Below, piece after piece: positions 1 to 64,000 of a stretch of DNA of 64,000 nt. Both the position numbers and the translations under genes were made by a program. Where the stretch lies: NCBI GenBank assembly GCA_028287895.1, contig JAQBOV010000029.1:1-64000 (forward strand), in the 5' to 3' direction. Positions within the stretch are counted from its first letter, which is position 1. Each line of letters opens with the position of its first letter. The notes under the pieces are model-generated. The model searched no databases, was not told the origin of the DNA, and saw nothing but the letters and a program-made list of their open reading frames with translations. Source of the DNA: Mucilaginibacter sp. Lineage in GTDB: Bacteria > Bacteroidota > Bacteroidia > Sphingobacteriales > Sphingobacteriaceae.

Positions 1-1
1 T

Positions 2-331
2 CATTAATTGTATGCCGCGCTGTAACGGTGTTCTGATTTTATATTCTGGGATTTTATCCATGCTCATTTTCAGTTCTGCAGAGAGCATATTCCGGATTTG
101 GTCAGCCTGGAATTTCATAACTTCCAAGAACCAAAGCGCGTATCCTTCGGGGTTACTTCCCATCCATTCACTCGTATAAGTATGGTATTGCGGATGGCGG
201 TCATCGGTAATCTTGATCGCATGCATTGCATATTTTTCAGGGACGCCGAGCCTAACAAATTGCATATAGTTATCAGGGACTGCAGGTACAATATCAAGAT
301 GAAAGCAAAATATAAGATTAAAACCCGGCAT
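2..331 (-). pseudogene. CD-NTase (cGAS/DncV-like nucleotidyltransferase, CBASS cyclase family) fragment; N-terminal part missing, continues past the left window edge
   Basis: Minus-strand frame open to the left edge reads ...FCFHLDIVPAVPDNYMQFVRLGVPEKYAMHAIKITDDRHPQYHTYTSEWMGSNPEGYALWFLEVMKFQADQIRNMLSAELKMSMDKIPEYKIRTPLQRGIQLM. It has CD-NTase-like motifs: hLDIVPA (third catalytic Asp region), SNPxGYAxWF and KTPLQRxIQLxKRHRD-like. The GS...DxD segment is absent upstream. Not in the ORF track because it has no stop inside the window. Confidence 0.75.
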
Positions 332-793
332 GAACGGTTCAATGCGGCGTGGGAGGCGAAAGGATTTGTATACTTCGACCTAGAGGAAGAAGAATCTGCA
401 GGTGCTAGGAAGTTTGTTGCTCTGCTCGGACCTATCGTAAGAGCACTGGTTGATGGGGAAATTATCTGGATCGATGAACTTGATGCCCGTTTGCACACTA
501 TGCTGGTAAATTTGCTTGTTTTAATGATCAATTCTCCGAAATATAATCAACGCGGCGCGCAGGCGGTGATCACCACGCATAATGTCCAATTGTTTAAAAA
601 ATTAAGGCGGGATCAGATGTTTTTGCTAGAAAAAAATAAATATGGTATTTCTGCGATGTCAAGTGTCTACACCGGCAAGCCACATATCCGCGGCGACGCG
701 ATCTTAGACAAGGAATATTTGAACGCGCAGCTTGGGGGAGTTCCCAGCATTAGCGAGCAATTGTTCATCGACTTTAATAAAGATCCTGAATAA
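98..793 (+). pseudogene. C-terminal part of an AAA15-family (COG1106/RloA-like) ATPase; N-terminal Walker A half missing; real homology starts near 300
   Basis: Contains ESAGARKFVALLGPIVRAL, a Walker B-like IIWIDELDARLH, an AVITTHN switch motif and a FLLEKNKYG...LDKEYLNAQLGGVP tail. No P-loop is present. The first ~65 residues are antisense to the CD-NTase fragment. Confidence 0.7.
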
Positions 794-863
794 AAAGAAG
801 TTATCCTCTTCAGTCCGACTTGCTAAAAAAAAGTTCATCTTTTAACTATTTTGTTAACGTTCG

Positions 864-894
864 TTTGAAGTTCGAAATCGTTTGATTATCTTTG
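864..894 (+). promoter_or_regulatory. Perfect Bacteroidota-type promoter TTTG-N19-TATCTTTG
   Basis: TTTG at 864-867, 19 nt, then TATCTTTG (TAnnTTTG) at 887-894. Confidence 0.6.
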
Positions 895-1083
895 AAATGG
901 GATAACCGAACGTTCTTAAATTGCATCAAATCGTGTCAATATAACTGTGCCCAAAGTGGTGCCCTGTTTTGATGAAAAAATGATAAAAAGTGCGTTTAAA
1001 GCGCCTAATGGCATATAAAACAACTCGTTGAAGGATCACAAATTATCCCAGCGGGATCACAGACCAAAGCATCAAATCCGTTT

Positions 1084-1117
1084 AAAAGCCTGCAAATCAG
1101 ACGATTGCAGGCTTTTT
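1084..1117 (+). terminator. Intrinsic terminator
   Basis: AAAAGCCTGCAA...TTGCAGGCTTTTT stem with T-tract. Confidence 0.75.
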
Positions 1118-1366
1118 ATTTTTCAGAGAAATCCAAAACTACTCACCGAATCACCCGGACATTCGCAAAGACTGTTAACACCCGGCTTACACCGCATCCT
1201 GTCAGGTGATACAGCAACACAGGGTGAAACAACATCTCAGCAAAAAACATAAAGAGTCGGTAAGGCCGGTCCGGAGCAAAGCAGTAGACGCAATGCCCGG
1301 GATATGCTGACAAAAAAAATTTGCAAACAAAATGGGAATGTCCTACCTTTATACTAACAAAGGCAC

Positions 1367-1555
1367 ATGACCAACGTAAAGTTAACATCCAAAGGACAAG
1401 CATTCCTGGCAAAGGCATCTTCTTCCATGGCGCTGGCAAAGAAAATTGCGAGCAAAGGAAGTGGCCTGCTTTCTAAAGAAGGCATCGTGGTGGAGGTCGG
1501 CGGAAAATCTGTTTCTGCAAGAAGCTTCGCCAATAAGAACTTCCAGGTTAAATGA
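1367..1555 (+). CDS. Small basic hypothetical protein (62 aa), coupled to the next gene
   Basis: ORF track; stop overlaps the next ATG as ATGA (1552-1555). Confidence 0.55.
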   Translation: MTNVKLTSKGQAFLAKASSSMALAKKIASKGSGLLSKEGIVVEVGGKSVSARSFANKNFQVK

Positions 1556-2340
1556 ATATCGCGCTCAGCGCAGTAATTATTTCCATTCTGCTCATTCCGC
1601 CGATTATTTTTTATTTATCCTTTTACCTAGGGAAATACCCGCGTGCCATACCAAAGTTCACATTGTTTGAAGGCATTTTGGGGGCTGCGGTCTTTTCATT
1701 ATTTGTTCATGCCCTTGCAACTCATTATTTTATCAGCAGTGAGATCCGCTATGATATCCTTATCAAATTGTTGGGCGGTGAGCTTAAGGATTTGGAGAAA
1801 AAAGTGCCGGACAATGAGTTCCAGGCCGCCTTGTCTGATTTTGCCCTGTATAACCTTTGCCTGAACGCGGCTATGGTCGTCCTGGGCCGGTGCTTTCGGC
1901 AAATCCTGTTATGGACAGGCTGGCATGCCAAATATCCCGTGCTTAATCTTTATAATAAGTGGTGGTACCTGTTTAACGGCTTTTATAACGGGATAAAAGA
2001 TCCGGATCTGATTTTTATTGATCTTGTGGTAGATACGAATGAAAGCACGGTTATCTATTCGGGTTATCTGGCAAATTTTGATTTTACAAACGGCGAACTC
2101 GAAAGGGTCTACCTGCAGGACACGCTCAAACGGGAATTTATCGGTACCGGAAAGACCGGTCAAGACGCTAACGAGGTTAACACTACCGAACCCTATGCCA
2201 TTCCCGGTGATATCTTTAGCATCGCCTACAAAAACATCCTGAACATCAATATTCACTTTATCTCTTTTGATAACTCACTGGAGGAGATCGAGCAGCTGCC
2301 GGACGCAACCACTGAAGATACTCCCGGAACAGGAGCATAA
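1552..2340 (+). CDS. Hypothetical membrane protein (DUF6338-like topology, unverified)
   Basis: 262-aa ORF with N-terminal hydrophobic helices and a soluble C-terminal domain; overlaps the upstream stop by 4 nt. Confidence 0.75.
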   Translation: MNIALSAVIISILLIPPIIFYLSFYLGKYPRAIPKFTLFEGILGAAVFSLFVHALATHYFISSEIRYDILIKLLGGELKDLEKKVPDNEFQAALSDFALYNLCLNAAMVVLGRCFRQILLWTGWHAKYPVLNLYNKWWYLFNGFYNGIKDPDLIFIDLVVDTNESTVIYSGYLANFDFTNGELERVYLQDTLKREFIGTGKTGQDANEVNTTEPYAIPGDIFSIAYKNILNINIHFISFDNSLEEIEQLPDATTEDTPGTGA

Positions 2341-2648
2341 ATAAACCTACCCAGCTGGAAACAAAGTTGCCCGCAATGGCGATCACAGGCAACTAATGGC
2401 ATAAATTCATATAGGAACTGGCTATTTCTTTGGCATAAAGCTACGGAGGGCATTATATGGATAGGTTGCTGTCCCGACCTATATAAAAAACAGTTTAAAT
2501 ATTTTGAAAGCCCGTTAAAAAATTCAATTATATTATAGCATTTGTAGCTAAAACGTACATAAAAAGATGGTAAGTAGAAAAGCAAAACCATTCCAGATAC
2601 TATTTAAATGCTGATTTTCGGACTAGGTTCGAATGCCAGCGGATCACG

Positions 2649-2672
2649 AAAGGCGCACTAAGGTGCGCCTTT
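2649..2672. terminator. Hairpin terminator, 10-bp perfect stem
   Basis: AAAGGCGCAC-TAAG-GTGCGCCTTT. Confidence 0.65.
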
Positions 2673-2689
2673 TCGCGTTAAATCACGTT

Positions 2690-2923
2690 CTACACGTATA
2701 AAATAGCAAATAAGGGATCAGTCCGCTCAAGCAATGAAATCATCTGAAACCTCCAAATCTTCATAGAGTCCGTTCGTCTGGCAAGCCTCCCACCTAGCGC
2801 ACTAACAACGGTAAGCCTGCCACGTGGACCATTTGCCAAGGCATCCTTAACAATCGTCAGGGATAATTTTGGTTGCACGCCTGGTAATCCAGCAGGAAAA
2901 TCAAAAGGCATACGCTTTTTCAT
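2690..2923 (-). CDS. Small hypothetical protein or gene fragment with an LPGVQPKLSL motif
   Basis: 77-aa ORF; N-terminal FPAGLPGVQPKLSL resembles a motif seen in several families; the remainder looks unrelated. Confidence 0.3.
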   Translation of the reverse strand: MKKRMPFDFPAGLPGVQPKLSLTIVKDALANGPRGRLTVVSALGGRLARRTDSMKIWRFQMISLLERTDPLFAILYV

Positions 2924-3170
2924 GGTTCAAGAATTAACGCTATTCTCCAATTCAGGCCATTTTAGAGGCATACTGCGGCAATATTTCACTCGCTGTCAGG
3001 TATTCAAACTGCATGAAAAGCTCTTTGTTTTTCATGCAGGTAAGCTATATTGCATATTTATTGGTAACCCGCAGGAAAAAAAATGATTTAATTTTGAGAT
3101 AGTTAAATAATTTGATCAAAACAATTAGGGCTTACGATCTTTAATTATATAACAACAAAATCATTTACCT

Positions 3171-4073
3171 GTGTTACCCATCAAACCACACCTCTGGTTC
3201 GACCAGGAAGCAAAACAAGCAGCTGAATTCTATGCAACCTTGATGCCTGACTCGGCTATCAATTATGTCAATCATTTTCCAATGCCTGGCGGCGAATGCC
3301 AAATAGTCGAATTTACCGTTGCCGGCCAGCCGTTCCTTGGTATCAGCGCCGGGCACAAGCTTGGGATCAATCCATCCATTTCCTTCATGATCAACTTCGA
3401 CCCCTCGCGTGACCCGGATGCCGCCAAGCACATCGACGAGGTTTGGAGCAAGCTGATCGGCAACGGAAAAGTACTGATGCCGCTGGATAGCTATCCTTTT
3501 AGTGAACGCTATGGCTGGGTAGCCGATAAATACGGAGTATCCTGGCAACTCATCCTGACTAACCACTCCGCTGAGGAAAGGCCCGTGATCGTTCCGTCGC
3601 TACTGTTCACCGAACCGGTGGCGGGTAAAGCCGATGAAGCCATCGGCTTTTATTGCTCGGTATTTAAAGACAGCAAACGCGGCAGCACCACCCAACGCCC
3701 GCAAGATATGGGGCCGGATAAAGCGGGCACACTTATGTTCGCTGATTTTTACATCGATAAAACCTGGCTGGCCGCTATAGATAGCGCGTATCCGCATGGG
3801 TTCGGTTTTAACGACGCGGTGTCGCTATTGATCCCATGTGAAACCCAGGAAGAAATCGACTACCACTGGTCGGCACTTTCGGCTGATGGCCAACCTGGCC
3901 AATGCGGCTGGCTGAAGGACAAATACGGTGTATCCTGGCAGGTGGCTTCCACCGTCATGTTAGATGCGCTCAAGAATGGCAGCCCTGAACAGATTGTGCG
4001 CGTTACGCAAGTTTTTATGACAATGAAGAAAGTTGACATCGAAACCCTGCATCGGGCTTATGATGGTGAGTGA
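3171..4073 (+). CDS. VOC superfamily (PhnB-like, two-domain) protein
   Basis: Two repeats of the fold: KPHLWFDQEAKQAAEFYATLMPDS...GWVADKYGVSWQL and PSLLFTEPVAGKADEAIGFYCSVF...WLKDKYGVSWQV. Confidence 0.92.
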   Translation: MLPIKPHLWFDQEAKQAAEFYATLMPDSAINYVNHFPMPGGECQIVEFTVAGQPFLGISAGHKLGINPSISFMINFDPSRDPDAAKHIDEVWSKLIGNGKVLMPLDSYPFSERYGWVADKYGVSWQLILTNHSAEERPVIVPSLLFTEPVAGKADEAIGFYCSVFKDSKRGSTTQRPQDMGPDKAGTLMFADFYIDKTWLAAIDSAYPHGFGFNDAVSLLIPCETQEEIDYHWSALSADGQPGQCGWLKDKYGVSWQVASTVMLDALKNGSPEQIVRVTQVFMTMKKVDIETLHRAYDGE

Positions 4074-4416
4074 TCAATTAATTTTAATTAGTGACGATTT
4101 ATGACCGTTTTCTTTTTACATCGTGACTGCTTATAATAATCCATTTTCAATTAAGCATCTCAATTGTAACTATGCTGTTTACTAGCCACCTGTCATTAGA
4201 CATCCCGTTGCTTCCTGTTTATTTACTACATAAGCAAGTACGGTCTGCTCGTTATAAAAAAATTTGCCAGGTCTCGAAAAACCTTTAATGTATAAAAACG
4301 TTAAATCTTTATTGCTTATATTAGCATAAACACATTTTTAGTACTATTTGTCTTACGGTTTATGATCAATAAGTGAGCATTATTAAAATTGTGCTCAAAT
4401 TAAAAGGAAATTCACC

Positions 4417-5052
4417 GTGGAAAAACCTAAAAATAACGACTGGCAAACTTCCGATCCCCATGTTTTTTGGGGCGAGATAGCTCCTACAGATCATATCCTT
4501 CAGATCTATGAAAATGATGATACTTTTTTGGACCTGCTAAAACACTTTGTTATAAGCGGGATTAAATCCAATGAATCGGTTGTCATCATTGCGACAAATG
4601 CACACATCCAGCATTTAACTGAACGGGTCAAAAAAGACGGATATGATGTTGCGTCCTGTATCGCCTCGGATCACCTCATATTACTCGAGGCAGAAGAAAC
4701 TTTGTCTAAATTTATGGTTAATGATTGGCCCGATGCCGTGCTTTTCCATCAAACCATTAACGATATAGTCAAGCGTGTCAAAGCAAAAAATCGCCGTCTC
4801 CGCGCTTTTGGGGAAATGGTCGCGCTTTTGTGGGCTCAGGGGCACAACGGGGCCACGGTCCGTTTAGAAGATTTATGGAACAGGTTTTGTGAAACCGAAG
4901 CTTTTTGTTTGTTTTGTGCTTACCCGAAGTCGGGCTTTACACAGGATGTCAGTGCTTCCATGCACAATATTTGCTGCGCGCATTCTAAGATGATTTCAGG
5001 TAGCCATGCCTTAAAGGATAAGATCTTTTATAAAACAGTTGTGGGATTTTAG
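4417..5052 (+). CDS. MEDS (DcmR-like sensory) domain protein
   Basis: HILQIYENDDTFLDLLKHFVISGIKSNESVVIIATNAHI...GEMVALLWAQGHNGATVRLEDLWN...FCLFCAYP is typical of MEDS proteins. Confidence 0.88.
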   Translation: MEKPKNNDWQTSDPHVFWGEIAPTDHILQIYENDDTFLDLLKHFVISGIKSNESVVIIATNAHIQHLTERVKKDGYDVASCIASDHLILLEAEETLSKFMVNDWPDAVLFHQTINDIVKRVKAKNRRLRAFGEMVALLWAQGHNGATVRLEDLWNRFCETEAFCLFCAYPKSGFTQDVSASMHNICCAHSKMISGSHALKDKIFYKTVVGF

Positions 5053-5112
5053 ATAGTTGACTTACCTGAACTAAAATCTTTTGAAGTTTAAAGTCAAAAG
5101 GCGCATTTTCTA

Positions 5113-5138
5113 TTTGTGCGCCCGGCACGGCGCACAAA
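5113..5138 (+). terminator. Hairpin terminator
   Basis: Perfect TTTGTGCGCC/GGCGCACAAA stem just after the MEDS gene. Confidence 0.55.
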
Positions 5139-5141
5139 ATA

Positions 5142-5167
5142 AAAAAAGCACCCTTGCGGGTGCTTTC
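5142..5167. terminator. Second tandem hairpin terminator
   Basis: AAAAAAAGCACCCTTGCGGGTGCTTTC. Confidence 0.6.
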
Positions 5168-5282
5168 ATCAACTAAACCACTATTACTAGATCTCACTTA
5201 GTATCAGTATCCTCTCATGGCCACGCTTTGCGATTTGTAGGCACGTAAACTTGGCAACAAAACAATAAACAGTCAAATGGCT

Positions 5283-5987
5283 TTAAATAATTTGTACTTT
5301 CTTAATACCTTTATGCGAAGCGATTAATTCCGGTAATGACCGAATAGAACGCAGTAACTTGGCCGTATTTATCGATAAGAGCTCATATTGTTTATTTATT
5401 AGTATTTCTTTACTGATTAATTTGCTGCCTGCCCCTAAAACAGATGTTCCGGATTTAAACCAATTAAGCATGCTTTCATCGTCTAATTCCACTCCCCCGG
5501 TTGCCATAAATAATAGACCTGGAAACAATTCGATAATGGAAGAAATGAAGCCAGATGTTAAAACATTTGCCGGAAAAACCTTGACAAGTAATGCACCATA
5601 TCTTTGCGCTAAATCAATTTCTGTAGGTGTCATACAACCAGGGATCCACAAGGTGCCGGTCTCATTTGCAAATTGGGCAACTTCAATGTTTACAATCGGA
5701 GAAACAATAAAATTCGCACCGCTTTCGATAAAGGCCTTTGCATCTTCCTTTGTTTTTATAGTGCCTATTCCAAGCTGAAGGTCAGGCATTTCTGTTTCCT
5801 TTACTCTTAATAGGTACTTAAAGTTATCCAGGGCTGGCTCCCCGCGATTGGTATATTCAACTATCCGGGCTCCGCCTTTATAAAGTGCTCTTAGAATATT
5901 TAAGCTTTCTTTAGCGCTATTTAAATAATATAAGGGCAATAATTGCTGTTTTAATATAATCTTTAAAACATTCCTTTTATTTTGCAT
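5283..5987 (-). CDS. eda: 2-dehydro-3-deoxy-6-phosphogluconate/galactonate aldolase (KDPG aldolase family)
   Basis: ARIVEYTNRG, GIGTIKT, GANFIVSP, Lys-containing GALLVKVFPAN and ATGGVELD motifs. Confidence 0.9.
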   Translation of the reverse strand: MQNKRNVLKIILKQQLLPLYYLNSAKESLNILRALYKGGARIVEYTNRGEPALDNFKYLLRVKETEMPDLQLGIGTIKTKEDAKAFIESGANFIVSPIVNIEVAQFANETGTLWIPGCMTPTEIDLAQRYGALLVKVFPANVLTSGFISSIIELFPGLLFMATGGVELDDESMLNWFKSGTSVLGAGSKLISKEILINKQYELLSINTAKLLRSIRSLPELIASHKGIKKVQII

Positions 5988-7002
5988 TTTTAAACATCAT
6001 TTTTTTAATTTCAGGAACAGTTCGATTTGTTGCATCGCTTTCAATAAATAATTTACTAAAAGCTGCAGCCGTGGCAAATTCAAGGATATCTTTTAAAGGC
6101 ATCCTCTGATAATATCCATAAATTAATCCGGCCATATAACAATCACCGCTTCCTACCCTATTTATTGTTTTGTCGGAAAAATATTCCATGGAGTAGTTAA
6201 ATTGCCTAGCACTGTACAGCGTTGAATAATAGTTTATTCCATCTAAATGGTCAAACCGGAAAGTGTTCGCTACCGCTTTACATTTTGGAAACAAATGACA
6301 AATTGACTCAGAGGTTAATCTCGCATGTGTTAATAAACTATTTTTGTTATCTCCGGAAATAAGAGCTTCGTTTAGGTCAATAGCTAACATGGCATTTGCC
6401 GCCCAAATATTCCCCATAATCAAATCACAATATTTTACCAGTTCCGGCATCACCTCGGCAGGTCCTTTTCCATATTTCCAAAGCTTGGCCCTGTAATTCA
6501 GATCTATTGAAATATAGATGCCTTTTTTTGATGCCATCTGCAACGCCTCCAGACAAACATCCGCTATCTTCTGGTTTAATGCCGGACAGATAGCGCTGAA
6601 GTGAAACCAGCAAACGCCATCGAATATTTTGTCCCAATTAACATCTCCTATTGCCAGATCACTAAAAGCTGAATTTTCCCGATCATAAATTACTGCTGTA
6701 TGATTTATCTGATGGCCTTGCCGAAGGTAATAAAGGCCTAATCGTTCCCCATTAAAGATAATTCCGTCCGTATTTACATTTTTCTGCCGTTTTAGAAAAT
6801 TAACTATTTGTCTTGAAAAATAGTTGTCAGGCAGTGCCGTTATAAAGGAGGAGTCAAGTCCCCACAATGCCAGTGCCGATGCCACATTTAGCTCCGCCCC
6901 GCCAATAAAAAACTCCAGTTTATTTTCCTTTAAATAGTTTTCTTCAAGGTCAGGGCATATCCTTAATAACAACTCGCCAAAAGATAATATCTTACCCTCC
7001 AT
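5977..7002 (-). CDS. kdgK: PfkB-family sugar kinase, probable 2-keto-3-deoxygluconate/galactonate kinase
   Basis: LSFGELLLRI, FIGGAELNVASALALWG and INRVGSGDCYMAGLIYG; overlaps the aldolase by 11 nt. Confidence 0.88.
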   Translation of the reverse strand: MEGKILSFGELLLRICPDLEENYLKENKLEFFIGGAELNVASALALWGLDSSFITALPDNYFSRQIVNFLKRQKNVNTDGIIFNGERLGLYYLRQGHQINHTAVIYDRENSAFSDLAIGDVNWDKIFDGVCWFHFSAICPALNQKIADVCLEALQMASKKGIYISIDLNYRAKLWKYGKGPAEVMPELVKYCDLIMGNIWAANAMLAIDLNEALISGDNKNSLLTHARLTSESICHLFPKCKAVANTFRFDHLDGINYYSTLYSARQFNYSMEYFSDKTINRVGSGDCYMAGLIYGYYQRMPLKDILEFATAAAFSKLFIESDATNRTVPEIKKMMFKNAK

Positions 7003-7158
7003 AATATCCTAATTCTTTTAAATCTTAATTTGCAATCAATTCAATATTCTTATCCTGGATGGATAAACAGTCATTAGTGTTATAACCATTTTTATTTTTT
7101 AAATCAAGGGAAGTCAATCAGCGATTACCGTCCCTTTATTGAAATATATTGGATTTTT

Positions 7159-8862
7159 TTACCAAAATTTAATATAAAGAGCAGTTAAAAGACACATGAT
7201 AATTCCTATTAAGATCCGGGAAGAGTTAGAAATACGAAACATATCCGATGTAACAACGATTTTGTTATTCTTATCCTCCTTATTAGGAAACAACAGGCTT
7301 AGGGTAACCATGAATACTATGGTAAAAACGAAGACCCAACCCATACTTACCAAAAATGGAATAATAAACACGCCAGCATGGTCGGGATAAGCAGTATACC
7401 AGAAAGTTTCCGTACCCAAAAATCCAACAAGCCATTTATCAAAAATAACAGATAAGGCGAGTGAACCCAGAACTCCGGATAATGCGGCAAATGAAGTTGT
7501 TCTCTTCCAGAAAAACCCTAACAGAAAAACGGCTAAGATGCCCGGGGAAACAAAGCCGGTATATTTTTGGATAAATTCAAATCCGCCTTTTTGTCCTATT
7601 CCGATGGAATCATTCCAGTTTACAAAAATGGCAATTGCAATGGCTAGAATTATTGTTAAGCGGCCTATCCAAATTATTTTTTTTTCACTTGCATCCCTGC
7701 CGAGATATTTTTTATAAATATCTAATGTAAATATCGTAGCTATACTATTAGCTTTCCCGGCCAGCGAAGCAACAATGGCAGCCGTAAGAGCCGCCAGACT
7801 TAGCCCTTTTAAACCGACAGGCAAAAAATCTAAAATAGCAGCATATGCATTATCTTCTCTAAACACTCCTTTTGTAAGCATTTGCTGATGCAACCCGCCT
7901 TTTTGATATAATACATAAGCGGCAATTCCAGGTAAAACAACAATTACAGGCATGAATAATTTTAAAAATGCAGAGAAAAGAATTCCTGTGCGGGCAGTAT
8001 GCAGGTTTGCCCCTAAGGCCCTCTGTGTAATGTACTGGTTGCATCCCCAATAGTTTAAATTGGCAACCCACATACCGCATGCAAGCATGGCAAGTCCGGG
8101 CAGGCTTACATATCTGCTGATTTCTGCAGTACCGGAGTTTACAGACGGTTTCTTAAAAATCATTTTAAAATGTTCAGGAGCCTCAGTCAGTAACCTGTTA
8201 AATCCATTAATGGCACTAGTCCCGGTCCCAAATTTTTGAGAAACCAGCGTCAGGGCTAAATAGGTAGTTGCCAGACCGCCGACGATCAGAAAGAACACTT
8301 GAATTACATCGGTATAACCGATTACCTTCATTCCCCCGATAGTAATGATCAAAGCGGCTACAGCAAGAGAAACCATAACTACATGAAAATATCCGTCCCC
8401 TACCAGGTTACTCAGTGCTATCGTGCCCAAAAAGAGTATAGAAGTTAGATTAACAAATACATACAGAAATAACCAAAAAACAGCCATTAACATCCCTACT
8501 GTCTCATTATATCGTTTTTGAAGAAACTGAGGCATTGTATATATTTCATTTTTTAAAAAAATCGGGATAAAGAAAACAGCAACTATAATTAATCCAACGG
8601 CCCCGGTCCATTCATATACAGAGATAGCCAAGCCTAAACGAAAGCCGTTTCCGGACATCCCTACAAATTGTTCTGCGGAAATATTGGAGGCTATAATCGA
8701 AGCGCCTATAGCCCACCAGGTAAGGGACCCTTCCGCCAGGAAAAAGTCTGCCGACTTTTCGTTCTTCTTTTTCTTCTTAAATATATAATAACCATAAAAC
8801 GCAACCAACAGAAAGTAACAAACAAAGACGAGATAATCAGGTAATTTAAGACTGGAAGCCAT
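7159..8862 (-). CDS. Sodium:solute symporter (SSS family)
   Basis: AEGSLTWWAIGASIIASNISAEQFVGMSGNGF; many TM segments. Confidence 0.93.
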   Translation of the reverse strand: MASSLKLPDYLVFVCYFLLVAFYGYYIFKKKKKNEKSADFFLAEGSLTWWAIGASIIASNISAEQFVGMSGNGFRLGLAISVYEWTGAVGLIIVAVFFIPIFLKNEIYTMPQFLQKRYNETVGMLMAVFWLFLYVFVNLTSILFLGTIALSNLVGDGYFHVVMVSLAVAALIITIGGMKVIGYTDVIQVFFLIVGGLATTYLALTLVSQKFGTGTSAINGFNRLLTEAPEHFKMIFKKPSVNSGTAEISRYVSLPGLAMLACGMWVANLNYWGCNQYITQRALGANLHTARTGILFSAFLKLFMPVIVVLPGIAAYVLYQKGGLHQQMLTKGVFREDNAYAAILDFLPVGLKGLSLAALTAAIVASLAGKANSIATIFTLDIYKKYLGRDASEKKIIWIGRLTIILAIAIAIFVNWNDSIGIGQKGGFEFIQKYTGFVSPGILAVFLLGFFWKRTTSFAALSGVLGSLALSVIFDKWLVGFLGTETFWYTAYPDHAGVFIIPFLVSMGWVFVFTIVFMVTLSLLFPNKEDKNNKIVVTSDMFRISNSSRILIGIIMCLLTALYIKFW

Positions 8863-8868
8863 TTTATT

Positions 8869-9768
8869 CTATTTACTGAGGTGATTATTTGAAAGATTAA
8901 AAAAATTAGCGGGTAGTCCCTTCACCCCCGTTTTACAGGAAAACAGACTACCGCTTCTGGGATATTTCATTAATTCCGAACTGGATAGTCCTGTTCTTGC
9001 GGTAGTAATAAAAAGTGTTGTTAAATCTTTCCCTCCGAAGGTACAAGAGGTAACATTTAAGGCAGGAATTGCTATATGAGCTAAATGTTCGCAGGTAACC
9101 GGATGATATCTGCCGATTCTTCCGCCACCCCAAAATGCAATCCAAAGCATTCCTTCGCTGTCTACACATAGGCCGTCAGGTGATTCCTCAGGGCCGATTT
9201 TCAGGATCGTTCTGCCGTTGCTTAATTTTCCTGAGCCTGCTTCAAAATCATATACACGAACTGTTCGTTCGAACGAGTCAATAAAATACATCGTTCGCCC
9301 GTCAGGAGACCAATCTAAACCATTTGCTATAGTTAATTGATCAAGCACTTTGGATATCGACAGATCTGCTGTAATGCGATAAAGAGAGCCCTGCTGGAAA
9401 AGGGTCCGAGTGCCCATCGTGCCAATCCAGAATCTGCCATTCAGATCGCATTTCCCATCATTGCAACGATTTTCCGGCAGATGGCTTTCCATTTGTGTTA
9501 ACGTTTCAATTTTTTTAGTTTCTGTATTAAATTGGGCCATTTCGCCGCGCAATGCGATCAGCAATATTTTATCATTTACAGGTACCAATGCACTAACAGG
9601 TTTATACGTCCTGGTGACTGATATATTTTTTTGAATAGGATCGTATGAATAAATTTGGCCTTGTTCGATATCCACCCAGTATAGTTTTTGCTGTGTGGGA
9701 TGCCATAGAGGCCCTTCACCTAATGCGCATTCAATGCCTATTTCTAGTTTTGCTTTTAAATTTTTCAA
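8869..9768 (-). CDS. SMP-30/gluconolactonase family lactonase
   Basis: GEGPLWHPTQQKLYWVDI, NRCNDGKCDLNGRFWIGTMG, NGLDWSPDGRTMYFIDS. Confidence 0.93.
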   Translation of the reverse strand: MKNLKAKLEIGIECALGEGPLWHPTQQKLYWVDIEQGQIYSYDPIQKNISVTRTYKPVSALVPVNDKILLIALRGEMAQFNTETKKIETLTQMESHLPENRCNDGKCDLNGRFWIGTMGTRTLFQQGSLYRITADLSISKVLDQLTIANGLDWSPDGRTMYFIDSFERTVRVYDFEAGSGKLSNGRTILKIGPEESPDGLCVDSEGMLWIAFWGGGRIGRYHPVTCEHLAHIAIPALNVTSCTFGGKDLTTLFITTARTGLSSSELMKYPRSGSLFSCKTGVKGLPANFFNLSNNHLSK

Positions 9769-9787
9769 TTTATCAGTTGCTCAAAAT

Positions 9788-10579
9788 TTATTTATCCTGC
9801 ATTAAAGCCGCCCGTCCGCCATCCATAAGATAAGTTGACCCCGAAATAAAGGCGGCAAAGTCACTCGCCAAAAAGGCACAAAAGGCCCCTACGTCTTCAA
9901 CTGTTCCCAATCGCTTAACCGGGTGTAGTTCGATGGTTCTTTTTCTTTCAGCTTCCGGATCAGGAAAAGAGTTGAACCAGGTGTCATTGCCGGCTGTTTG
10001 AATGAATCCTGGAGCCAATCCGACGGCCCGGATTGTTGGCCCCCATTCGATGGCCATGCTCCTAACTAGGCCTGTTAAAGCCGTTTTCGCAATGTTATAG
10101 GGAAAACACCCGGCAATTGTTGAAAAAGCATGATTTGAGGTCATAATGATAATAACGCCGTTTTTGCTCTTTTCAAGAAAGAGCTGTGAATACTTGCATA
10201 CCCTCCAGTGAGAAGTAATATTAAGGTCTATATTCTTTTGCCATTGTTCTTCGGTACTTCCTGCAACACCCTCAAAAATATTCTGCCCTGCATTTGAAAC
10301 AACGATGTCAAGTCCATTAAAAAAACTGGCGGCGGTTTTTACAAAACTTTCAAGTTCCTCAGCTTTTGTTACATCAACCTGCTGATAAAATGATCTTCCT
10401 CCCGCCCCCTCTACCTGTTGTTTAAAAATTAAAGCAGCGCTGCTGTCTTTTGGCTCTTTACCACATCCTGCAACATCGCATCCTGCCTTTGCAAGCATTG
10501 ACGCTACTCCAAGCCCTATTCCTGAGCTGACACCGGTAACCAGTGCGGTTTTACCCTTCAAATCAATAGTTAATCCCAT
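9788..10579 (-). CDS. SDR family oxidoreductase
   Basis: TGVSSGIGLGVA, NAGQN, YNIAK catalytic motif, YLMDGGRAA. Confidence 0.93.
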   Translation of the reverse strand: MGLTIDLKGKTALVTGVSSGIGLGVASMLAKAGCDVAGCGKEPKDSSAALIFKQQVEGAGGRSFYQQVDVTKAEELESFVKTAASFFNGLDIVVSNAGQNIFEGVAGSTEEQWQKNIDLNITSHWRVCKYSQLFLEKSKNGVIIIMTSNHAFSTIAGCFPYNIAKTALTGLVRSMAIEWGPTIRAVGLAPGFIQTAGNDTWFNSFPDPEAERKRTIELHPVKRLGTVEDVGAFCAFLASDFAAFISGSTYLMDGGRAALMQDK

Positions 10580-10584
10580 TTCAC

Positions 10585-11751
10585 CTATATATAAAAGCCT
10601 TTTCTTTCTACCGTTAATCCCGGATGCTTTTCCATTTCTTCTTCAATGAGATCGACTCCGAGGCCGGGTCTGTCTGAAAGATGCAGGATACCGTTTACAA
10701 TCATTTCTGAGATGGGATAATTGATAACAGTATCCCGCCACGGTACATCGGTAAACATGAACTCCTGCCTGAAAAAGTTGGGAACCGATGCGCAGACGTG
10801 CGCACTGGCTATCGTGGAGAGTGGCCCATTCGGATTATGAGGGGCTAACAAAACATTATAGGCTTCCATCATAGTGGCCATTCTTTTCATTTCAGACGGC
10901 CCACCACATCGGGTAATATCCGGCATAATGATATCACAAACATTTTTCTCCAATAGCTCACGAATACCGTGACGCGTATAATGTCTTTCGCCAACGCAAA
11001 TAGATACATTGGAAGGAATCCGTTCACGCATTGCTCTTAACGTATCAGCACTTTCCGGCCCTGCAGGCTCTTCATACCAGGTTATATCAAGCTCAGATAA
11101 ACGCTGCGCCATTTTCACGGCCACCCGGTAATTAAGCATCGCATGCGTTTCGATCATGATATCAAAGTCAGGTCCGACTGCATTTCGTACTGCTTTGCTT
11201 ACCTCAAATGCCAGATCCTGTTGCTCTACAGTAAGGGTTAAATTGGAAGATAAATCTTCTCCGTATAAATAATTTACATGTGCGAAAGGGTCAAATTTTA
11301 ATCCTGTAAATCCGGCCTCCTTTACCTTTACCGCTTGCTCAGCATAATCCTCCGCGGTATGCCCCCCGCCTGTAAACCAATAGTTAGCATATAAAAGGAT
11401 TTCCTTACGAAAAGCCCCTCCAAGCAGTTCATAACAGGGGACTCCCAGCATCTTACCTTTCAGGTCAAGAAGGGCCATATCAATCCCGCTTATGGCGCAC
11501 ATACTGGCTCCATAAGGGCCAACCCAGTTTAAATCCCTGTATAACTTGGTCCATATAAAATCAATACGCCTGGGGTCCATTCCTATAATCCTTTCTCCAA
11601 CATGCTTTGCGGCATGATATACTATAGGACTGCCCGGCCAATTGGTAGCTTCGCCAACACCCGTATGACCGGTGTCTGTATAAATTTTTATTAATGTCCA
11701 ATTGTATTTAATTCCTTCAACAAGCCAAACTTTAACTTCAGTTATTTTCAT
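10585..11751 (-). CDS. Mandelate racemase/muconate lactonizing (enolase superfamily) sugar-acid dehydratase, galactonate dehydratase-like
   Basis: TWYEEP, ICVGERHYTRHGIRELL, MPDITRCGGPSEMKRMATMMEAYNVLLAPHNPNGPLS. Start trimmed to internal MKITEVKVWLVEG; the ORF track begins at 11808. Confidence 0.9.
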   Translation of the reverse strand: MKITEVKVWLVEGIKYNWTLIKIYTDTGHTGVGEATNWPGSPIVYHAAKHVGERIIGMDPRRIDFIWTKLYRDLNWVGPYGASMCAISGIDMALLDLKGKMLGVPCYELLGGAFRKEILLYANYWFTGGGHTAEDYAEQAVKVKEAGFTGLKFDPFAHVNYLYGEDLSSNLTLTVEQQDLAFEVSKAVRNAVGPDFDIMIETHAMLNYRVAVKMAQRLSELDITWYEEPAGPESADTLRAMRERIPSNVSICVGERHYTRHGIRELLEKNVCDIIMPDITRCGGPSEMKRMATMMEAYNVLLAPHNPNGPLSTIASAHVCASVPNFFRQEFMFTDVPWRDTVINYPISEMIVNGILHLSDRPGLGVDLIEEEMEKHPGLTVERKGFYI

Positions 11752-11969
11752 ATGTTTTAGATTATTATTCCAACAAAAGCTGCCCTGGCACTTACCGTTT
11801 CCCGGCATGGTTTTCGTCCAAAATACCTATTTGCTTCAATTCATGCCATTCCAGACAATTACAGGTGTAAACAGCGCAATACCCATTAGATATGGCCCGC
11901 GGCTTATCATTCGTATTGAGCGGGCCATACAATATTACCCTGTCCTGATGTGAGAAGAGCTGTTTCAGA

Positions 11970-12704
11970 TTACAGAATTCCATATTTTTCAAAAGCTTCT
12001 TTGACGCTCATGCCGTTAAATATAGCTTTCTGTACCGTTTTTTCTCCTCTGGCTTTTTCTACGGCTCTGATAAACACTTCTTCTTCAATTGCTTTTGGAA
12101 CTACACATACCCCATCAATATCACCAATGATGATGTCTCCCGGATTAATACGAACACCGTTAATTTCCAGTGGCACCCTGAAATCAATAACCTTTCCCCG
12201 TGGACCCTGGTCCTGTGCATAACCTCCGTAGGAGAAGGTTGGGAAATCAAGGTCCAGTATGCCGGTGGTATCTCTTGAATACCCGTTTATTACTGCCCCG
12301 CCTGCCCCTAACTGCATAGCGCGTGTGCTCATCAGCTCACCCCACAAAGCATACGTAAATGAGGATCCTGTACAAATGTATATTTCATTTTTTTTCAGAT
12401 CATCTAACGCTTCGATCATCAAACCAAAGGGCTTTCTCATGATTGGATTTGCAGAATCTGGTGATAGTTCTTCAAATGTATCTGCTTCAAGAACTGTCAT
12501 TGCCCGGCCAACCAAAAACATTGATTTGCGAAGAGGCTGTATTTGAGGAGGCAGAAACTGGTGAAGGTATCCCATTTTATCCATAACATCCCCAACTACA
12601 GCGGTATAAAGTTCATTTTTAATAATAGAAAAAAGCTCGTCATCGTTCTCCCACTTGTCTTTTTGTATATTGTATGGCTCTTCATGATTCATTTTAATGC
12701 TCAT
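11970..12704 (-). CDS. RraA/HMG aldolase-like family protein
   Basis: VGDVMDKMG, GELMSTRAMQLGAGGAVINGYSRD, PGDIIIGDIDGVCVVPK. Confidence 0.9.
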   Translation of the reverse strand: MSIKMNHEEPYNIQKDKWENDDELFSIIKNELYTAVVGDVMDKMGYLHQFLPPQIQPLRKSMFLVGRAMTVLEADTFEELSPDSANPIMRKPFGLMIEALDDLKKNEIYICTGSSFTYALWGELMSTRAMQLGAGGAVINGYSRDTTGILDLDFPTFSYGGYAQDQGPRGKVIDFRVPLEINGVRINPGDIIIGDIDGVCVVPKAIEEEVFIRAVEKARGEKTVQKAIFNGMSVKEAFEKYGIL

Positions 12705-12795
12705 TTGTTATATTTTTCTTCCGTCTTAATTGTTTTGCTATCGTCCTTAAACTGCGTGCTCTGTTCCGGCGCTATAGCCCCGGTGATCATTGCAA

Positions 12796-15684
12796 CTATT
12801 TTTTAAACCGTAATGATATTATTCCCGTTTGTGGCCGAACCGGAATATGTTTGCTGTAATCTCCCCAGCCAATTTCCGGATAATCCCAGGATGTATTTAC
12901 ATACAAAGTGAGTTCGCCTGCTATGTTTTTGTTAACCCGGCAGGCTGTGTTTGCTTTCGGTGAGAGTACTTCCATCATGCTACCTGCAGATGTAAACAAC
13001 TGATAGCTGTTGATATTTTCTTTCATCGACTTGGCTACATTGGTAAGAGGCTGACTGGAATTAGTCCCCGAAACACCAAAATAATAAAAATTCCTATCAT
13101 CAAACTGCCACTCGTTTTTTGGATGTTTACGATAATCTTTCGTCGAATTGGTTTTGTAAAGGGCAACACTTCCTTCAGGAGCGCCGAAATCGCCTTTTGG
13201 ATAATAGCTCCAATACGATTCGCGATTCCATAATAGCCGATCATATGACCCGGGAAGGGTAAATTTTACGCCCGATTCTTTCAACAGTTTGCCTGGTAAA
13301 TGATCTGCCTGGTAGTTAACGGCCATATCCCCGTTTCCATTAATTCGAACTATAAATTCAACGGTAATGTCTTTGCTTTGTCCCGATATATGAATAGTAG
13401 CATAACCCTGTTCGGACGTATAATTAATCTGGCCGAGCTTCCAGTCAGCCCCAGGATTGGCTTCCGTTGCAGCAAAATTCAAATACGGACCGGCGTGAAT
13501 GATAATCTCCCCGTTAAATTTGGCGTCATTCAAAAGACCATTTTTCTTATTAAATGGGTAATGAAAATTTCTTCCCTGCACTACTATAGAATCTGCCGTT
13601 TCCTTAACATCTACCTGACCCTCCGGAACGAAGGCGTCTGCCGGAGTTGCTTTTTTACCCAGGGTTAAATCATATTCATCTATTAGAATGTTATTTCGGC
13701 TAAAGCTTACCTGAATGATGTCGCCGTTGCTCCAATTTTGAACGGGCAGGGTAAGCAAACCTTTGGTATGCGGTGCAATCGCCGGACACGTTAAGGTCCC
13801 CGTTTTTCCTTTATAATTAAAAGTCAATTTAACTTCATCAAGTAAGGTGTGATCGAACCGGTTGTATACAGGTACCTGCAACGGGTGGCCGGATGTGAAA
13901 TCCTCAATATTTGTTTCAAGTAATCGGACGGGGGAGTAAGCCTTACGGGTGCTCCAAAATTCAGGCTTTTTTCGCCTCCAGGTATCGACAATGCCCCATT
14001 CACCATATCCGACTGTGGTATCCGGAAGCATAAATGTTTCATCAATCATTCCCCAGATAGCGCCACCGAGGCCGCCTTTTGCTTCAAAGGCTCCCTGCCA
14101 CATCAAATCAAGTGACTTGCCCCAAAACTCACGAATATTAGGGTCCTCGCGAAGTATATCATTGACATAACAGGGAACATGCGCCCATTCATCAAATAAA
14201 ACAGGCATGGTATAATTATTAAAATCCGTTATGTCTAAACCATACTGCTTCAGATTACCGGTATATTCCGGATAATGCATACTTAATAAATCATAAGCTT
14301 TTTGCCCGGCAGGAACGATTCCGGGATAACTGAAAATAACAGGACGGGTCTTGTCATTCTGCTTCAGCCAATCATATGACTTTTGAAAGTTGATGCCATA
14401 TTTACTTTCATTACCAATAGACCAAATAATTACAGAAGGTTCGTTACGTAACGTGGAAGCCATCTCTTCCAATTGAGACATATAATTTTTGGTATAGGCT
14501 TCTGAGCTTTCTGTTGAAGTAACACCATTATATTCCGATGTTCTATTCGTATTTACAAAACATACCGCGGATTCCGATTCTAAATAAATCCCCATTTCAT
14601 TGCAATATTCAACAAAACGTTGTGTAGGTGGATAATGGGAAGTACGTATGAAATTAATATTCGCCTGTTTGGCTATCTCTGCATCCAGCTTATCATATTC
14701 ATCCGTTGCCATACGACCCAAGAGGGGATTGATGTCATGGCGGCAAGCGCCCCGAAGTTTTACCGGCTGGCCATTTACCAGCAACCGATTGCCATTGATT
14801 ACAACTTTTCTAAATCCTATTCGCTGGCTGTATGCATATTGCTTTCGATCACCGACCCAAACCTCCGTTGTAAGGGTATAAAGATTCGGATGCTCTGAAT
14901 CCCATTTTAACGGCTTGTCAATTTCAAATCTGGTTTCCTTTCGCGGATTATTTTTCGTTAATTCAAGATTGTTATTATCCAGTACCACAAGCTTCCCGTT
15001 CGGATCCGTTAAGGAAAATTTAACGTTCGCTTTATCTTTTATGCTTCCGAAAACCTTGAAACTCAGACTGGCATTGGTGTAGTCAGCGTCAAAATCAGTT
15101 TCAACGCTCACATTGTTAATCCTGTCCTCGGGAAGTGCATATAAGGAAACATCCCTCAATATACCTCCTATACAATGTTTGGCATAGCCGGATTCATAGG
15201 AAATATCATCTTTCTTATCAGTTACTTCTAAGGTTACCGTACAATTTTTACCGGCTGTAACTGCATTAGTAATGTCGCTTTCCCATCGGGTAAAACCGCC
15301 CTGGTGATCTCTTAAATATTTGCCATTAATCCACAAGCGGGCATAACTGTATACCCCATCAAATCGAATAATTACTCGTTTACCACGGAAATCGGAAGGA
15401 ATTTTAATGACCCTTTTGTAAAGCATGGGTTCATCAAATTTAACCGCAAAACCCTGCATTGCAGGCTCGCCAGGAATCTGAATAGCCTTCCAGTCAGCCG
15501 CATTCGCTTTATTTTCTGGAGAGCCCGCGGTCTCCTGAAAATTAAATTTCCAGATTCCATTGAGAGATAGGACTGGGTGTCTGACGCCTTGCACCTTTAA
15601 TGTGTTGATATCCTGTGCCTGAACCAGGCAAATGGATAGCAGAAAAGCGATAAATGAAAATGTATAAAATTTAGATTGAAGCAT
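12796..15684 (-). CDS. Glycoside hydrolase family 2 (beta-galactosidase/beta-glucuronidase-like), signal peptide
   Basis: LNGIWKFNFQ, LRGACRHDINPLLGR, NFIRTSHYPPTQRFVEYCNEMGIYLESE, IIWSIGNESKYG, VLFDEWAH. Confidence 0.93.
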   Translation of the reverse strand: MLQSKFYTFSFIAFLLSICLVQAQDINTLKVQGVRHPVLSLNGIWKFNFQETAGSPENKANAADWKAIQIPGEPAMQGFAVKFDEPMLYKRVIKIPSDFRGKRVIIRFDGVYSYARLWINGKYLRDHQGGFTRWESDITNAVTAGKNCTVTLEVTDKKDDISYESGYAKHCIGGILRDVSLYALPEDRINNVSVETDFDADYTNASLSFKVFGSIKDKANVKFSLTDPNGKLVVLDNNNLELTKNNPRKETRFEIDKPLKWDSEHPNLYTLTTEVWVGDRKQYAYSQRIGFRKVVINGNRLLVNGQPVKLRGACRHDINPLLGRMATDEYDKLDAEIAKQANINFIRTSHYPPTQRFVEYCNEMGIYLESESAVCFVNTNRTSEYNGVTSTESSEAYTKNYMSQLEEMASTLRNEPSVIIWSIGNESKYGINFQKSYDWLKQNDKTRPVIFSYPGIVPAGQKAYDLLSMHYPEYTGNLKQYGLDITDFNNYTMPVLFDEWAHVPCYVNDILREDPNIREFWGKSLDLMWQGAFEAKGGLGGAIWGMIDETFMLPDTTVGYGEWGIVDTWRRKKPEFWSTRKAYSPVRLLETNIEDFTSGHPLQVPVYNRFDHTLLDEVKLTFNYKGKTGTLTCPAIAPHTKGLLTLPVQNWSNGDIIQVSFSRNNILIDEYDLTLGKKATPADAFVPEGQVDVKETADSIVVQGRNFHYPFNKKNGLLNDAKFNGEIIIHAGPYLNFAATEANPGADWKLGQINYTSEQGYATIHISGQSKDITVEFIVRINGNGDMAVNYQADHLPGKLLKESGVKFTLPGSYDRLLWNRESYWSYYPKGDFGAPEGSVALYKTNSTKDYRKHPKNEWQFDDRNFYYFGVSGTNSSQPLTNVAKSMKENINSYQLFTSAGSMMEVLSPKANTACRVNKNIAGELTLYVNTSWDYPEIGWGDYSKHIPVRPQTGIISLRFKK

Positions 15685-15765
15685 AATTTGATCGAATGTT
15701 AAAATGAATACGTTGCCTGAATTAATTAAATAAGCGAAAATTTAAGCCGCTAGCGCTGGTTGCCA

Positions 15766-17361
15766 TTAATACCCTGGATTCTGTGTCATCGCGGGATTAG
15801 AATCCATTTCTGATTGCGGAATAGGTAATAAGTAGTTCCTGACCGGATTGAATTGCCTGTCTTCTAACTTGATATATCCGGCTGCCCAGGTTACTTGTCC
15901 TGAAACGGGATCAACTGTTCCCTCCCGGCTGCCATATAACGGGCCTGGCAAAACACTGGGTCCTAAATCCCATCTTTTAACATCGAAGAACCTCAGGCCT
16001 TCAAAAGCGAGTTCTACACGACGCTCGCGGCGGACTAAATCCATCGTGAGCTGCATTCCGGGAGGATTTGTCTGACCGGCGCGCGTTCTCAAATCTTGAA
16101 TATACTGGAGTCCCAGACCTGTGTTTTGCCCGGTCGCAACAGCACACTCAGCAAATGTTAAATACATTTCTGCCAAACGGATAACCATTATATTTCCGTC
16201 ATTATTATTCATATCCTGCAGTGACATGGGCTTAACATATTTTTTTACATTTTGCCCTCCTCTGGAAGCAGCAGCTTCTTCATGGTAATCCGGATTCTTG
16301 TTTCCATTAGGCAATAATTTGTCTAATGAATTATAATATCTACCGTTCCAAAACTGGCCGGGATATATGATTGTCATATCTAACCTTGGATCGCGATTAG
16401 CAAATGGCTTGTCAGGATTATAGCCCGAAGCAGGATCGGATATGAGTTTACCATTACTGCATTCATAAGCATCTACCATACTTTTTGAAGCACTAAGGGC
16501 GGACCAACCTAAATCCAATGCAGGGAGGCTGAGTTGAGGAAGCATATTTTGGTAACCGTCCTTTAAATATTCAATTTCCAATATTGATTCTCTGTTATTT
16601 AGTTTATTTTCCGGTAAAAACAAATCTCTGTAATTCGGATAGAGCTGATACACTGGCATATCAATTACAGCTTTTGAATCCTGCATCGCTTCAGTATATT
16701 TTCCCAGATATAATTCCAGTCTGGCTTTTAATGCCAATGCGGCCCCTTTTGTGATATGTCCGCCTGATTCGATATTATTTTGCACCGGAAGAATGGCACT
16801 GATTGCTGTTAGCTCATCTAAAATAAATTGCTGAACTTCCGCAGCTGCATTTCTTTTTAATTTTACATCTGACGTCACCAGCTCTTTTACCACCGGGATA
16901 TCGCCAAAAAACATCACCTTATTAAAATAATCATATGCCCTCAGAAAACGCACTTCCGCCTTATATACTTCTTTTTTATTTGCATCCATCTGCACGGTTG
17001 CTATTTTGGTAAGAAAATTATTGTATTTGCGAATCCGGGAATAAGTGAACCAATTACAAGCTCCCTTATCCGGCCAGCTGCTTTGCTGAAAATTAGCCGG
17101 TGTGATTTGACCATTCCCCTTTTGCTGGTAACCGTAATCGAATTGCTCATAGCCATTATCGCTCACTGCATCCAGAAAACAGATATTCATGTAGGTTTCC
17201 CAGGAATTATAGCAGCCGGCTAGTGCAAGGTTGGCATCTTCTTGGGTCTTCCAAAAAATGACATCCGAAAGTGAATTTTTAGGTATTACATTGAGGGCGT
17301 TTTTGTTGCAGGCGCTCAGTAACACAAGGAAAAATATAAATAAATTTTTTATGGGTTTCAT
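15766..17361 (-). CDS. RagB/SusD family nutrient uptake lipoprotein
   Basis: Lipobox LLSACNKN; SusD pattern; C-terminal YLLPIPQSEMDSNPAMTQNPGY. Confidence 0.95.
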   Translation of the reverse strand: MKPIKNLFIFFLVLLSACNKNALNVIPKNSLSDVIFWKTQEDANLALAGCYNSWETYMNICFLDAVSDNGYEQFDYGYQQKGNGQITPANFQQSSWPDKGACNWFTYSRIRKYNNFLTKIATVQMDANKKEVYKAEVRFLRAYDYFNKVMFFGDIPVVKELVTSDVKLKRNAAAEVQQFILDELTAISAILPVQNNIESGGHITKGAALALKARLELYLGKYTEAMQDSKAVIDMPVYQLYPNYRDLFLPENKLNNRESILEIEYLKDGYQNMLPQLSLPALDLGWSALSASKSMVDAYECSNGKLISDPASGYNPDKPFANRDPRLDMTIIYPGQFWNGRYYNSLDKLLPNGNKNPDYHEEAAASRGGQNVKKYVKPMSLQDMNNNDGNIMVIRLAEMYLTFAECAVATGQNTGLGLQYIQDLRTRAGQTNPPGMQLTMDLVRRERRVELAFEGLRFFDVKRWDLGPSVLPGPLYGSREGTVDPVSGQVTWAAGYIKLEDRQFNPVRNYLLPIPQSEMDSNPAMTQNPGY

Positions 17362-17371
17362 TTTCTTATAA

Positions 17372-20368
17372 TTAAAATTTTATATCTAAACCGAATACAT
17401 AGAATTTAATTTGCGGGTAAGTGTAAGCTCCTGATCCTTCGGGCAGCTCCGGATCAAATCCCGATGGAAACTTAGTGAAGGTCAATAAATTCTGTCCGCT
17501 CATATAAATCCTCGCCTTTGCTATTTTCATATGACTTAGCCATTGGATGGGTAGATTATATCCTAACTGGCAATTCTTTAATCGGAGATAGCTGGAATTT
17601 AAAACAGTAAATGAACTTTCAACCTGGTTGTGCGTTTGGTTAATCAATGTTCTTGGAAAATATCCTTGCTGTACGATTTTACCACCCTGAACGATTGTAC
17701 GGTCAAGATGCATTGTTAGCGCGTTTGCTCCGTTAACAAATGGCCACTCGGCCTCTGTGCCTAATGTCCTGTTAACTTTTCCGGCTCCCTGGAAAAATGA
17801 AGAAAGATCAAAGTTTTTATATTGTAGACCTATATTAAATCCGTAGGTTATTATTGGGATCGTATTTCCTAATACGACGCGGTCATTTCCATCGATCTTA
17901 CCATCGTTATTTTGGTCTTTAAATCTCAAATCCCCGGCCATTACAGGTGCTCCCGGCTGGTGTGGCGATGATGCAGCCTGCTGATCTGTTTGGAAATAGC
18001 CGGTCCATTGATAGCCATAAAAGGAATCCCATGGTTGACCTTCAATGCGGATTGTATTTCCTTTCGAAGGATTACTAAATTTTTCAACTCTATTTTTATT
18101 ATAGGCAGCATTAAATGATAAGTTATAGCGGAAGTCACCGAAATTGTTGTTATGCTGAAGTTGTATTTCTAGTCCGCGGTTGCGCATTGCGCCGGCATTC
18201 ACTATTGGAGCTGGTAATCCAAAAACGGCGGAAACAGGAACACTGGTAAGAATATTATCTGTATACCGGTTATAGTAGTCGATAGACACAGATAGTAAAT
18301 TGTTATTAAATAAATCGGCATCCAGCCCGAAATCTAATTCTGTCGTCGTCTCCCAGGTAATATGATCATTGGAAGCTTCAACCGTTGCTGCGCCATCAGT
18401 TAGCACTCCTCCAAAATCATAGTTCTGCCCTAATGCTATTTTAGATAAATATTGGTAATTGCTTATTCTGTCATTACCTAGCTTTCCCCACGAGGCTCTC
18501 AGCTTTAAGCTGCTCAACCATTTGAGACTTTTCATAAAATCCTCTTCAGACACGCGCCAGCCTGCTGAAAAAGAAGGAAATGTTCCCCACCTGTTGCCAG
18601 CGGCAAATTTAGATGAACCATCTCTGCGCAGGTTAGCTTCAAAGAGATACTTATTATTAAAATCATAATTGAACCGCCCGAAAAAAGAACTTAACTTATC
18701 TTCATCTGTTTGCCCGTTGTTTGTCCATCCGATAGATGAGCCCGCGGCAAGTTGATCTAACCCGTTAGTCGGCAGATTTTTACGGTAGCCCTCATCAATA
18801 TTTATGACATTTGACTCTTTAGATGCACCCAGTAAAACCTTGATATCATGCTTCGCGATTTTTTTGTTATAGTTCAGTATGCTTTGCAAAGAGGTCGTGC
18901 TGTTACGCAAAAGGTAATCATCAACAGAATTGGGGCCTTGGACTGAACCGTCTCCATATGCGACCGTCTGTATATGTGTTTTGTTATCACTAAAGGAATA
19001 ATCGATTCCTGCGATTCCTTTTAAAGTAAGGCCTTTAATAATCGCAATCTCGGCAAACGTACTTCCTAATAAATGGGAGATCTGAGAGTTAGCTAATCCG
19101 CCTTCCTGAGCCCATGCAATTGGGTTTCCATCTATGGATCTTGCCCAACTCCCGTTTGCCAATTTATTAGGAACGGTAGGCGGAATACGATTTACTTGTC
19201 TGAAAAATTGCGTGATATCTCCATATGGAGATACGGGGCTGTCAACATCATTTTTAGAGAGTCCGCTGTTCAAGCCTATGGTTAACCACTTGTTTGCCTT
19301 GCTATCAAGATTAATCCGAACGTTGTAACGCTTGTGGTTGGTATTGTTGACGAGGCCGTCCTGATTATAATATTCAAAAGACAATCTGTACCTGGCCATG
19401 TCGGTTCCACCGGCAAAACTCAAATTATGATCTAGCGTAGCCCCGGACCCTTTAAGTAATAAATTAACCCAATTGGTATTAGGATAGTTGTAAGGGTCGG
19501 CTCCTGAAAAATACTTGTTAATTTCATCGCTGCTGTATTGTGGCGCAAGACCTGCATTTACTTCCCCTTCATTGATCAACGTCGCATATTGACCTGAGGA
19601 CACGTGCTGTGGAAGCCCGATAGGTTTTTGCCATCCATAGTACGTATTGTAATTTATCTGGGGCGCCCCGGCTTTACCCCGCTTTGTTGTAACTAAAATC
19701 ACTCCATTGGCAGCCCGGCTGCCATAGATGGAAGCAGAAGAAGCATCTTTTAAAACACTGACATTTTGAATATCATTTGGCGAAATATCGTCTAAACTGG
19801 ATTCTAGTCCGTCGACAATGACCAAGGGTTGTGCATTATTCATAGTTCCCATACCACGAATTAAAATGCTCGTATTCTCACGCCCTGGCTGTCCTGAAGT
19901 TTGTGTAATGGTTACCCCGGGTAGTCGACCTTCTAAAGTAGCTGTAACACTTGTTGCCGGATTTCCCTCTAATTTGTCCCCGCTGATAGAAGAAACAGCT
20001 CCGGTTAAATTTATCTTCTTCTGGGTTCCGTAAGCCACGACCACAACTTCATTAAGCTTAGATGCTGCAGGATTTAAAACTACATTTAGAATAGCTTGAT
20101 TTTCTATGGCAACCTCTTTTGACAAATAACCCACGTAAGTGAAAGCTAATATGGATGCGGCAGGTGCAGTTATGGAAAAATCACCATTCTTATCAGTAAT
20201 AGTACTGATTGATTTCCCTTTTGCATTAATAGTTACCCCGATCAAAGGTGACCGGTCAGTAGAATCCAGAACTCTACCTTTTACTTGCACATTTTGAGCA
20301 AATGCATGATTACTAAGGAATAAAAGTAACAACAATAGCTTTAGGTAGCGGATGTAAAATTTTTTCAT
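17372..20368 (-). CDS. SusC/RagA TonB-linked outer membrane protein
   Basis: Carboxypeptidase-like N-domain, plug motif VSVLKDASSASIYGSRAANGVILVTTKRG. Start trimmed to MKKFYIRYLK; the ORF track begins at 20437. Confidence 0.95.
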   Translation of the reverse strand: MKKFYIRYLKLLLLLLFLSNHAFAQNVQVKGRVLDSTDRSPLIGVTINAKGKSISTITDKNGDFSITAPAASILAFTYVGYLSKEVAIENQAILNVVLNPAASKLNEVVVVAYGTQKKINLTGAVSSISGDKLEGNPATSVTATLEGRLPGVTITQTSGQPGRENTSILIRGMGTMNNAQPLVIVDGLESSLDDISPNDIQNVSVLKDASSASIYGSRAANGVILVTTKRGKAGAPQINYNTYYGWQKPIGLPQHVSSGQYATLINEGEVNAGLAPQYSSDEINKYFSGADPYNYPNTNWVNLLLKGSGATLDHNLSFAGGTDMARYRLSFEYYNQDGLVNNTNHKRYNVRINLDSKANKWLTIGLNSGLSKNDVDSPVSPYGDITQFFRQVNRIPPTVPNKLANGSWARSIDGNPIAWAQEGGLANSQISHLLGSTFAEIAIIKGLTLKGIAGIDYSFSDNKTHIQTVAYGDGSVQGPNSVDDYLLRNSTTSLQSILNYNKKIAKHDIKVLLGASKESNVINIDEGYRKNLPTNGLDQLAAGSSIGWTNNGQTDEDKLSSFFGRFNYDFNNKYLFEANLRRDGSSKFAAGNRWGTFPSFSAGWRVSEEDFMKSLKWLSSLKLRASWGKLGNDRISNYQYLSKIALGQNYDFGGVLTDGAATVEASNDHITWETTTELDFGLDADLFNNNLLSVSIDYYNRYTDNILTSVPVSAVFGLPAPIVNAGAMRNRGLEIQLQHNNNFGDFRYNLSFNAAYNKNRVEKFSNPSKGNTIRIEGQPWDSFYGYQWTGYFQTDQQAASSPHQPGAPVMAGDLRFKDQNNDGKIDGNDRVVLGNTIPIITYGFNIGLQYKNFDLSSFFQGAGKVNRTLGTEAEWPFVNGANALTMHLDRTIVQGGKIVQQGYFPRTLINQTHNQVESSFTVLNSSYLRLKNCQLGYNLPIQWLSHMKIAKARIYMSGQNLLTFTKFPSGFDPELPEGSGAYTYPQIKFYVFGLDIKF

Positions 20369-20529
20369 GATTAAGTTATAATTGGTTTGAATGTATAATT
20401 GGATTCGATAAAAGTAGGTGATTAGCGGGCACAACATACCGTCTGGTTTATCCGATACTTAAACTATTTTATCCATTTTTATTTAATTTTATCAGGTTTT
20501 GACTAATTTTATAAAAACTTTTAACAATT

Positions 20530-21402
20530 ATGCAGCCCCTTCTTATAGATAAAAAATCTTCATTAAGAGATTCAATAGAAATAAAGGTGGTAGATATGCC
20601 ATATTTAGATGCGCCTTTTCATTTTCATAATGCCTATGAAATGGTTTTTATATTAAAAAGCAATGGCAGAAGGATCGTAGGTGATAATATTGAAAACTTT
20701 ACGGATGGCGACCTCGTTCTAATGGGGCCTGACCTGCCTCATGTGTGGTACAATGAAAAGGAATATTATTTAGAAAATAGCACTTCCAGAGTTAGGGCAA
20801 TTGTTATTTATTTCCATCCTGACTGGCTGACTGATGATATTTTAAAATCGTCTGATCATACTAAACTGGGTTTGTTGTTTAAAAATTCCAACAGGGGAAT
20901 AAAAATCCTAGGTTTAACAAAAGCAAAAGTCTTAAAGCACATCATTAAGCTGACCAGCTCGCAAGGACTTAAAAGGATAATTTTGATGTTGATCATTCTC
21001 GATTTATTGTCAAAGTCGGAAGAGTATGAATGTCTGGCTTCTGCCGGATATATAAATTCTTATAAAGAAAAAGATGTAAAGCGTATTGACAATGTTTATC
21101 AATATGTTATGAACAACTACAGAAAAAAAATAAAGTTGGAACATGTCGCCAATATTGCCCATATGACTCCTACTGCATTCTGTAAATATTTTAAAGCGAG
21201 GACTCAGAAAACATTCACCTATTTTGTGAACGAGGTGAGGGTTGGATATGCATGTAAGTTGTTATTTAATGAAAATCTTAGCATTTCTGAAATCTGCTAT
21301 GAATGTGGGTTTAATAACTTTACTCATTTTAACCGGAATTTTCAGGAACTAAAAAAAATGACCCCTACAGAATTCCGAAATAATTTAAATATGGCTATAT
21401 AA
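20530..21402 (+). CDS. AraC family transcriptional regulator (cupin + HTH)
   Basis: HFHNAYEMVFILKSNGRRIVGD; HTH LEHVANIAHMTPTAFCKYFKARTQKTFTYFVNEVRVGYACKLL...CGFNNFTHFNRNFQELKKMTPTEFR. Confidence 0.93.
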   Translation: MQPLLIDKKSSLRDSIEIKVVDMPYLDAPFHFHNAYEMVFILKSNGRRIVGDNIENFTDGDLVLMGPDLPHVWYNEKEYYLENSTSRVRAIVIYFHPDWLTDDILKSSDHTKLGLLFKNSNRGIKILGLTKAKVLKHIIKLTSSQGLKRIILMLIILDLLSKSEEYECLASAGYINSYKEKDVKRIDNVYQYVMNNYRKKIKLEHVANIAHMTPTAFCKYFKARTQKTFTYFVNEVRVGYACKLLFNENLSISEICYECGFNNFTHFNRNFQELKKMTPTEFRNNLNMAI

Positions 21403-21671
21403 GTTCAAATTGTACAGCGAAATATAGACCTGTTTATATTACCATCCGGGTGCCCGAACTACAGACGTACTATTTGTAAAATAGCGCTTTCCGGCCTCCG
21501 CAGGGGTCCAACAACGCCCGCTTGCGCGGTGCCCTTATGAGGCGGCTACCAAACTTAATCTTAAAAGGAAGTTCGTCTTCAAATAAAAAGGAACTGCTGA
21601 CCATAGCGGCCTCTTTTATTGAAAAACCTATTACCTCTGTGAAGTGATCAAGCCCTAAATCTTGAAATTGT

Positions 21672-21884
21672 TTAACCGTTGTTTTTGGCCATCACTTCGC
21701 GGAAAGCATATTTGCCCTTGATATTCCGGTTAAGAAAAATGCCTTTAGCCATCGTGGAGCGCATTTCACGATAGACCTTTTCAGGCACCTCAAGGTAATT
21801 ATACACTTTACCGGAACGATAGCGTACCGTCAACGTTTCCGTTGCGGCATCATAATCATAACCGGCGATCACAGCTGAAGGCAT
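21672..21884 (-). CDS. KTSC domain-containing protein
   Basis: YDYDAATETLTVRYRSGKVYNYLEVPEKVYREMRSTMAKGIFLNRNIKGKYAFREV. Confidence 0.85.
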   Translation of the reverse strand: MPSAVIAGYDYDAATETLTVRYRSGKVYNYLEVPEKVYREMRSTMAKGIFLNRNIKGKYAFREVMAKNNG

Positions 21885-21896
21885 AGCTGAATTTAG

Positions 21897-22076
21897 TTAC
21901 TTTTTGCTTTTTTTGTCCACAAAATACTGCCGTGCACGTTTTAAACCGGTCGCAATTGCAATCCCTTCATCCGCGCCGTCTTTTAACACCTCATTGGCAA
22001 TTTCAACCGCCTTTTCCCGAAGCTTCTTCGGCTGGTTCTTGTAAGATGGCGGGTAATCTCCGTTATACCAGGGCAT
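21897..22076 (-). CDS. Small hypothetical protein (59 aa)
   Basis: Below the ORF-track cutoff; reads MPWYNGDYPPSYKNQPKKLREKAVEIANEVLKDGADEGIAIATGLKRARQYFVDKKSKK*. Confidence 0.65.
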   Translation of the reverse strand: MPWYNGDYPPSYKNQPKKLREKAVEIANEVLKDGADEGIAIATGLKRARQYFVDKKSKK

Positions 22077-22095
22077 AATCGTAAATGTTAGTGCT

Positions 22096-22275
22096 TTACT
22101 TCTTTTTATTCTTCAGATACTGTTCAATCACTTGGCGATCATTCGAGCCAGTAGCCCCTTTGGCACCAGTAATAGCCTGAACACTGACTCCTAATTTTTC
22201 TGCTTCATACTTCGCCTCATATCATTGGGAAGAATTGATCTCCCTTGTTTCCACCTTTGCTCCTTTTGTTGCCAT
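22096..22275 (-). pseudogene. DUF3606-like small protein with an in-frame TGA
   Basis: MATKGAKVETREINSSQ*YEAKYEAEKLGVSVQAITGAKGATGSNDRQVIEQYLKNKKK*; TGA at 22222-22224 (minus strand). Confidence 0.6.
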
Positions 22276-22513
22276 TGTCATGATTTTAATATTTAACATA
22301 ACAATGAATTCCTATGCATGGTTTAAATTTCTTCTGCAAAATCCTAAATTATCCGCGCAAATCGTTTACCTTTTTCAGCTATCCAAAACATATTCTATAT
22401 CTTTAGCTTTGCTAACAGTTGTACCTTATTTTTGTACGGAAGGGATTCAGAGCTTCATTCGCTTAAGACAAGCAACCTGCCTATTTATAGTTGCTTTCAA
22501 TTGATACGCTAAG

Positions 22514-22783
22514 ATGGGAACACTTCAGGAAAACATATTGAAGCTTATTGGTGAGCAATGTTCACCGCGTTGGGAACTGGAGGAATACAGGGGTCATATC
22601 ATTATTAACCTGCCGGATACCGAAGAAGATTACCGTGCCATCTGCCAACAGGTCAAAAAGGAAATCACTAAATGTGTACAGCAACATTTTCCAGAAAGAG
22701 ATACAGAGCTGTTATTTGAGGTCAGGAACGGTTCTTGGAATTTTAGCTTTAAATTGAGAAAAATCATGATAACCGGCCCTTAA
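22514..22783 (+). CDS. Hypothetical protein (89 aa)
   Basis: ORF track; not overlapped by a better call. Confidence 0.5.
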   Translation: MGTLQENILKLIGEQCSPRWELEEYRGHIIINLPDTEEDYRAICQQVKKEITKCVQQHFPERDTELLFEVRNGSWNFSFKLRKIMITGP

Positions 22784-22878
22784 TTATTATTTTTACTCTT
22801 ACCGTTGAATCCCAGGAACAGCAACTAGCTTGGTACTTTAAGTTTCTTCCTTTTTTGGATTTCAATCAACCGGAAAAT

Positions 22879-23253
22879 ATGGAAACTATCATTGTACAGG
22901 ATACTGACAAGACGGTGTTAGAGGTGATAACCATCGCATTGGAAATGGAAAATTTCAAAGTCCATCCCATCAAAGATTTCGATGAGGATTTTTTGGGCCT
23001 GATCGAACAGGTCAGGCCACATGTGGTTGTGCTGGATTACCGTTTGACCGGCTACCGCTGTCTGGAGGTGCTCAAAAACATCAAGACAAAATACCCCCAT
23101 TTACCGGTTATTGCCACCAGTTGCAACAGCAATATCCACCAGGAGTACAGCCAGCTTGGATTTGACGGCTATATCGCAAAGCCTTTCGATCTTGACTTGC
23201 TTTACCGGATACTGCGCAAACACATCCCTAAACCGGCGGACAGATCTGCTTAG
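22879..23253 (+). CDS. Orphan response-regulator receiver domain protein
   Basis: VVVLDYRLTGYRCLEVLKNIK, VIATSCNSN, GYIAKPFDLDLLYRIL. Start trimmed to METIIVQD. Confidence 0.85.
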   Translation: METIIVQDTDKTVLEVITIALEMENFKVHPIKDFDEDFLGLIEQVRPHVVVLDYRLTGYRCLEVLKNIKTKYPHLPVIATSCNSNIHQEYSQLGFDGYIAKPFDLDLLYRILRKHIPKPADRSA

Positions 23254-23361
23254 TTTAATCAGCTTAATGCGTGTTCAATTATTGGGTTTGATCACCATAA
23301 GTTGCAGCTCCGGATCGTTAAATCCATGCAATGGGTGCCTGACCAGAGACTGGCCATAAAA

Positions 23362-23391
23362 TAAAAAAAGCATCCTTCTACAGAAGAATGC
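23362..23391 (-). terminator. Intrinsic terminator downstream of the cold-shock gene
   Basis: GCATTCTTCT...AGAAGGATGC followed by T-tract on the minus strand. Confidence 0.65.
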
Positions 23392-23412
23392 CCATGATCG
23401 GTAAGGGTTAAA

Positions 23413-23604
23413 TTAATCTACTTTTACCTTAACCGCGCTCGGACCTTTACGGCCCTCTTCTACTTCGTAACTCACCGTATCGCCTTCGCGGATCTGGTCG
23501 ATTAACCCTGTCGAATGTACAAAGACCTCTTTACCACCACTGCTGGGCGTAATAAATCCGAACCCTTTAGCCTCATTAAAAAATTTTACTGTTCCTGTTG
23601 CCAT
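23413..23604 (-). CDS. Cold shock protein (CspA family)
   Basis: MATGTVKFFNEAKGFGFITPSSGGKEVFVHSTGL; start trimmed from 23628. Confidence 0.93.
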   Translation of the reverse strand: MATGTVKFFNEAKGFGFITPSSGGKEVFVHSTGLIDQIREGDTVSYEVEEGRKGPSAVKVKVD

Positions 23605-23751
23605 GATATTGAATTGAATAAGCTGCAAAGTACGTTAATTTCCTGGTGATTCCATATTAATCCCGGCTACATTTAAAAGTAAACCCGGCCTGCTTATACA
23701 AACCGGGCTCCATTCCCCTCAGTGATGAAAACCATTAAATAATTTTTCAGG

Positions 23752-23907
23752 CTATACCGCTGTATCCCCGCGCAGGAATCCCAAAATTAAAGAGATAACT
23801 GCGATCACTAACAAAATGTGAATTAAACCTCCGGCTGAGTAAGCAAACGTGCCAATCGCCCATCCTATTACCAGGATAACTGCTATGATATACAATAATG
23901 ATCTCAT
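23752..23907 (-). CDS. Lmo0937-family small membrane protein (51 aa)
   Basis: MRSLLYIIAVILVIGWAIGTFAYSAGGLIHILLVIAVISLILGFLRGDTAV*; below the ORF-track cutoff. Confidence 0.8.
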   Translation of the reverse strand: MRSLLYIIAVILVIGWAIGTFAYSAGGLIHILLVIAVISLILGFLRGDTAV

Positions 23908-24148
23908 GATATTATGTTTTTTATGGTTTGTAGATGATACAAGATCAAATGCAAATTAAATACCAGAATGAATTCATTATCTTTTTTTCTTAACTTTTAG
24001 CAGTTATTTAATGGAAATTGTATAAAAACAAGGACTAAGCGTATAGTTTTGGAGTGCATTAAAAAGAATACCACAATTACCGGCTGGTAGGCAGCAGTTA
24101 TTTTTTGCTTCAAATATTTTTATACTTTATTTGAGCCTGGTCATTTTT

Positions 24149-24409
24149 TTATTTATCGACTATCTTATCGAGCCAATGATTTTTCAGCTTTCTGTATTCC
24201 TCTGTTTCTTCAAGTGTCAAAAACTGTAATACATTGATCGATTTTCCGTCAAGTCCATTAAATAAATAATTGCTTTTTGTAGTTGAATCGAAAAACTGAA
24301 TTCTGTAATTGTCCCGCAATTGCTCATTGAATCGAACAATGTGGGCAAATTGGGCAATAAAATTATTTTTTTGAGCTGAAGTGGCCGGAACCAGATTTTT
24401 GACTGCCAT
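24149..24409 (-). CDS. Hypothetical protein (86 aa)
   Basis: ORF track. Confidence 0.5.
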   Translation of the reverse strand: MAVKNLVPATSAQKNNFIAQFAHIVRFNEQLRDNYRIQFFDSTTKSNYLFNGLDGKSINVLQFLTLEETEEYRKLKNHWLDKIVDK

Positions 24410-24499
24410 TTAAATAGTGATTTGATCAAAGATAACAATTACCTGCGCGATAGCCGCAAGTATTATCCGCGCAGGAAGTTTTGAATGAAAGGCAATCAT

Positions 24500-24958
24500 T
24501 CACTTAACAAGTTTCTTCACCTTTATCGCATTCAAACCTTTTTGGCCTTGCTCGGTTTCGAAAGTCACCTTGTCGTTATCCTTAACCGGATCGATCAGGC
24601 CATTGATATGAACAAAGATGCTCTCCTGTGTTTGGGTATCCTTTATAAAACCATACCCCTTTGACTCGTTAAAAAATGCCACAGTTCCGGTCCTGGTCAT
24701 ATCAGATGCGACCATATTCTCCTGCTTAGGCGTACCGATCTGGATATCTTCAGAAAGTATCTTGATCTTTTTATTAGGATCAGGAGGAGTTGAGGTTATA
24801 TTGCCGTACTCATCAATATAAGCCATCATATCTTCCAGGCTTTTTCCCTTACCGGAATTGGATTTGCGGTCTTCCGCCTTCTCCTTTTTATCCTTTTGCT
24901 TTTTTAACCTCTTTTTTTCTAATTCCTTTTTACCAAAAGTTTCTGCTGATCTACCCAT
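24500..24958 (-). CDS. Cold shock domain protein with a charged N-terminal extension
   Basis: K/E-rich N-terminus followed by TGTVAFFNESKGYGFIKDTQTQESIFVHINGLID. Confidence 0.9.
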   Translation of the reverse strand: MGRSAETFGKKELEKKRLKKQKDKKEKAEDRKSNSGKGKSLEDMMAYIDEYGNITSTPPDPNKKIKILSEDIQIGTPKQENMVASDMTRTGTVAFFNESKGYGFIKDTQTQESIFVHINGLIDPVKDNDKVTFETEQGQKGLNAIKVKKLVK

Positions 24959-25193
24959 AAATTATCAAATCACGATGAAGAGCTAAAATTATTAAATAAA
25001 ATTGCCTTTAAAGATTATTAAACACATTTTTATTAAATTGATGGCTGCCCAATCCAATTTAATTGTACACAGAAGACTGTATACAAGCCAAATACCCGAT
25101 AAACCTTAGGGTAATGTGATCCCTATTTTTGAATTAGCATTTTTATCCTTTGCAATGACCTCAAAGGTTGTACCAAAAATAATACCGCGCAGG

Positions 25194-26801
25194 TTATTCA
25201 AGGTCATCCTCCAGCCTTTCCTCTTCCAGGTCCAGCCGCTTTTCAATAAGGCGGATAATACTGTCATCGAATTCTTCTTTATGACGAAAAATATGAAGCT
25301 GCTTTCTTTCATGCTCAGTAACCTTCATCATAATCTTTTTGAAACGATTCATCATAGCCAAAGATTCAGCCATTTTTTTTTGGTCATTATCAAGGCTCTT
25401 GTAAAGGCCAACCTTATAGGTCAGCAGTTCCATTTTGTTTTTGAGCAAACCATTTTCCTGCAATTCGTTTGAATACCTTGAATTGAGCTCGTCAATTGCC
25501 GCCGATAATAAGTACCGGTCTATCTCCATTACCTGCTGGTCATCCTGCTTTTCTTCCACAAGTTTTTCAGGTTTTAAAATCCTGACGATCCACGGCAGGG
25601 CAAGGCCTTGTCCAACGAGGGTTACGATGATAACTATAAACGTTATAAATAAGATAAGATTCCGGTAAGGAAAAGGCTGTCCGCCCGGAAGTATAAGAGG
25701 GATTGCAAGCGCCGATGCAAGGGATACAACCCCACGCATGCCTGCCCAACTGACGATCATTGGGTTTCTCCAGCCAGGATGGCTTACAGCCACAGTAATA
25801 TAACGGCTGATGAAGGACGTAAAGATGGATGAAAAAAAGCCTGCCAATAATCTTACCACGATAATGAGAAAAGAGATAATTAAAGCAATTTCCAGGGCAT
25901 AGGAAAAGGTCATATTTTTTATGCCTTCCGTAATTTCAGGAAGCTGTAGTCCGATCAAAAAGAATATGACCGCGTTAAGTATAAAAATAATGGCGGGCCA
26001 GACCGCATTCGATTTAAGCCGGCTGCTGTGGGAAAAAATAAAATGGTTTTGATAGGAAATAAATAAGCCCCCGCTAACGACCGCCAGCACACCGGAGGAA
26101 TGAACCGCTTCAGCAGTTAAGTAGATCAGATAAGGCAGTACAAACGAAAGGGCTATATCCAGGTTGGCCGTCGTTGGCAGCCATTTGTAAAAGGCATAAA
26201 AAACCAGGCCAAAGAACAGTCCAATGGCAATCCCGGAAAGGGAAACAAGGATAAAATTACTTACAGCGGTATACCAGACAAAATTATTGGTAATAATTGC
26301 TGCAAGTGCGAACCGGAAAACTGTCAGGCTTGTTGCATCGTTAAGGAGACTTTCTCCTTCAAGGATGGATACGAGGCCTTTGGGTAGCCTGACGTATTGC
26401 AGTACAGCCATAGCAGCAGCAGCATCAGGTGGCGAGATAATGGCGCCCAGCAAAAAGCCCTCTGAGAGTGTGAAGCCGGGTATAAGCCAGCAGGCAGCAA
26501 AGGCGACCACAGTTGAGGTAAGCAACACATAACCCAAAGCCATCACGCTGATGATACGCCGCCATTTCCATAAAGCTTTCCAGGATGTGTTTTGCGCTGC
26601 ATCGAATAAAACAGGCGGGAGAATGATAAGAAATACCAGGTTGGGATCTATATGTATAGTAGGTATCCCCGGAATAAGGCTAAAGGCCAGTCCGGCAATT
26701 ACAAGAAATATAGGATAAGCGATCGACAGCCTCCTGGCAAGAAGGACCAGAAACGAAACACTCAAGATCAGACCTAAGCAAAGCAACAGACTTTCATGCA
26801 T
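25194..26801 (-). CDS. CPA1-family Na+/H+ antiporter
   Basis: GAIISPPDAAAAMAVL, LEGESLLNDATSLTVFRFAL, WAGMRGVVSLASALAIPL. Confidence 0.93.
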   Translation of the reverse strand: MHESLLLCLGLILSVSFLVLLARRLSIAYPIFLVIAGLAFSLIPGIPTIHIDPNLVFLIILPPVLFDAAQNTSWKALWKWRRIISVMALGYVLLTSTVVAFAACWLIPGFTLSEGFLLGAIISPPDAAAAMAVLQYVRLPKGLVSILEGESLLNDATSLTVFRFALAAIITNNFVWYTAVSNFILVSLSGIAIGLFFGLVFYAFYKWLPTTANLDIALSFVLPYLIYLTAEAVHSSGVLAVVSGGLFISYQNHFIFSHSSRLKSNAVWPAIIFILNAVIFFLIGLQLPEITEGIKNMTFSYALEIALIISFLIIVVRLLAGFFSSIFTSFISRYITVAVSHPGWRNPMIVSWAGMRGVVSLASALAIPLILPGGQPFPYRNLILFITFIVIIVTLVGQGLALPWIVRILKPEKLVEEKQDDQQVMEIDRYLLSAAIDELNSRYSNELQENGLLKNKMELLTYKVGLYKSLDNDQKKMAESLAMMNRFKKIMMKVTEHERKQLHIFRHKEEFDDSIIRLIEKRLDLEEERLEDDLE

Positions 26802-26907
26802 AGACTGTTATTATTTAATAGATACCAAGATAAGATTTTCCGCATTATTATCTGCGCCGTTTTTAATGGTAAGAATGAAAACGGCAAAAAAAAGGTTGTC
26901 CCGGTGA

Positions 26908-28089
26908 TTAAATTGCCTTAATGAGTAGCCCGATAATAGCCGCTAAACCAATAAGGTAAGGTTCCTGAATTTTTTTGATAAACAACAAAGCCAATACAGA
27001 AGCTACAGCGATTAATGAACTGGGAATATCGATGATTGAACGAAATCCTATAACAATCACCGATCCGACCAAAGCGCCAACCACCGCGGCGGTAATACCT
27101 TCCACAAACGCTTTGATACTGGAATTTTTTGCAACCTTTTTAAATGAAGGCGCTAATGCCACCGTGAACAAATAGCAGGGTAAAAAGGTAGCCAAAGCCG
27201 CCACACAAGCGCCGGAAAATCCGGCTACTAAATAACCGATAAATCCGACCGTAATTACCACGGGTCCGGGCGTGATCATGGCTACGGCAACAGCATCCAC
27301 AAACTGGTGCTCGTTCAGCCAGCCGAACTCCTTCACTACACCACCATGCAGAAAAGGCACAATAGCCAATCCACTGCCGAATACAAATGCGCCTGCTTTA
27401 AGAAAGAACCAGGCGATTTCCTGCAACGTTTTTCCATCATAATGCCAGAAACCGGCACTTAATAAAATACCTGCAGGCGCAACAACCAGTTTTTTGAGCC
27501 ATTGGGGAGGCGCTTTGATGAGCATATAAAGTATCCCGCAGGCTGAGAACAAAAAGACCTCCTCCCGCTCTGTTATCACCGTAATGACAATAGCAGCGAT
27601 ATAAAAAAGCCATAAAAGCCATTTTGATCTTATGGCGCTGAGCTCAAACTTACTGATGGATTTAACGGTTAGTTTATAAGAACTCATAGCAATGATACCG
27701 ATCACCGCTGCACCAACACCATAAAATACCGCTTGCATCCCGGGCAGTCCGCCATAAAGCTGGTAGGCCATTCCAAGCAGTACCACCATGATAAAGGATG
27801 GAATAACAAAAGCCAGCCCCGTTAGGGTAGCTCCGATCAGTCCATAATGCACAAATCCGATATAAATGCCGAGCTGCGCCGCAAGCGGCCCCGGCGCCAG
27901 TTGAGCTAAGGCAAGCCCCTCCTTATATTCTTCTTCGGTCAGCCAGCCTTTGTTTTCCACCAAGTCGCGGTGCATATAACCTACCAAAGCTACCGGGCCA
28001 CCGAAACCCCAGGTACCCAGTTTTAAATAGTATTTGACCAGGTCCGGTAATGAATAAACCGGTTTGGGACTGCTTGCTCGCTCTTCCAT
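26908..28089 (-). CDS. chrA: Chromate transporter
   Basis: FGGPVALVGYMHRDLVENKGWLTEEEYKEGLALAQLAPGPLAAQLGIYIG and the second repeat FLHGGVVKEFGWLNEHQFVDAVAVAMITPGPV. Confidence 0.93.
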   Translation of the reverse strand: MEERASSPKPVYSLPDLVKYYLKLGTWGFGGPVALVGYMHRDLVENKGWLTEEEYKEGLALAQLAPGPLAAQLGIYIGFVHYGLIGATLTGLAFVIPSFIMVVLLGMAYQLYGGLPGMQAVFYGVGAAVIGIIAMSSYKLTVKSISKFELSAIRSKWLLWLFYIAAIVITVITEREEVFLFSACGILYMLIKAPPQWLKKLVVAPAGILLSAGFWHYDGKTLQEIAWFFLKAGAFVFGSGLAIVPFLHGGVVKEFGWLNEHQFVDAVAVAMITPGPVVITVGFIGYLVAGFSGACVAALATFLPCYLFTVALAPSFKKVAKNSSIKAFVEGITAAVVGALVGSVIVIGFRSIIDIPSSLIAVASVLALLFIKKIQEPYLIGLAAIIGLLIKAI

Positions 28090-28165
28090 GTATGTTTTTC
28101 CTCCTGTACCTATTATACCCAGCTAACGATTATTACCGGCAAAATAAAAATCCTACCCGATTTCA

Positions 28166-29149
28166 CTACATCTTCATTCCACCAGTTGAGTTCTTCTTGC
28201 CTAATTGATCTAATGCTTCTCTGAATCCTTTAGCGAGCTGCAATGCCGGACCTTTACCAAAATAATGCAGGAATATGATATGCGGTTTATCGCCAAGCAT
28301 GTGGTTGTGCACAGCAACTACCTCAAGATCATGTGCCCTTAAAGTTTTGATCACGGCATTTACTTCATGATCCAGCATCGCTACATCGCCTGCTATATAG
28401 GCTTCTTCCATAGATCCCGTAAAAGCAGCCCAGGTATTTAAACCAATTGATGAGGTCATTTCGGCCCCCATAGCCAAAACGGTGAGGTCTTTTCTGCCAA
28501 TGGTATATTTAATCGTTGGCCCATTAATGACCGCTTCATTTTTAATAATACCGTTCAATTGTGCCACATCAAAAATATCTTTCCCGGTTTTAGCCAGCGG
28601 AGCTCCTGCCGGCGGCTGATTTTTAGGAGATATCTTTGTTTCAGCAATTGCCTTAGCATACCTGTTAGCTAATTCCTGCGGCGATCCCATGCCATGTACA
28701 TGCATATAAAATATACGCGGCTGCTCATAAAAAAAGTGATTATGAATCGCGCCGACTTCCAATCCGTTTGCCTGCACTGCGGTTATTAACGGATTTACTT
28801 CTTCCTGTAACAGTACATTATCGCTCATTAAAACAGCCGATTTGCCGTCTAAACTTTTTTTGATCGATACCCATCCCCCGAAACCAAAAGGGGTTGGTAG
28901 CGCCTGATCCCTGATCGTAACTTTCAGGTCATTCCGGGGCAAAGGCGTGGTGTGTGTAGCCTCTGCTTCCTTATACATTCCTTTTTTGCCAATTGCAGCT
29001 TCAATAGCAGCAATTTCAGCAGGCGTAAGCGCAGGAGTTTTTGCAGCTAACGGCGCAGATTTTACCGGATCAATGTCTAATACGAGCGCAGTGCTTAACA
29101 AAGCACCCGCTTTTAAGAGCTGCCGGCGACTAAAATTTGGTGTTTTCAT
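28166..29149 (-). CDS. DUF1259 (LppY/LpqO-like) protein, Tat-type signal
   Basis: SRRQLLKAGALL signal; duplicated EVGAIHNHFFYEQPRIFYMHVHG / EVVAVHNHMLGDKPHIIFLHYFG. Confidence 0.88.
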   Translation of the reverse strand: MKTPNFSRRQLLKAGALLSTALVLDIDPVKSAPLAAKTPALTPAEIAAIEAAIGKKGMYKEAEATHTTPLPRNDLKVTIRDQALPTPFGFGGWVSIKKSLDGKSAVLMSDNVLLQEEVNPLITAVQANGLEVGAIHNHFFYEQPRIFYMHVHGMGSPQELANRYAKAIAETKISPKNQPPAGAPLAKTGKDIFDVAQLNGIIKNEAVINGPTIKYTIGRKDLTVLAMGAEMTSSIGLNTWAAFTGSMEEAYIAGDVAMLDHEVNAVIKTLRAHDLEVVAVHNHMLGDKPHIIFLHYFGKGPALQLAKGFREALDQLGKKNSTGGMKM

Positions 29150-29263
29150 ACTTGAAGATTAATATACTTTATAATTGGCTATCAAATTTATATTTAAGAT
29201 AATAAGATCGTTATGAATTAAACAAGATAATTTTTGCGTGTGTTTTATTCTCATAAATTAAAT

Positions 29264-30352
29264 TCACGGCTTTACTTTTACAGCTATTCCTTCCTTTAAT
29301 TCTTCGTTGGCCTGTGCTACTACCTTGTCCCCGGCTTTTAAGTCTCCTGCGATCTCCGTTTTATCTTTATTGGTGAACCCGGTCTTCACATCTACCCATT
29401 TGGTTTTTCCGTTCTCCACCCTGATCACAAACTTGCATTCCTGTGTGGTTACTACGGCTTTGAAAGGAACCATGAAGCCGTCTTTGGAACGACTTACAGG
29501 CAGTACGATCTGGGCAAACATGCCCGGCTTGAGCAAACCATTTGCATTTGGGAACCGAAACTCCCATGTTTCACTGCGGGTTTGCGGATCAATAGCATCC
29601 GATTTCCGGGCCAGCTTAGCTTTGAAAACTTGTCCTGGATTTGCAGAAACCGTAAAAGACGCCTCGTTATCTTTTAGTTTGGCGGCGTTAAAAGCCTCCG
29701 GTACAGCTACATCAACTCTTAGGGATGAGTTATCCTCAATACTGAATAACATGGTTTTTCCGCTATTATCTACAAAATCACCCTTAAACACATTTCTTGC
29801 CGTTACCACGCCGTTAAACGGTGCATGGATAACCAGGTAGTCTTCAATGGCTTTCGCTGCTTGCGTTGCTGAACGCGAAGCCTGGTAAGCTGCGCTGTCG
29901 GTTTTCATTTGGTTGCGGGCAATATCCAGTTCATTATCCGCTACCGCCCCCGGCGTCCCGGCCGCTTTTAATAGTCGCAAATAGGTTGTCCGGCTGGTTT
30001 CATACTTGGCCTTTGCTCCCTGGCTGCTGCTTTGGCTCTGCGCCTGTGTGGCATTTAATTCAGGGGCATCAAGGATGCACAAAATTTGTCCTTTTTTAAC
30101 TTTTGAACCGATATCAACGTTCACCTCCCGGATATATCCGGGTGTACGTGCAAAAATATTAGCCCGGTCAAAAGGGATAATTTCTCCTGTCAGGCTGAGT
30201 TTATTTGAAACGGGTTCCAGTTTCAACGTGAGCAGTTTGACCGCAGGGTTTTCCGGCACACCCTGGAGGGCTGCCTTGTCCTGCTGGTTTCCGCCGCAGC
30301 CTGACAGCAGCAGAACCGTAACGATGGATAAATAAGTGTTTATAGATTTCAT
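29264..30352 (-). CDS. RND efflux periplasmic adaptor (MFP) lipoprotein
   Basis: Lipobox LLSGCGG; YIREVNVDIGSKVKKGQILCILDAPEL; DYLVIHAPFNGVVTARNVFKGDFV. Confidence 0.93.
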   Translation of the reverse strand: MKSINTYLSIVTVLLLSGCGGNQQDKAALQGVPENPAVKLLTLKLEPVSNKLSLTGEIIPFDRANIFARTPGYIREVNVDIGSKVKKGQILCILDAPELNATQAQSQSSSQGAKAKYETSRTTYLRLLKAAGTPGAVADNELDIARNQMKTDSAAYQASRSATQAAKAIEDYLVIHAPFNGVVTARNVFKGDFVDNSGKTMLFSIEDNSSLRVDVAVPEAFNAAKLKDNEASFTVSANPGQVFKAKLARKSDAIDPQTRSETWEFRFPNANGLLKPGMFAQIVLPVSRSKDGFMVPFKAVVTTQECKFVIRVENGKTKWVDVKTGFTNKDKTEIAGDLKAGDKVVAQANEELKEGIAVKVKP

Positions 30353-33300
30353 GATTGACTTTCGGTTAGATTATGATATTTGCTCTGCGGATCATCCGGG
30401 TCTAAGGAAATTACGGGCACTGGACGGTTTCCGATAGCCGACTGATAGATTAATGGTAATAAGACCAGACTGGAAAACATCGAGAATAACAATCCGCCGA
30501 TTACAGCTGTACCTAACGGAGAAGTCTGGTCACCGCCTTCACCCACACCTAAAGCCATCGGCATCATGCCTGCCATCATGGCAAAACTGGTCATCATGAT
30601 CGGCCTTATCCTGTCCTTAATCCCTCTTAAATAAGGTTCCTTGATTTTTTCCTTTCGGTATTTCTCCGCTTGGGTAACAAACAGGATGGCATTTGCCACT
30701 GCTACGCCAATGGCCATGATGCAACCCATATATGACTGTATGTTGAGCGTTTTTCCCCAAATCCAAAGCAGTAGGAAACTGCCCGCTACAATTCCGGGGA
30801 TAATCGATACAACGACCAATGACAGCCTGAAAGATTGAAAGTTTACCGCAAGCATCAAAAAGATGACGACAATGGCCAGTAAGATGCCCTGCTGTAATTC
30901 CTGAAAAGTTTGACCAAACACCTCAGCTTGTCCTTGTTGCTGTATCTTCAGACCTTCAGGCAGTTTGCCCATCCCGGCGATGATTTTATCAATATCATTT
31001 ATTGCCGTACCAAACGCTTTGTTCTGTAAGTTAGCCGTAATGGTGATAAACCGTTTTTGGTTTAAGCGATCATATTCGCCTTCTACATTTCCCATTTTCC
31101 AGGTCGCTACGTCGCGCATATAAACTTGTCTGCCATTATTGGAACTCAACAAAATATTATCGACCTGTCCTGGATCATTCATGATGAATTCCGGTACCTG
31201 CACCTGTACCTGGTATGCCGTTCCCGCAGATTTATCCACCCAGTAATTCGGCTGTGTAAAGCGGCTGGACGAAGTAGCGGCAGCCAAGGATTTACCGGCC
31301 TCCTCTACGGTTAATCCCAGCTGGCCAAGCTTCACCCGGTCAAACTCGATCCTCATTGCAGGATAACCTTGCGGGGCGCCGTAAGTTACATCACGGAGAT
31401 AAGGAAGGGTTTTGAGGCGTTCAACGATCTTTTTGCCGAACGACCTGTCCTGCTGCAAGCTTTTACCTAGCACCTGTATCTGTATTGGTGTGCCAGTACC
31501 CTGGCTCATCACCTGGTCCACAAGATCTGCCGGTTCAAAAGAAAGGTGCACATTTGGCATTTCTTTAAGGGCGGTCTTGCGGATCGCCTCCTTAAAATCA
31601 TCCAGGTGTATGCCTGCGCCTTTGATAAATTTAACTTTCATTACCGATTCTTCAGGTCCGCTTGTCCACAAATGGATGGCGTTAACGGGGTAGCTGGACG
31701 GCAACAAGCCGACATATGCAGAAGATATAGCAATTTTATTACCCGCCGAAAGGCTGTCAATGAGGTGCAAGAGCTGTTTGGTTTTTGCTTCAGTGCGCTC
31801 GATTCGGCTTCCTTCCGGCAGCCTTAACCTAACCTGGAACTGCCCGGCATCCACTTTTGGAAATAGCTCTTTACCAATGGTAAAAAACAAGAGCCCCGCC
31901 AAAACGATAGATAGAACGAGATAAACTGGAATGAAAACATTCCTGATAGGCGAAAGACGGTGGATCAGCCTCTCGTGCCTTTGTTTAAAACGGGCCATCC
32001 GCTTGCCTTCTTTTGCCCTTGCTGCCAGGTGATCCTTAAAAAGCCAGTTGGCGATTACCGGTACAAAAGACTGCGACAACAAAAAGGAAGCGATCATGGC
32101 AAAACCGACCGATAAGGAAAGCGGCAAAAACATGGCTTTAGGGATTCCCGACATAAAGAAAGCGGGAAAAAAAACGGCGAGGATGCAAAGCAGGATCAAT
32201 AGCTTTGGCAAGGCAATTTCTTTACAGGCCTCCAGGATCGCCCGGCCTTTCTGCTCTCCTTTTTCTTGGTGGTGATGAATATTTTCTATCGTCACCGTAG
32301 CCTCGTCAACCAGGATACCGATGGCAAGGGCCAGTCCGCCCAAGGTCATGATATTGATCGTTTGACCGAACAATTTCAGGCAGATCGCTGCTGAAAGCAA
32401 AGCCAGAGGGATGGTCAAAACAACGATGAGGGAGCCGCGCCAGTCACGCAGGAAAATCAATACCATCAAGCCGGTCAGCAAAGCGCCTAAAATACCCTCC
32501 GTCATTAGGCTTTTCAGCGAATTGATCACATAACCAGACTGGTCAAATTCATAGCTGACTCTAATATCAGCCGGGATAGCGGCCTGCATATCCGGTAAGG
32601 CGGCTTTCACCCTTTGCACCACATCCCAGGTAGAAGCATCGGCCCTTTTAGTTACCGGAATATAGACTGACCGTTTGCCATTGATTAATGCATAGCCGGC
32701 GGTTACATCCCCTCCATTGTCAATTTGCGCCAGGTCGTGTACATAAACTGCAGGTCCGCTGCCTGTTTTTAACTGAATGCTCCCCAGGTCCTGGATATTA
32801 TCAACTACTGCATTTTGAGGAACGATCAGCATTTGATCGCCTACACGGAGGTTACCAGCAGGTATGATCGTGTTTCCTTTGGCAATCGCTGTTACCAGTT
32901 CATCTGGACTAATTCCGTAACTCCGCATTTTATTAGGATCCGCTTTGATCAGAACGGACCGTTGGTTGCCGCCGAAAGGCGGTGGTGCTGAAACACCCGG
33001 AAGCGTAGAGAACATAGGCCTTACCTTAAATAGCGCCAGGTCTGACACTTCGGCCAGGGATCGAGTGGGGCTGCTGAAAACCAGCTGACCGACGGCGACA
33101 CTTCCTCCATCAAAACGCGTAACAAATGGCGAAACTGTTCCTGGCGGCATAAAAGCCCGGGCCCTGTTCACCATTGAAACCACCTCAGCGGTGGCCTGGC
33201 CCATATCCGTACCTTCGTAAAAGTTCAGTTTCAATAAAGTGACCCCTTGTATGGTTTTACTTTCTACAGATTTGATACCTGTAACATACAGGAAGTGATA

Positions 33301-33513
33301 CTCATAATAAGAAGTAACAAAGCCCTCGATCTGTTCGGCAGATAAGCCGCCGTATGTTTGCGCCACATAAATGGTAGGTGTACCCAGCTTTGGAAAAATG
33401 TCCACCGGCATGGTACGTATCGATACGATGGCAAAGAAAATGATGGCGATTACTGCAACAATAATGGTGATGGGCTTTCTTAAAGAGGCGTATATAAATT
33501 GAATAATGTTCAT
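30349..33513 (-). CDS. RND efflux permease
   Basis: MNIIQFIYASLRKPITIIVAV...PVDIFPKLGTPTIYVAQTYGG; GGLALAIGILVDEATVTIENI. Confidence 0.95.
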   Translation of the reverse strand: MNIIQFIYASLRKPITIIVAVIAIIFFAIVSIRTMPVDIFPKLGTPTIYVAQTYGGLSAEQIEGFVTSYYEYHFLYVTGIKSVESKTIQGVTLLKLNFYEGTDMGQATAEVVSMVNRARAFMPPGTVSPFVTRFDGGSVAVGQLVFSSPTRSLAEVSDLALFKVRPMFSTLPGVSAPPPFGGNQRSVLIKADPNKMRSYGISPDELVTAIAKGNTIIPAGNLRVGDQMLIVPQNAVVDNIQDLGSIQLKTGSGPAVYVHDLAQIDNGGDVTAGYALINGKRSVYIPVTKRADASTWDVVQRVKAALPDMQAAIPADIRVSYEFDQSGYVINSLKSLMTEGILGALLTGLMVLIFLRDWRGSLIVVLTIPLALLSAAICLKLFGQTINIMTLGGLALAIGILVDEATVTIENIHHHQEKGEQKGRAILEACKEIALPKLLILLCILAVFFPAFFMSGIPKAMFLPLSLSVGFAMIASFLLSQSFVPVIANWLFKDHLAARAKEGKRMARFKQRHERLIHRLSPIRNVFIPVYLVLSIVLAGLLFFTIGKELFPKVDAGQFQVRLRLPEGSRIERTEAKTKQLLHLIDSLSAGNKIAISSAYVGLLPSSYPVNAIHLWTSGPEESVMKVKFIKGAGIHLDDFKEAIRKTALKEMPNVHLSFEPADLVDQVMSQGTGTPIQIQVLGKSLQQDRSFGKKIVERLKTLPYLRDVTYGAPQGYPAMRIEFDRVKLGQLGLTVEEAGKSLAAATSSSRFTQPNYWVDKSAGTAYQVQVQVPEFIMNDPGQVDNILLSSNNGRQVYMRDVATWKMGNVEGEYDRLNQKRFITITANLQNKAFGTAINDIDKIIAGMGKLPEGLKIQQQGQAEVFGQTFQELQQGILLAIVVIFLMLAVNFQSFRLSLVVVSIIPGIVAGSFLLLWIWGKTLNIQSYMGCIMAIGVAVANAILFVTQAEKYRKEKIKEPYLRGIKDRIRPIMMTSFAMMAGMMPMALGVGEGGDQTSPLGTAVIGGLLFSMFSSLVLLPLIYQSAIGNRPVPVISLDPDDPQSKYHNLTESQS

Positions 33514-34907
33514 TTGCCGTATTGATTTAAAAACAGGTCCAGGTTTCCGTAATAAGCGGCTTTATTTAACAATGATCTCCAGGCGTTGTAATAAGCGGCC
33601 CTGGCATCGGCTTCTGACCGGAACACCAACTGCTGCGACTGGATCACGTCATAATAATTGATCAGGCCGGACTTATAACGGGATTCAATGGCGTTGTAGG
33701 AATATAAAGCTGACTTAAACTGTTGCGGTGCAAGCCGTGCGGCCTGTAAAGCCTTTTGAAAAGCTGATTCCGCAATCTCCTTTTGGGCACTCAAATGTAA
33801 TTCAGTCTGTGATAGCTCTTCCCGGCTTGCCGCAGTGACCAGTTCCTGCTGTTTCCATAAAGGCTTTTGCCGGAACACTTCAAGGATAGGAAAAGATACC
33901 TGGGCTCCAACGCCGTAGTTATACCGCTCAAAGTGCCACCCGTCACTTGAGCTAACAGAGCCATCTGCACCGATACCCGAACCCCTGCCGTAACCGGTGC
34001 TCCAAAACGTTAGCCGTGGCATTATGCTTTTCTTAAGGGATTTTAACGCCAGTTCATTTGCTGTCACATTAGCTTTGCCCAATTGTACCTCGGGGTGATC
34101 CTTCAGGGAGGTGTCCGCTATAGTTAATATGGGAAGATTTTTAAAAAGCGAGGAATCTGCCAGCAAACTTGCCGGAAGATGACCGCCAACGAGTTCTTTG
34201 AGTACAATAAGGGTCGAATCTCTTTGCCTTTCGAAGCCGATCATCTGTATTTGCGCCCTGGTATATTCCGAGCTAAAGGATGAAGAGTCCGTTCCCGGCC
34301 TTAATCCGCTGGCCACCAGACTTTGTGCCTGTTTAAGGTTAAACGCCGACCGGTCGACGTCGGACCGGTAAACTTTGATCAGGTCATCAATAAGCGCATA
34401 ATTTAACCAGGCATTGATCACGGATACCTGTTGCTGAAATAAGGTTAATTCCTCGTCTGCGTTTCCATACTGTAACCTGCCTTTGGCTAACTCAATCTCT
34501 GAATTACGCTGTCCGAAAGTCACCGGCTCCCATTGCAGGCTGAGGGCAGCAGCGCTGCCGGGAACGCCGCTATAATCGTTGCTTTTGCTGGGCGGGCCGC
34601 TGATCGGTATAATGTACTGCGGATAGATCATGCCGGTGATATTGTTAGCAGTGGCATAGCCCGCCTGGTAGGAAGCATTGAGCGAAGGGATTAATCCGTT
34701 CTGTTTATATTTCACCGCGTATTGCAATGCCTGAGTTTGCCGTTTTTTGGTTTTGATCAGCGGGTAGTTCAATTCTGCGGTTTTGAGCAGAGCGTCAAGA
34801 TAGCACTTACTTTGTTGCGAAATGGCTTGTTTGGGAAGTAAAAAAAACAGGAATATCACTGCCAGCAGGATGATGTTCCTGAAGGCGGGTAAAATAGAAT
34901 GTTTCAT
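33510..34907 (-). CDS. TolC family outer membrane efflux protein
   Basis: Adjacent to RND genes; TolC-like helical repeats (ESRYKSGLINYYDVIQSQQLVFRSEADARAAYYNAWRSLLNKAAYYG). Confidence 0.92.
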   Translation of the reverse strand: MKHSILPAFRNIILLAVIFLFFLLPKQAISQQSKCYLDALLKTAELNYPLIKTKKRQTQALQYAVKYKQNGLIPSLNASYQAGYATANNITGMIYPQYIIPISGPPSKSNDYSGVPGSAAALSLQWEPVTFGQRNSEIELAKGRLQYGNADEELTLFQQQVSVINAWLNYALIDDLIKVYRSDVDRSAFNLKQAQSLVASGLRPGTDSSSFSSEYTRAQIQMIGFERQRDSTLIVLKELVGGHLPASLLADSSLFKNLPILTIADTSLKDHPEVQLGKANVTANELALKSLKKSIMPRLTFWSTGYGRGSGIGADGSVSSSDGWHFERYNYGVGAQVSFPILEVFRQKPLWKQQELVTAASREELSQTELHLSAQKEIAESAFQKALQAARLAPQQFKSALYSYNAIESRYKSGLINYYDVIQSQQLVFRSEADARAAYYNAWRSLLNKAAYYGNLDLFLNQYGK

Positions 34908-34965
34908 AGCTGGATGCGCAGTGTATTAATTAAGCACAATGCTATAAAAGTTTTCAGCCGTAAAA

Positions 34966-35000
34966 TAGAACAGATTTTACTAAGTAGAACAGATTTTACT
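34966..35000. repeat. Direct repeat TAGAACAGATTTTACT x2, 19-bp period; candidate operator
   Basis: Exact 16-nt copies at 34966-34981 and 34985-35000, upstream of the TolC/RND operon start at 34907. Confidence 0.7.
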
Positions 35001-35835
35001 TTTGGGAATGCTTCTTTCTGTATTCAGAAGCCTTCATACCCATTTGCTTTTTAAAAATACGGTTAAAATGGCTCTGATCGGAAAACCCCGTCAGGTAGGC
35101 AATCTCCGTTAAGGGATAATTGGTGGTCCCCATAAGGTGAATAGCTTTCTCGATCCTCATTTTGCGGATGTAATCACCAAAAGATAAATTCTCAAAGTAT
35201 TTGGAAAATTCGCGTGATAAGTAAGCCGGGTTAATCTCCAGTTCTTCTGATGCCTGCTGCAGGCTCAGGCTCATATTGGTATCCAACTGGTCCTGGATCA
35301 TTTCTTTAAGTTCCCTGGTCCATTCGGGAGCTTTCCTCGAACTGCCCTGTTTCAGATATTTATGATATACTTCCAGTAAAAGCTGTTCAACTGGCGCCTG
35401 CGTGTGTTTCTGGTGATGCATGTATTTCGCCCAGGTATACAGGCCATCATATACTTTCATTCCTAATTCCAATAATTCGTGGTCATCTTTGATGTTTTGG
35501 GACAGGCCCAAAAATATGGCAGACAAACCTGAAGCCTGGGGCGCAAAATCATGCCGGTCAGTATCTGCTCCGCGAATAATAGCAGCCATCCTGTCCAATG
35601 CCGCATCTTTAAGATGGTGTTTTTTCAAAAAATAGTCAAAAGTGCAATGATCTTCATAATGGGTATATTCCACTCCCGGAAGATCAAACGGGACTGCATT
35701 CAATTCTTCCGCCGTTGCTATTACCCGGTCAAAGGGAACATAGATAATTTCAGCTTCATTATCAATAAACCGTTTGATCAGCCAGGGACAGGCGATCCGG
35801 TCAATTTTGGGGTGTTCCCGCGTGATCCATTTCAT
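34996..35835 (-). CDS. Fusion protein: chromate-resistance (ChrB C-terminal-like) domain + AraC HTH
   Basis: N-part KWITREHPKIDRIACPWLIKRFIDNEAEIIYVP...EYTHYEDHCTFDYFLKKH...IIRGADTDR; C-part AraC HTH IEKAIHLMGTTNYPLTEIAYLTGFSDQSHFNRIFKKQMGMKASEYRKK. Start trimmed to MKWITREH. Confidence 0.9.
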   Translation of the reverse strand: MKWITREHPKIDRIACPWLIKRFIDNEAEIIYVPFDRVIATAEELNAVPFDLPGVEYTHYEDHCTFDYFLKKHHLKDAALDRMAAIIRGADTDRHDFAPQASGLSAIFLGLSQNIKDDHELLELGMKVYDGLYTWAKYMHHQKHTQAPVEQLLLEVYHKYLKQGSSRKAPEWTRELKEMIQDQLDTNMSLSLQQASEELEINPAYLSREFSKYFENLSFGDYIRKMRIEKAIHLMGTTNYPLTEIAYLTGFSDQSHFNRIFKKQMGMKASEYRKKHSQK

Positions 35836-35860
35836 GCTGATCTGCTGAGCGAAGCCAAAT

Positions 35861-36913
35861 TCAGAGCCTTTTAAATTTAATTTTGTTGTCTTGCTCCCAC
35901 ACACAAAGCACTTTATTATCTGATAATAATATAGATTTTAAAAAGCCGCCATTACCTATGACGATCTCATTTTTATTTTTGAGCTTCACCATTTTAACCG
36001 TATCATTATTCTGAAACGTCAGTATTGGATTATCACCGGCTCCTGAAATGCTGCAATTTCTTCCTTTTCCAATATACCGTTCAGGCTGACCGGGCTGACA
36101 AAAATAGATCATTCCTTTTCGCTGCCAGGCGGTACTGACCGTCCTTGAAGCATCAATAGTAATTCCGCCGCCATCCATCGGGCACCCGCTAAGTTTCCAG
36201 GTATCGGCCCCTAATTTCTGGGCAGAACTAAATGATTTACCCCCATCCAAGGATTTTGTCAGATAAAGATCCCTTGAACCATTTAACCAGTTCCTGAACA
36301 TGATGGCAACTTCTGAACCCTGAACAGCAATATTGGGTTTGCAACATCCGCACACCAAATTATCAGCAGAGCGGTAAACCAGCCGGTTTTTTGACCAATT
36401 AACGGCTTTATCCCGCAGGCAAGAGAAATAAATATTATTGCCGCCACCTGCCCTGGTATCCAGCCAAACCGCATAAAAATCATCCTTTTTATCAGCTGCA
36501 ATGCCCATTAATCCTTCGGGCGCCGATCCTTTAAGGTCATTTACTACGCCCATGGTTTTCCATTTATTGGATGAATGGCTAAGCTGATACCAATGAATAT
36601 TACCCAACTCGTCCTGGGCAGTAATAACTGAATAATTGGCAGAACTCGCTAATTGGGGCCCCCGCGACATACCCAAATGCATTTTAGGCAATGTCGCAAC
36701 CAGTACGGGCTGTAAAAACGTAACTCCTTTATCATCGGATGTAGCACAAAATATTTTGTCCTTCTGTCCAAACACTACCCTAACAGTACCTTTACTATCT
36801 GTACAGATCTGTGGTTGTTGCCCTTCGGACAGCGTATCCGTTTTAATGTCCGACCAGGATGCCAAAGACAAAAAGATGATTCCGCATAAAATAATTAAAA
36901 GTGTTTTGTACAT
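35861..36913 (-). CDS. Secreted sialidase/BNR-like beta-propeller protein
   Basis: Signal peptide; repeated blade motifs (SDDKGVTF, SLDGGKSFSSAQ); CGCCKPNI. Confidence 0.7.
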   Translation of the reverse strand: MYKTLLIILCGIIFLSLASWSDIKTDTLSEGQQPQICTDSKGTVRVVFGQKDKIFCATSDDKGVTFLQPVLVATLPKMHLGMSRGPQLASSANYSVITAQDELGNIHWYQLSHSSNKWKTMGVVNDLKGSAPEGLMGIAADKKDDFYAVWLDTRAGGGNNIYFSCLRDKAVNWSKNRLVYRSADNLVCGCCKPNIAVQGSEVAIMFRNWLNGSRDLYLTKSLDGGKSFSSAQKLGADTWKLSGCPMDGGGITIDASRTVSTAWQRKGMIYFCQPGQPERYIGKGRNCSISGAGDNPILTFQNNDTVKMVKLKNKNEIVIGNGGFLKSILLSDNKVLCVWEQDNKIKFKRL

Positions 36914-37025
36914 TTTATTTATGGTTTATGATATTACAACCCAAATTAACAGCGGTTAAAATAAACAAATTACAAAATAAAACCGCATCACTCCAAGTTA
37001 GCTTATATTTATTGTCAATGCGGTT

Positions 37026-37607
37026 TTATAAAGGAAGCGTATCGTTTAATTCCGGCAGAGACAGGCTTACCAGTGGCATTACTTTGCTGTAAACTTTCTC
37101 CGTGCTTTGATAAGGGGATTCACAGGCTGTAGAAATAACCAGGTTTGGATTTTCCGGCTTTTCAAAAACCGAGCCGATACCTGTGAAATCTGATATTTGA
37201 TTTGCTTTCGCTTTTTTATATAAGCCTTTAACGTCCCGTTTAAAACAAACATCTAAAGGGCAATCAACAAAAACTTCGAAATAATCATTACCGATGATAC
37301 CCGATACCACGTTTCTGTGTTTTTGCAGCGGCGTTATAAAAGAGCAAATGGTTATCATATTGTTGTTTAACATGATCTTTGCTATTTCAGCCGCACGCCT
37401 CAGATTCTCCTGCCTGTCCGCCTGGCTGTATGAAAGGTCTTTATTAATGCCCTTTCGTAATTCATCACCATCTAAAGCAACAGCAGTAAAACCATCGTTT
37501 TCCAGTTTCTCTTTGAGCAGGTTTGATAGGGTAGTTTTACCGGCCCCGGATAATCCGAACAACCAAACAACAATTCCTTTTTGGTTAAGGAGCCTTTTCT
37601 GATCCAT
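37026..37607 (-). CDS. cysC: Adenylyl-sulfate kinase
   Basis: WLFGLSGAGKTTLSNLL P-loop; LDGDELRKGINKDLSYSQADRQENLRRAAEIAK; DFTGIGSVFEKPENPNLVI. Confidence 0.93.
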   Translation of the reverse strand: MDQKRLLNQKGIVVWLFGLSGAGKTTLSNLLKEKLENDGFTAVALDGDELRKGINKDLSYSQADRQENLRRAAEIAKIMLNNNMITICSFITPLQKHRNVVSGIIGNDYFEVFVDCPLDVCFKRDVKGLYKKAKANQISDFTGIGSVFEKPENPNLVISTACESPYQSTEKVYSKVMPLVSLSLPELNDTLPL

Positions 37608-37798
37608 AAATATCCGTATATTTTAATATAGACGTTTTATTATAGGCTAACGGTTGCCTCGAAAGTATTTTAATTATGCATACGCTGATTTCGGGCCCCG
37701 GCAGGCAGGTTTGATCGGTACTATTATTTCCCGTTCAAATTATGATTTCAACAATAATTTAAGTACTTACCTTTACCCGATATCTAAACAAAAATATT

Positions 37799-38650
37799 AT
37801 GAAAGCATTTCTGGGAATGGGTCTTTTAGGCTCAAATTTTGTAAGGGCAATGATTGAAAAAGGTGCGCAGGTACAAGTTTGGAACCGGACGGCAGCTAAA
37901 GCCAAAGCGCTGGAAGCTTATGGTGCAAAAGCATTCGATGATGCAGCAGAAGCCGTAAAGGGGGCCGATACCATTCACCTTACCCTTAAGGATGATGATA
38001 CCGTCAATGAAGTACTTACTATGGCCAGTGCCGGATTTCGGCCCGGTGTGATCCTCATCGACCATACCACAACCTCAGCAAAAGGAGCCGCTGAAAGAAC
38101 AGCAGCATGGAAAGCCAGGGGATACACCTACCTCCACGCCCCGGTATTTATGGGCCCGCAAAATGCACTGGAGAGCACGGGCAATATGCTGGTATCGGGC
38201 GACCAGGATGTTATCAGAAAACTGGAGCCTGAATTATCAAAAATGACGGGAAAGCTGATCAATTTCGGCCCTGAGGAGGGCAAAGCTGCCGGAATGAAAC
38301 TGATTGGCAACCTTTTCCTTCTGACCCTTACAGCGGGCATTTCAGATACGCTTTCCTTAGCTAAAGCGTTGGGTATTTCCAAAGCGGATGTGTCAGCATT
38401 ATTTGATTCCTGGAACCCCGGGGCAATGATGCCCGCAAGGCTTAAAAGGATAACTGAAGGGAATTTCCAACAACCGTCATGGGAGCTAAGTATGGCACGA
38501 AAAGATGCCGGACTGATGATAGAAGCTGCCAAACATGGAGGTGCTAGATTGTCGGTTATTCCGGCAATAGCAACTGAAATGGATCGCTGGATAGAAAAAG
38601 GACACGGGAATGATGACTGGAGTGTAATAGCAAAAGACAGCATTTCTTAA
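37799..38650 (+). CDS. NAD(P)-dependent oxidoreductase, 3-hydroxyisobutyrate dehydrogenase family
   Basis: FLGMGLLGSNFVRAMIEKGAQVQVWNRT; LIDHTTTSAKGA; AAGMKLIGNL. Confidence 0.9.
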   Translation: MKAFLGMGLLGSNFVRAMIEKGAQVQVWNRTAAKAKALEAYGAKAFDDAAEAVKGADTIHLTLKDDDTVNEVLTMASAGFRPGVILIDHTTTSAKGAAERTAAWKARGYTYLHAPVFMGPQNALESTGNMLVSGDQDVIRKLEPELSKMTGKLINFGPEEGKAAGMKLIGNLFLLTLTAGISDTLSLAKALGISKADVSALFDSWNPGAMMPARLKRITEGNFQQPSWELSMARKDAGLMIEAAKHGGARLSVIPAIATEMDRWIEKGHGNDDWSVIAKDSIS

Positions 38651-38672
38651 AGCACAGGGCTTTAAGAAAAAG

Positions 38673-38706
38673 AAAAGACCCTTTCAAATTACTGAAAAGG
38701 GCCTTT
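38673..38706 (+). terminator. Probable intrinsic terminator
   Basis: AGACCCTTTCA-AATTAC-TGAAAAGGGCCTTT. Confidence 0.55.
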
Positions 38707-38746
38707 GGGGCACATATCGGCAGCACTAACAAAGACCTGGTTTACT

Positions 38747-39114
38747 TTAATTACCCTTCGGATAAATGCAGGAAGTTGATTCTTCCTTCATTTTTACAGC
38801 GCGCAGTTCTATCCTTGCCGTGTTGGTATAAAAAAACCCGGGGTTACTTTGGGCAATAGCAATGGCATCATCATCATTTGTCAGGACCTGATAATAGCGT
38901 CCTTGGCTTGGCTATAAGGGCCCTCATTCCAGTCGCCGGGACTGCCCGATATTATTTACCTTCCCTTATCAACGGCTGCGCGGCGATGAGGTTATTGTTT
39001 TTCTTCAGTTTTCAATATAAACCTCACGCGCCTTTAAAAACTGCTCGTGCAGCCCGGCCGAAAAGGCGGTTTTGCGGGCGCTTTCCTTGCAATAAGTAAC
39101 ATGAACGCTTGCAT
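38747..39114 (-). pseudogene. YCII/DGPF-domain protein, decayed by multiple frameshifts
   Basis: Across frames: MQAFMLLIARKAPAKPPF / SAGLHEQFLKAREVYIEN / KKNNNLIAAQPLIREGK / ISGSPGDWNEGPYSQAKDA / YYQVLTNDDDAIAIAQSNPGFFYTNTARIELRAVKMKEESTSCIYPKGN*. Confidence 0.8.
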
Positions 39115-39126
39115 TTTCAGGCTTAT

Positions 39127-39161
39127 AAATGGATACAAACATAATGTGTTTGTATCCATTT
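39127..39161. repeat. 15-bp perfect inverted repeat, 5-nt loop
   Basis: AAATGGATACAAACA-TAATG-TGTTTGTATCCATTT. Confidence 0.8.
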
Positions 39162-39177
39162 ACACCTGTCCCTGCGA

Positions 39178-39855
39178 TTATTCCATCACCTTAACCTTGA
39201 TACCTTCAAAGCCGCTGGCGTTGATCCCTGCCAACCCGTATACGGTGGCGCCATTTTTAATAACAGTACCCGCCATATCGTATTTTAACAGTTCCTCCTT
39301 ATACTTGCCATTTGCCGAACTTGCCACAATCATATTTCCGGCAGTGATACCCGGCCCCAGCGCATAGCCAACGGGAACCGAACTTGTTTGCATGCCGTTG
39401 GATGTTGTGGTAAAGTTGGCCGGGGTCAATAACATGTACAGCAAATAAATTGCAGGATGCTGTTTTGTGGCATCAAAAACCTGCGCGTTATCAACCAGGA
39501 CCACATCACTTCCGTTGCCATAAGTAAGTTTAATGTCTTTGCCAAAATGCAGGTCACGGCCGCTATTATTGGTGATCTTTACGGCTATTAGCCTGATGTT
39601 ACTTTTGGTTTCTCTTTTAGCATACCTTCCCGTTAGTAAATTATATTTATAATCCATACTGACGGACTTATCGCTGCTGCCCGACTGGTAATTTAAGGTG
39701 CCGGGATTGATTAAGTGATAATTAGATGCACAGCTGCTAAGAAGAAAAAGGCATAGCAGTGCTAACAGGGTACTTTGTGTTTTCAAGGTTTTGATAAGAT
39801 TTAAGTTAAAGCCTGCAATATACGAATGCAATTTGTTTAACCAAAAAATATTCAA
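39178..39855 (-). CDS. Hypothetical lipoprotein
   Basis: Lipobox LFLLSSCASN; likely start is internal. Confidence 0.75.
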   Translation of the reverse strand: MNIFWLNKLHSYIAGFNLNLIKTLKTQSTLLALLCLFLLSSCASNYHLINPGTLNYQSGSSDKSVSMDYKYNLLTGRYAKRETKSNIRLIAVKITNNSGRDLHFGKDIKLTYGNGSDVVLVDNAQVFDATKQHPAIYLLYMLLTPANFTTTSNGMQTSSVPVGYALGPGITAGNMIVASSANGKYKEELLKYDMAGTVIKNGATVYGLAGINASGFEGIKVKVME

Positions 39856-40021
39856 AAGTGATGGTAGCAGCAGCCGCGAAATCGTTGCAGCCCTGAAACA
39901 AAAAGGGCTGATCTGAGCTGTTTATACTTTCGGAACGGCTTTCATTTTGATCACAAATATTAGCTCAAACAAAGCGATTTTATCAAGGGCCATTATAAGG
40001 AGCCCGATCTTTTTTAAGTGA

Positions 40022-40177
40022 TCTTATCCTGATGTAGAATGGCCTAAGACGGCTGACACCCGTAAACGTCTGATACATGATTATTTTGGCCTGGACTATG
40101 ATATCATCCGGTACATTATGATCTCTAAACTTCCTAAACTGGATGACGACATTCAGGAAATCATTTCGAAGGCTTAA
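40022..40177 (+). pseudogene. HepT-like (DUF86/HEPN) C-terminal remnant
   Basis: SYPDVEWPKTADTRKRLIHDYFGLDYDIIRYIMISKLPKLDDDIQEIISKA*; contains an Rx4HxY HEPN motif (RKRLIHDY); preceded by an in-frame TGA. Confidence 0.65.
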
Positions 40178-40278
40178 TTTATCGTGTTTGTTGTCCCTTG
40201 GCTCATCCAAATGGTACTCCAACCAAAATAGTGTTTTGGTTGCACCGAAACGGGGTTTTTAATTTTAGTTAAAAGCAG

Positions 40279-40311
40279 TAAACCGCTTCCCTGCATCAGA
40301 AAGCGGCTTTG
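40279..40311 (-). terminator. Hairpin downstream of tRNA-Gln
   Basis: AAAGCCGCTTTC...GGAAGCGGTTT; weak T-tract. Confidence 0.45.
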
Positions 40312-40318
40312 AATTTTG

Positions 40319-40390
40319 TTTTCCTGCATGGATTCGAACCACGATCGTCTGAGTCAGAGTCAGAAGTGCTAACCGTTACACCACAGGAAA
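40319..40390 (-). tRNA. tRNA-Gln (anticodon CTG)
   Basis: Acceptor TTTCCTG/CAGGAAA, anticodon arm TCTGA-CTCTGAC-TCAGA, T-arm CGTGG-TTCGAAT-CCATG; CCA not encoded. Confidence 0.9.
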
Positions 40391-40618
40391 ATATAAGACC
40401 CTTGAACAAAAAATCCCCTTAGTTGCTCTAAGAGGACATCAGGTATTTTAAATTCAATACGCCGTTATCCCCTTGAGCAAAAACTCTGCTGGAAATGTTG
40501 CTGTATTGATCTTGCTTTCATTGAGGCAATGATACAAAATATGCCGCAAATAAAAAAACCAAAAAATATCCTGGCCCAATCCATTAACAAAATATTAATA
40601 AAATAATGACCAAGATCA

Positions 40619-40651
40619 TGTATTTGATAATTGCTTTTATTTAGCTTTGTG
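40619..40651 (+). promoter_or_regulatory. Probable promoter of the Usp gene (TTTG ... TAGCTTTG)
   Basis: TAnnTTTG-type element about 45 nt upstream of the ATG at 40694, with an upstream TTTG at slightly short spacing. Confidence 0.4.
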
Positions 40652-40693
40652 TAGTTTAAATTTCCCAGGTAATTTCTTGTAATCAAAACGCTT

Positions 40694-41530
40694 ATGAAAA
40701 ACATTTTGATATTCAACGATTTTTCCCCCGAAGCCGAGCGCGCCACCGAACTCGCCTTGCTTTTATCCGGAAAAACAAATACCAACCTCTATGTGTGGAA
40801 TATTTTTGACAAGTACGAAAACCCTGTAGCCAGGGAACTCGCTGTTGCACACGGCAATGAAGAGGAAACAGAAATAACGGCTGATAATACCAGCTGGATA
40901 TTGAAATTAGAGTCGAAACTGAATTGGCAAAGCGGCTTAGTACCGCCGGTGAAATTTATTGAAGGTATTGACTACGGCACCAATTATATATTGTCGGTAG
41001 TAAAAAAATATGATATCGGACTATTGGTCAGGGGAATAACCAATGACAAGGACGATATGCTGTGCGTTGAGGCCGAAGCACTCAGTTGCTCTACCAAATC
41101 CGGCTGCCCTATATTACTTGTCCCTGAAAAGTTTGAATATAAAGCACTTGAAAAAATTGTTTATGCTACCGACCTGCGGTTTTGCAGGCACGAGATCGTA
41201 GTGTTTTTAACTCAGCTGGCTACCTCACTCAATGCCAGCGTGCTCATAGCCAACATATCAGCAAAGGGGCTCCCCTGCATGGAGGATAACTATGCCCGCA
41301 CCGTTTTTGCCGATACCATACTAAACCGCGGCAACCAGGAGCATATTTTTTTTAGCAATATAAAGGAAAGGGACATCCAAAGGGCCCTGGATGTGCTGGT
41401 GAACGCCATGAACAATGACCTGCTGGTGCTGGTGAACAATAAATTTCACTTTAACGAACTGCTTGGCCACGAGGTGCCTTATATTATACCTGATAGTATT
41501 CATATTCCGCTGTTGATCTTCCCATCGTAA
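40694..41530 (+). CDS. Universal stress protein (two Usp-like halves)
   Basis: KNILIFNDFSPEAERATELALLLSGKTNTNLYVWNI and LEKIVYATDLRFCRHEIVVFLTQLATSLNASVLIANI. Confidence 0.8.
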   Translation: MKNILIFNDFSPEAERATELALLLSGKTNTNLYVWNIFDKYENPVARELAVAHGNEEETEITADNTSWILKLESKLNWQSGLVPPVKFIEGIDYGTNYILSVVKKYDIGLLVRGITNDKDDMLCVEAEALSCSTKSGCPILLVPEKFEYKALEKIVYATDLRFCRHEIVVFLTQLATSLNASVLIANISAKGLPCMEDNYARTVFADTILNRGNQEHIFFSNIKERDIQRALDVLVNAMNNDLLVLVNNKFHFNELLGHEVPYIIPDSIHIPLLIFPS

Positions 41531-41603
41531 AGAAGAAAACAAGTAATTTTTTCAAATGAAAACCCTAAGCTTGACCTATTTAGCTTTACAACCTTTCACG
41601 TGC

Positions 41604-44051
41604 TTAAAACTCCGCGCTCAAATACCCCATCCTTCCATTTGCATCCATGCCTTGTACAACCACCCTGTATTTTTTTGTTTGGTCTGAATTATAAAATTGT
41701 ATTTTGAAATTTCCCAGGCTGTCTGTAGTCAAATCATGGTTCCAGTATAGGGTGGTACGGTAGTCGGGCTGCCGGGCTTGTTTGTCAATGCTATAATCCG
41801 GCAATGAAAATTCGCGGGTTAGACTATAGCCGTTAAAAGTATACCTGTCAAAAGTTCCGCTGCTGCTTGTGCCTTTATCATCGCCGTATGTTTTGGTATA
41901 AACCAGTATTGCACCTATAAAACCGCCTCCTGTGGGTGCGAACCAAACCGGTGGTGGTGCAAACCGTATCAATGCTATATCCTGTAAGGAAATATTTTCT
42001 ATATCACCTAACGAAACCTGCGCTTCATCCAGGTAAAAAAAAGGCAGACTATTCGCGTCACTTAGGTTAGAGCTTCCGCGATATTTAAAAACATAGGTCG
42101 AGCCATCCGGGCTAATATATATTTGTAAGCCAGGAAATTTTCCCTGTATGTAGTTTATAATACTCACGCCAGGTAAAGAAGGGGTATTCACCAGGTCAAG
42201 GGTAGATGAATCATCTAAATCAAAATTCTTCACGTGGTTCTTTATCACTAACTCGGTCGGAGTTAATTTGCGTTCTTTGATATTTACCGTTTTTAAAGCG
42301 ATCCCCTGGGTAACAAACCGGGCATTTTGTCCAGTTATGATATGATCTAAAAATGCATTTTTAACAACAGGTTTTATTTTGGCAAAGGTGCTTAAAGTAT
42401 CCGGGCCAAAATGTATGGTATCTACATCCTGCTTGAAAAATGCAATTTTTGCAGACTGCTTTTTATTTTTTGCATTGACCACCTCAAAGTACATGTTCGC
42501 CGTGCCCTGGCGATCATAATCTTTCAATACAAAGCAGCCGGTGCTATCGGGCGCAATAAAGACTATCTTTTTGCTTGAATCGGCATTTGTGATCATCAGC
42601 TTTATTCTCAGGTTGTCCTTATCGTGATAATTTTCAATTTGACCGGCGATCACTTGTGTGCTTTCCACAAAATATTTCAATACCCGCGGCTGAGCTTTAA
42701 ATACGGTATCCCACTTAAAATGCCGCCAGCCATTAGTGAGCATCACCAGGTCAAGCTGTTTTTGCAAGGTATCACTGTTGTTTTTTAAGTAATACCCGGG
42801 CTGATATATCCGGCCGCTTAACTCGGAACTCATTAAAAAGTAAGAGCAAATATGGTCTTCCGGCTCACTGCCTATAGCGGCATCGGTTACCGCTATGGAT
42901 AAATTTGCCTTTGCCGGCTGATCTTTATTATCCTTTAAATTCAGTGTAAAAACATTTTTGCCTTTGGCGTTGTAAGACAAGGTGTCTTTTACCAGCGAAA
43001 GCTTAAACAGATCGTATTTATTAATAAAAACTATTCTTTCGGCACCGGGCACGCCGTTTTCGTCAAAAATTGTTAAGCGCAGTATACCGGTTGAAAAGTC
43101 ATCCTTTTTTAGGCTGAATACGTTGATGCCACGAATTAATTTTAGCGGATAAGTAACGCTCAGGCCGTTATTTTGTACTGCCTCTAAAATGATATCCTGA
43201 TGTTCCAGCCGCCTGTCTGAATAGGTCATTCTTACTTCCAATTCATTAACAGAGGCATTAACCCGCATACTGATACCGGTTTTTTTTACTTTTGGCAAAG
43301 CGATATACTGCACAGTACTATCCGGCAAATGAACCTGCGCAGTGTAGTTCACATTTGCAGACGCTTCCAGTTCAAAACTACCCATTCCATCATGTACAGT
43401 TGTCAATTTAGCGATGGATCTTTTGTTTTTGCTCAACACATCGCCATACACCCTGGCGGGCAGCCCATTTTCATCCGTTGCCTTAAAGGCCACATTACAG
43501 ATATTGCCGTCAACCAGGTCGCCGCCTTCAGGATAAAAATTGATATGATAAGTTTTAGCCTCACTTACACGAAATGTTTGGTTAGCCCTGTCATGGATAT
43601 TTTGTATATATATGTTTTGATGATAAAAATCCCCTTCATCAAAATTCAGCATCCAGGTTGTAAATGCCTGCAGTTGATACCAGCCGGTATGCAGGGTATC
43701 GGACAGGCTTATATTACCGTAGGCTGTGCTGTTTTTTAGTGGCAGTTTATCCTGCTTTATGAGTTTGCCCTGTGCATCTGATAAGCGCACATATACAATT
43801 TTACTCAGGAGCGATGGTTTGCCATAAGCCAGAAGATAAGTCTTGTACCAAAGGGCTTGTCCTCCCAGGTAAATATTTTGATCTGTATGGATAAATATCT
43901 TTTCCTGCGGGTATCTTTTATTGTAGCCAGACAACGAATTTGTTAGTTTCTGCCCTACAGAATCTAAACGGGGGGGTATAGTTTGGGCATCTGCTAAAAA
44001 TGAATTTAACAGACCTGACAATAAGATAATCCATCTTAATTGTTTTCTCAT
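41604..44051 (-). CDS. Large secreted protein with MG2-like domains and a TonB-receptor plug-like segment
   Basis: Signal peptide; QEKIFIHTDQNIYLGGQALWYKTYLL; GVSIINYIQGKFPGLQIYISPDGSTYVFKYRG. Confidence 0.8.
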   Translation of the reverse strand: MRKQLRWIILLSGLLNSFLADAQTIPPRLDSVGQKLTNSLSGYNKRYPQEKIFIHTDQNIYLGGQALWYKTYLLAYGKPSLLSKIVYVRLSDAQGKLIKQDKLPLKNSTAYGNISLSDTLHTGWYQLQAFTTWMLNFDEGDFYHQNIYIQNIHDRANQTFRVSEAKTYHINFYPEGGDLVDGNICNVAFKATDENGLPARVYGDVLSKNKRSIAKLTTVHDGMGSFELEASANVNYTAQVHLPDSTVQYIALPKVKKTGISMRVNASVNELEVRMTYSDRRLEHQDIILEAVQNNGLSVTYPLKLIRGINVFSLKKDDFSTGILRLTIFDENGVPGAERIVFINKYDLFKLSLVKDTLSYNAKGKNVFTLNLKDNKDQPAKANLSIAVTDAAIGSEPEDHICSYFLMSSELSGRIYQPGYYLKNNSDTLQKQLDLVMLTNGWRHFKWDTVFKAQPRVLKYFVESTQVIAGQIENYHDKDNLRIKLMITNADSSKKIVFIAPDSTGCFVLKDYDRQGTANMYFEVVNAKNKKQSAKIAFFKQDVDTIHFGPDTLSTFAKIKPVVKNAFLDHIITGQNARFVTQGIALKTVNIKERKLTPTELVIKNHVKNFDLDDSSTLDLVNTPSLPGVSIINYIQGKFPGLQIYISPDGSTYVFKYRGSSNLSDANSLPFFYLDEAQVSLGDIENISLQDIALIRFAPPPVWFAPTGGGFIGAILVYTKTYGDDKGTSSSGTFDRYTFNGYSLTREFSLPDYSIDKQARQPDYRTTLYWNHDLTTDSLGNFKIQFYNSDQTKKYRVVVQGMDANGRMGYLSAEF

Positions 44052-44189
44052 TACAATAGCTAAGGTTTATGACAATACTAAGTTAACCGAATTTACATAA
44101 TTAATATCAAAGCACTGACATTAAAATCTTTATAAAAAAATAACAGACAAAAAGAGCCCGCTCAATAGCACGGGCCCCTTGATGAGAAT

Positions 44190-44729
44190 TTATTTAGCTT
44201 TCTTTAATAACTGGCGTTTTGAACTGGTGTAAACAATTTTTCCGTTCACCACATTATTATCGTCCTGGTAATATGCGGAGTCTACTTTGCCCGTTTTGTA
44301 AGTATCTGTTTCTTTATACCATACGCCAACCCAATCGGTATTCTTGTCGGTACTATGTAAATTGGTTACCGCAACAAGATCTATCTTAACACCGCTTAAG
44401 CTGTCCCTGAATTTTTGAAAAAAATGCATCAGGCTGTCGCGGCGGGCCTTCACTACTTTTATACCGGTTGGGGAATCCCAGGAAACGGTATCAGCATAAT
44501 AAGCTGGTGCATTGCTCAGTTTATTGTCTTGCCAATCTTTGTAAGATTGTAAGACCGCCTGTTCATTTTTTTGATTATCCGATATAGTAAAAGAAGAAGA
44601 ATAAGAAGCCTTGTAAGGCATTGCTACTGAATCGGTTTTAGCGTCAGCAGTTTTAGCTCCGTTTTTACAGGATGCCAATAAGGCAATCCCGATAGCTACC
44701 GGTGCTAATAAATACAGAATCTTTTTCAT
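44190..44729 (-). CDS. NTF2/SnoaL-like lipoprotein
   Basis: Lipobox LLASCKNG; SnoaL-like pattern; start trimmed to MKKILYLLAP. Confidence 0.65.
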   Translation of the reverse strand: MKKILYLLAPVAIGIALLASCKNGAKTADAKTDSVAMPYKASYSSSFTISDNQKNEQAVLQSYKDWQDNKLSNAPAYYADTVSWDSPTGIKVVKARRDSLMHFFQKFRDSLSGVKIDLVAVTNLHSTDKNTDWVGVWYKETDTYKTGKVDSAYYQDDNNVVNGKIVYTSSKRQLLKKAK

Positions 44730-44910
44730 TGCAATTGGGTTTAAGTGGTGAAAATTGGGTTTACTTAAATAAATGTACTGTAACTTTTTGATATTCAAAA
44801 GTTTAGTGATTTTTATTTTTATAATATAATTTCACGCGATAAATTTGTCCGGAAGTTATTATCTTACCATACCTGGCGCAGGAATGAAACTTTAGCCAAT
44901 CATCAACCAT

Positions 44911-45522
44911 ATGAAATCCGCCCTTTTAGAAAATTTCGGCTATATTGATATCTACCTGTTTGATCAGTTACTGAAAGGTACATATGATGATTGCCGGAAG
45001 GTGCTGGATGCAGGCTGTGGAAGCGGGCGCAACCTGGTTTATTTTCTACGGAACGGATACGAGGTTTATGCCATCGACCCAAACGCCGGGGCGGTAGAGG
45101 TAGTTAAGCTGTTGGCCAAAAGTATTGCCCCGGCTATTCCCCAGACTAATTTCATGGTTACCAATGCCGAGAATTTGTCTTTTGCCGATCAATACTTCGA
45201 CCTGGTGATCAGCAGCGCTGTATTGCATTTTGCAGATAGTGAGGCGCATTTTGATCGTATGCTGCAGGCCCTATGGCGGGTACTTAAACCCGGCGGCTAC
45301 CTGTTTGCCCGGCTTGCTTCTGATATCGGCATAGAAAGCCTGGTGCTGCCAATAGGCAAAGGGCGGTATCTGCTGCCCGATGGCTCGGAACGCTTTTTGG
45401 TAAATGAGCAAATGCTGCTGAACTATACCTCATCACTCAAGGCGAAACTGCACGAACCTATTAAAACCACCAACGTTCAAAACCTACGATCTATGACCAC
45501 CTGGTGCCTGCAAAAACTATAA
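44911..45522 (+). CDS. Class I SAM-dependent methyltransferase
   Basis: KVLDAGCGSGRNLVYFLRNGYEVYAIDPN; LWRVLKPGGYLFARL. Confidence 0.93.
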   Translation: MKSALLENFGYIDIYLFDQLLKGTYDDCRKVLDAGCGSGRNLVYFLRNGYEVYAIDPNAGAVEVVKLLAKSIAPAIPQTNFMVTNAENLSFADQYFDLVISSAVLHFADSEAHFDRMLQALWRVLKPGGYLFARLASDIGIESLVLPIGKGRYLLPDGSERFLVNEQMLLNYTSSLKAKLHEPIKTTNVQNLRSMTTWCLQKL

Positions 45523-45618
45523 TTAAAAAAAACGTTGCCAGATAAGAATGGATTTGCTTAATTGCAGCAATAAGCTGTAACAAGCACCGTTTATTTTTTT
45601 TTAACCAACATCTTTAAC

Positions 45619-46146
45619 ATGAAATTTTTAAAATCCAATTTTCCCGTCATTCTAATTTTAGTCGCAACCATTTCGTTACAAGCCTGTAAGGCAAAAAAGA
45701 AAGTGGTGCAGGAAGCACCGCCACAATCTGTTGAAACCCCGGCACCGCCCGTTCAGCAAGCTCCGCCGCCGCCGCCGGCAGCTCAGCCAGCTCCGGCACC
45801 TGCTCCGGCGCCCGACTATAATTTCAGCAATATTCAATTTGAATTTGACTCGGGCATATTAAAAACAGAATCGTACCCTATATTGGATAAAGCCGCCGCA
45901 GAAATGAAAAAAGACCCTACGGCCACATTTATTTTGAAGGGATATGCCTCTGCTGAAGGTACCGATGCTCATAATATGGAGCTATCCGCAGACCGGGCCA
46001 ACTCGGTAAAAGTGTACCTGGTGAATACCGGGGTAAGTGCTGCTAGTATAACTGCGAAAGGTTATGGCGAAAGCAACCCGGTAGCTGACAACAGCACCGA
46101 AGCCGGAAGGGTATTGAACCGCCGGGTAGAGATCAAAAAGCAATAA
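45619..46146 (+). CDS. OmpA-family lipoprotein with a Pro/Ala-rich linker
   Basis: Lipobox SLQACKAK; NIQFEFDSGILKTESYPILDKAAAEM; NMELSADRANSVKVYLV; GYGESNPVADN. Confidence 0.93.
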   Translation: MKFLKSNFPVILILVATISLQACKAKKKVVQEAPPQSVETPAPPVQQAPPPPPAAQPAPAPAPAPDYNFSNIQFEFDSGILKTESYPILDKAAAEMKKDPTATFILKGYASAEGTDAHNMELSADRANSVKVYLVNTGVSAASITAKGYGESNPVADNSTEAGRVLNRRVEIKKQ

Positions 46147-46213
46147 TAGATATCTGCAAATAGGTCCCGGCAGGCATCTTAGGCCTGCCGGGACTATTTG
46201 TTTAGACTTTAAA

Positions 46214-46609
46214 TCACTTCGCCTTCTTCCTTTTCATCGCCAACACCTCATTTTCCTCGATACGGGCCAAAACAATTCGGGTAATTATTCCGGCCGGCAA
46301 TGGTTCCTCCGGGTTAAAATGCAGGGTCATGCCGGATAATTTGCAGCCGGATAATTCATTTTTTATTTGCTTAACCAGCTTTGAGCTCATGGTATATAAG
46401 CTGCAATATTTTGTATTGGTACCAATACCCACCAGCATATAAATATATTTAAAACAGTGTACCTGATAACTGAATGTTTCTTCCGCAAAGGGTATTATGG
46501 ACCTGATCAGCGCATGAAGCTCTGTTAAACAAGGCCGGAATTGAGGGTCTTGTGTCAAAAGGAAATTACTGAACAAATAGGGCTGATTGTCTTTGGAAGG
46601 CTTGGTCAT
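46214..46609 (-). CDS. DUF1801 domain protein
   Basis: LTELHALIRSIIPFAEETFSYQVHCFKY...LHFNPEEPLPAGIITRIVLARIEENE. Confidence 0.7.
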   Translation of the reverse strand: MTKPSKDNQPYLFSNFLLTQDPQFRPCLTELHALIRSIIPFAEETFSYQVHCFKYIYMLVGIGTNTKYCSLYTMSSKLVKQIKNELSGCKLSGMTLHFNPEEPLPAGIITRIVLARIEENEVLAMKRKKAK

Positions 46610-46691
46610 TGGTTAGGGATAATGGTTAGCCTAAGATACGATGTTTCACAATTTATTCAATGGGTGTTGTGGAAGCTACGCCATCAGTTTC

Positions 46692-46872
46692 CTGATCAAT
46701 CAAAATCCAAAAAGGGCAGGGTTACTGGGGCATACATCAATTGGTAAACCACCTGGTATTTAAAAAAGTACCGGCACTCAAATATTTGCCGCTCGAGGTG
46801 GTTACCAGGGAGAATGCAGCATACGATACCAGTGATGAGCTGATCTATGACGATTGTAAACTGATCGTTTAA
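46692..46872 (+). pseudogene. LacI-family regulator C-terminal fragment, frameshifted
   Basis: LINQNPK[fs]QGYWGIHQLVNHLVFKKVPALKYLPLEVVTRENAAYDTSDELIYDDCKLIV*; no DNA-binding domain upstream. Confidence 0.6.
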
Positions 46873-46904
46873 AAAAAATGCCGGGCGCTTATCAATCACC
46901 CGGC
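46871..46904 (-). terminator. Terminator of the sigma/Rieske operon
   Basis: GCCGGG...CCCGGC followed by T8 on the minus strand. Confidence 0.65.
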
Positions 46905-46928
46905 AAAACAATCAACCCAAACAAATAT

Positions 46929-47375
46929 TTATGCTGAAACGGTTAAGGTATTACCGTTAATTACCACATTGTATTTTTGCAGAGGCGAGGCCGCAGGACC
47001 CAAAACGACTGCCCCGCTTTTACTGAATTCGCTGCCATGTGCCGGGCAAATGAATATACCCTGGCCGGCATTATACCCAATGGTATTGCCCTGGTGGGTA
47101 CATGTTGCCTGCACGGCTGTAAAAGCGCTCCCCGTGTTACCCGCCGCTATCCTCACCAGGATGACGCCATGCTGCATTGTCGAATCTCCAATATTTGCCA
47201 GCTGGCTGCTCAGATCAATCGCAAATAAGTTGCCGCTGCCTGCCGGGGGAGGCGCTGGTGCATTGCCCGAAGGTGTAGGGTTGCTTCCCTTTGAACCGCA
47301 GGATACCAGGCCGCAACCTACGCATACCGCAACAAGTCCAATTCCCAATTTTGATAAAAATTCGTGCCTTTCCAT
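46929..47375 (-). CDS. Rieske [2Fe-2S] domain protein, lipoprotein-like
   Basis: CTHQGNTIGYNAGQGIFICPAHGSEF; N-terminal hydrophobic segment ending LVSCGS. Confidence 0.93.
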   Translation of the reverse strand: MERHEFLSKLGIGLVAVCVGCGLVSCGSKGSNPTPSGNAPAPPPAGSGNLFAIDLSSQLANIGDSTMQHGVILVRIAAGNTGSAFTAVQATCTHQGNTIGYNAGQGIFICPAHGSEFSKSGAVVLGPAASPLQKYNVVINGNTLTVSA

Positions 47376-48313
47376 TATTTATAGCCACTTCCTTTATGAT
47401 TAAAATCGAACATCCGCGAAATAGTGAAGCCCAGGCGAAATTGCCCCCTTCCATAGCTGGCCTGCGATCCGCTTAAAGAGTTAATTTCGGAAATGCCCCT
47501 TGCATTGGTAATATTTATTGTAAATACGTGCCCCCCTGTTTGCTCTTCGATACCAAAACCCAATGGGTCAGAAAATCCGTTTGCACCGCTTCTGAAACTG
47601 GAGAAGGGATGTTCATAATCAACTAGAATACTCATACCCTTGGTGACCTTATAACGCCCTGCTGCCGTCAATGAGAAAAATTGCTGCTCATTACCGGGCA
47701 GATCCGGTATAGGCGTATTATCCCGTACGAATACGGGCGATACCTGCAGGGACAATGCAGATGTGAATTTACGTGAAATAATTACCTGCCCAAGATAGGA
47801 AAGCCGGTTTTCAAAAGTAGTGAATTGCCCGTATGGCCTTACACCTGTTTGGCCGAGCAGCGTGACAGCCACGGGCGAACTATTATCAGTTTTTTGATGC
47901 AATACCGCATATTTTAGTCCCAGTTCAATCAATCCTCCAATCGTGCTTCGTCCGAAATCAATATTCAGATTATCGGAAAGCCCATACTCAAAGCCGATAT
48001 AAACATCATTAATCGCATCAAGGCCAAATAAGGTTCTGGCTCCGCCTGTAGAAGTACCAATATCGCCAAAACGATGTATGACCAGGAAATTCAGGTTGTT
48101 CTTCTTTACCGTTACTGTTGTAGGGGATAAAATTAACCGGCTGGCTTTAAATGCAGCGATCACATCCTGGGGCTTATCCTCAGGGCTCATGGCATTCAAT
48201 AGTGAGTCGGCTGATGTTTCTTTTTTGGCGCCTTTTTTTACGGTATCCGTTTGCTGCGCCTTTAGGCCGGCAGCAAGGGCCAGGAAGATAAAAACGGTAA
48301 TTATTCTTTTCAT
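47375..48313 (-). CDS. DUF5777 outer-membrane beta-barrel protein
   Basis: LNFLVIHRFGDIGTSTGGARTLFGLDAINDVYIGFEYGLSDNLNIDFGRS. Confidence 0.85.
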   Translation of the reverse strand: MKRIITVFIFLALAAGLKAQQTDTVKKGAKKETSADSLLNAMSPEDKPQDVIAAFKASRLILSPTTVTVKKNNLNFLVIHRFGDIGTSTGGARTLFGLDAINDVYIGFEYGLSDNLNIDFGRSTIGGLIELGLKYAVLHQKTDNSSPVAVTLLGQTGVRPYGQFTTFENRLSYLGQVIISRKFTSALSLQVSPVFVRDNTPIPDLPGNEQQFFSLTAAGRYKVTKGMSILVDYEHPFSSFRSGANGFSDPLGFGIEEQTGGHVFTINITNARGISEINSLSGSQASYGRGQFRLGFTISRMFDFNHKGSGYK

Positions 48314-48338
48314 GACAGGAAGTATTTATTTTGAGTGA

Positions 48339-48887
48339 TTATTGTTTTTTATACGCTGTGTATGTAGCCGCTATACGGATACGTATACTTTCAGCTATGT
48401 GATGAAATACGATAGCCGGTATGTCTATGTGATGATCTGCACATTTAACCATAAATTCTGATGTCATAGTCAGTACGCCATTACTAACTTTAAGGTTGCC
48501 TGCGATGGTACGTGTTTGAGTAACTCCATGCACTTGCAAATCGCCCACTGCAGTTACCGGATAACTGCCATCTTTTGAAAGATCGGGGTGCTCCTGTATT
48601 TTGCCTTTAAAGGTAGCTTTGGGGTACTTATCGCTCTCCATATAATTTTCATTAAAATGCTCCTCCATTAATGATTTTGGAAAATGAAAATCACGAACAG
48701 GCACACTAAAAGCCAGCTCGCCGGTGGCAGCATTATAAACTGACGCTCCGCTGGTTGCCGTGGCTGCAATATCCTCTATTGGCGCACTTGAATATAGATT
48801 GATCTTTGCATTTTTACAGGTATAGATATCCTGTCCCGCCTGGTTGGTCGTTAGCCAGGCAAGTAAAATAAGAGCGATGTATTTCAT
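48339..48887 (-). CDS. YceI family protein
   Basis: NYMESDKYPKATFKGKI...YPVTAVGDLQVHGVTQTRTIAGNLKVSNG. Confidence 0.9.
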   Translation of the reverse strand: MKYIALILLAWLTTNQAGQDIYTCKNAKINLYSSAPIEDIAATATSGASVYNAATGELAFSVPVRDFHFPKSLMEEHFNENYMESDKYPKATFKGKIQEHPDLSKDGSYPVTAVGDLQVHGVTQTRTIAGNLKVSNGVLTMTSEFMVKCADHHIDIPAIVFHHIAESIRIRIAATYTAYKKQ

Positions 48888-48889
48888 TT

Positions 48890-50281
48890 TTATTTTGGTT
48901 TTGATGATGCGTTTAAGCTCCAGCTAAGGCCCAAAGCCACGCCGGTGCTTTGCAGCCTTACCTGGCTGGCTCCTACATCTGATAATGGAACTTTTAAATA
49001 TGGTTGAACAGTTAAACCCACTTTTGAATTTATTTGGTGCGTATAGGTGGCATCCAGGTTCAATACGCTTAAAATATTACGGTTCTTGTTAATCACCGTA
49101 AACGCTGCCGGGCCGCTTGCATAGTAGGAATCGGGATAATTAAATTTATAGTCCTCGCGCAGCATAAAATAGGACGACAATCCGGTTCCCAGTGTGATTT
49201 TATTTCCCTGCTGACTATAAACCTGGTAATTTATATTCAGAGGTATATCCAGCATGCGGCAGTTAGCATTAACACTTGAAGGCTGAGTTTTAAACTGATA
49301 AGCGGTATGATAATTATCAAACGAAGTCAGGTATGGTTTAATGTCATACATGGCCCCGCCGCTGATGGTCCACTTCCGGGCAAAAGTAACCGACAACACG
49401 GCCCCGAAATTGCCGCCAATCTTGCTTTGCTGGAAAGAGGAATTCACCCCGTTCAGATCAGAAGAAGCGAATACACCCAATGCAAATTGAGGGCGATTAC
49501 CTGATTTTTGCGGACCTTTACCCTTTACTTTTACCAGAGCATTAGGCCCGGACTTATCTTTTTGTTGTTTATTATCAGCAGTGCCTAATTCAGTTCTATC
49601 GCTTGCAATGCCTGATTTTTTCTTATCTGAAACCATATTATCAGCAATAACTGCCTGCCTGCCGGTAGTATCAGGCAGTAAATTTTTACCCCTGCCCTCT
49701 ATCGCTATGGTCTCAGTGCCTGCTCCGGCAGTTCTATTCCTGGCCAGGTACCCGGTAGTGTCGCGGCGACCCGCCGGGGAAGGTAAGGTAAAGAACGATT
49801 TGCTTTTTTGACCATGCCTTAAACGGGCCGGGTTACCAGCATATTTGGCAGAAGTTAATGTTTTTTGTTTGTTGTGATCTGCCGCTTGCCGGGCAGGTTC
49901 GCCGCTTGTACCGGTATTGTCTTTTTTCTGATCGCTGGGATTGGAACGATTGGTAGCCGCATAATCTTTGGGAGCAACTTTCTCCTTATTAGAATCACGA
50001 TCAGCGTTATGGCGATGAGCAGCCGCCGTTTGCCCTTGTTTTTTGGGCTTAACGACTTCGGGTTTCAAAAATAAATAACCTAAAAATATAAGTAACAATG
50101 CCGCTGCGCTACCGATCACAGGCAACCAATAGATGATAACAGGACGTTTCTTACCTTTATCGAGCATCTGCTCCATAGCATCCCAGTCCTGATCTCTGAA
50201 TGTGGACTCACTGACCGGGTCTTCCAGCCTCTTTTTAAATAAGTTATCTAAATCTTCGTCCTTCTCCTTATTCATTCTCAA
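48890..50281 (-). CDS. Putative anti-sigma-type protein: cytoplasmic N-terminus + one TM + long disordered linker + outer-membrane-barrel-like C-terminus
   Basis: TM PVIIYWLPVIGSAAALLLIFLGYLFL at about residues 48-72; Lys/Asn/Gly/Pro-rich linker of ~190 aa; C-terminal amphipathic strands with porin-like aromatics; overlaps the ECF sigma gene by 4 nt. Confidence 0.75.
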   Translation of the reverse strand: MRMNKEKDEDLDNLFKKRLEDPVSESTFRDQDWDAMEQMLDKGKKRPVIIYWLPVIGSAAALLLIFLGYLFLKPEVVKPKKQGQTAAAHRHNADRDSNKEKVAPKDYAATNRSNPSDQKKDNTGTSGEPARQAADHNKQKTLTSAKYAGNPARLRHGQKSKSFFTLPSPAGRRDTTGYLARNRTAGAGTETIAIEGRGKNLLPDTTGRQAVIADNMVSDKKKSGIASDRTELGTADNKQQKDKSGPNALVKVKGKGPQKSGNRPQFALGVFASSDLNGVNSSFQQSKIGGNFGAVLSVTFARKWTISGGAMYDIKPYLTSFDNYHTAYQFKTQPSSVNANCRMLDIPLNINYQVYSQQGNKITLGTGLSSYFMLREDYKFNYPDSYYASGPAAFTVINKNRNILSVLNLDATYTHQINSKVGLTVQPYLKVPLSDVGASQVRLQSTGVALGLSWSLNASSKPK

Positions 50282-50916
50282 ATATTATTATTAAAAAACA
50301 CATTTTGTATATCTGCCTTTTTGATAGCAACAATTTGTGAAGAGTCCATGCCTTGATTGTAATTGTTATTATTATTGCCCAATTTATCGGCCTCTGATAT
50401 CATTTGCTTTAGTTTTTGCCTTGCCTTATGCAAATTTGATTTTGAAGTGCCGGATGATATATTCAGCATCTCTCCTATCTCCTCGTGCGAATAACCTTCA
50501 ATAGCAAAAAGGTTAAACACGGTGCGGTAAGCATTTGGCAGTTTTTGTATCATCGCCAAAAGATCATCGTAGTTGAGCTTCCTGTCGGCCAATTCGCCAT
50601 CGGTTACATATTCGGCTTTATCCAGATCCTCGGTATAAGCCATCTTAAGGTTGGCACGATAATAATCGATGGAAACATTCATCATAATCTTTCCGAGCCA
50701 GGCCTTAAACGGACGGGAGATATCATACGTTTCAATACGCGTAAAAACCTTAAAAAAACCCTGGTTCATTACCTCGGCAGCCTCTTCACGGTTATTAGCA
50801 TACCGCAGGCATATACCCATAGAAAAGCCATAGAATGCTTTATATAGCATTTTTTGACTACCCCTTTCCTGCTTAATACAGCCCCCGATCAGTTGATGTA
50901 GCTCTTCTTCTCCCAT
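50278..50916 (-). CDS. ECF RNA polymerase sigma-70 factor
   Basis: AEEVMNQGFFKVFTRIETYDISRPFKAWLGKIMMNVSIDYYR; LPNAYRTVFNLFAIEGYSHEEIGEMLNISSGTSKSNLHKARQKLKQ. Confidence 0.93.
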   Translation of the reverse strand: MGEEELHQLIGGCIKQERGSQKMLYKAFYGFSMGICLRYANNREEAAEVMNQGFFKVFTRIETYDISRPFKAWLGKIMMNVSIDYYRANLKMAYTEDLDKAEYVTDGELADRKLNYDDLLAMIQKLPNAYRTVFNLFAIEGYSHEEIGEMLNISSGTSKSNLHKARQKLKQMISEADKLGNNNNNYNQGMDSSQIVAIKKADIQNVFFNNNI

Positions 50917-51291
50917 CCGGTAACTCTGTTAGCGTAATAAAATTTAACCTTACCTGCCTACATCACGTTAACCGACAAATAAAGGTTGCCTGTACAAAAT
51001 AAAAAATAATAAATACAATATAAACATTTGAAAATCAAATATTTAATTTTTCTGTTATTTTATCGGCGCAGGCATAAGAAATCTGAATAATATACGGATT
51101 TAACTTTAAGAAATAAGATCTCACATGGCACTCGGGCTAAAGCCGGGAATCAAAAATGATCCTCGATACCGCCCTAAAACCGCGGAGCCATGAATTTTGC
51201 AACCAAAATAGGTTATCGATAATTATTTATTGCCGGAAGCAACCTTTCGTCCCATGCTGCCGTGATACTTTCATACCAAACAAAACATACT

Positions 51292-52104
51292 ATGATTGCT
51301 GTTTCTGTTGTTATCATTACCAAAAACGAGGCTAAAGTGATCGCCTCGTGCATAAATGCTGCTAAATTAATTACCGACGATATTATCGTGGCAGATAATA
51401 ACAGCACCGACGGGACACCCGAGATCGCCCGAAAACACGGATGCCGCGTTTATCATGAAAACTGGGACGGTTATGGCGCCAATAAAAATAAAGGCACGGC
51501 CTATGCAAAATATAACTGGATTCTAAGTATTGATGCGGATGAAATAGCAGACCAGGAACTAATAAATGCGTTGCATGGCATAAAATTGGATGATCCGGGA
51601 GTAGTCTATGATATCGCGTTCATATCTTATTATGGAGATAAGCAAATACGTTTTGGCAGTTGGGGACGTGATCATCATATCCGCCTGTTTAACCGCAAAC
51701 TGGTAAGATGGTCAGAATCGCCTGTACATGAAACCCTGCTATTGCCGCAGACGGTTCTTATAAAAAAACTGAGCGGGCATTTGCATCATTATTCGGTAAA
51801 GGACAGTAATGAATTTATCAGCAAAGCCGATCATTATGCCCGGCTAAGCGCCGGAAAATATCTGATGAGCAATAAAAAACCTACCTTTCTTAAACTATAT
51901 ATAGCGCCGGTGTTCCATTTCGTTAAAAATTATATTGTATTTTTAGGATTCCTGGATGGGCGTGAAGGATTCAATATTGCCAAAATGATATCTAGGCATA
52001 CCTGGCTCAAATACCGGTTGCTGAAGTATCAGCCTGAAGCTATTTGCCGGAAAGCACCACCCGTGAAGGATAATTTGGCGGTGGAGTACAGTATGGAGTC
52101 GTGA
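51292..52104 (+). CDS. Glycosyltransferase family 2 (WaaE/KdtX-like)
   Basis: AVSVVIITKNEAKVIASCINAAKLITDDIIVADNNSTDGT; start trimmed to MIAVSVV. Confidence 0.92.
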   Translation: MIAVSVVIITKNEAKVIASCINAAKLITDDIIVADNNSTDGTPEIARKHGCRVYHENWDGYGANKNKGTAYAKYNWILSIDADEIADQELINALHGIKLDDPGVVYDIAFISYYGDKQIRFGSWGRDHHIRLFNRKLVRWSESPVHETLLLPQTVLIKKLSGHLHHYSVKDSNEFISKADHYARLSAGKYLMSNKKPTFLKLYIAPVFHFVKNYIVFLGFLDGREGFNIAKMISRHTWLKYRLLKYQPEAICRKAPPVKDNLAVEYSMES

Positions 52105-52182
52105 GCTCGAACTCTGGAGTGTTGCCTCCCGAGTCAAAACAGGATCTGACTATGACTTGCGGCTTACGACTAAAAAAAGCAA

Positions 52183-53595
52183 ATGAAAAGAAAGCTTGTA
52201 AATAATCTTTCGGCCAACACTTTACAGCTTATCATAAACCAGTTAGCCGGGCTCGTCATCTTTTACATCCTTTCCACCGGGCTTGATAAAAACAGCTTCG
52301 GGCAGGTCAGCCTGGCCTTGGCGCTGATGCTGGCCATATTTAATATCCTGTCATTTGGTATCGATCAGATCGCCGTAAGGAAGCTGGCCTCCGGCGAAAA
52401 GCCGCAAACGGTCTTGTCGCTTTACATCAGTCACGTATTAATTACCGGATTGGTATTTTACGGGCTTTTATTTGCCGGCAGGTTCCTGTTTCCATTTATC
52501 AACGCTTATCACAGCATCTTATTGATAGGTGCCGGAAAGCTGATGATCTATTTTTCCACTCCCTTTAAGCAATCATCCATCGGGATGGAGCGCTTTAAAT
52601 TGCTGGCTTGCCTGTCGGTGATCTCCAATATTGCCCGGGCCTGCGGCCTTATCGTTCTGGCCTTATTACACCGCATTGGCCTGCAAAATGTGATCATCGT
52701 ATTTGTCAGCGGCGATCTGCTCGAATTAGTCATCGGTATCCTTCTTTTTAAGCGTGCTACCCGGCTCCCTTTGACCATCAAATGGAATAAAAGCGACTAC
52801 ACCGCCCTGCTTAAAGAGTCGCTGCCACAGCTGGGGGTGGCGGTCATTACCTCGGCACTGGCGCGGTTCGACTGGATATTTATCGGCATGGTGTTATCTG
52901 CCCTTAAATTGGCCGAATATAGTTTTGCTTACAAGGTTTTTGAACTATCTACCCTGCCCCTGCTGGCTATTGCCCCCTTGCTGATTCCCTGGTTTACCGG
53001 AATATTTAAGGACGGCAAACCCAACATAACGAACCTCAAATTACTGGCAAGAATGGAAATGATCATCGCTGCATTTACTATTGTGCTCATCAATAGCTGC
53101 TGGTCCCCTGTGATGGATGGGCTTACTGCCGGCAAATACGGCGCTGTAAATGAACGTACGATATTTATTCTGTCGCTGTGTATCCCCCTTCTGTACCTTA
53201 CCAATTTTTTATGGACCGTCAGCTTTGCCAAAGGACGGCTGAAAATGATATTCGCCGCTTTTGCGATCACCCTTGCAGTGAATGTCATCGGCGATATTAT
53301 ACTGATCCCTGTTTATAAAAATGAAGGCGCAGCCATTGGTTACCTAGCAGGATACCTGGCGCAGACCGTCTACTTTTTGATAAAGAATGACGTGAAAGAG
53401 CTAAACAAGGTTTTGTTCCCTTTATTGATATGTACAGCCTGCGCTTGTTTAAGTGTTTTTGGGGCAAAGCTCTTGTTTGCGAATATTTGGGTGGAGGTTG
53501 GGGCTGCGGTTTTGTTTTATGTTGCGGGCCTATTTGTTACTGCCCAGATTAGACCGGGAGACGAGATGAATTTTAGCGGGATACTGCAGTGGTGA
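52183..53595 (+). CDS. Oligosaccharide flippase (Wzx-like)
   Basis: About 12 TM segments; position in a polysaccharide cluster. Confidence 0.88.
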   Translation: MKRKLVNNLSANTLQLIINQLAGLVIFYILSTGLDKNSFGQVSLALALMLAIFNILSFGIDQIAVRKLASGEKPQTVLSLYISHVLITGLVFYGLLFAGRFLFPFINAYHSILLIGAGKLMIYFSTPFKQSSIGMERFKLLACLSVISNIARACGLIVLALLHRIGLQNVIIVFVSGDLLELVIGILLFKRATRLPLTIKWNKSDYTALLKESLPQLGVAVITSALARFDWIFIGMVLSALKLAEYSFAYKVFELSTLPLLAIAPLLIPWFTGIFKDGKPNITNLKLLARMEMIIAAFTIVLINSCWSPVMDGLTAGKYGAVNERTIFILSLCIPLLYLTNFLWTVSFAKGRLKMIFAAFAITLAVNVIGDIILIPVYKNEGAAIGYLAGYLAQTVYFLIKNDVKELNKVLFPLLICTACACLSVFGAKLLFANIWVEVGAAVLFYVAGLFVTAQIRPGDEMNFSGILQW

Positions 53596-53709
53596 ATATT
53601 ACCCTAAGTGATTGCTTGCTTTAGCACGCGAATGTCCATTTTTTTCAAACAATTTATGTGTTTTTATGGTATCGAAGAAGTATATGGATAATTAAAAAAA
53701 AGAAAGTAT

Positions 53710-53907
53710 ATGGATCCTAAAGAAGAAGAGTTTTTTAATAAAATAACTCAGCTTGAGGCAGAATTAGGTTTACCAAAATTAGATATCAGAATTTATAAAA
53801 TTCCTGAAATCGGGTTAACGCTTCCATCTAATATTGATACACAATTGGCAAAAAAGATCTGCAAAATATATGACGAGGTTTTTCCGTCACCGGAAGGGCT
53901 AGAGTAG
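53710..53907 (+). CDS. Hypothetical protein (65 aa)
   Basis: ORF track only. Confidence 0.4.
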   Translation: MDPKEEEFFNKITQLEAELGLPKLDIRIYKIPEIGLTLPSNIDTQLAKKICKIYDEVFPSPEGLE

Positions 53908-53947
53908 GTGCTGATCAGGCGACAGTAAAACTGCTGTGGGCCGCATC

Positions 53948-54018
53948 TTGCCGTGCACCAAGCAATTTCCGCCTGCAGAGCGGTCATGCGCAGTTTGGGC
54001 TTGCTTGGTGCCCGGCAA
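53948..54018. repeat. 18-bp inverted repeat (17/18), 35-nt spacer, within a larger foldable segment
   Basis: TTGCCGTGCACCAAGCAA ... TTGCTTGGTGCCCGGCAA, flanked by AACTGC (53929) and GCAGTT (54025). Confidence 0.75.
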
Positions 54019-54126
54019 AAACGGGCAGTTGAACACCACGATAAATAATCCCCATTTCTCCCTCCCCCACAGGCAACCAATTCAAAATCCAGGGCGTATT
54101 CCCTTTAAACAAATTGGGAAAACCTG

Positions 54127-55809
54127 ATGGTTGTCAGCACTACTTCTTTTAGCTTTAAGAAACTAAAGAGCCTGGCCGATTGGAAGCTATTGCTTTTCCT
54201 GGTCCTGTTTCTCAATGTAAAACTGGCTGTAAAAATACCGGCTATTGCATTGATCTATCTGCTGCAGTTCAACTTCAAATTCGGATTTAGCCTTAAAAAT
54301 TCCCGATTGCCGCTTTTTTACCTGCTCGCTATAGCCATAGCGGTGCTCAACTGGGTAATCAGCAGGAATTATTCGAACATCAATTACAATATCGTTTTAC
54401 TGACGGGCACCGGCTTTTGGATATTATGCATTTTGGCCATCCACCAGGTGAAGCTGTTTATAGAAAATGATGATACACAAACCATTCACCGTACCATCGT
54501 TATCTTTTTTATAATCAACGCAGTGCTTTCACTCTACAACCTGGCACTGATCATCGTTGAAACAGGCGCTGTTAATCCCTACACCTATCAGGGCCAGTAC
54601 CAAAAGTACTTTATCGGTACCGGCGACTATATAAGGGGCATCACCTTTGATACTTCTACAACCAATGCGGTTTTAAATGCATTGGGAATAATTTATTTTC
54701 TGAGCAAAAAAAATGCGGTTATGCTGCTTGTTTGCATGACCGTAATGCTTTTTACCGGCAGCAATTTCACCAACGTGGTGTTGCTCGCTGCGTTGGCACT
54801 AATGTTCGTTTTCAAAAGCAGTCGTGATCAAAAAAGCCTGATTGTAGTTTGCCTGGCCGCCCTGGTGGTTTTTATGGTAAAAATATCGCCGCAAAATAAC
54901 ACCTACGCGGTCGAAAATTTAAAAAGGACATTCCATCTGAATGCAGCAGGTGAGCCAATGCAGGTACGGCCCAAACTGGGCATGCCCATCACTTTAATGC
55001 CGGATAGTTTACTCACCGCTGATCAAAAAAAGTGGAAAGTTGCACAGCGCTATACCGACAGCATGTATGTGGTAAACCATCCGCAGGCGCCGGGCCGGCC
55101 GGCTAAAAAAACATTGCAGCAGCCGGCCCAAACGGCCCTTAAGACAGAAAGCGGCAGAATATTTATTCCAAAACCCAATATCCACACCATGCCCTACCAG
55201 CATGTGATCGACACCTCGGCCTATCAAAGGCAGTTATTAGCATTTATTGGTACACATAAAAGCAGTTTGCCGCTATCAGGACAGGATAATTTTAAGCTAG
55301 GCCTGCCGGGTAAAGCGCTAGCATGGTTGCAGACCTTCCATTTTCTGCAGCAACATCCATCAAAAGTATTTACAGGCGATGGCATGGGCAACTTCTCATC
55401 CAAACTGGCTTTCAGGGCCAGCGGATTTGGATTTGCAGGACGATATCCGCAGAAATTCATTTATCTCGATCCTGACTTCCTGTCGAATCACCTGGACGTT
55501 TACCTTAATTTTTTCAGCAAAAAAACGGATGTGCATTCATTAGCCAATAATCCTGATTCGGTGTATGATCAGTTACTTGCCGAATACGGAATACTAGGAC
55601 TGGCAGCATTTTTAATTTATTACCTGGGATTTTTCGTCAAACACGCTAAACGGTTAACCTACGGGTTGCCCATCCTGTTGGTGGTATTGTCGGTGTTTTT
55701 TGTAGAATATTGGTTTGAGCAATTATCCATACTCATATTTTTCGAAATGTTGCTGCTGCTCAATATTAAAGAAACCTCATCCAAAACAATAGTGAAATAT
55801 GCTTACTGA
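54127..55809 (+). CDS. Polytopic membrane protein, O-antigen polymerase/ligase-like
   Basis: Multiple TMs, large extracytoplasmic loop, SVYDQLLAEYGILGLAAFLIYY. Confidence 0.75.
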   Translation: MVVSTTSFSFKKLKSLADWKLLLFLVLFLNVKLAVKIPAIALIYLLQFNFKFGFSLKNSRLPLFYLLAIAIAVLNWVISRNYSNINYNIVLLTGTGFWILCILAIHQVKLFIENDDTQTIHRTIVIFFIINAVLSLYNLALIIVETGAVNPYTYQGQYQKYFIGTGDYIRGITFDTSTTNAVLNALGIIYFLSKKNAVMLLVCMTVMLFTGSNFTNVVLLAALALMFVFKSSRDQKSLIVVCLAALVVFMVKISPQNNTYAVENLKRTFHLNAAGEPMQVRPKLGMPITLMPDSLLTADQKKWKVAQRYTDSMYVVNHPQAPGRPAKKTLQQPAQTALKTESGRIFIPKPNIHTMPYQHVIDTSAYQRQLLAFIGTHKSSLPLSGQDNFKLGLPGKALAWLQTFHFLQQHPSKVFTGDGMGNFSSKLAFRASGFGFAGRYPQKFIYLDPDFLSNHLDVYLNFFSKKTDVHSLANNPDSVYDQLLAEYGILGLAAFLIYYLGFFVKHAKRLTYGLPILLVVLSVFFVEYWFEQLSILIFFEMLLLLNIKETSSKTIVKYAY

Positions 55810-56761
55810 TCGCCAAAAAATAACCGTGCTGATGCCTGCCTATAACGCGGGCAAGTACATCCGCGAGGCGATCATGTCCATGCTGACGCAATCCTATCGG
55901 GATTTTGAACTGCTCATCGTTAATGACGGCTCTACGGATGATACGGTACAAATAGTGCTGTCTATCGATGATCCAAGGATAGTGCTGATCAATAAGGATC
56001 ACCAGGGCATAGCTGCAGCCTTAAATACGGGGTTAAGGCTTTCGGATACGTATTACATTGCCCGGTTTGATGCGGATGATATTTGTATGCCTGATCGTCT
56101 GGAAAAGCAATTCAATTTTCTAAAAGACCATCCCGAGTATGTACTGGTGGGCAGCGATGCCGAATACATACTGGAGAACGGCGATTTTCTGTTCAGTTTC
56201 AAATGCATTGCCCATTCAAACGATGAAGTGCGGCAGAATATGTATGTGTATTGTCCTTTTATTCATTCGTCGGTAATGTATAAACGCGATGAGGTAATAA
56301 AAGCAGGTGGATATAATGTGCACGCACATCATTTTGAGGATTACCTGTTGTGGACCAGCCTGGCCAAAACAGGCAAAATGCAAAACCTTCGGGAGCCCTT
56401 AATAAAGGTACGGTTCAACCCGGCATCAGTTACGATTGATGAAAGGTGGCGCGGCGAACGTTTCCGCCAGTTAAAAAGGCAGGCTACTACGCGCGGCGAT
56501 ATCACCAGGGAAGAAGGCGATGAATTACTGGCTATTATTAAACGCCAGGATATCGGCAAAATGAAAGAAGGAGCCTATCATGCGCTGTGCGGAAAGAAGT
56601 TCCTGGCCGACAATTATCAGCCCGCAAAGGCACGGGGCCATGTGCGCAAGGCGATCAGCGTACGGCCCTTCAGGCTGGATAATTACCTGTTGTATGCCGT
56701 AAGCTATCTGCCCGGGCCGTTTATTGCCTGGCTACATAAAAAAAGCCCTAACCGATTGTAA
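55799..56761 (+). CDS. Glycosyltransferase family 2
   Basis: ITVLMPAYNAGKYIREAIMSMLTQSYRDFELLIVNDGSTDDT; ARFDADDICMPDRLEKQ. Confidence 0.95.
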   Translation: MLTDRQKITVLMPAYNAGKYIREAIMSMLTQSYRDFELLIVNDGSTDDTVQIVLSIDDPRIVLINKDHQGIAAALNTGLRLSDTYYIARFDADDICMPDRLEKQFNFLKDHPEYVLVGSDAEYILENGDFLFSFKCIAHSNDEVRQNMYVYCPFIHSSVMYKRDEVIKAGGYNVHAHHFEDYLLWTSLAKTGKMQNLREPLIKVRFNPASVTIDERWRGERFRQLKRQATTRGDITREEGDELLAIIKRQDIGKMKEGAYHALCGKKFLADNYQPAKARGHVRKAISVRPFRLDNYLLYAVSYLPGPFIAWLHKKSPNRL

Positions 56762-56958
56762 ACAAGCACAAACCCATATGAATCAAGCGTCAACAATCAA
56801 AGTCAACAATCAACAACCAGGGATCAGGAGTCAGCAAAACCGTGAATGGGTAATCCTGTCTTATCCCGGAGTGAATAATACAAGCTGTTTGACTATTGAT
56901 TTTTCGATGAAGTCATTTTTTGGCTCTTGCTTGTTGTTTGTTGACCCTTATAAGTAAT

Positions 56959-58029
56959 ATGAAAGTAGCTTTTATAACACGATCCACATTATTTACCGTA
57001 CCGGGCGGCGATACGGTGCAGGTGGTGCAAACGGCCCGGCATTTGGAGTCTTTGGGTATCAGGACGGATATCAAACTTTCAAAAGATGAAATAGATTATC
57101 CGCAGTACGACCTTTTGCACTTTTTTAACCTGACACGCCCGGCAGATATTTTATACCACAGCAAGAAAGCAAAAAAGCCCTTTGTAATATCCACCATACT
57201 GTGCAATTACACGGAGTATGATCAGCATCACCGCAGGGGTGTGGGCATCCTGTTCGGCTTTTTGCCGCCGAACAGCATCGAATACCTGAAAACCATTGCC
57301 CGGTGGGTGCTCGGCAAGGATCACCTGGCCAGCAAAGAATATCTGTGGAAAGGTCAGCGCCGCAGCATCATAGAAGTATTAAAAAGTTCGGCGATGGTGT
57401 TACCGAATTCCGAATCGGAATACCGGCGCATTATCGGGGCTTATACCTGCAGCTTAAAACACATGGTCGTTCCAAATGGGGTTGATCCTTATTTATTCAG
57501 GCGTAATTGTGCCGTTGAAAAAGATGCCAACCTGGTATTAAACGTAGCCAGAATTGAAGGTATCAAAAACCAGCTTAACCTGATCAGGGCGCTGAATAAT
57601 ACCCAGTTCAATTTATTGATAATCGGCTCGCATGCGCCAAATCAAAAAGCCTATTACGATGAGTGCCGCAGCATAGCGGCTGGCAATATCACCTTCATTG
57701 ACCATATGCGGCAGGAAGAGCTTTTAAAATATTATGAAAAAGCCAAGGTTCACATACTGCCAAGCTGGTTTGAAACTACCGGGTTAAGCTCGCTGGAAGC
57801 AGCCGTAATGGGCTGTAATATCGTAATCACCGATAAAGGAGATACCAGGGAATATTTCGGCAACACGGCTTTTTATTGCGACCCCGGAAAACCCGAAAGC
57901 ATACTGGCTGCCGTGGAAAAAGCCAGCAGCAGCAAGTACAATGAGAGTTTACACGAAATGATACTGAAAAGATTTACCTGGAAACAGGCAGCAACTGAAA
58001 CATTAAAAGCATATCAACAAACTATATGA
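56959..58029 (+). CDS. Glycosyltransferase family 4
   Basis: VLNVARIEGIKNQLNLIRAL; HILPSWFETTGLSSLEAAVMGCNIVITDKG; start trimmed to MKVAFITRS. Confidence 0.93.
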   Translation: MKVAFITRSTLFTVPGGDTVQVVQTARHLESLGIRTDIKLSKDEIDYPQYDLLHFFNLTRPADILYHSKKAKKPFVISTILCNYTEYDQHHRRGVGILFGFLPPNSIEYLKTIARWVLGKDHLASKEYLWKGQRRSIIEVLKSSAMVLPNSESEYRRIIGAYTCSLKHMVVPNGVDPYLFRRNCAVEKDANLVLNVARIEGIKNQLNLIRALNNTQFNLLIIGSHAPNQKAYYDECRSIAAGNITFIDHMRQEELLKYYEKAKVHILPSWFETTGLSSLEAAVMGCNIVITDKGDTREYFGNTAFYCDPGKPESILAAVEKASSSKYNESLHEMILKRFTWKQAATETLKAYQQTI

Positions 58030-59156
58030 AGAATTTAAGGATAGCCATATTAGGCACAAGAGGTATCCCCAACCATTATGGCGGGTTTGAACATATATCA
58101 GAATATGTTTCGGCGGGACTGGTCAAAAAGGGACATTCTGTAACAGTGTACAACTCGCACAACCACCCATACACTGCCGATACCTGGAACGGGGTTAAAA
58201 TACAGCATTGTTATGACCCGGAATACCTGGTAGGTACAACGGGGCAATTTATTTATGATTTTAACTGCCTTATGGATGCACGCAGGCAAAAATTTGATGT
58301 GGTTTTGCTGATGGGTTATACCAGCTGTTCGATATGGGGCAGGCTATATCCTAAAAACAGTACCATCATCACCAACATGGACGGGCTGGAATGGAAAAGG
58401 TCGAAATATTCAAAGAGAGTTCAGCAGTTTCTAAAATATGCCGAAAAGCTTGCTGTAAAATACAGTCAGTATTATATTTCTGACTCCAGGGTGATTAAAG
58501 ACTACCTGAAAGACAAATACCGAATCCACAGCCAGTATATCCCATATGGCGCCGATGTGATCACCGAACTGGAAAGAGAACAGATTGATACCAGCACAGC
58601 GCTGAAAGAAGATTATTTTTTATTGATGGCCCGTATGGAGCCGGAAAACAATATCGAAACCATACTGGAAGGATTTAATAACAGCAATTCGAACAGAAGC
58701 TTTAAAGTCTTGGGCGATACAGGAAACCGCTTCGGAAAATTCATCAGGCATCGCTTTAAAAATGATGAACGCATCGAGTTCAAAGGATCAATTTTTGATA
58801 CCGCCAAAGTGCGTGCGCTGCAAAACAACTCGTACCTGTATTTTCATGGGCATAGTGTTGGCGGCACCAACCCTTCGCTATTAGAAGCAATGGCCAGCGA
58901 GGCGCTGATAGCTGCACACAATAATCCTTTTAATAAATCGGTGCTGCATTCAGACGCCTTTTATTTTTCCGATTCCGAAGAAGTGCGGTATTTGGTTGAA
59001 ACCGTGCAGCGAAAGGAAAATGAGCAGATCATGGTGCAAAACAACCTGCATAAAATTGAATTCCAGTTTAACTGGGAGAAGATAATTGATGAGTATGAGG
59101 CATTCATTATGGAGTGTTATGAGGGTTTAAATCATGAGAGAATTATTGCTTATTAA
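58026..59156 (+). CDS. DUF1972-type glycosyltransferase
   Basis: RIAILGTRGIPNHYGGFEHISEYVSAGLVKKGHSVTVYN; HGHSVGGTNPSLLEAMAS. Confidence 0.94.
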   Translation: MKNLRIAILGTRGIPNHYGGFEHISEYVSAGLVKKGHSVTVYNSHNHPYTADTWNGVKIQHCYDPEYLVGTTGQFIYDFNCLMDARRQKFDVVLLMGYTSCSIWGRLYPKNSTIITNMDGLEWKRSKYSKRVQQFLKYAEKLAVKYSQYYISDSRVIKDYLKDKYRIHSQYIPYGADVITELEREQIDTSTALKEDYFLLMARMEPENNIETILEGFNNSNSNRSFKVLGDTGNRFGKFIRHRFKNDERIEFKGSIFDTAKVRALQNNSYLYFHGHSVGGTNPSLLEAMASEALIAAHNNPFNKSVLHSDAFYFSDSEEVRYLVETVQRKENEQIMVQNNLHKIEFQFNWEKIIDEYEAFIMECYEGLNHERIIAY

Positions 59157-60453
59157 GGATAACCTGGCTAACAAGATCAGTTATTATCATTTAATGCTGT
59201 TCCTGCTCAGCCTGCCATTCGACCTTTTTTACAATCATCTGATCCTGGCAAGCTATGCTGTACATACCGTTATCCAGTTCAAAAAAAGTGCGGTAAAACC
59301 GGTATTTAACTTACGCACGAGTGTGTTGACATCTGTATTTTTTGTAACGCTGGCAAGTACCATTTATACCATCAATCCGTCACATGCATTTACCGAGTGG
59401 GAATTGGACACACCCATTTTATTGTTACCCCTGCTATTATGTTTTAATCAGCTGGACCTGAAAAGATACAGCAGACAGTTATTAATGGCATTTGCTTTGG
59501 GCTGCACGGCAACCATCCTTTACCTTTATGCCGATGCCTTTGTCACCATTAGACATTATCAGATGCCTTTATCTTCCATTCTGTCGCCTGCATTTACCAA
59601 TCATAATTTTTCAGAACCGATAGATATGCATGCTACCTTTTTTTCGCTGCAAATAGCACTGGCGCTTATCTATTTATTATCCCGTTTGATAGGTGAACGT
59701 TTAACGCCCGCAAACCAATTATTTTATACCATTTGCTGCGTCGTGCTCTCGGCAGGTATCATTCAATTAAGTTCGAAATCCATTTTTGCGGCGCTGCTCC
59801 TGATCATTAATGTCGCCTTCCCTTACTTTCTTCTGGAAGGTTCCCGCCGCAGGCAATTCATCATGATCTCCATCTTCGTATCTTGCATGGCCGCCATTGG
59901 GATTTTTAATACGCATGCTCTTAATGACCGTTATTTGTCTGAGCTCAAAGAGGATCTTTCCCCGTCATTCCCCGGGCAAACGGTGGAACCACGTTTAGAA
60001 AGATGGAAAATTGCGGCTAAGCTGATCCGCAACTCGCCGATTATAGGCTATGGTGCGGGATCAGAGATACAGCTTTTGCGGGAGCAATACTTCGCCAAAA
60101 AATTCTACAGCTCCTTCCTGCACCACTTAAACTCACATAACGAGTATCTGAGTTTCCTGATCAAATCGGGAATATGGGGACTGGCTGTTTACCTGGCTAC
60201 TTTAGTTTATGGTTTTAAAAAAGCAATCCGTAAAAGAGATGTCGTCTTTTTTAGCTTTATAGCCCTCGTCGCTATTGTTTCACTGTCTGAAAATATATTG
60301 GATGTGGATAAAGGGGTGATCTTTTACAGTTTTTTCTTCAGCTTTTTTGTTTTTGCAGCAGAGCAGAAAGAGCCTATCAATATCCCTATAAAAGGCCATA
60401 AATATTTAAGAAAGGTGGCAACCAAACGGGCGGTTGCGCCGTCATCATTATAA
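59134..60453 (+). CDS. O-antigen ligase family protein
   Basis: PIIGYGAGSE...LHHLNSHNEYLSFLIKSGIWGLAVYLATLVY. Confidence 0.9.
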   Translation: MRELLLIKDNLANKISYYHLMLFLLSLPFDLFYNHLILASYAVHTVIQFKKSAVKPVFNLRTSVLTSVFFVTLASTIYTINPSHAFTEWELDTPILLLPLLLCFNQLDLKRYSRQLLMAFALGCTATILYLYADAFVTIRHYQMPLSSILSPAFTNHNFSEPIDMHATFFSLQIALALIYLLSRLIGERLTPANQLFYTICCVVLSAGIIQLSSKSIFAALLLIINVAFPYFLLEGSRRRQFIMISIFVSCMAAIGIFNTHALNDRYLSELKEDLSPSFPGQTVEPRLERWKIAAKLIRNSPIIGYGAGSEIQLLREQYFAKKFYSSFLHHLNSHNEYLSFLIKSGIWGLAVYLATLVYGFKKAIRKRDVVFFSFIALVAIVSLSENILDVDKGVIFYSFFFSFFVFAAEQKEPINIPIKGHKYLRKVATKRAVAPSSL

Positions 60454-60485
60454 AGAAAGATAGCGTTGAATTAATTGGTAGTCCA

Positions 60486-61406
60486 TTGTCAGAAATCAAA
60501 AAAAATATATTGTCCACCCTTGCATATTTCGATCTGTTCAATTATCCGTTGACCCTGGACGAGATATTATTATATTTTCCGGTTAAATGCGAAACGGGCG
60601 ATTTTGAGTATGCTTTGAGGAGCCTGGTCACTGAGAGATTGATCTACCATTTCGATAAGTTCTATACCCTAAAAAATGATTACTTTCTAATAGAGCGCCG
60701 AGTTAAGGGAAACACCAAAGCTGCCGGCATGATCATCACGGCAAGGAAGGTGAGCGAGCTGCTTATCCGCTTTCCTTATGTAAGGGGCATCGCTATTTCG
60801 GGGTCACTTTCAAAAAACTTCGCCGATGAAAATTCTGATATCGACCTGTTTATCATTACTGCCAAAAACAAGCTTTGGATAGCACGCACCATCATGCATT
60901 GCTTTAAAAAGCTGACCTTCCTGGTCAACAGGCAGCATTATTTTTGCATGAACTATTACATCGATGAACAGGAACTGCAGATACGCGAAAAAAATATGTA
61001 CACGGCCATCGAGGTAGCTACTTTAATACCATTGCATGGCGATACCGTTTTTGAACAATTTTATTTGGCAAATGCCTGGAGCCGGGAATATCTGCCCAAT
61101 AAATGCCTGCGGCTAAGTACGGCCAAATCATTAAAAAAATCATTCTTAAAGCGGTTTTCCGAAGCACTTTTCAATAACCGGCTTGGCGAAAGCGTTGACA
61201 CTATGCTGATGAAAATCACTGCCCAGCGCTGGCTGAGAAAGTTACAGATGAAAAAGCAGAACGCCCGCGGCATCGTCATGTGCCTGGATACCGGTAAACA
61301 CTACGCAAAACCGGACCCCAGGAACTTCCAGGATAAACTGATTGTGAAATATCAAAACAGAGTATCACAGCTTTTGGAGCGCGGGGAGAGCAGTGTGGCG
61401 CATTGA
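60486..61406 (+). CDS. Winged-helix-like N-terminus + Pol-beta-superfamily nucleotidyltransferase
   Basis: GIAISGSLSKNFADENSDIDLFIITAKNKLWIARTI (GS...DxD motif). Confidence 0.85.
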   Translation: MSEIKKNILSTLAYFDLFNYPLTLDEILLYFPVKCETGDFEYALRSLVTERLIYHFDKFYTLKNDYFLIERRVKGNTKAAGMIITARKVSELLIRFPYVRGIAISGSLSKNFADENSDIDLFIITAKNKLWIARTIMHCFKKLTFLVNRQHYFCMNYYIDEQELQIREKNMYTAIEVATLIPLHGDTVFEQFYLANAWSREYLPNKCLRLSTAKSLKKSFLKRFSEALFNNRLGESVDTMLMKITAQRWLRKLQMKKQNARGIVMCLDTGKHYAKPDPRNFQDKLIVKYQNRVSQLLERGESSVAH

Positions 61407-61520
61407 GCTTTTAAAGCGGTGAGAAGTGGCAGTTGCAGCTGGGGAATCTGTTGATATCTTATATTAATGTGGCATTAACACACCGGGCGTTCTAAAATAT
61501 TAAATGATCACCATATCAGC

Positions 61521-62342
61521 TTATTTCTTCCTCAACGATATCATATAATAATCCCCCATAACCCTCCAGGGCCAGCGGGTTTTGAGTTGATCTTCGGCCT
61601 GTTTTAGAAAATTATAAGCCGAGGGACGTTTTTCGGCAAAGCCCTCGATGTAGGATGGCGGCACGAGCGTACACAGGCCTTCAATACTTAATACATCAAA
61701 TGAACCTTTTAGTCTTCTGGTGATATAGGAAGGGTTATAGTACCAGCATTTAAAGTAATGTCCTTCAATGTGTGCGGTTCTGCCCTTGGAACTAAAAAAC
61801 CGCCTGAAGGCAGTCTGGAACCTGCCCTTAAATAACAACAGCGTTTCCCATAAACAAAATTTTGGCAGAATGACCAGTGTTACTATTCCATTAGGGTTGA
61901 GTAAAGCAGGCAGCGAGGCTAAAACTTTGTCCAATTCGTTGGTACAATTCAGTCCGGCAAAGTTGGAGAAGATCAGATCATAAGGCCCTTTATTTTTCAA
62001 ATGATCTAAATTGGTGTAGGAGCATAGTTCATTACTTACTATTTCACCTAATTGGTGCTTTCGAACTTTCCGCATTAATTGCTCTTGCATGCCCGGCGAT
62101 ATATCTGTAGCATGTACCTTATGCCCTTGGCCGGCAAAAAAGACAGCATCAACGCCTGTGCCGCTGTTTAGTTCCAATATGGTACTGCCGGCGCTTAGAT
62201 ATTTTAATACATGCGTGCGCACCCGTTGGCGTTTATAGCCAATGATGGTATTGGCGCTGTACAGATCGTCAAATATCCCCGACTGCCCGGTAAAGGCACC
62301 GGCGGCATTTAATTCATTCCTATGATCAGCAATTACTTCCAT
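61521..62342 (-). CDS. Class I SAM-dependent methyltransferase
   Basis: STILELNSGTGVDAVFFAGQGHKVHATDISPGM; YDLIFSNFAGLNCT. Confidence 0.92.
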   Translation of the reverse strand: MEVIADHRNELNAAGAFTGQSGIFDDLYSANTIIGYKRQRVRTHVLKYLSAGSTILELNSGTGVDAVFFAGQGHKVHATDISPGMQEQLMRKVRKHQLGEIVSNELCSYTNLDHLKNKGPYDLIFSNFAGLNCTNELDKVLASLPALLNPNGIVTLVILPKFCLWETLLLFKGRFQTAFRRFFSSKGRTAHIEGHYFKCWYYNPSYITRRLKGSFDVLSIEGLCTLVPPSYIEGFAEKRPSAYNFLKQAEDQLKTRWPWRVMGDYYMISLRKK

Positions 62343-63811
62343 TACATTGCCTTTTCTAATCGTTTCAACTTCAATTTTTCAACCCATGTGGCCGGGGCGT
62401 AATAAAAAACGGACAGGGCTTTTTTCAACCGGTGGGCATTGGTATTAAGGGGTTTTCTAATTAACTCAACGAGGCTATTTTTTGCCAGGTGCTGATGATA
62501 ATTCTGATGAACATAGCGGTGCAACTGCTTATAGTAAGATGGTGGAAAGGTATTGGCGAACATCAGCGCCATTTCATCAGAGTCCGTCCAGTTGGTTTTG
62601 TTGCTCAAATCGGCCTTTACTTTATCGTAAAAAACCGTTCCCGGTAGCGGGTAGGACACAGAGATGCCGATCTGGAAAGGTAACAATGCATTGATCATTT
62701 TGATGGTCAGCTCAATATCTTCCTTCAACTCTCCCAAATAGCCAAACTGGATAAAAAAGGCCGGCTGAATACCATGATTTTTCATGAGCGTCGTTGAACG
62801 GTGTATCTGCTCAACCGTCGTCCCCTTGTCCATGGCATCCAATATTTTCTGAGAACCGCTTTCGGCACCTATCCAGGCAATTTCGCAGCCGGATTTCGCT
62901 AAAGCTTTTACCAGTTCTTCTTCAACAAGCAGATCGGCCCTTGATTGTATTTTGAACCTTATCTTTAATTTTTCCTCTTGCATCAGGCGGGAAAACTCTT
63001 CCACCCAGCCAGGTTTCAGGCCAAAAATATCATCACAAAACCAAAGGTGATCGATCCCCAGCCACTCCCTGAGCAGCTTTATTTCCTGCACCACGTTTTG
63101 CGGGCTTCGTGAATTATAGCGGTTACCGTAAATCGGCTTTGCACACCAGTTGCATTTAAACGGACATCCGCGGGTGGTGCTCATATTTAAGGAGAAGTAG
63201 CCTGCATGTTTCAACCAGCTATCCTTATACTGCTGTATATTGACCAGATCCCATGCCGGTAAAGGTAAACTGTCCAGATCCTTTAGCACCGGCCTTCCTA
63301 AAGTCTTAACGGCCCTGCCATCTTTGATGTATGCAAGTCCCTGTATATCGGGATGCCCGGCAACGCCGTTTTTGAGCGCATTTACCAATTCCAGCAAAGT
63401 TTGCTCGCCCTCGCCGATGATCACAAAATCGGCTCCTTCTTTCAGATATTCCTCATAACGGTCGGTTGAGTCTGAGCTGCAAACGATAACCTTGCAGCCT
63501 TTTGCCTTAGCCTGCTTACACATGCTAAAAGCGGCCTCCCGCATATTGGTGAGGCACATTTTGGTGAGGTAATTAAAGCCGTCGTCATAGATCACAAAAA
63601 AATCGGGCCGGCGCTTTTCCAGTTCTGCTCCGGCCTGGTGGGGACCGGCGGCAAACATGGTATCAAATAAAGATGCCCTATACCCATTTTCACGCATCAG
63701 CGAGGCAGCATACAAGGTGCCCAATGGCGGGTAAGGCTGACCTAAAGCCCATTGCTTGGGATCAAACCTTAAAAAATAGGAATGGGTAAACAGGATGTTA
63801 TTTTTCTCCAT
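62342..63811 (-). CDS. B12-binding domain radical SAM protein
   Basis: N-terminal B12-binding fold; TTRGCPFKCNWCAKPIYG (CxxxCxxC); GESG-type IGAESGSQKILDAMDKG. Confidence 0.94.
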   Translation of the reverse strand: MEKNNILFTHSYFLRFDPKQWALGQPYPPLGTLYAASLMRENGYRASLFDTMFAAGPHQAGAELEKRRPDFFVIYDDGFNYLTKMCLTNMREAAFSMCKQAKAKGCKVIVCSSDSTDRYEEYLKEGADFVIIGEGEQTLLELVNALKNGVAGHPDIQGLAYIKDGRAVKTLGRPVLKDLDSLPLPAWDLVNIQQYKDSWLKHAGYFSLNMSTTRGCPFKCNWCAKPIYGNRYNSRSPQNVVQEIKLLREWLGIDHLWFCDDIFGLKPGWVEEFSRLMQEEKLKIRFKIQSRADLLVEEELVKALAKSGCEIAWIGAESGSQKILDAMDKGTTVEQIHRSTTLMKNHGIQPAFFIQFGYLGELKEDIELTIKMINALLPFQIGISVSYPLPGTVFYDKVKADLSNKTNWTDSDEMALMFANTFPPSYYKQLHRYVHQNYHQHLAKNSLVELIRKPLNTNAHRLKKALSVFYYAPATWVEKLKLKRLEKAM

Positions 63812-63903
63812 CTTATATCAACTACGTTTGTAAAAGTTAATGGGTTGCCAGAAGGTTATAAAATCATGCACCCGGCTAAGCGCAGAGGCGACGCGTTACC
63901 ACT

Positions 63904-64000
63904 CTACCTGATCCTATAAATATTGTAGTTATACATACATCTGTCCAAATAATAATCCTTGGCAATCAATTCATCAGTAAACTGCCGCATATCCTGGGCT
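63904..64000 (-). CDS. C-terminal end of a CDS truncated by the right window edge
   Basis: Open frame reading ...AQDMRQFTDELIAKDYYLDRCMYNYNIYRIR*. Confidence 0.5.
   Translation of the reverse strand, partial: AQDMRQFTDELIAKDYYLDRCMYNYNIYRIR

Follow-up and report, generated by a model that had tools for sequence, protein, structure and literature searches.

A broken type II-short CBASS locus at the start of a Mucilaginibacter contig, probably a deletion scar, and a small RNA from its missing segment

We analyzed a 64,000-nucleotide stretch of DNA from Mucilaginibacter sp. (GCA_028287895.1, contig JAQBOV010000029.1, positions 1 to 64,000; hereafter the window) and found that its first bases carry a broken type II-short CBASS locus, not a new system. 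The middle of a CdnG-type CD-NTase is joined there to the tail of an AbiLi-like ATPase, and everything that lies between these parts in intact relatives is missing. We consider it probable that this edge is the scar of a real deletion, with an assembly artefact as the main competing explanation. In relatives, the missing segment holds an undescribed small RNA found at the head of defense operons of various kinds.

A CD-NTase fragment abuts an ATPase fragment

An open minus-strand frame extends from position 331 to 2 and reaches base 1 of the window; it includes the peptides HLDIVPAVPD, SNPEGYALWF, and IRTPLQRGIQLM, from which a sequence-only reading had proposed a likeness to CD-NTases. Profile searches confirmed this likeness, with frame residues 10-110 matching PADLOC cyclase profiles (PDLC00770, 5.3e-30, profile positions 132-235 of 509; PDLC00780, 1.3e-25) and the fragment matching PDB entry 9woo, annotated as a cyclic GMP-AMP synthase (6.6e-12). 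These matches are far above chance. Searches of the fragment returned no match to the CD-NTase middle part in Pfam and only a sub-threshold cGAS match in NCBIfam. PADLOC, PDB, and alignment with a relative together place positions 2-304 (minus strand) at residues 134-234 of a 565-amino acid CD-NTase-E2 protein, while the nine codons MPGFNLIFC at 305-331 (minus strand) are a frame extension only, made up of ATPase-gene antisense and junction bases. Of the acidic residues, the fragment retains the third, D137 of HLDIVP. The catalytic GS...DxD motif expected of a CD-NTase (G63-S64 and D81xD83) is absent from the window copy; it falls in the missing part, as had been read from the sequence, and an ATPase gene stands in its place. 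The frame had also been described as missed by the ORF track: the unlisted frame is indeed real, but its omission was no oversight, as the frame runs off base 1 of the contig.

Because the window starts at the very first base of the 183,684-bp contig (one of 111 contigs in a 4.46-Mb, 92.5% complete assembly), there is no left flank in which effectors could be inspected. Compared with the relative G148, 24 of 306 bases differ in the left piece, and 20 of the 23 changed codons are synonymous. Since dS is 0.45 and dN is 0.017 in this comparison, the CD-NTase gene was under selection until recently.

To the right, positions 307-793 (plus strand) encode the last 161 residues (269-429) of a 429-residue AbiLi-like AAA_21 ATPase, assigned by the AbiLi profile (6.6e-34, positions 172-291 of 326), the AAA_21 profile (1.4e-8), and the relative. 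Walker B and the C-terminus are present, and Walker A (GANSSGKT, residues 53-60) is in the missing part. Antisense to the CD-NTase, a fortuitous open frame occupies 98-306 (plus strand, by frame and alignment); a gene caller would merge it with the ATPase remnant into a 231-amino acid ORF (98-793), which is not a real gene.

The CD-NTase and ATPase matches stop at one base from opposite sides, making 306|307 a junction of two truncated genes. Resemblance to CD-NTases had earlier been seen to end near position 300, in agreement with this break. The ATPase fragment, which the earlier reading overlooked, implies that the break is either the scar of a deletion across two genes or a chimera from assembly.

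The intact locus in Mucilaginibacter relatives

The intact locus was found in 3 of 150 genomes of the same genus (G148, G128, and G038), with respective protein identities to the window of 96, 82, and 72% for the CD-NTase and 100, 74, and 62% for the ATPase. Both genes lie on one contig in each genome, divergent, with ~3 kb between the matched parts. The relatives' loci come from the MAG M. xinganensis NGEE_A_bin37 (L023), Mucilaginibacter sp. OK098 (L024), and M. myungsuensis (L025). L023 comprises, on the minus strand, a CD-NTase with a C-terminal E2 domain (6840-8537), the HNH-SAVED effector Cap5 (8539-9663; Pfam SAVED 6.6e-48, PADLOC HNH-SAVED 2e-136), and a 57-amino acid ORF (9665-9838); a 434-bp gap separates this ORF from the ATPase on the plus strand (10273-11562; AbiLi 6.8e-72, AAA_21 2.6e-29). 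The E2 domain of L023 matches PDLC00862 (2.7e-39), and its counterpart in the window would fall beyond the contig start. Two of the three relatives have a CD-NTase-E2 fusion, and in L025 E2 is a gene of its own.

All three loci share genes, order, and orientation with the window, and L023 DNA is 92-100% identical on either side of the junction; they are intact, whereas the window lacks 2,935 bp. In alignment, positions 1-306, to the left of the junction, are collinear with L023 7835-8140 and those from 307 on with L023 11076 onward. Absent relative to L023 are both gene fronts (CD-NTase residues 1-133 and ATPase residues 1-268), the whole effector, the 57-amino acid ORF, and the intergenic region. 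The missing pieces, including the rest of the CD-NTase, were not found elsewhere in this assembly.

The intact L023 layout is the one reported for the type II-short CBASS CdnG-Cap5 (PMC8568899), and the gene set of CD-NTase, E2, and HNH-SAVED is common to that system and the intact relatives. Against SmCdnG-E2 (PDB 8hsb), the L023 CD-NTase matches SmCdnG (2e-38) and its E2 domain matches the E2 (5.9e-7); the L023 effector is like SAVED-domain effector structures (7rwk, 1.5e-89). Unlike CdnG-E2/Cap5 CBASS, the relatives add the 57-amino acid ORF, the divergent ATPase, the small RNA, and, in two of three, the E2 fusion, and the window copy is broken. A CD-NTase and an effector in one operon, the arrangement that marks type II-short CBASS, occur together in the intact relatives but not in the window. 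A Cap2/Cap3 pair would not be expected, since the type II-short layout of the relatives has E2 only. The earlier suggestion of a broken CBASS locus thus stands, with the CD-NTase truncated and the effector absent from the assembly. Its companion suggestion, effectors to the left of the window, does not: the contig begins at base 1, and the relatives' Cap5 is on the other side, within the missing 2.9 kb.

The full-length L023 ATPase matches both PADLOC AbiLi and Pfam AAA_21. It differs from AbiLi in having no directly following partner gene, and the window keeps only its C-terminal part. This ATPase is an occasional CBASS neighbor: it adjoins the CD-NTase in just 6 of 80 related loci from named genomes, which rules it out as a fixed CBASS component, while HNH-SAVED is a common neighbor. 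The six comprise three Mucilaginibacter loci, two from Dysgonomonas (oriented as in Mucilaginibacter), and one from a Fibrobacterales MAG (L113). In this last locus (612-5359), the same divergent ATPase / HNH-SAVED / CD-NTase arrangement occurs at ~31-44% identity (31% for the ATPase layout), and no small-RNA match was found there.

Origin of the break

The two sides of the junction have different recent histories, because identity to G148 changes exactly at the join (24/306 versus 0/518 differences; Fisher p = 2.6e-11). The tract without differences spans 307-824, with a left flank of 92% identity and a right flank of lower identity; beyond this locus, positions 800-20000 of the window are mostly 65-79% identical to G148. 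These 518 bp are the same as in another species of the genus, as would follow from very recent transfer or shared contamination. In alignment, homology with the G148 locus ends at 1046-1063 (TCCCAGCGGGATCACAG...), likely the edge of a shared mobile segment, and a tyrosine-recombinase-like gene (assigned by eye) adjoins this end in the relative. Integration into a tRNA gene at this end was rejected, as no tRNA is present there; the 17-base sequence of the homology end has a single copy in the genome and none in G148. The exact junction sequence was not found in viral contigs, and a search for relatives on plasmids found none.

Several observations support a real deletion: both pieces retain the relatives' order and orientation, and SAVED and the CD-NTase N-terminus sit between the matched parts in L023. 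Weighing against it, the junction is 306 bp from the contig end, no microhomology is seen at 306|307 against the relative, and the pieces are of clearly different ancestry, so that a chimera fits too. On the deletion reading, the intact state would have had Cap5 and the 57-amino acid ORF preceding a CdnG-type CD-NTase with a fused or following E2, and the AbiLi-like ATPase opposite. A single event of ~2.9 kb would then have taken the CD-NTase gene's opening 133 codons and the ATPase gene's opening 268, together with all of Cap5 and the intergenic region between them, and left two gene tails pointing away from each other. The jump in identity precisely at the junction, from 92% on its left to 100% on its right, suggests a deletion made during recombination: incoming DNA of a close relative would have recombined homologously at the ATPase end and illegitimately at the CD-NTase end. 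Homology-facilitated illegitimate recombination is a route known from natural transformation. It would yield the observed pattern, and a chimeric contig end would do likewise; the identities, the coordinates, the lost stretch, and the switch in identity are observed, and from them we infer both the route and the existence of the join in the cell. With the cyclase remnant lacking GS...DxD and the effector nuclease absent, the locus would be dead: the remnant would be unable to make the signal, whose nuclease target would also be gone.

An assembly artefact is a serious but less favored possibility. The terminal 306 bp would then be another strain's island variant, misjoined to this contig, and the organism itself may carry the whole locus or lack it. 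Such a misjoin accords with the contig starting at base 1, with the step from 92% to 100% identity to the relative exactly at the join, and with the lack of microhomology, yet both pieces belong to one locus with order and orientation kept, and a join without shared k-mers requires at least one spanning molecule or read. It is very improbable that the fragments form a rearranged, working system in which the CD-NTase or the ATPase has a new role; two open frames, with traces of purifying selection in the CD-NTase part, are in its favor, but the nucleotidyl-transfer motif is missing from the cyclase and Walker A from the ATPase, the assembly lacks the effector, and the traces of selection may all be older than the break. 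An ordinary intact CBASS simply cut by the contig end can practically be dismissed: the contig start does truncate the CD-NTase frame, but inside the contig another gene takes the place of its N-terminal side, which refutes this explanation for the N-terminus as assembled and leaves it alive solely as part of the artefact alternative.

A small RNA lies in the segment missing from the window

Within the gap between the 57-amino acid ORF and the ATPase, ~105 nt are conserved across the three relatives, and the gap regions have folding z-scores of -3.8, -2.4, and -4.3. We assign a small RNA to L023:9990-10095 (plus), L024:8752-8856 (minus), and L025:7873-7976 (minus), with further copies in L041, L140-L149, L159, L161, and L163. 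Iterated covariance models recovered the RNA in further Sphingobacteriaceae genomes; with strict filters, the covariance model found no copy outside the genus among 395 genomes sampled from the class. The window itself lacks it. In a 13-member alignment, 10 pairs changed on both sides compared with 3.7 in shuffles (0 of 500 shuffles reached 10), and 83.5% of alignment cells pair compared with a maximum of 43.3% after sliding; the structure had been drawn on that alignment, which favors it. TAnnTTT is a Bacteroidota promoter element, and a TAnnTTT box is found 19-27 nt upstream of the RNA in 10 of the 13 copies. The 3' end has a terminator-like hairpin and a T run. No Rfam family matches the site, and we found no literature on such an RNA among open-access papers.

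The RNA stands head-to-head with defense operons of several kinds: type II-short CBASS in L023-L025, another CBASS in L041 and L143, a TIR-effector CBASS in L149, a HORMA/TRIP13 type III CBASS in L142, an MBL and E2-E1-JAB operon in L140, L144, L145, L146, and L148, and a TIR/caspase operon in L141. Three later matches from outside model building repeat the pattern, one with the MBL operon (L159) and two with the 57-amino acid ORF (L161 and L163). The match in L158 is an orphan, and those in L160 and L162, without conserved motifs, were judged chance terminators. We rejected the idea that the RNA is simply antisense to the operon leader: its duplex energies did not beat shuffles consistently, and one locus, L144, was ~2 standard deviations better.

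The 57-amino acid ORF is often the first gene in these defense operons. Homologues of the L023 ORF occur in L024, L025, L041, L044, L045, L061, L108, L141, L161, and L163, with the consensus MATNGKP..GHRNGAVRERSQ..NP..WVKRDTETGRFMDVKKDG.PFKGVRKE, and no Pfam family scores over cut-off. Other genes recur near the RNA as well. The AbiLi-like ATPase lies downstream of it on the same strand at L146:7566-8924, L148:6108-7355, L159:5033-6286, and L023:10273-11562, and the operons opposite these four RNA-ATPase pairs differ. A ~304-amino acid protein lies behind the RNA at L147:6313-7227 and L161:1243-2157 (75% identical to each other), followed in L161 by an MBL-fold-looking gene; this locus is possibly an undescribed defense operon.

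On balance, we favor the view that the RNA missing from the window is a dedicated gene and a recurrent regulatory or sensing part of Sphingobacteriaceae defense operons, with its own promoter and terminator, facing away from the operon start, often with the 57-amino acid protein as the first gene, and that the window would represent a natural loss of such a module.

Discussion

The right annotation for the remnant in the window is a broken CBASS, and counts of working ones should exclude it. While the CBASS fragment itself is an ordinary broken defense locus, what merits follow-up is the small RNA of the lost segment. As a conserved RNA common to unrelated defense operons, this RNA could be a shared control or sensing element for CBASS in Sphingobacteriaceae.
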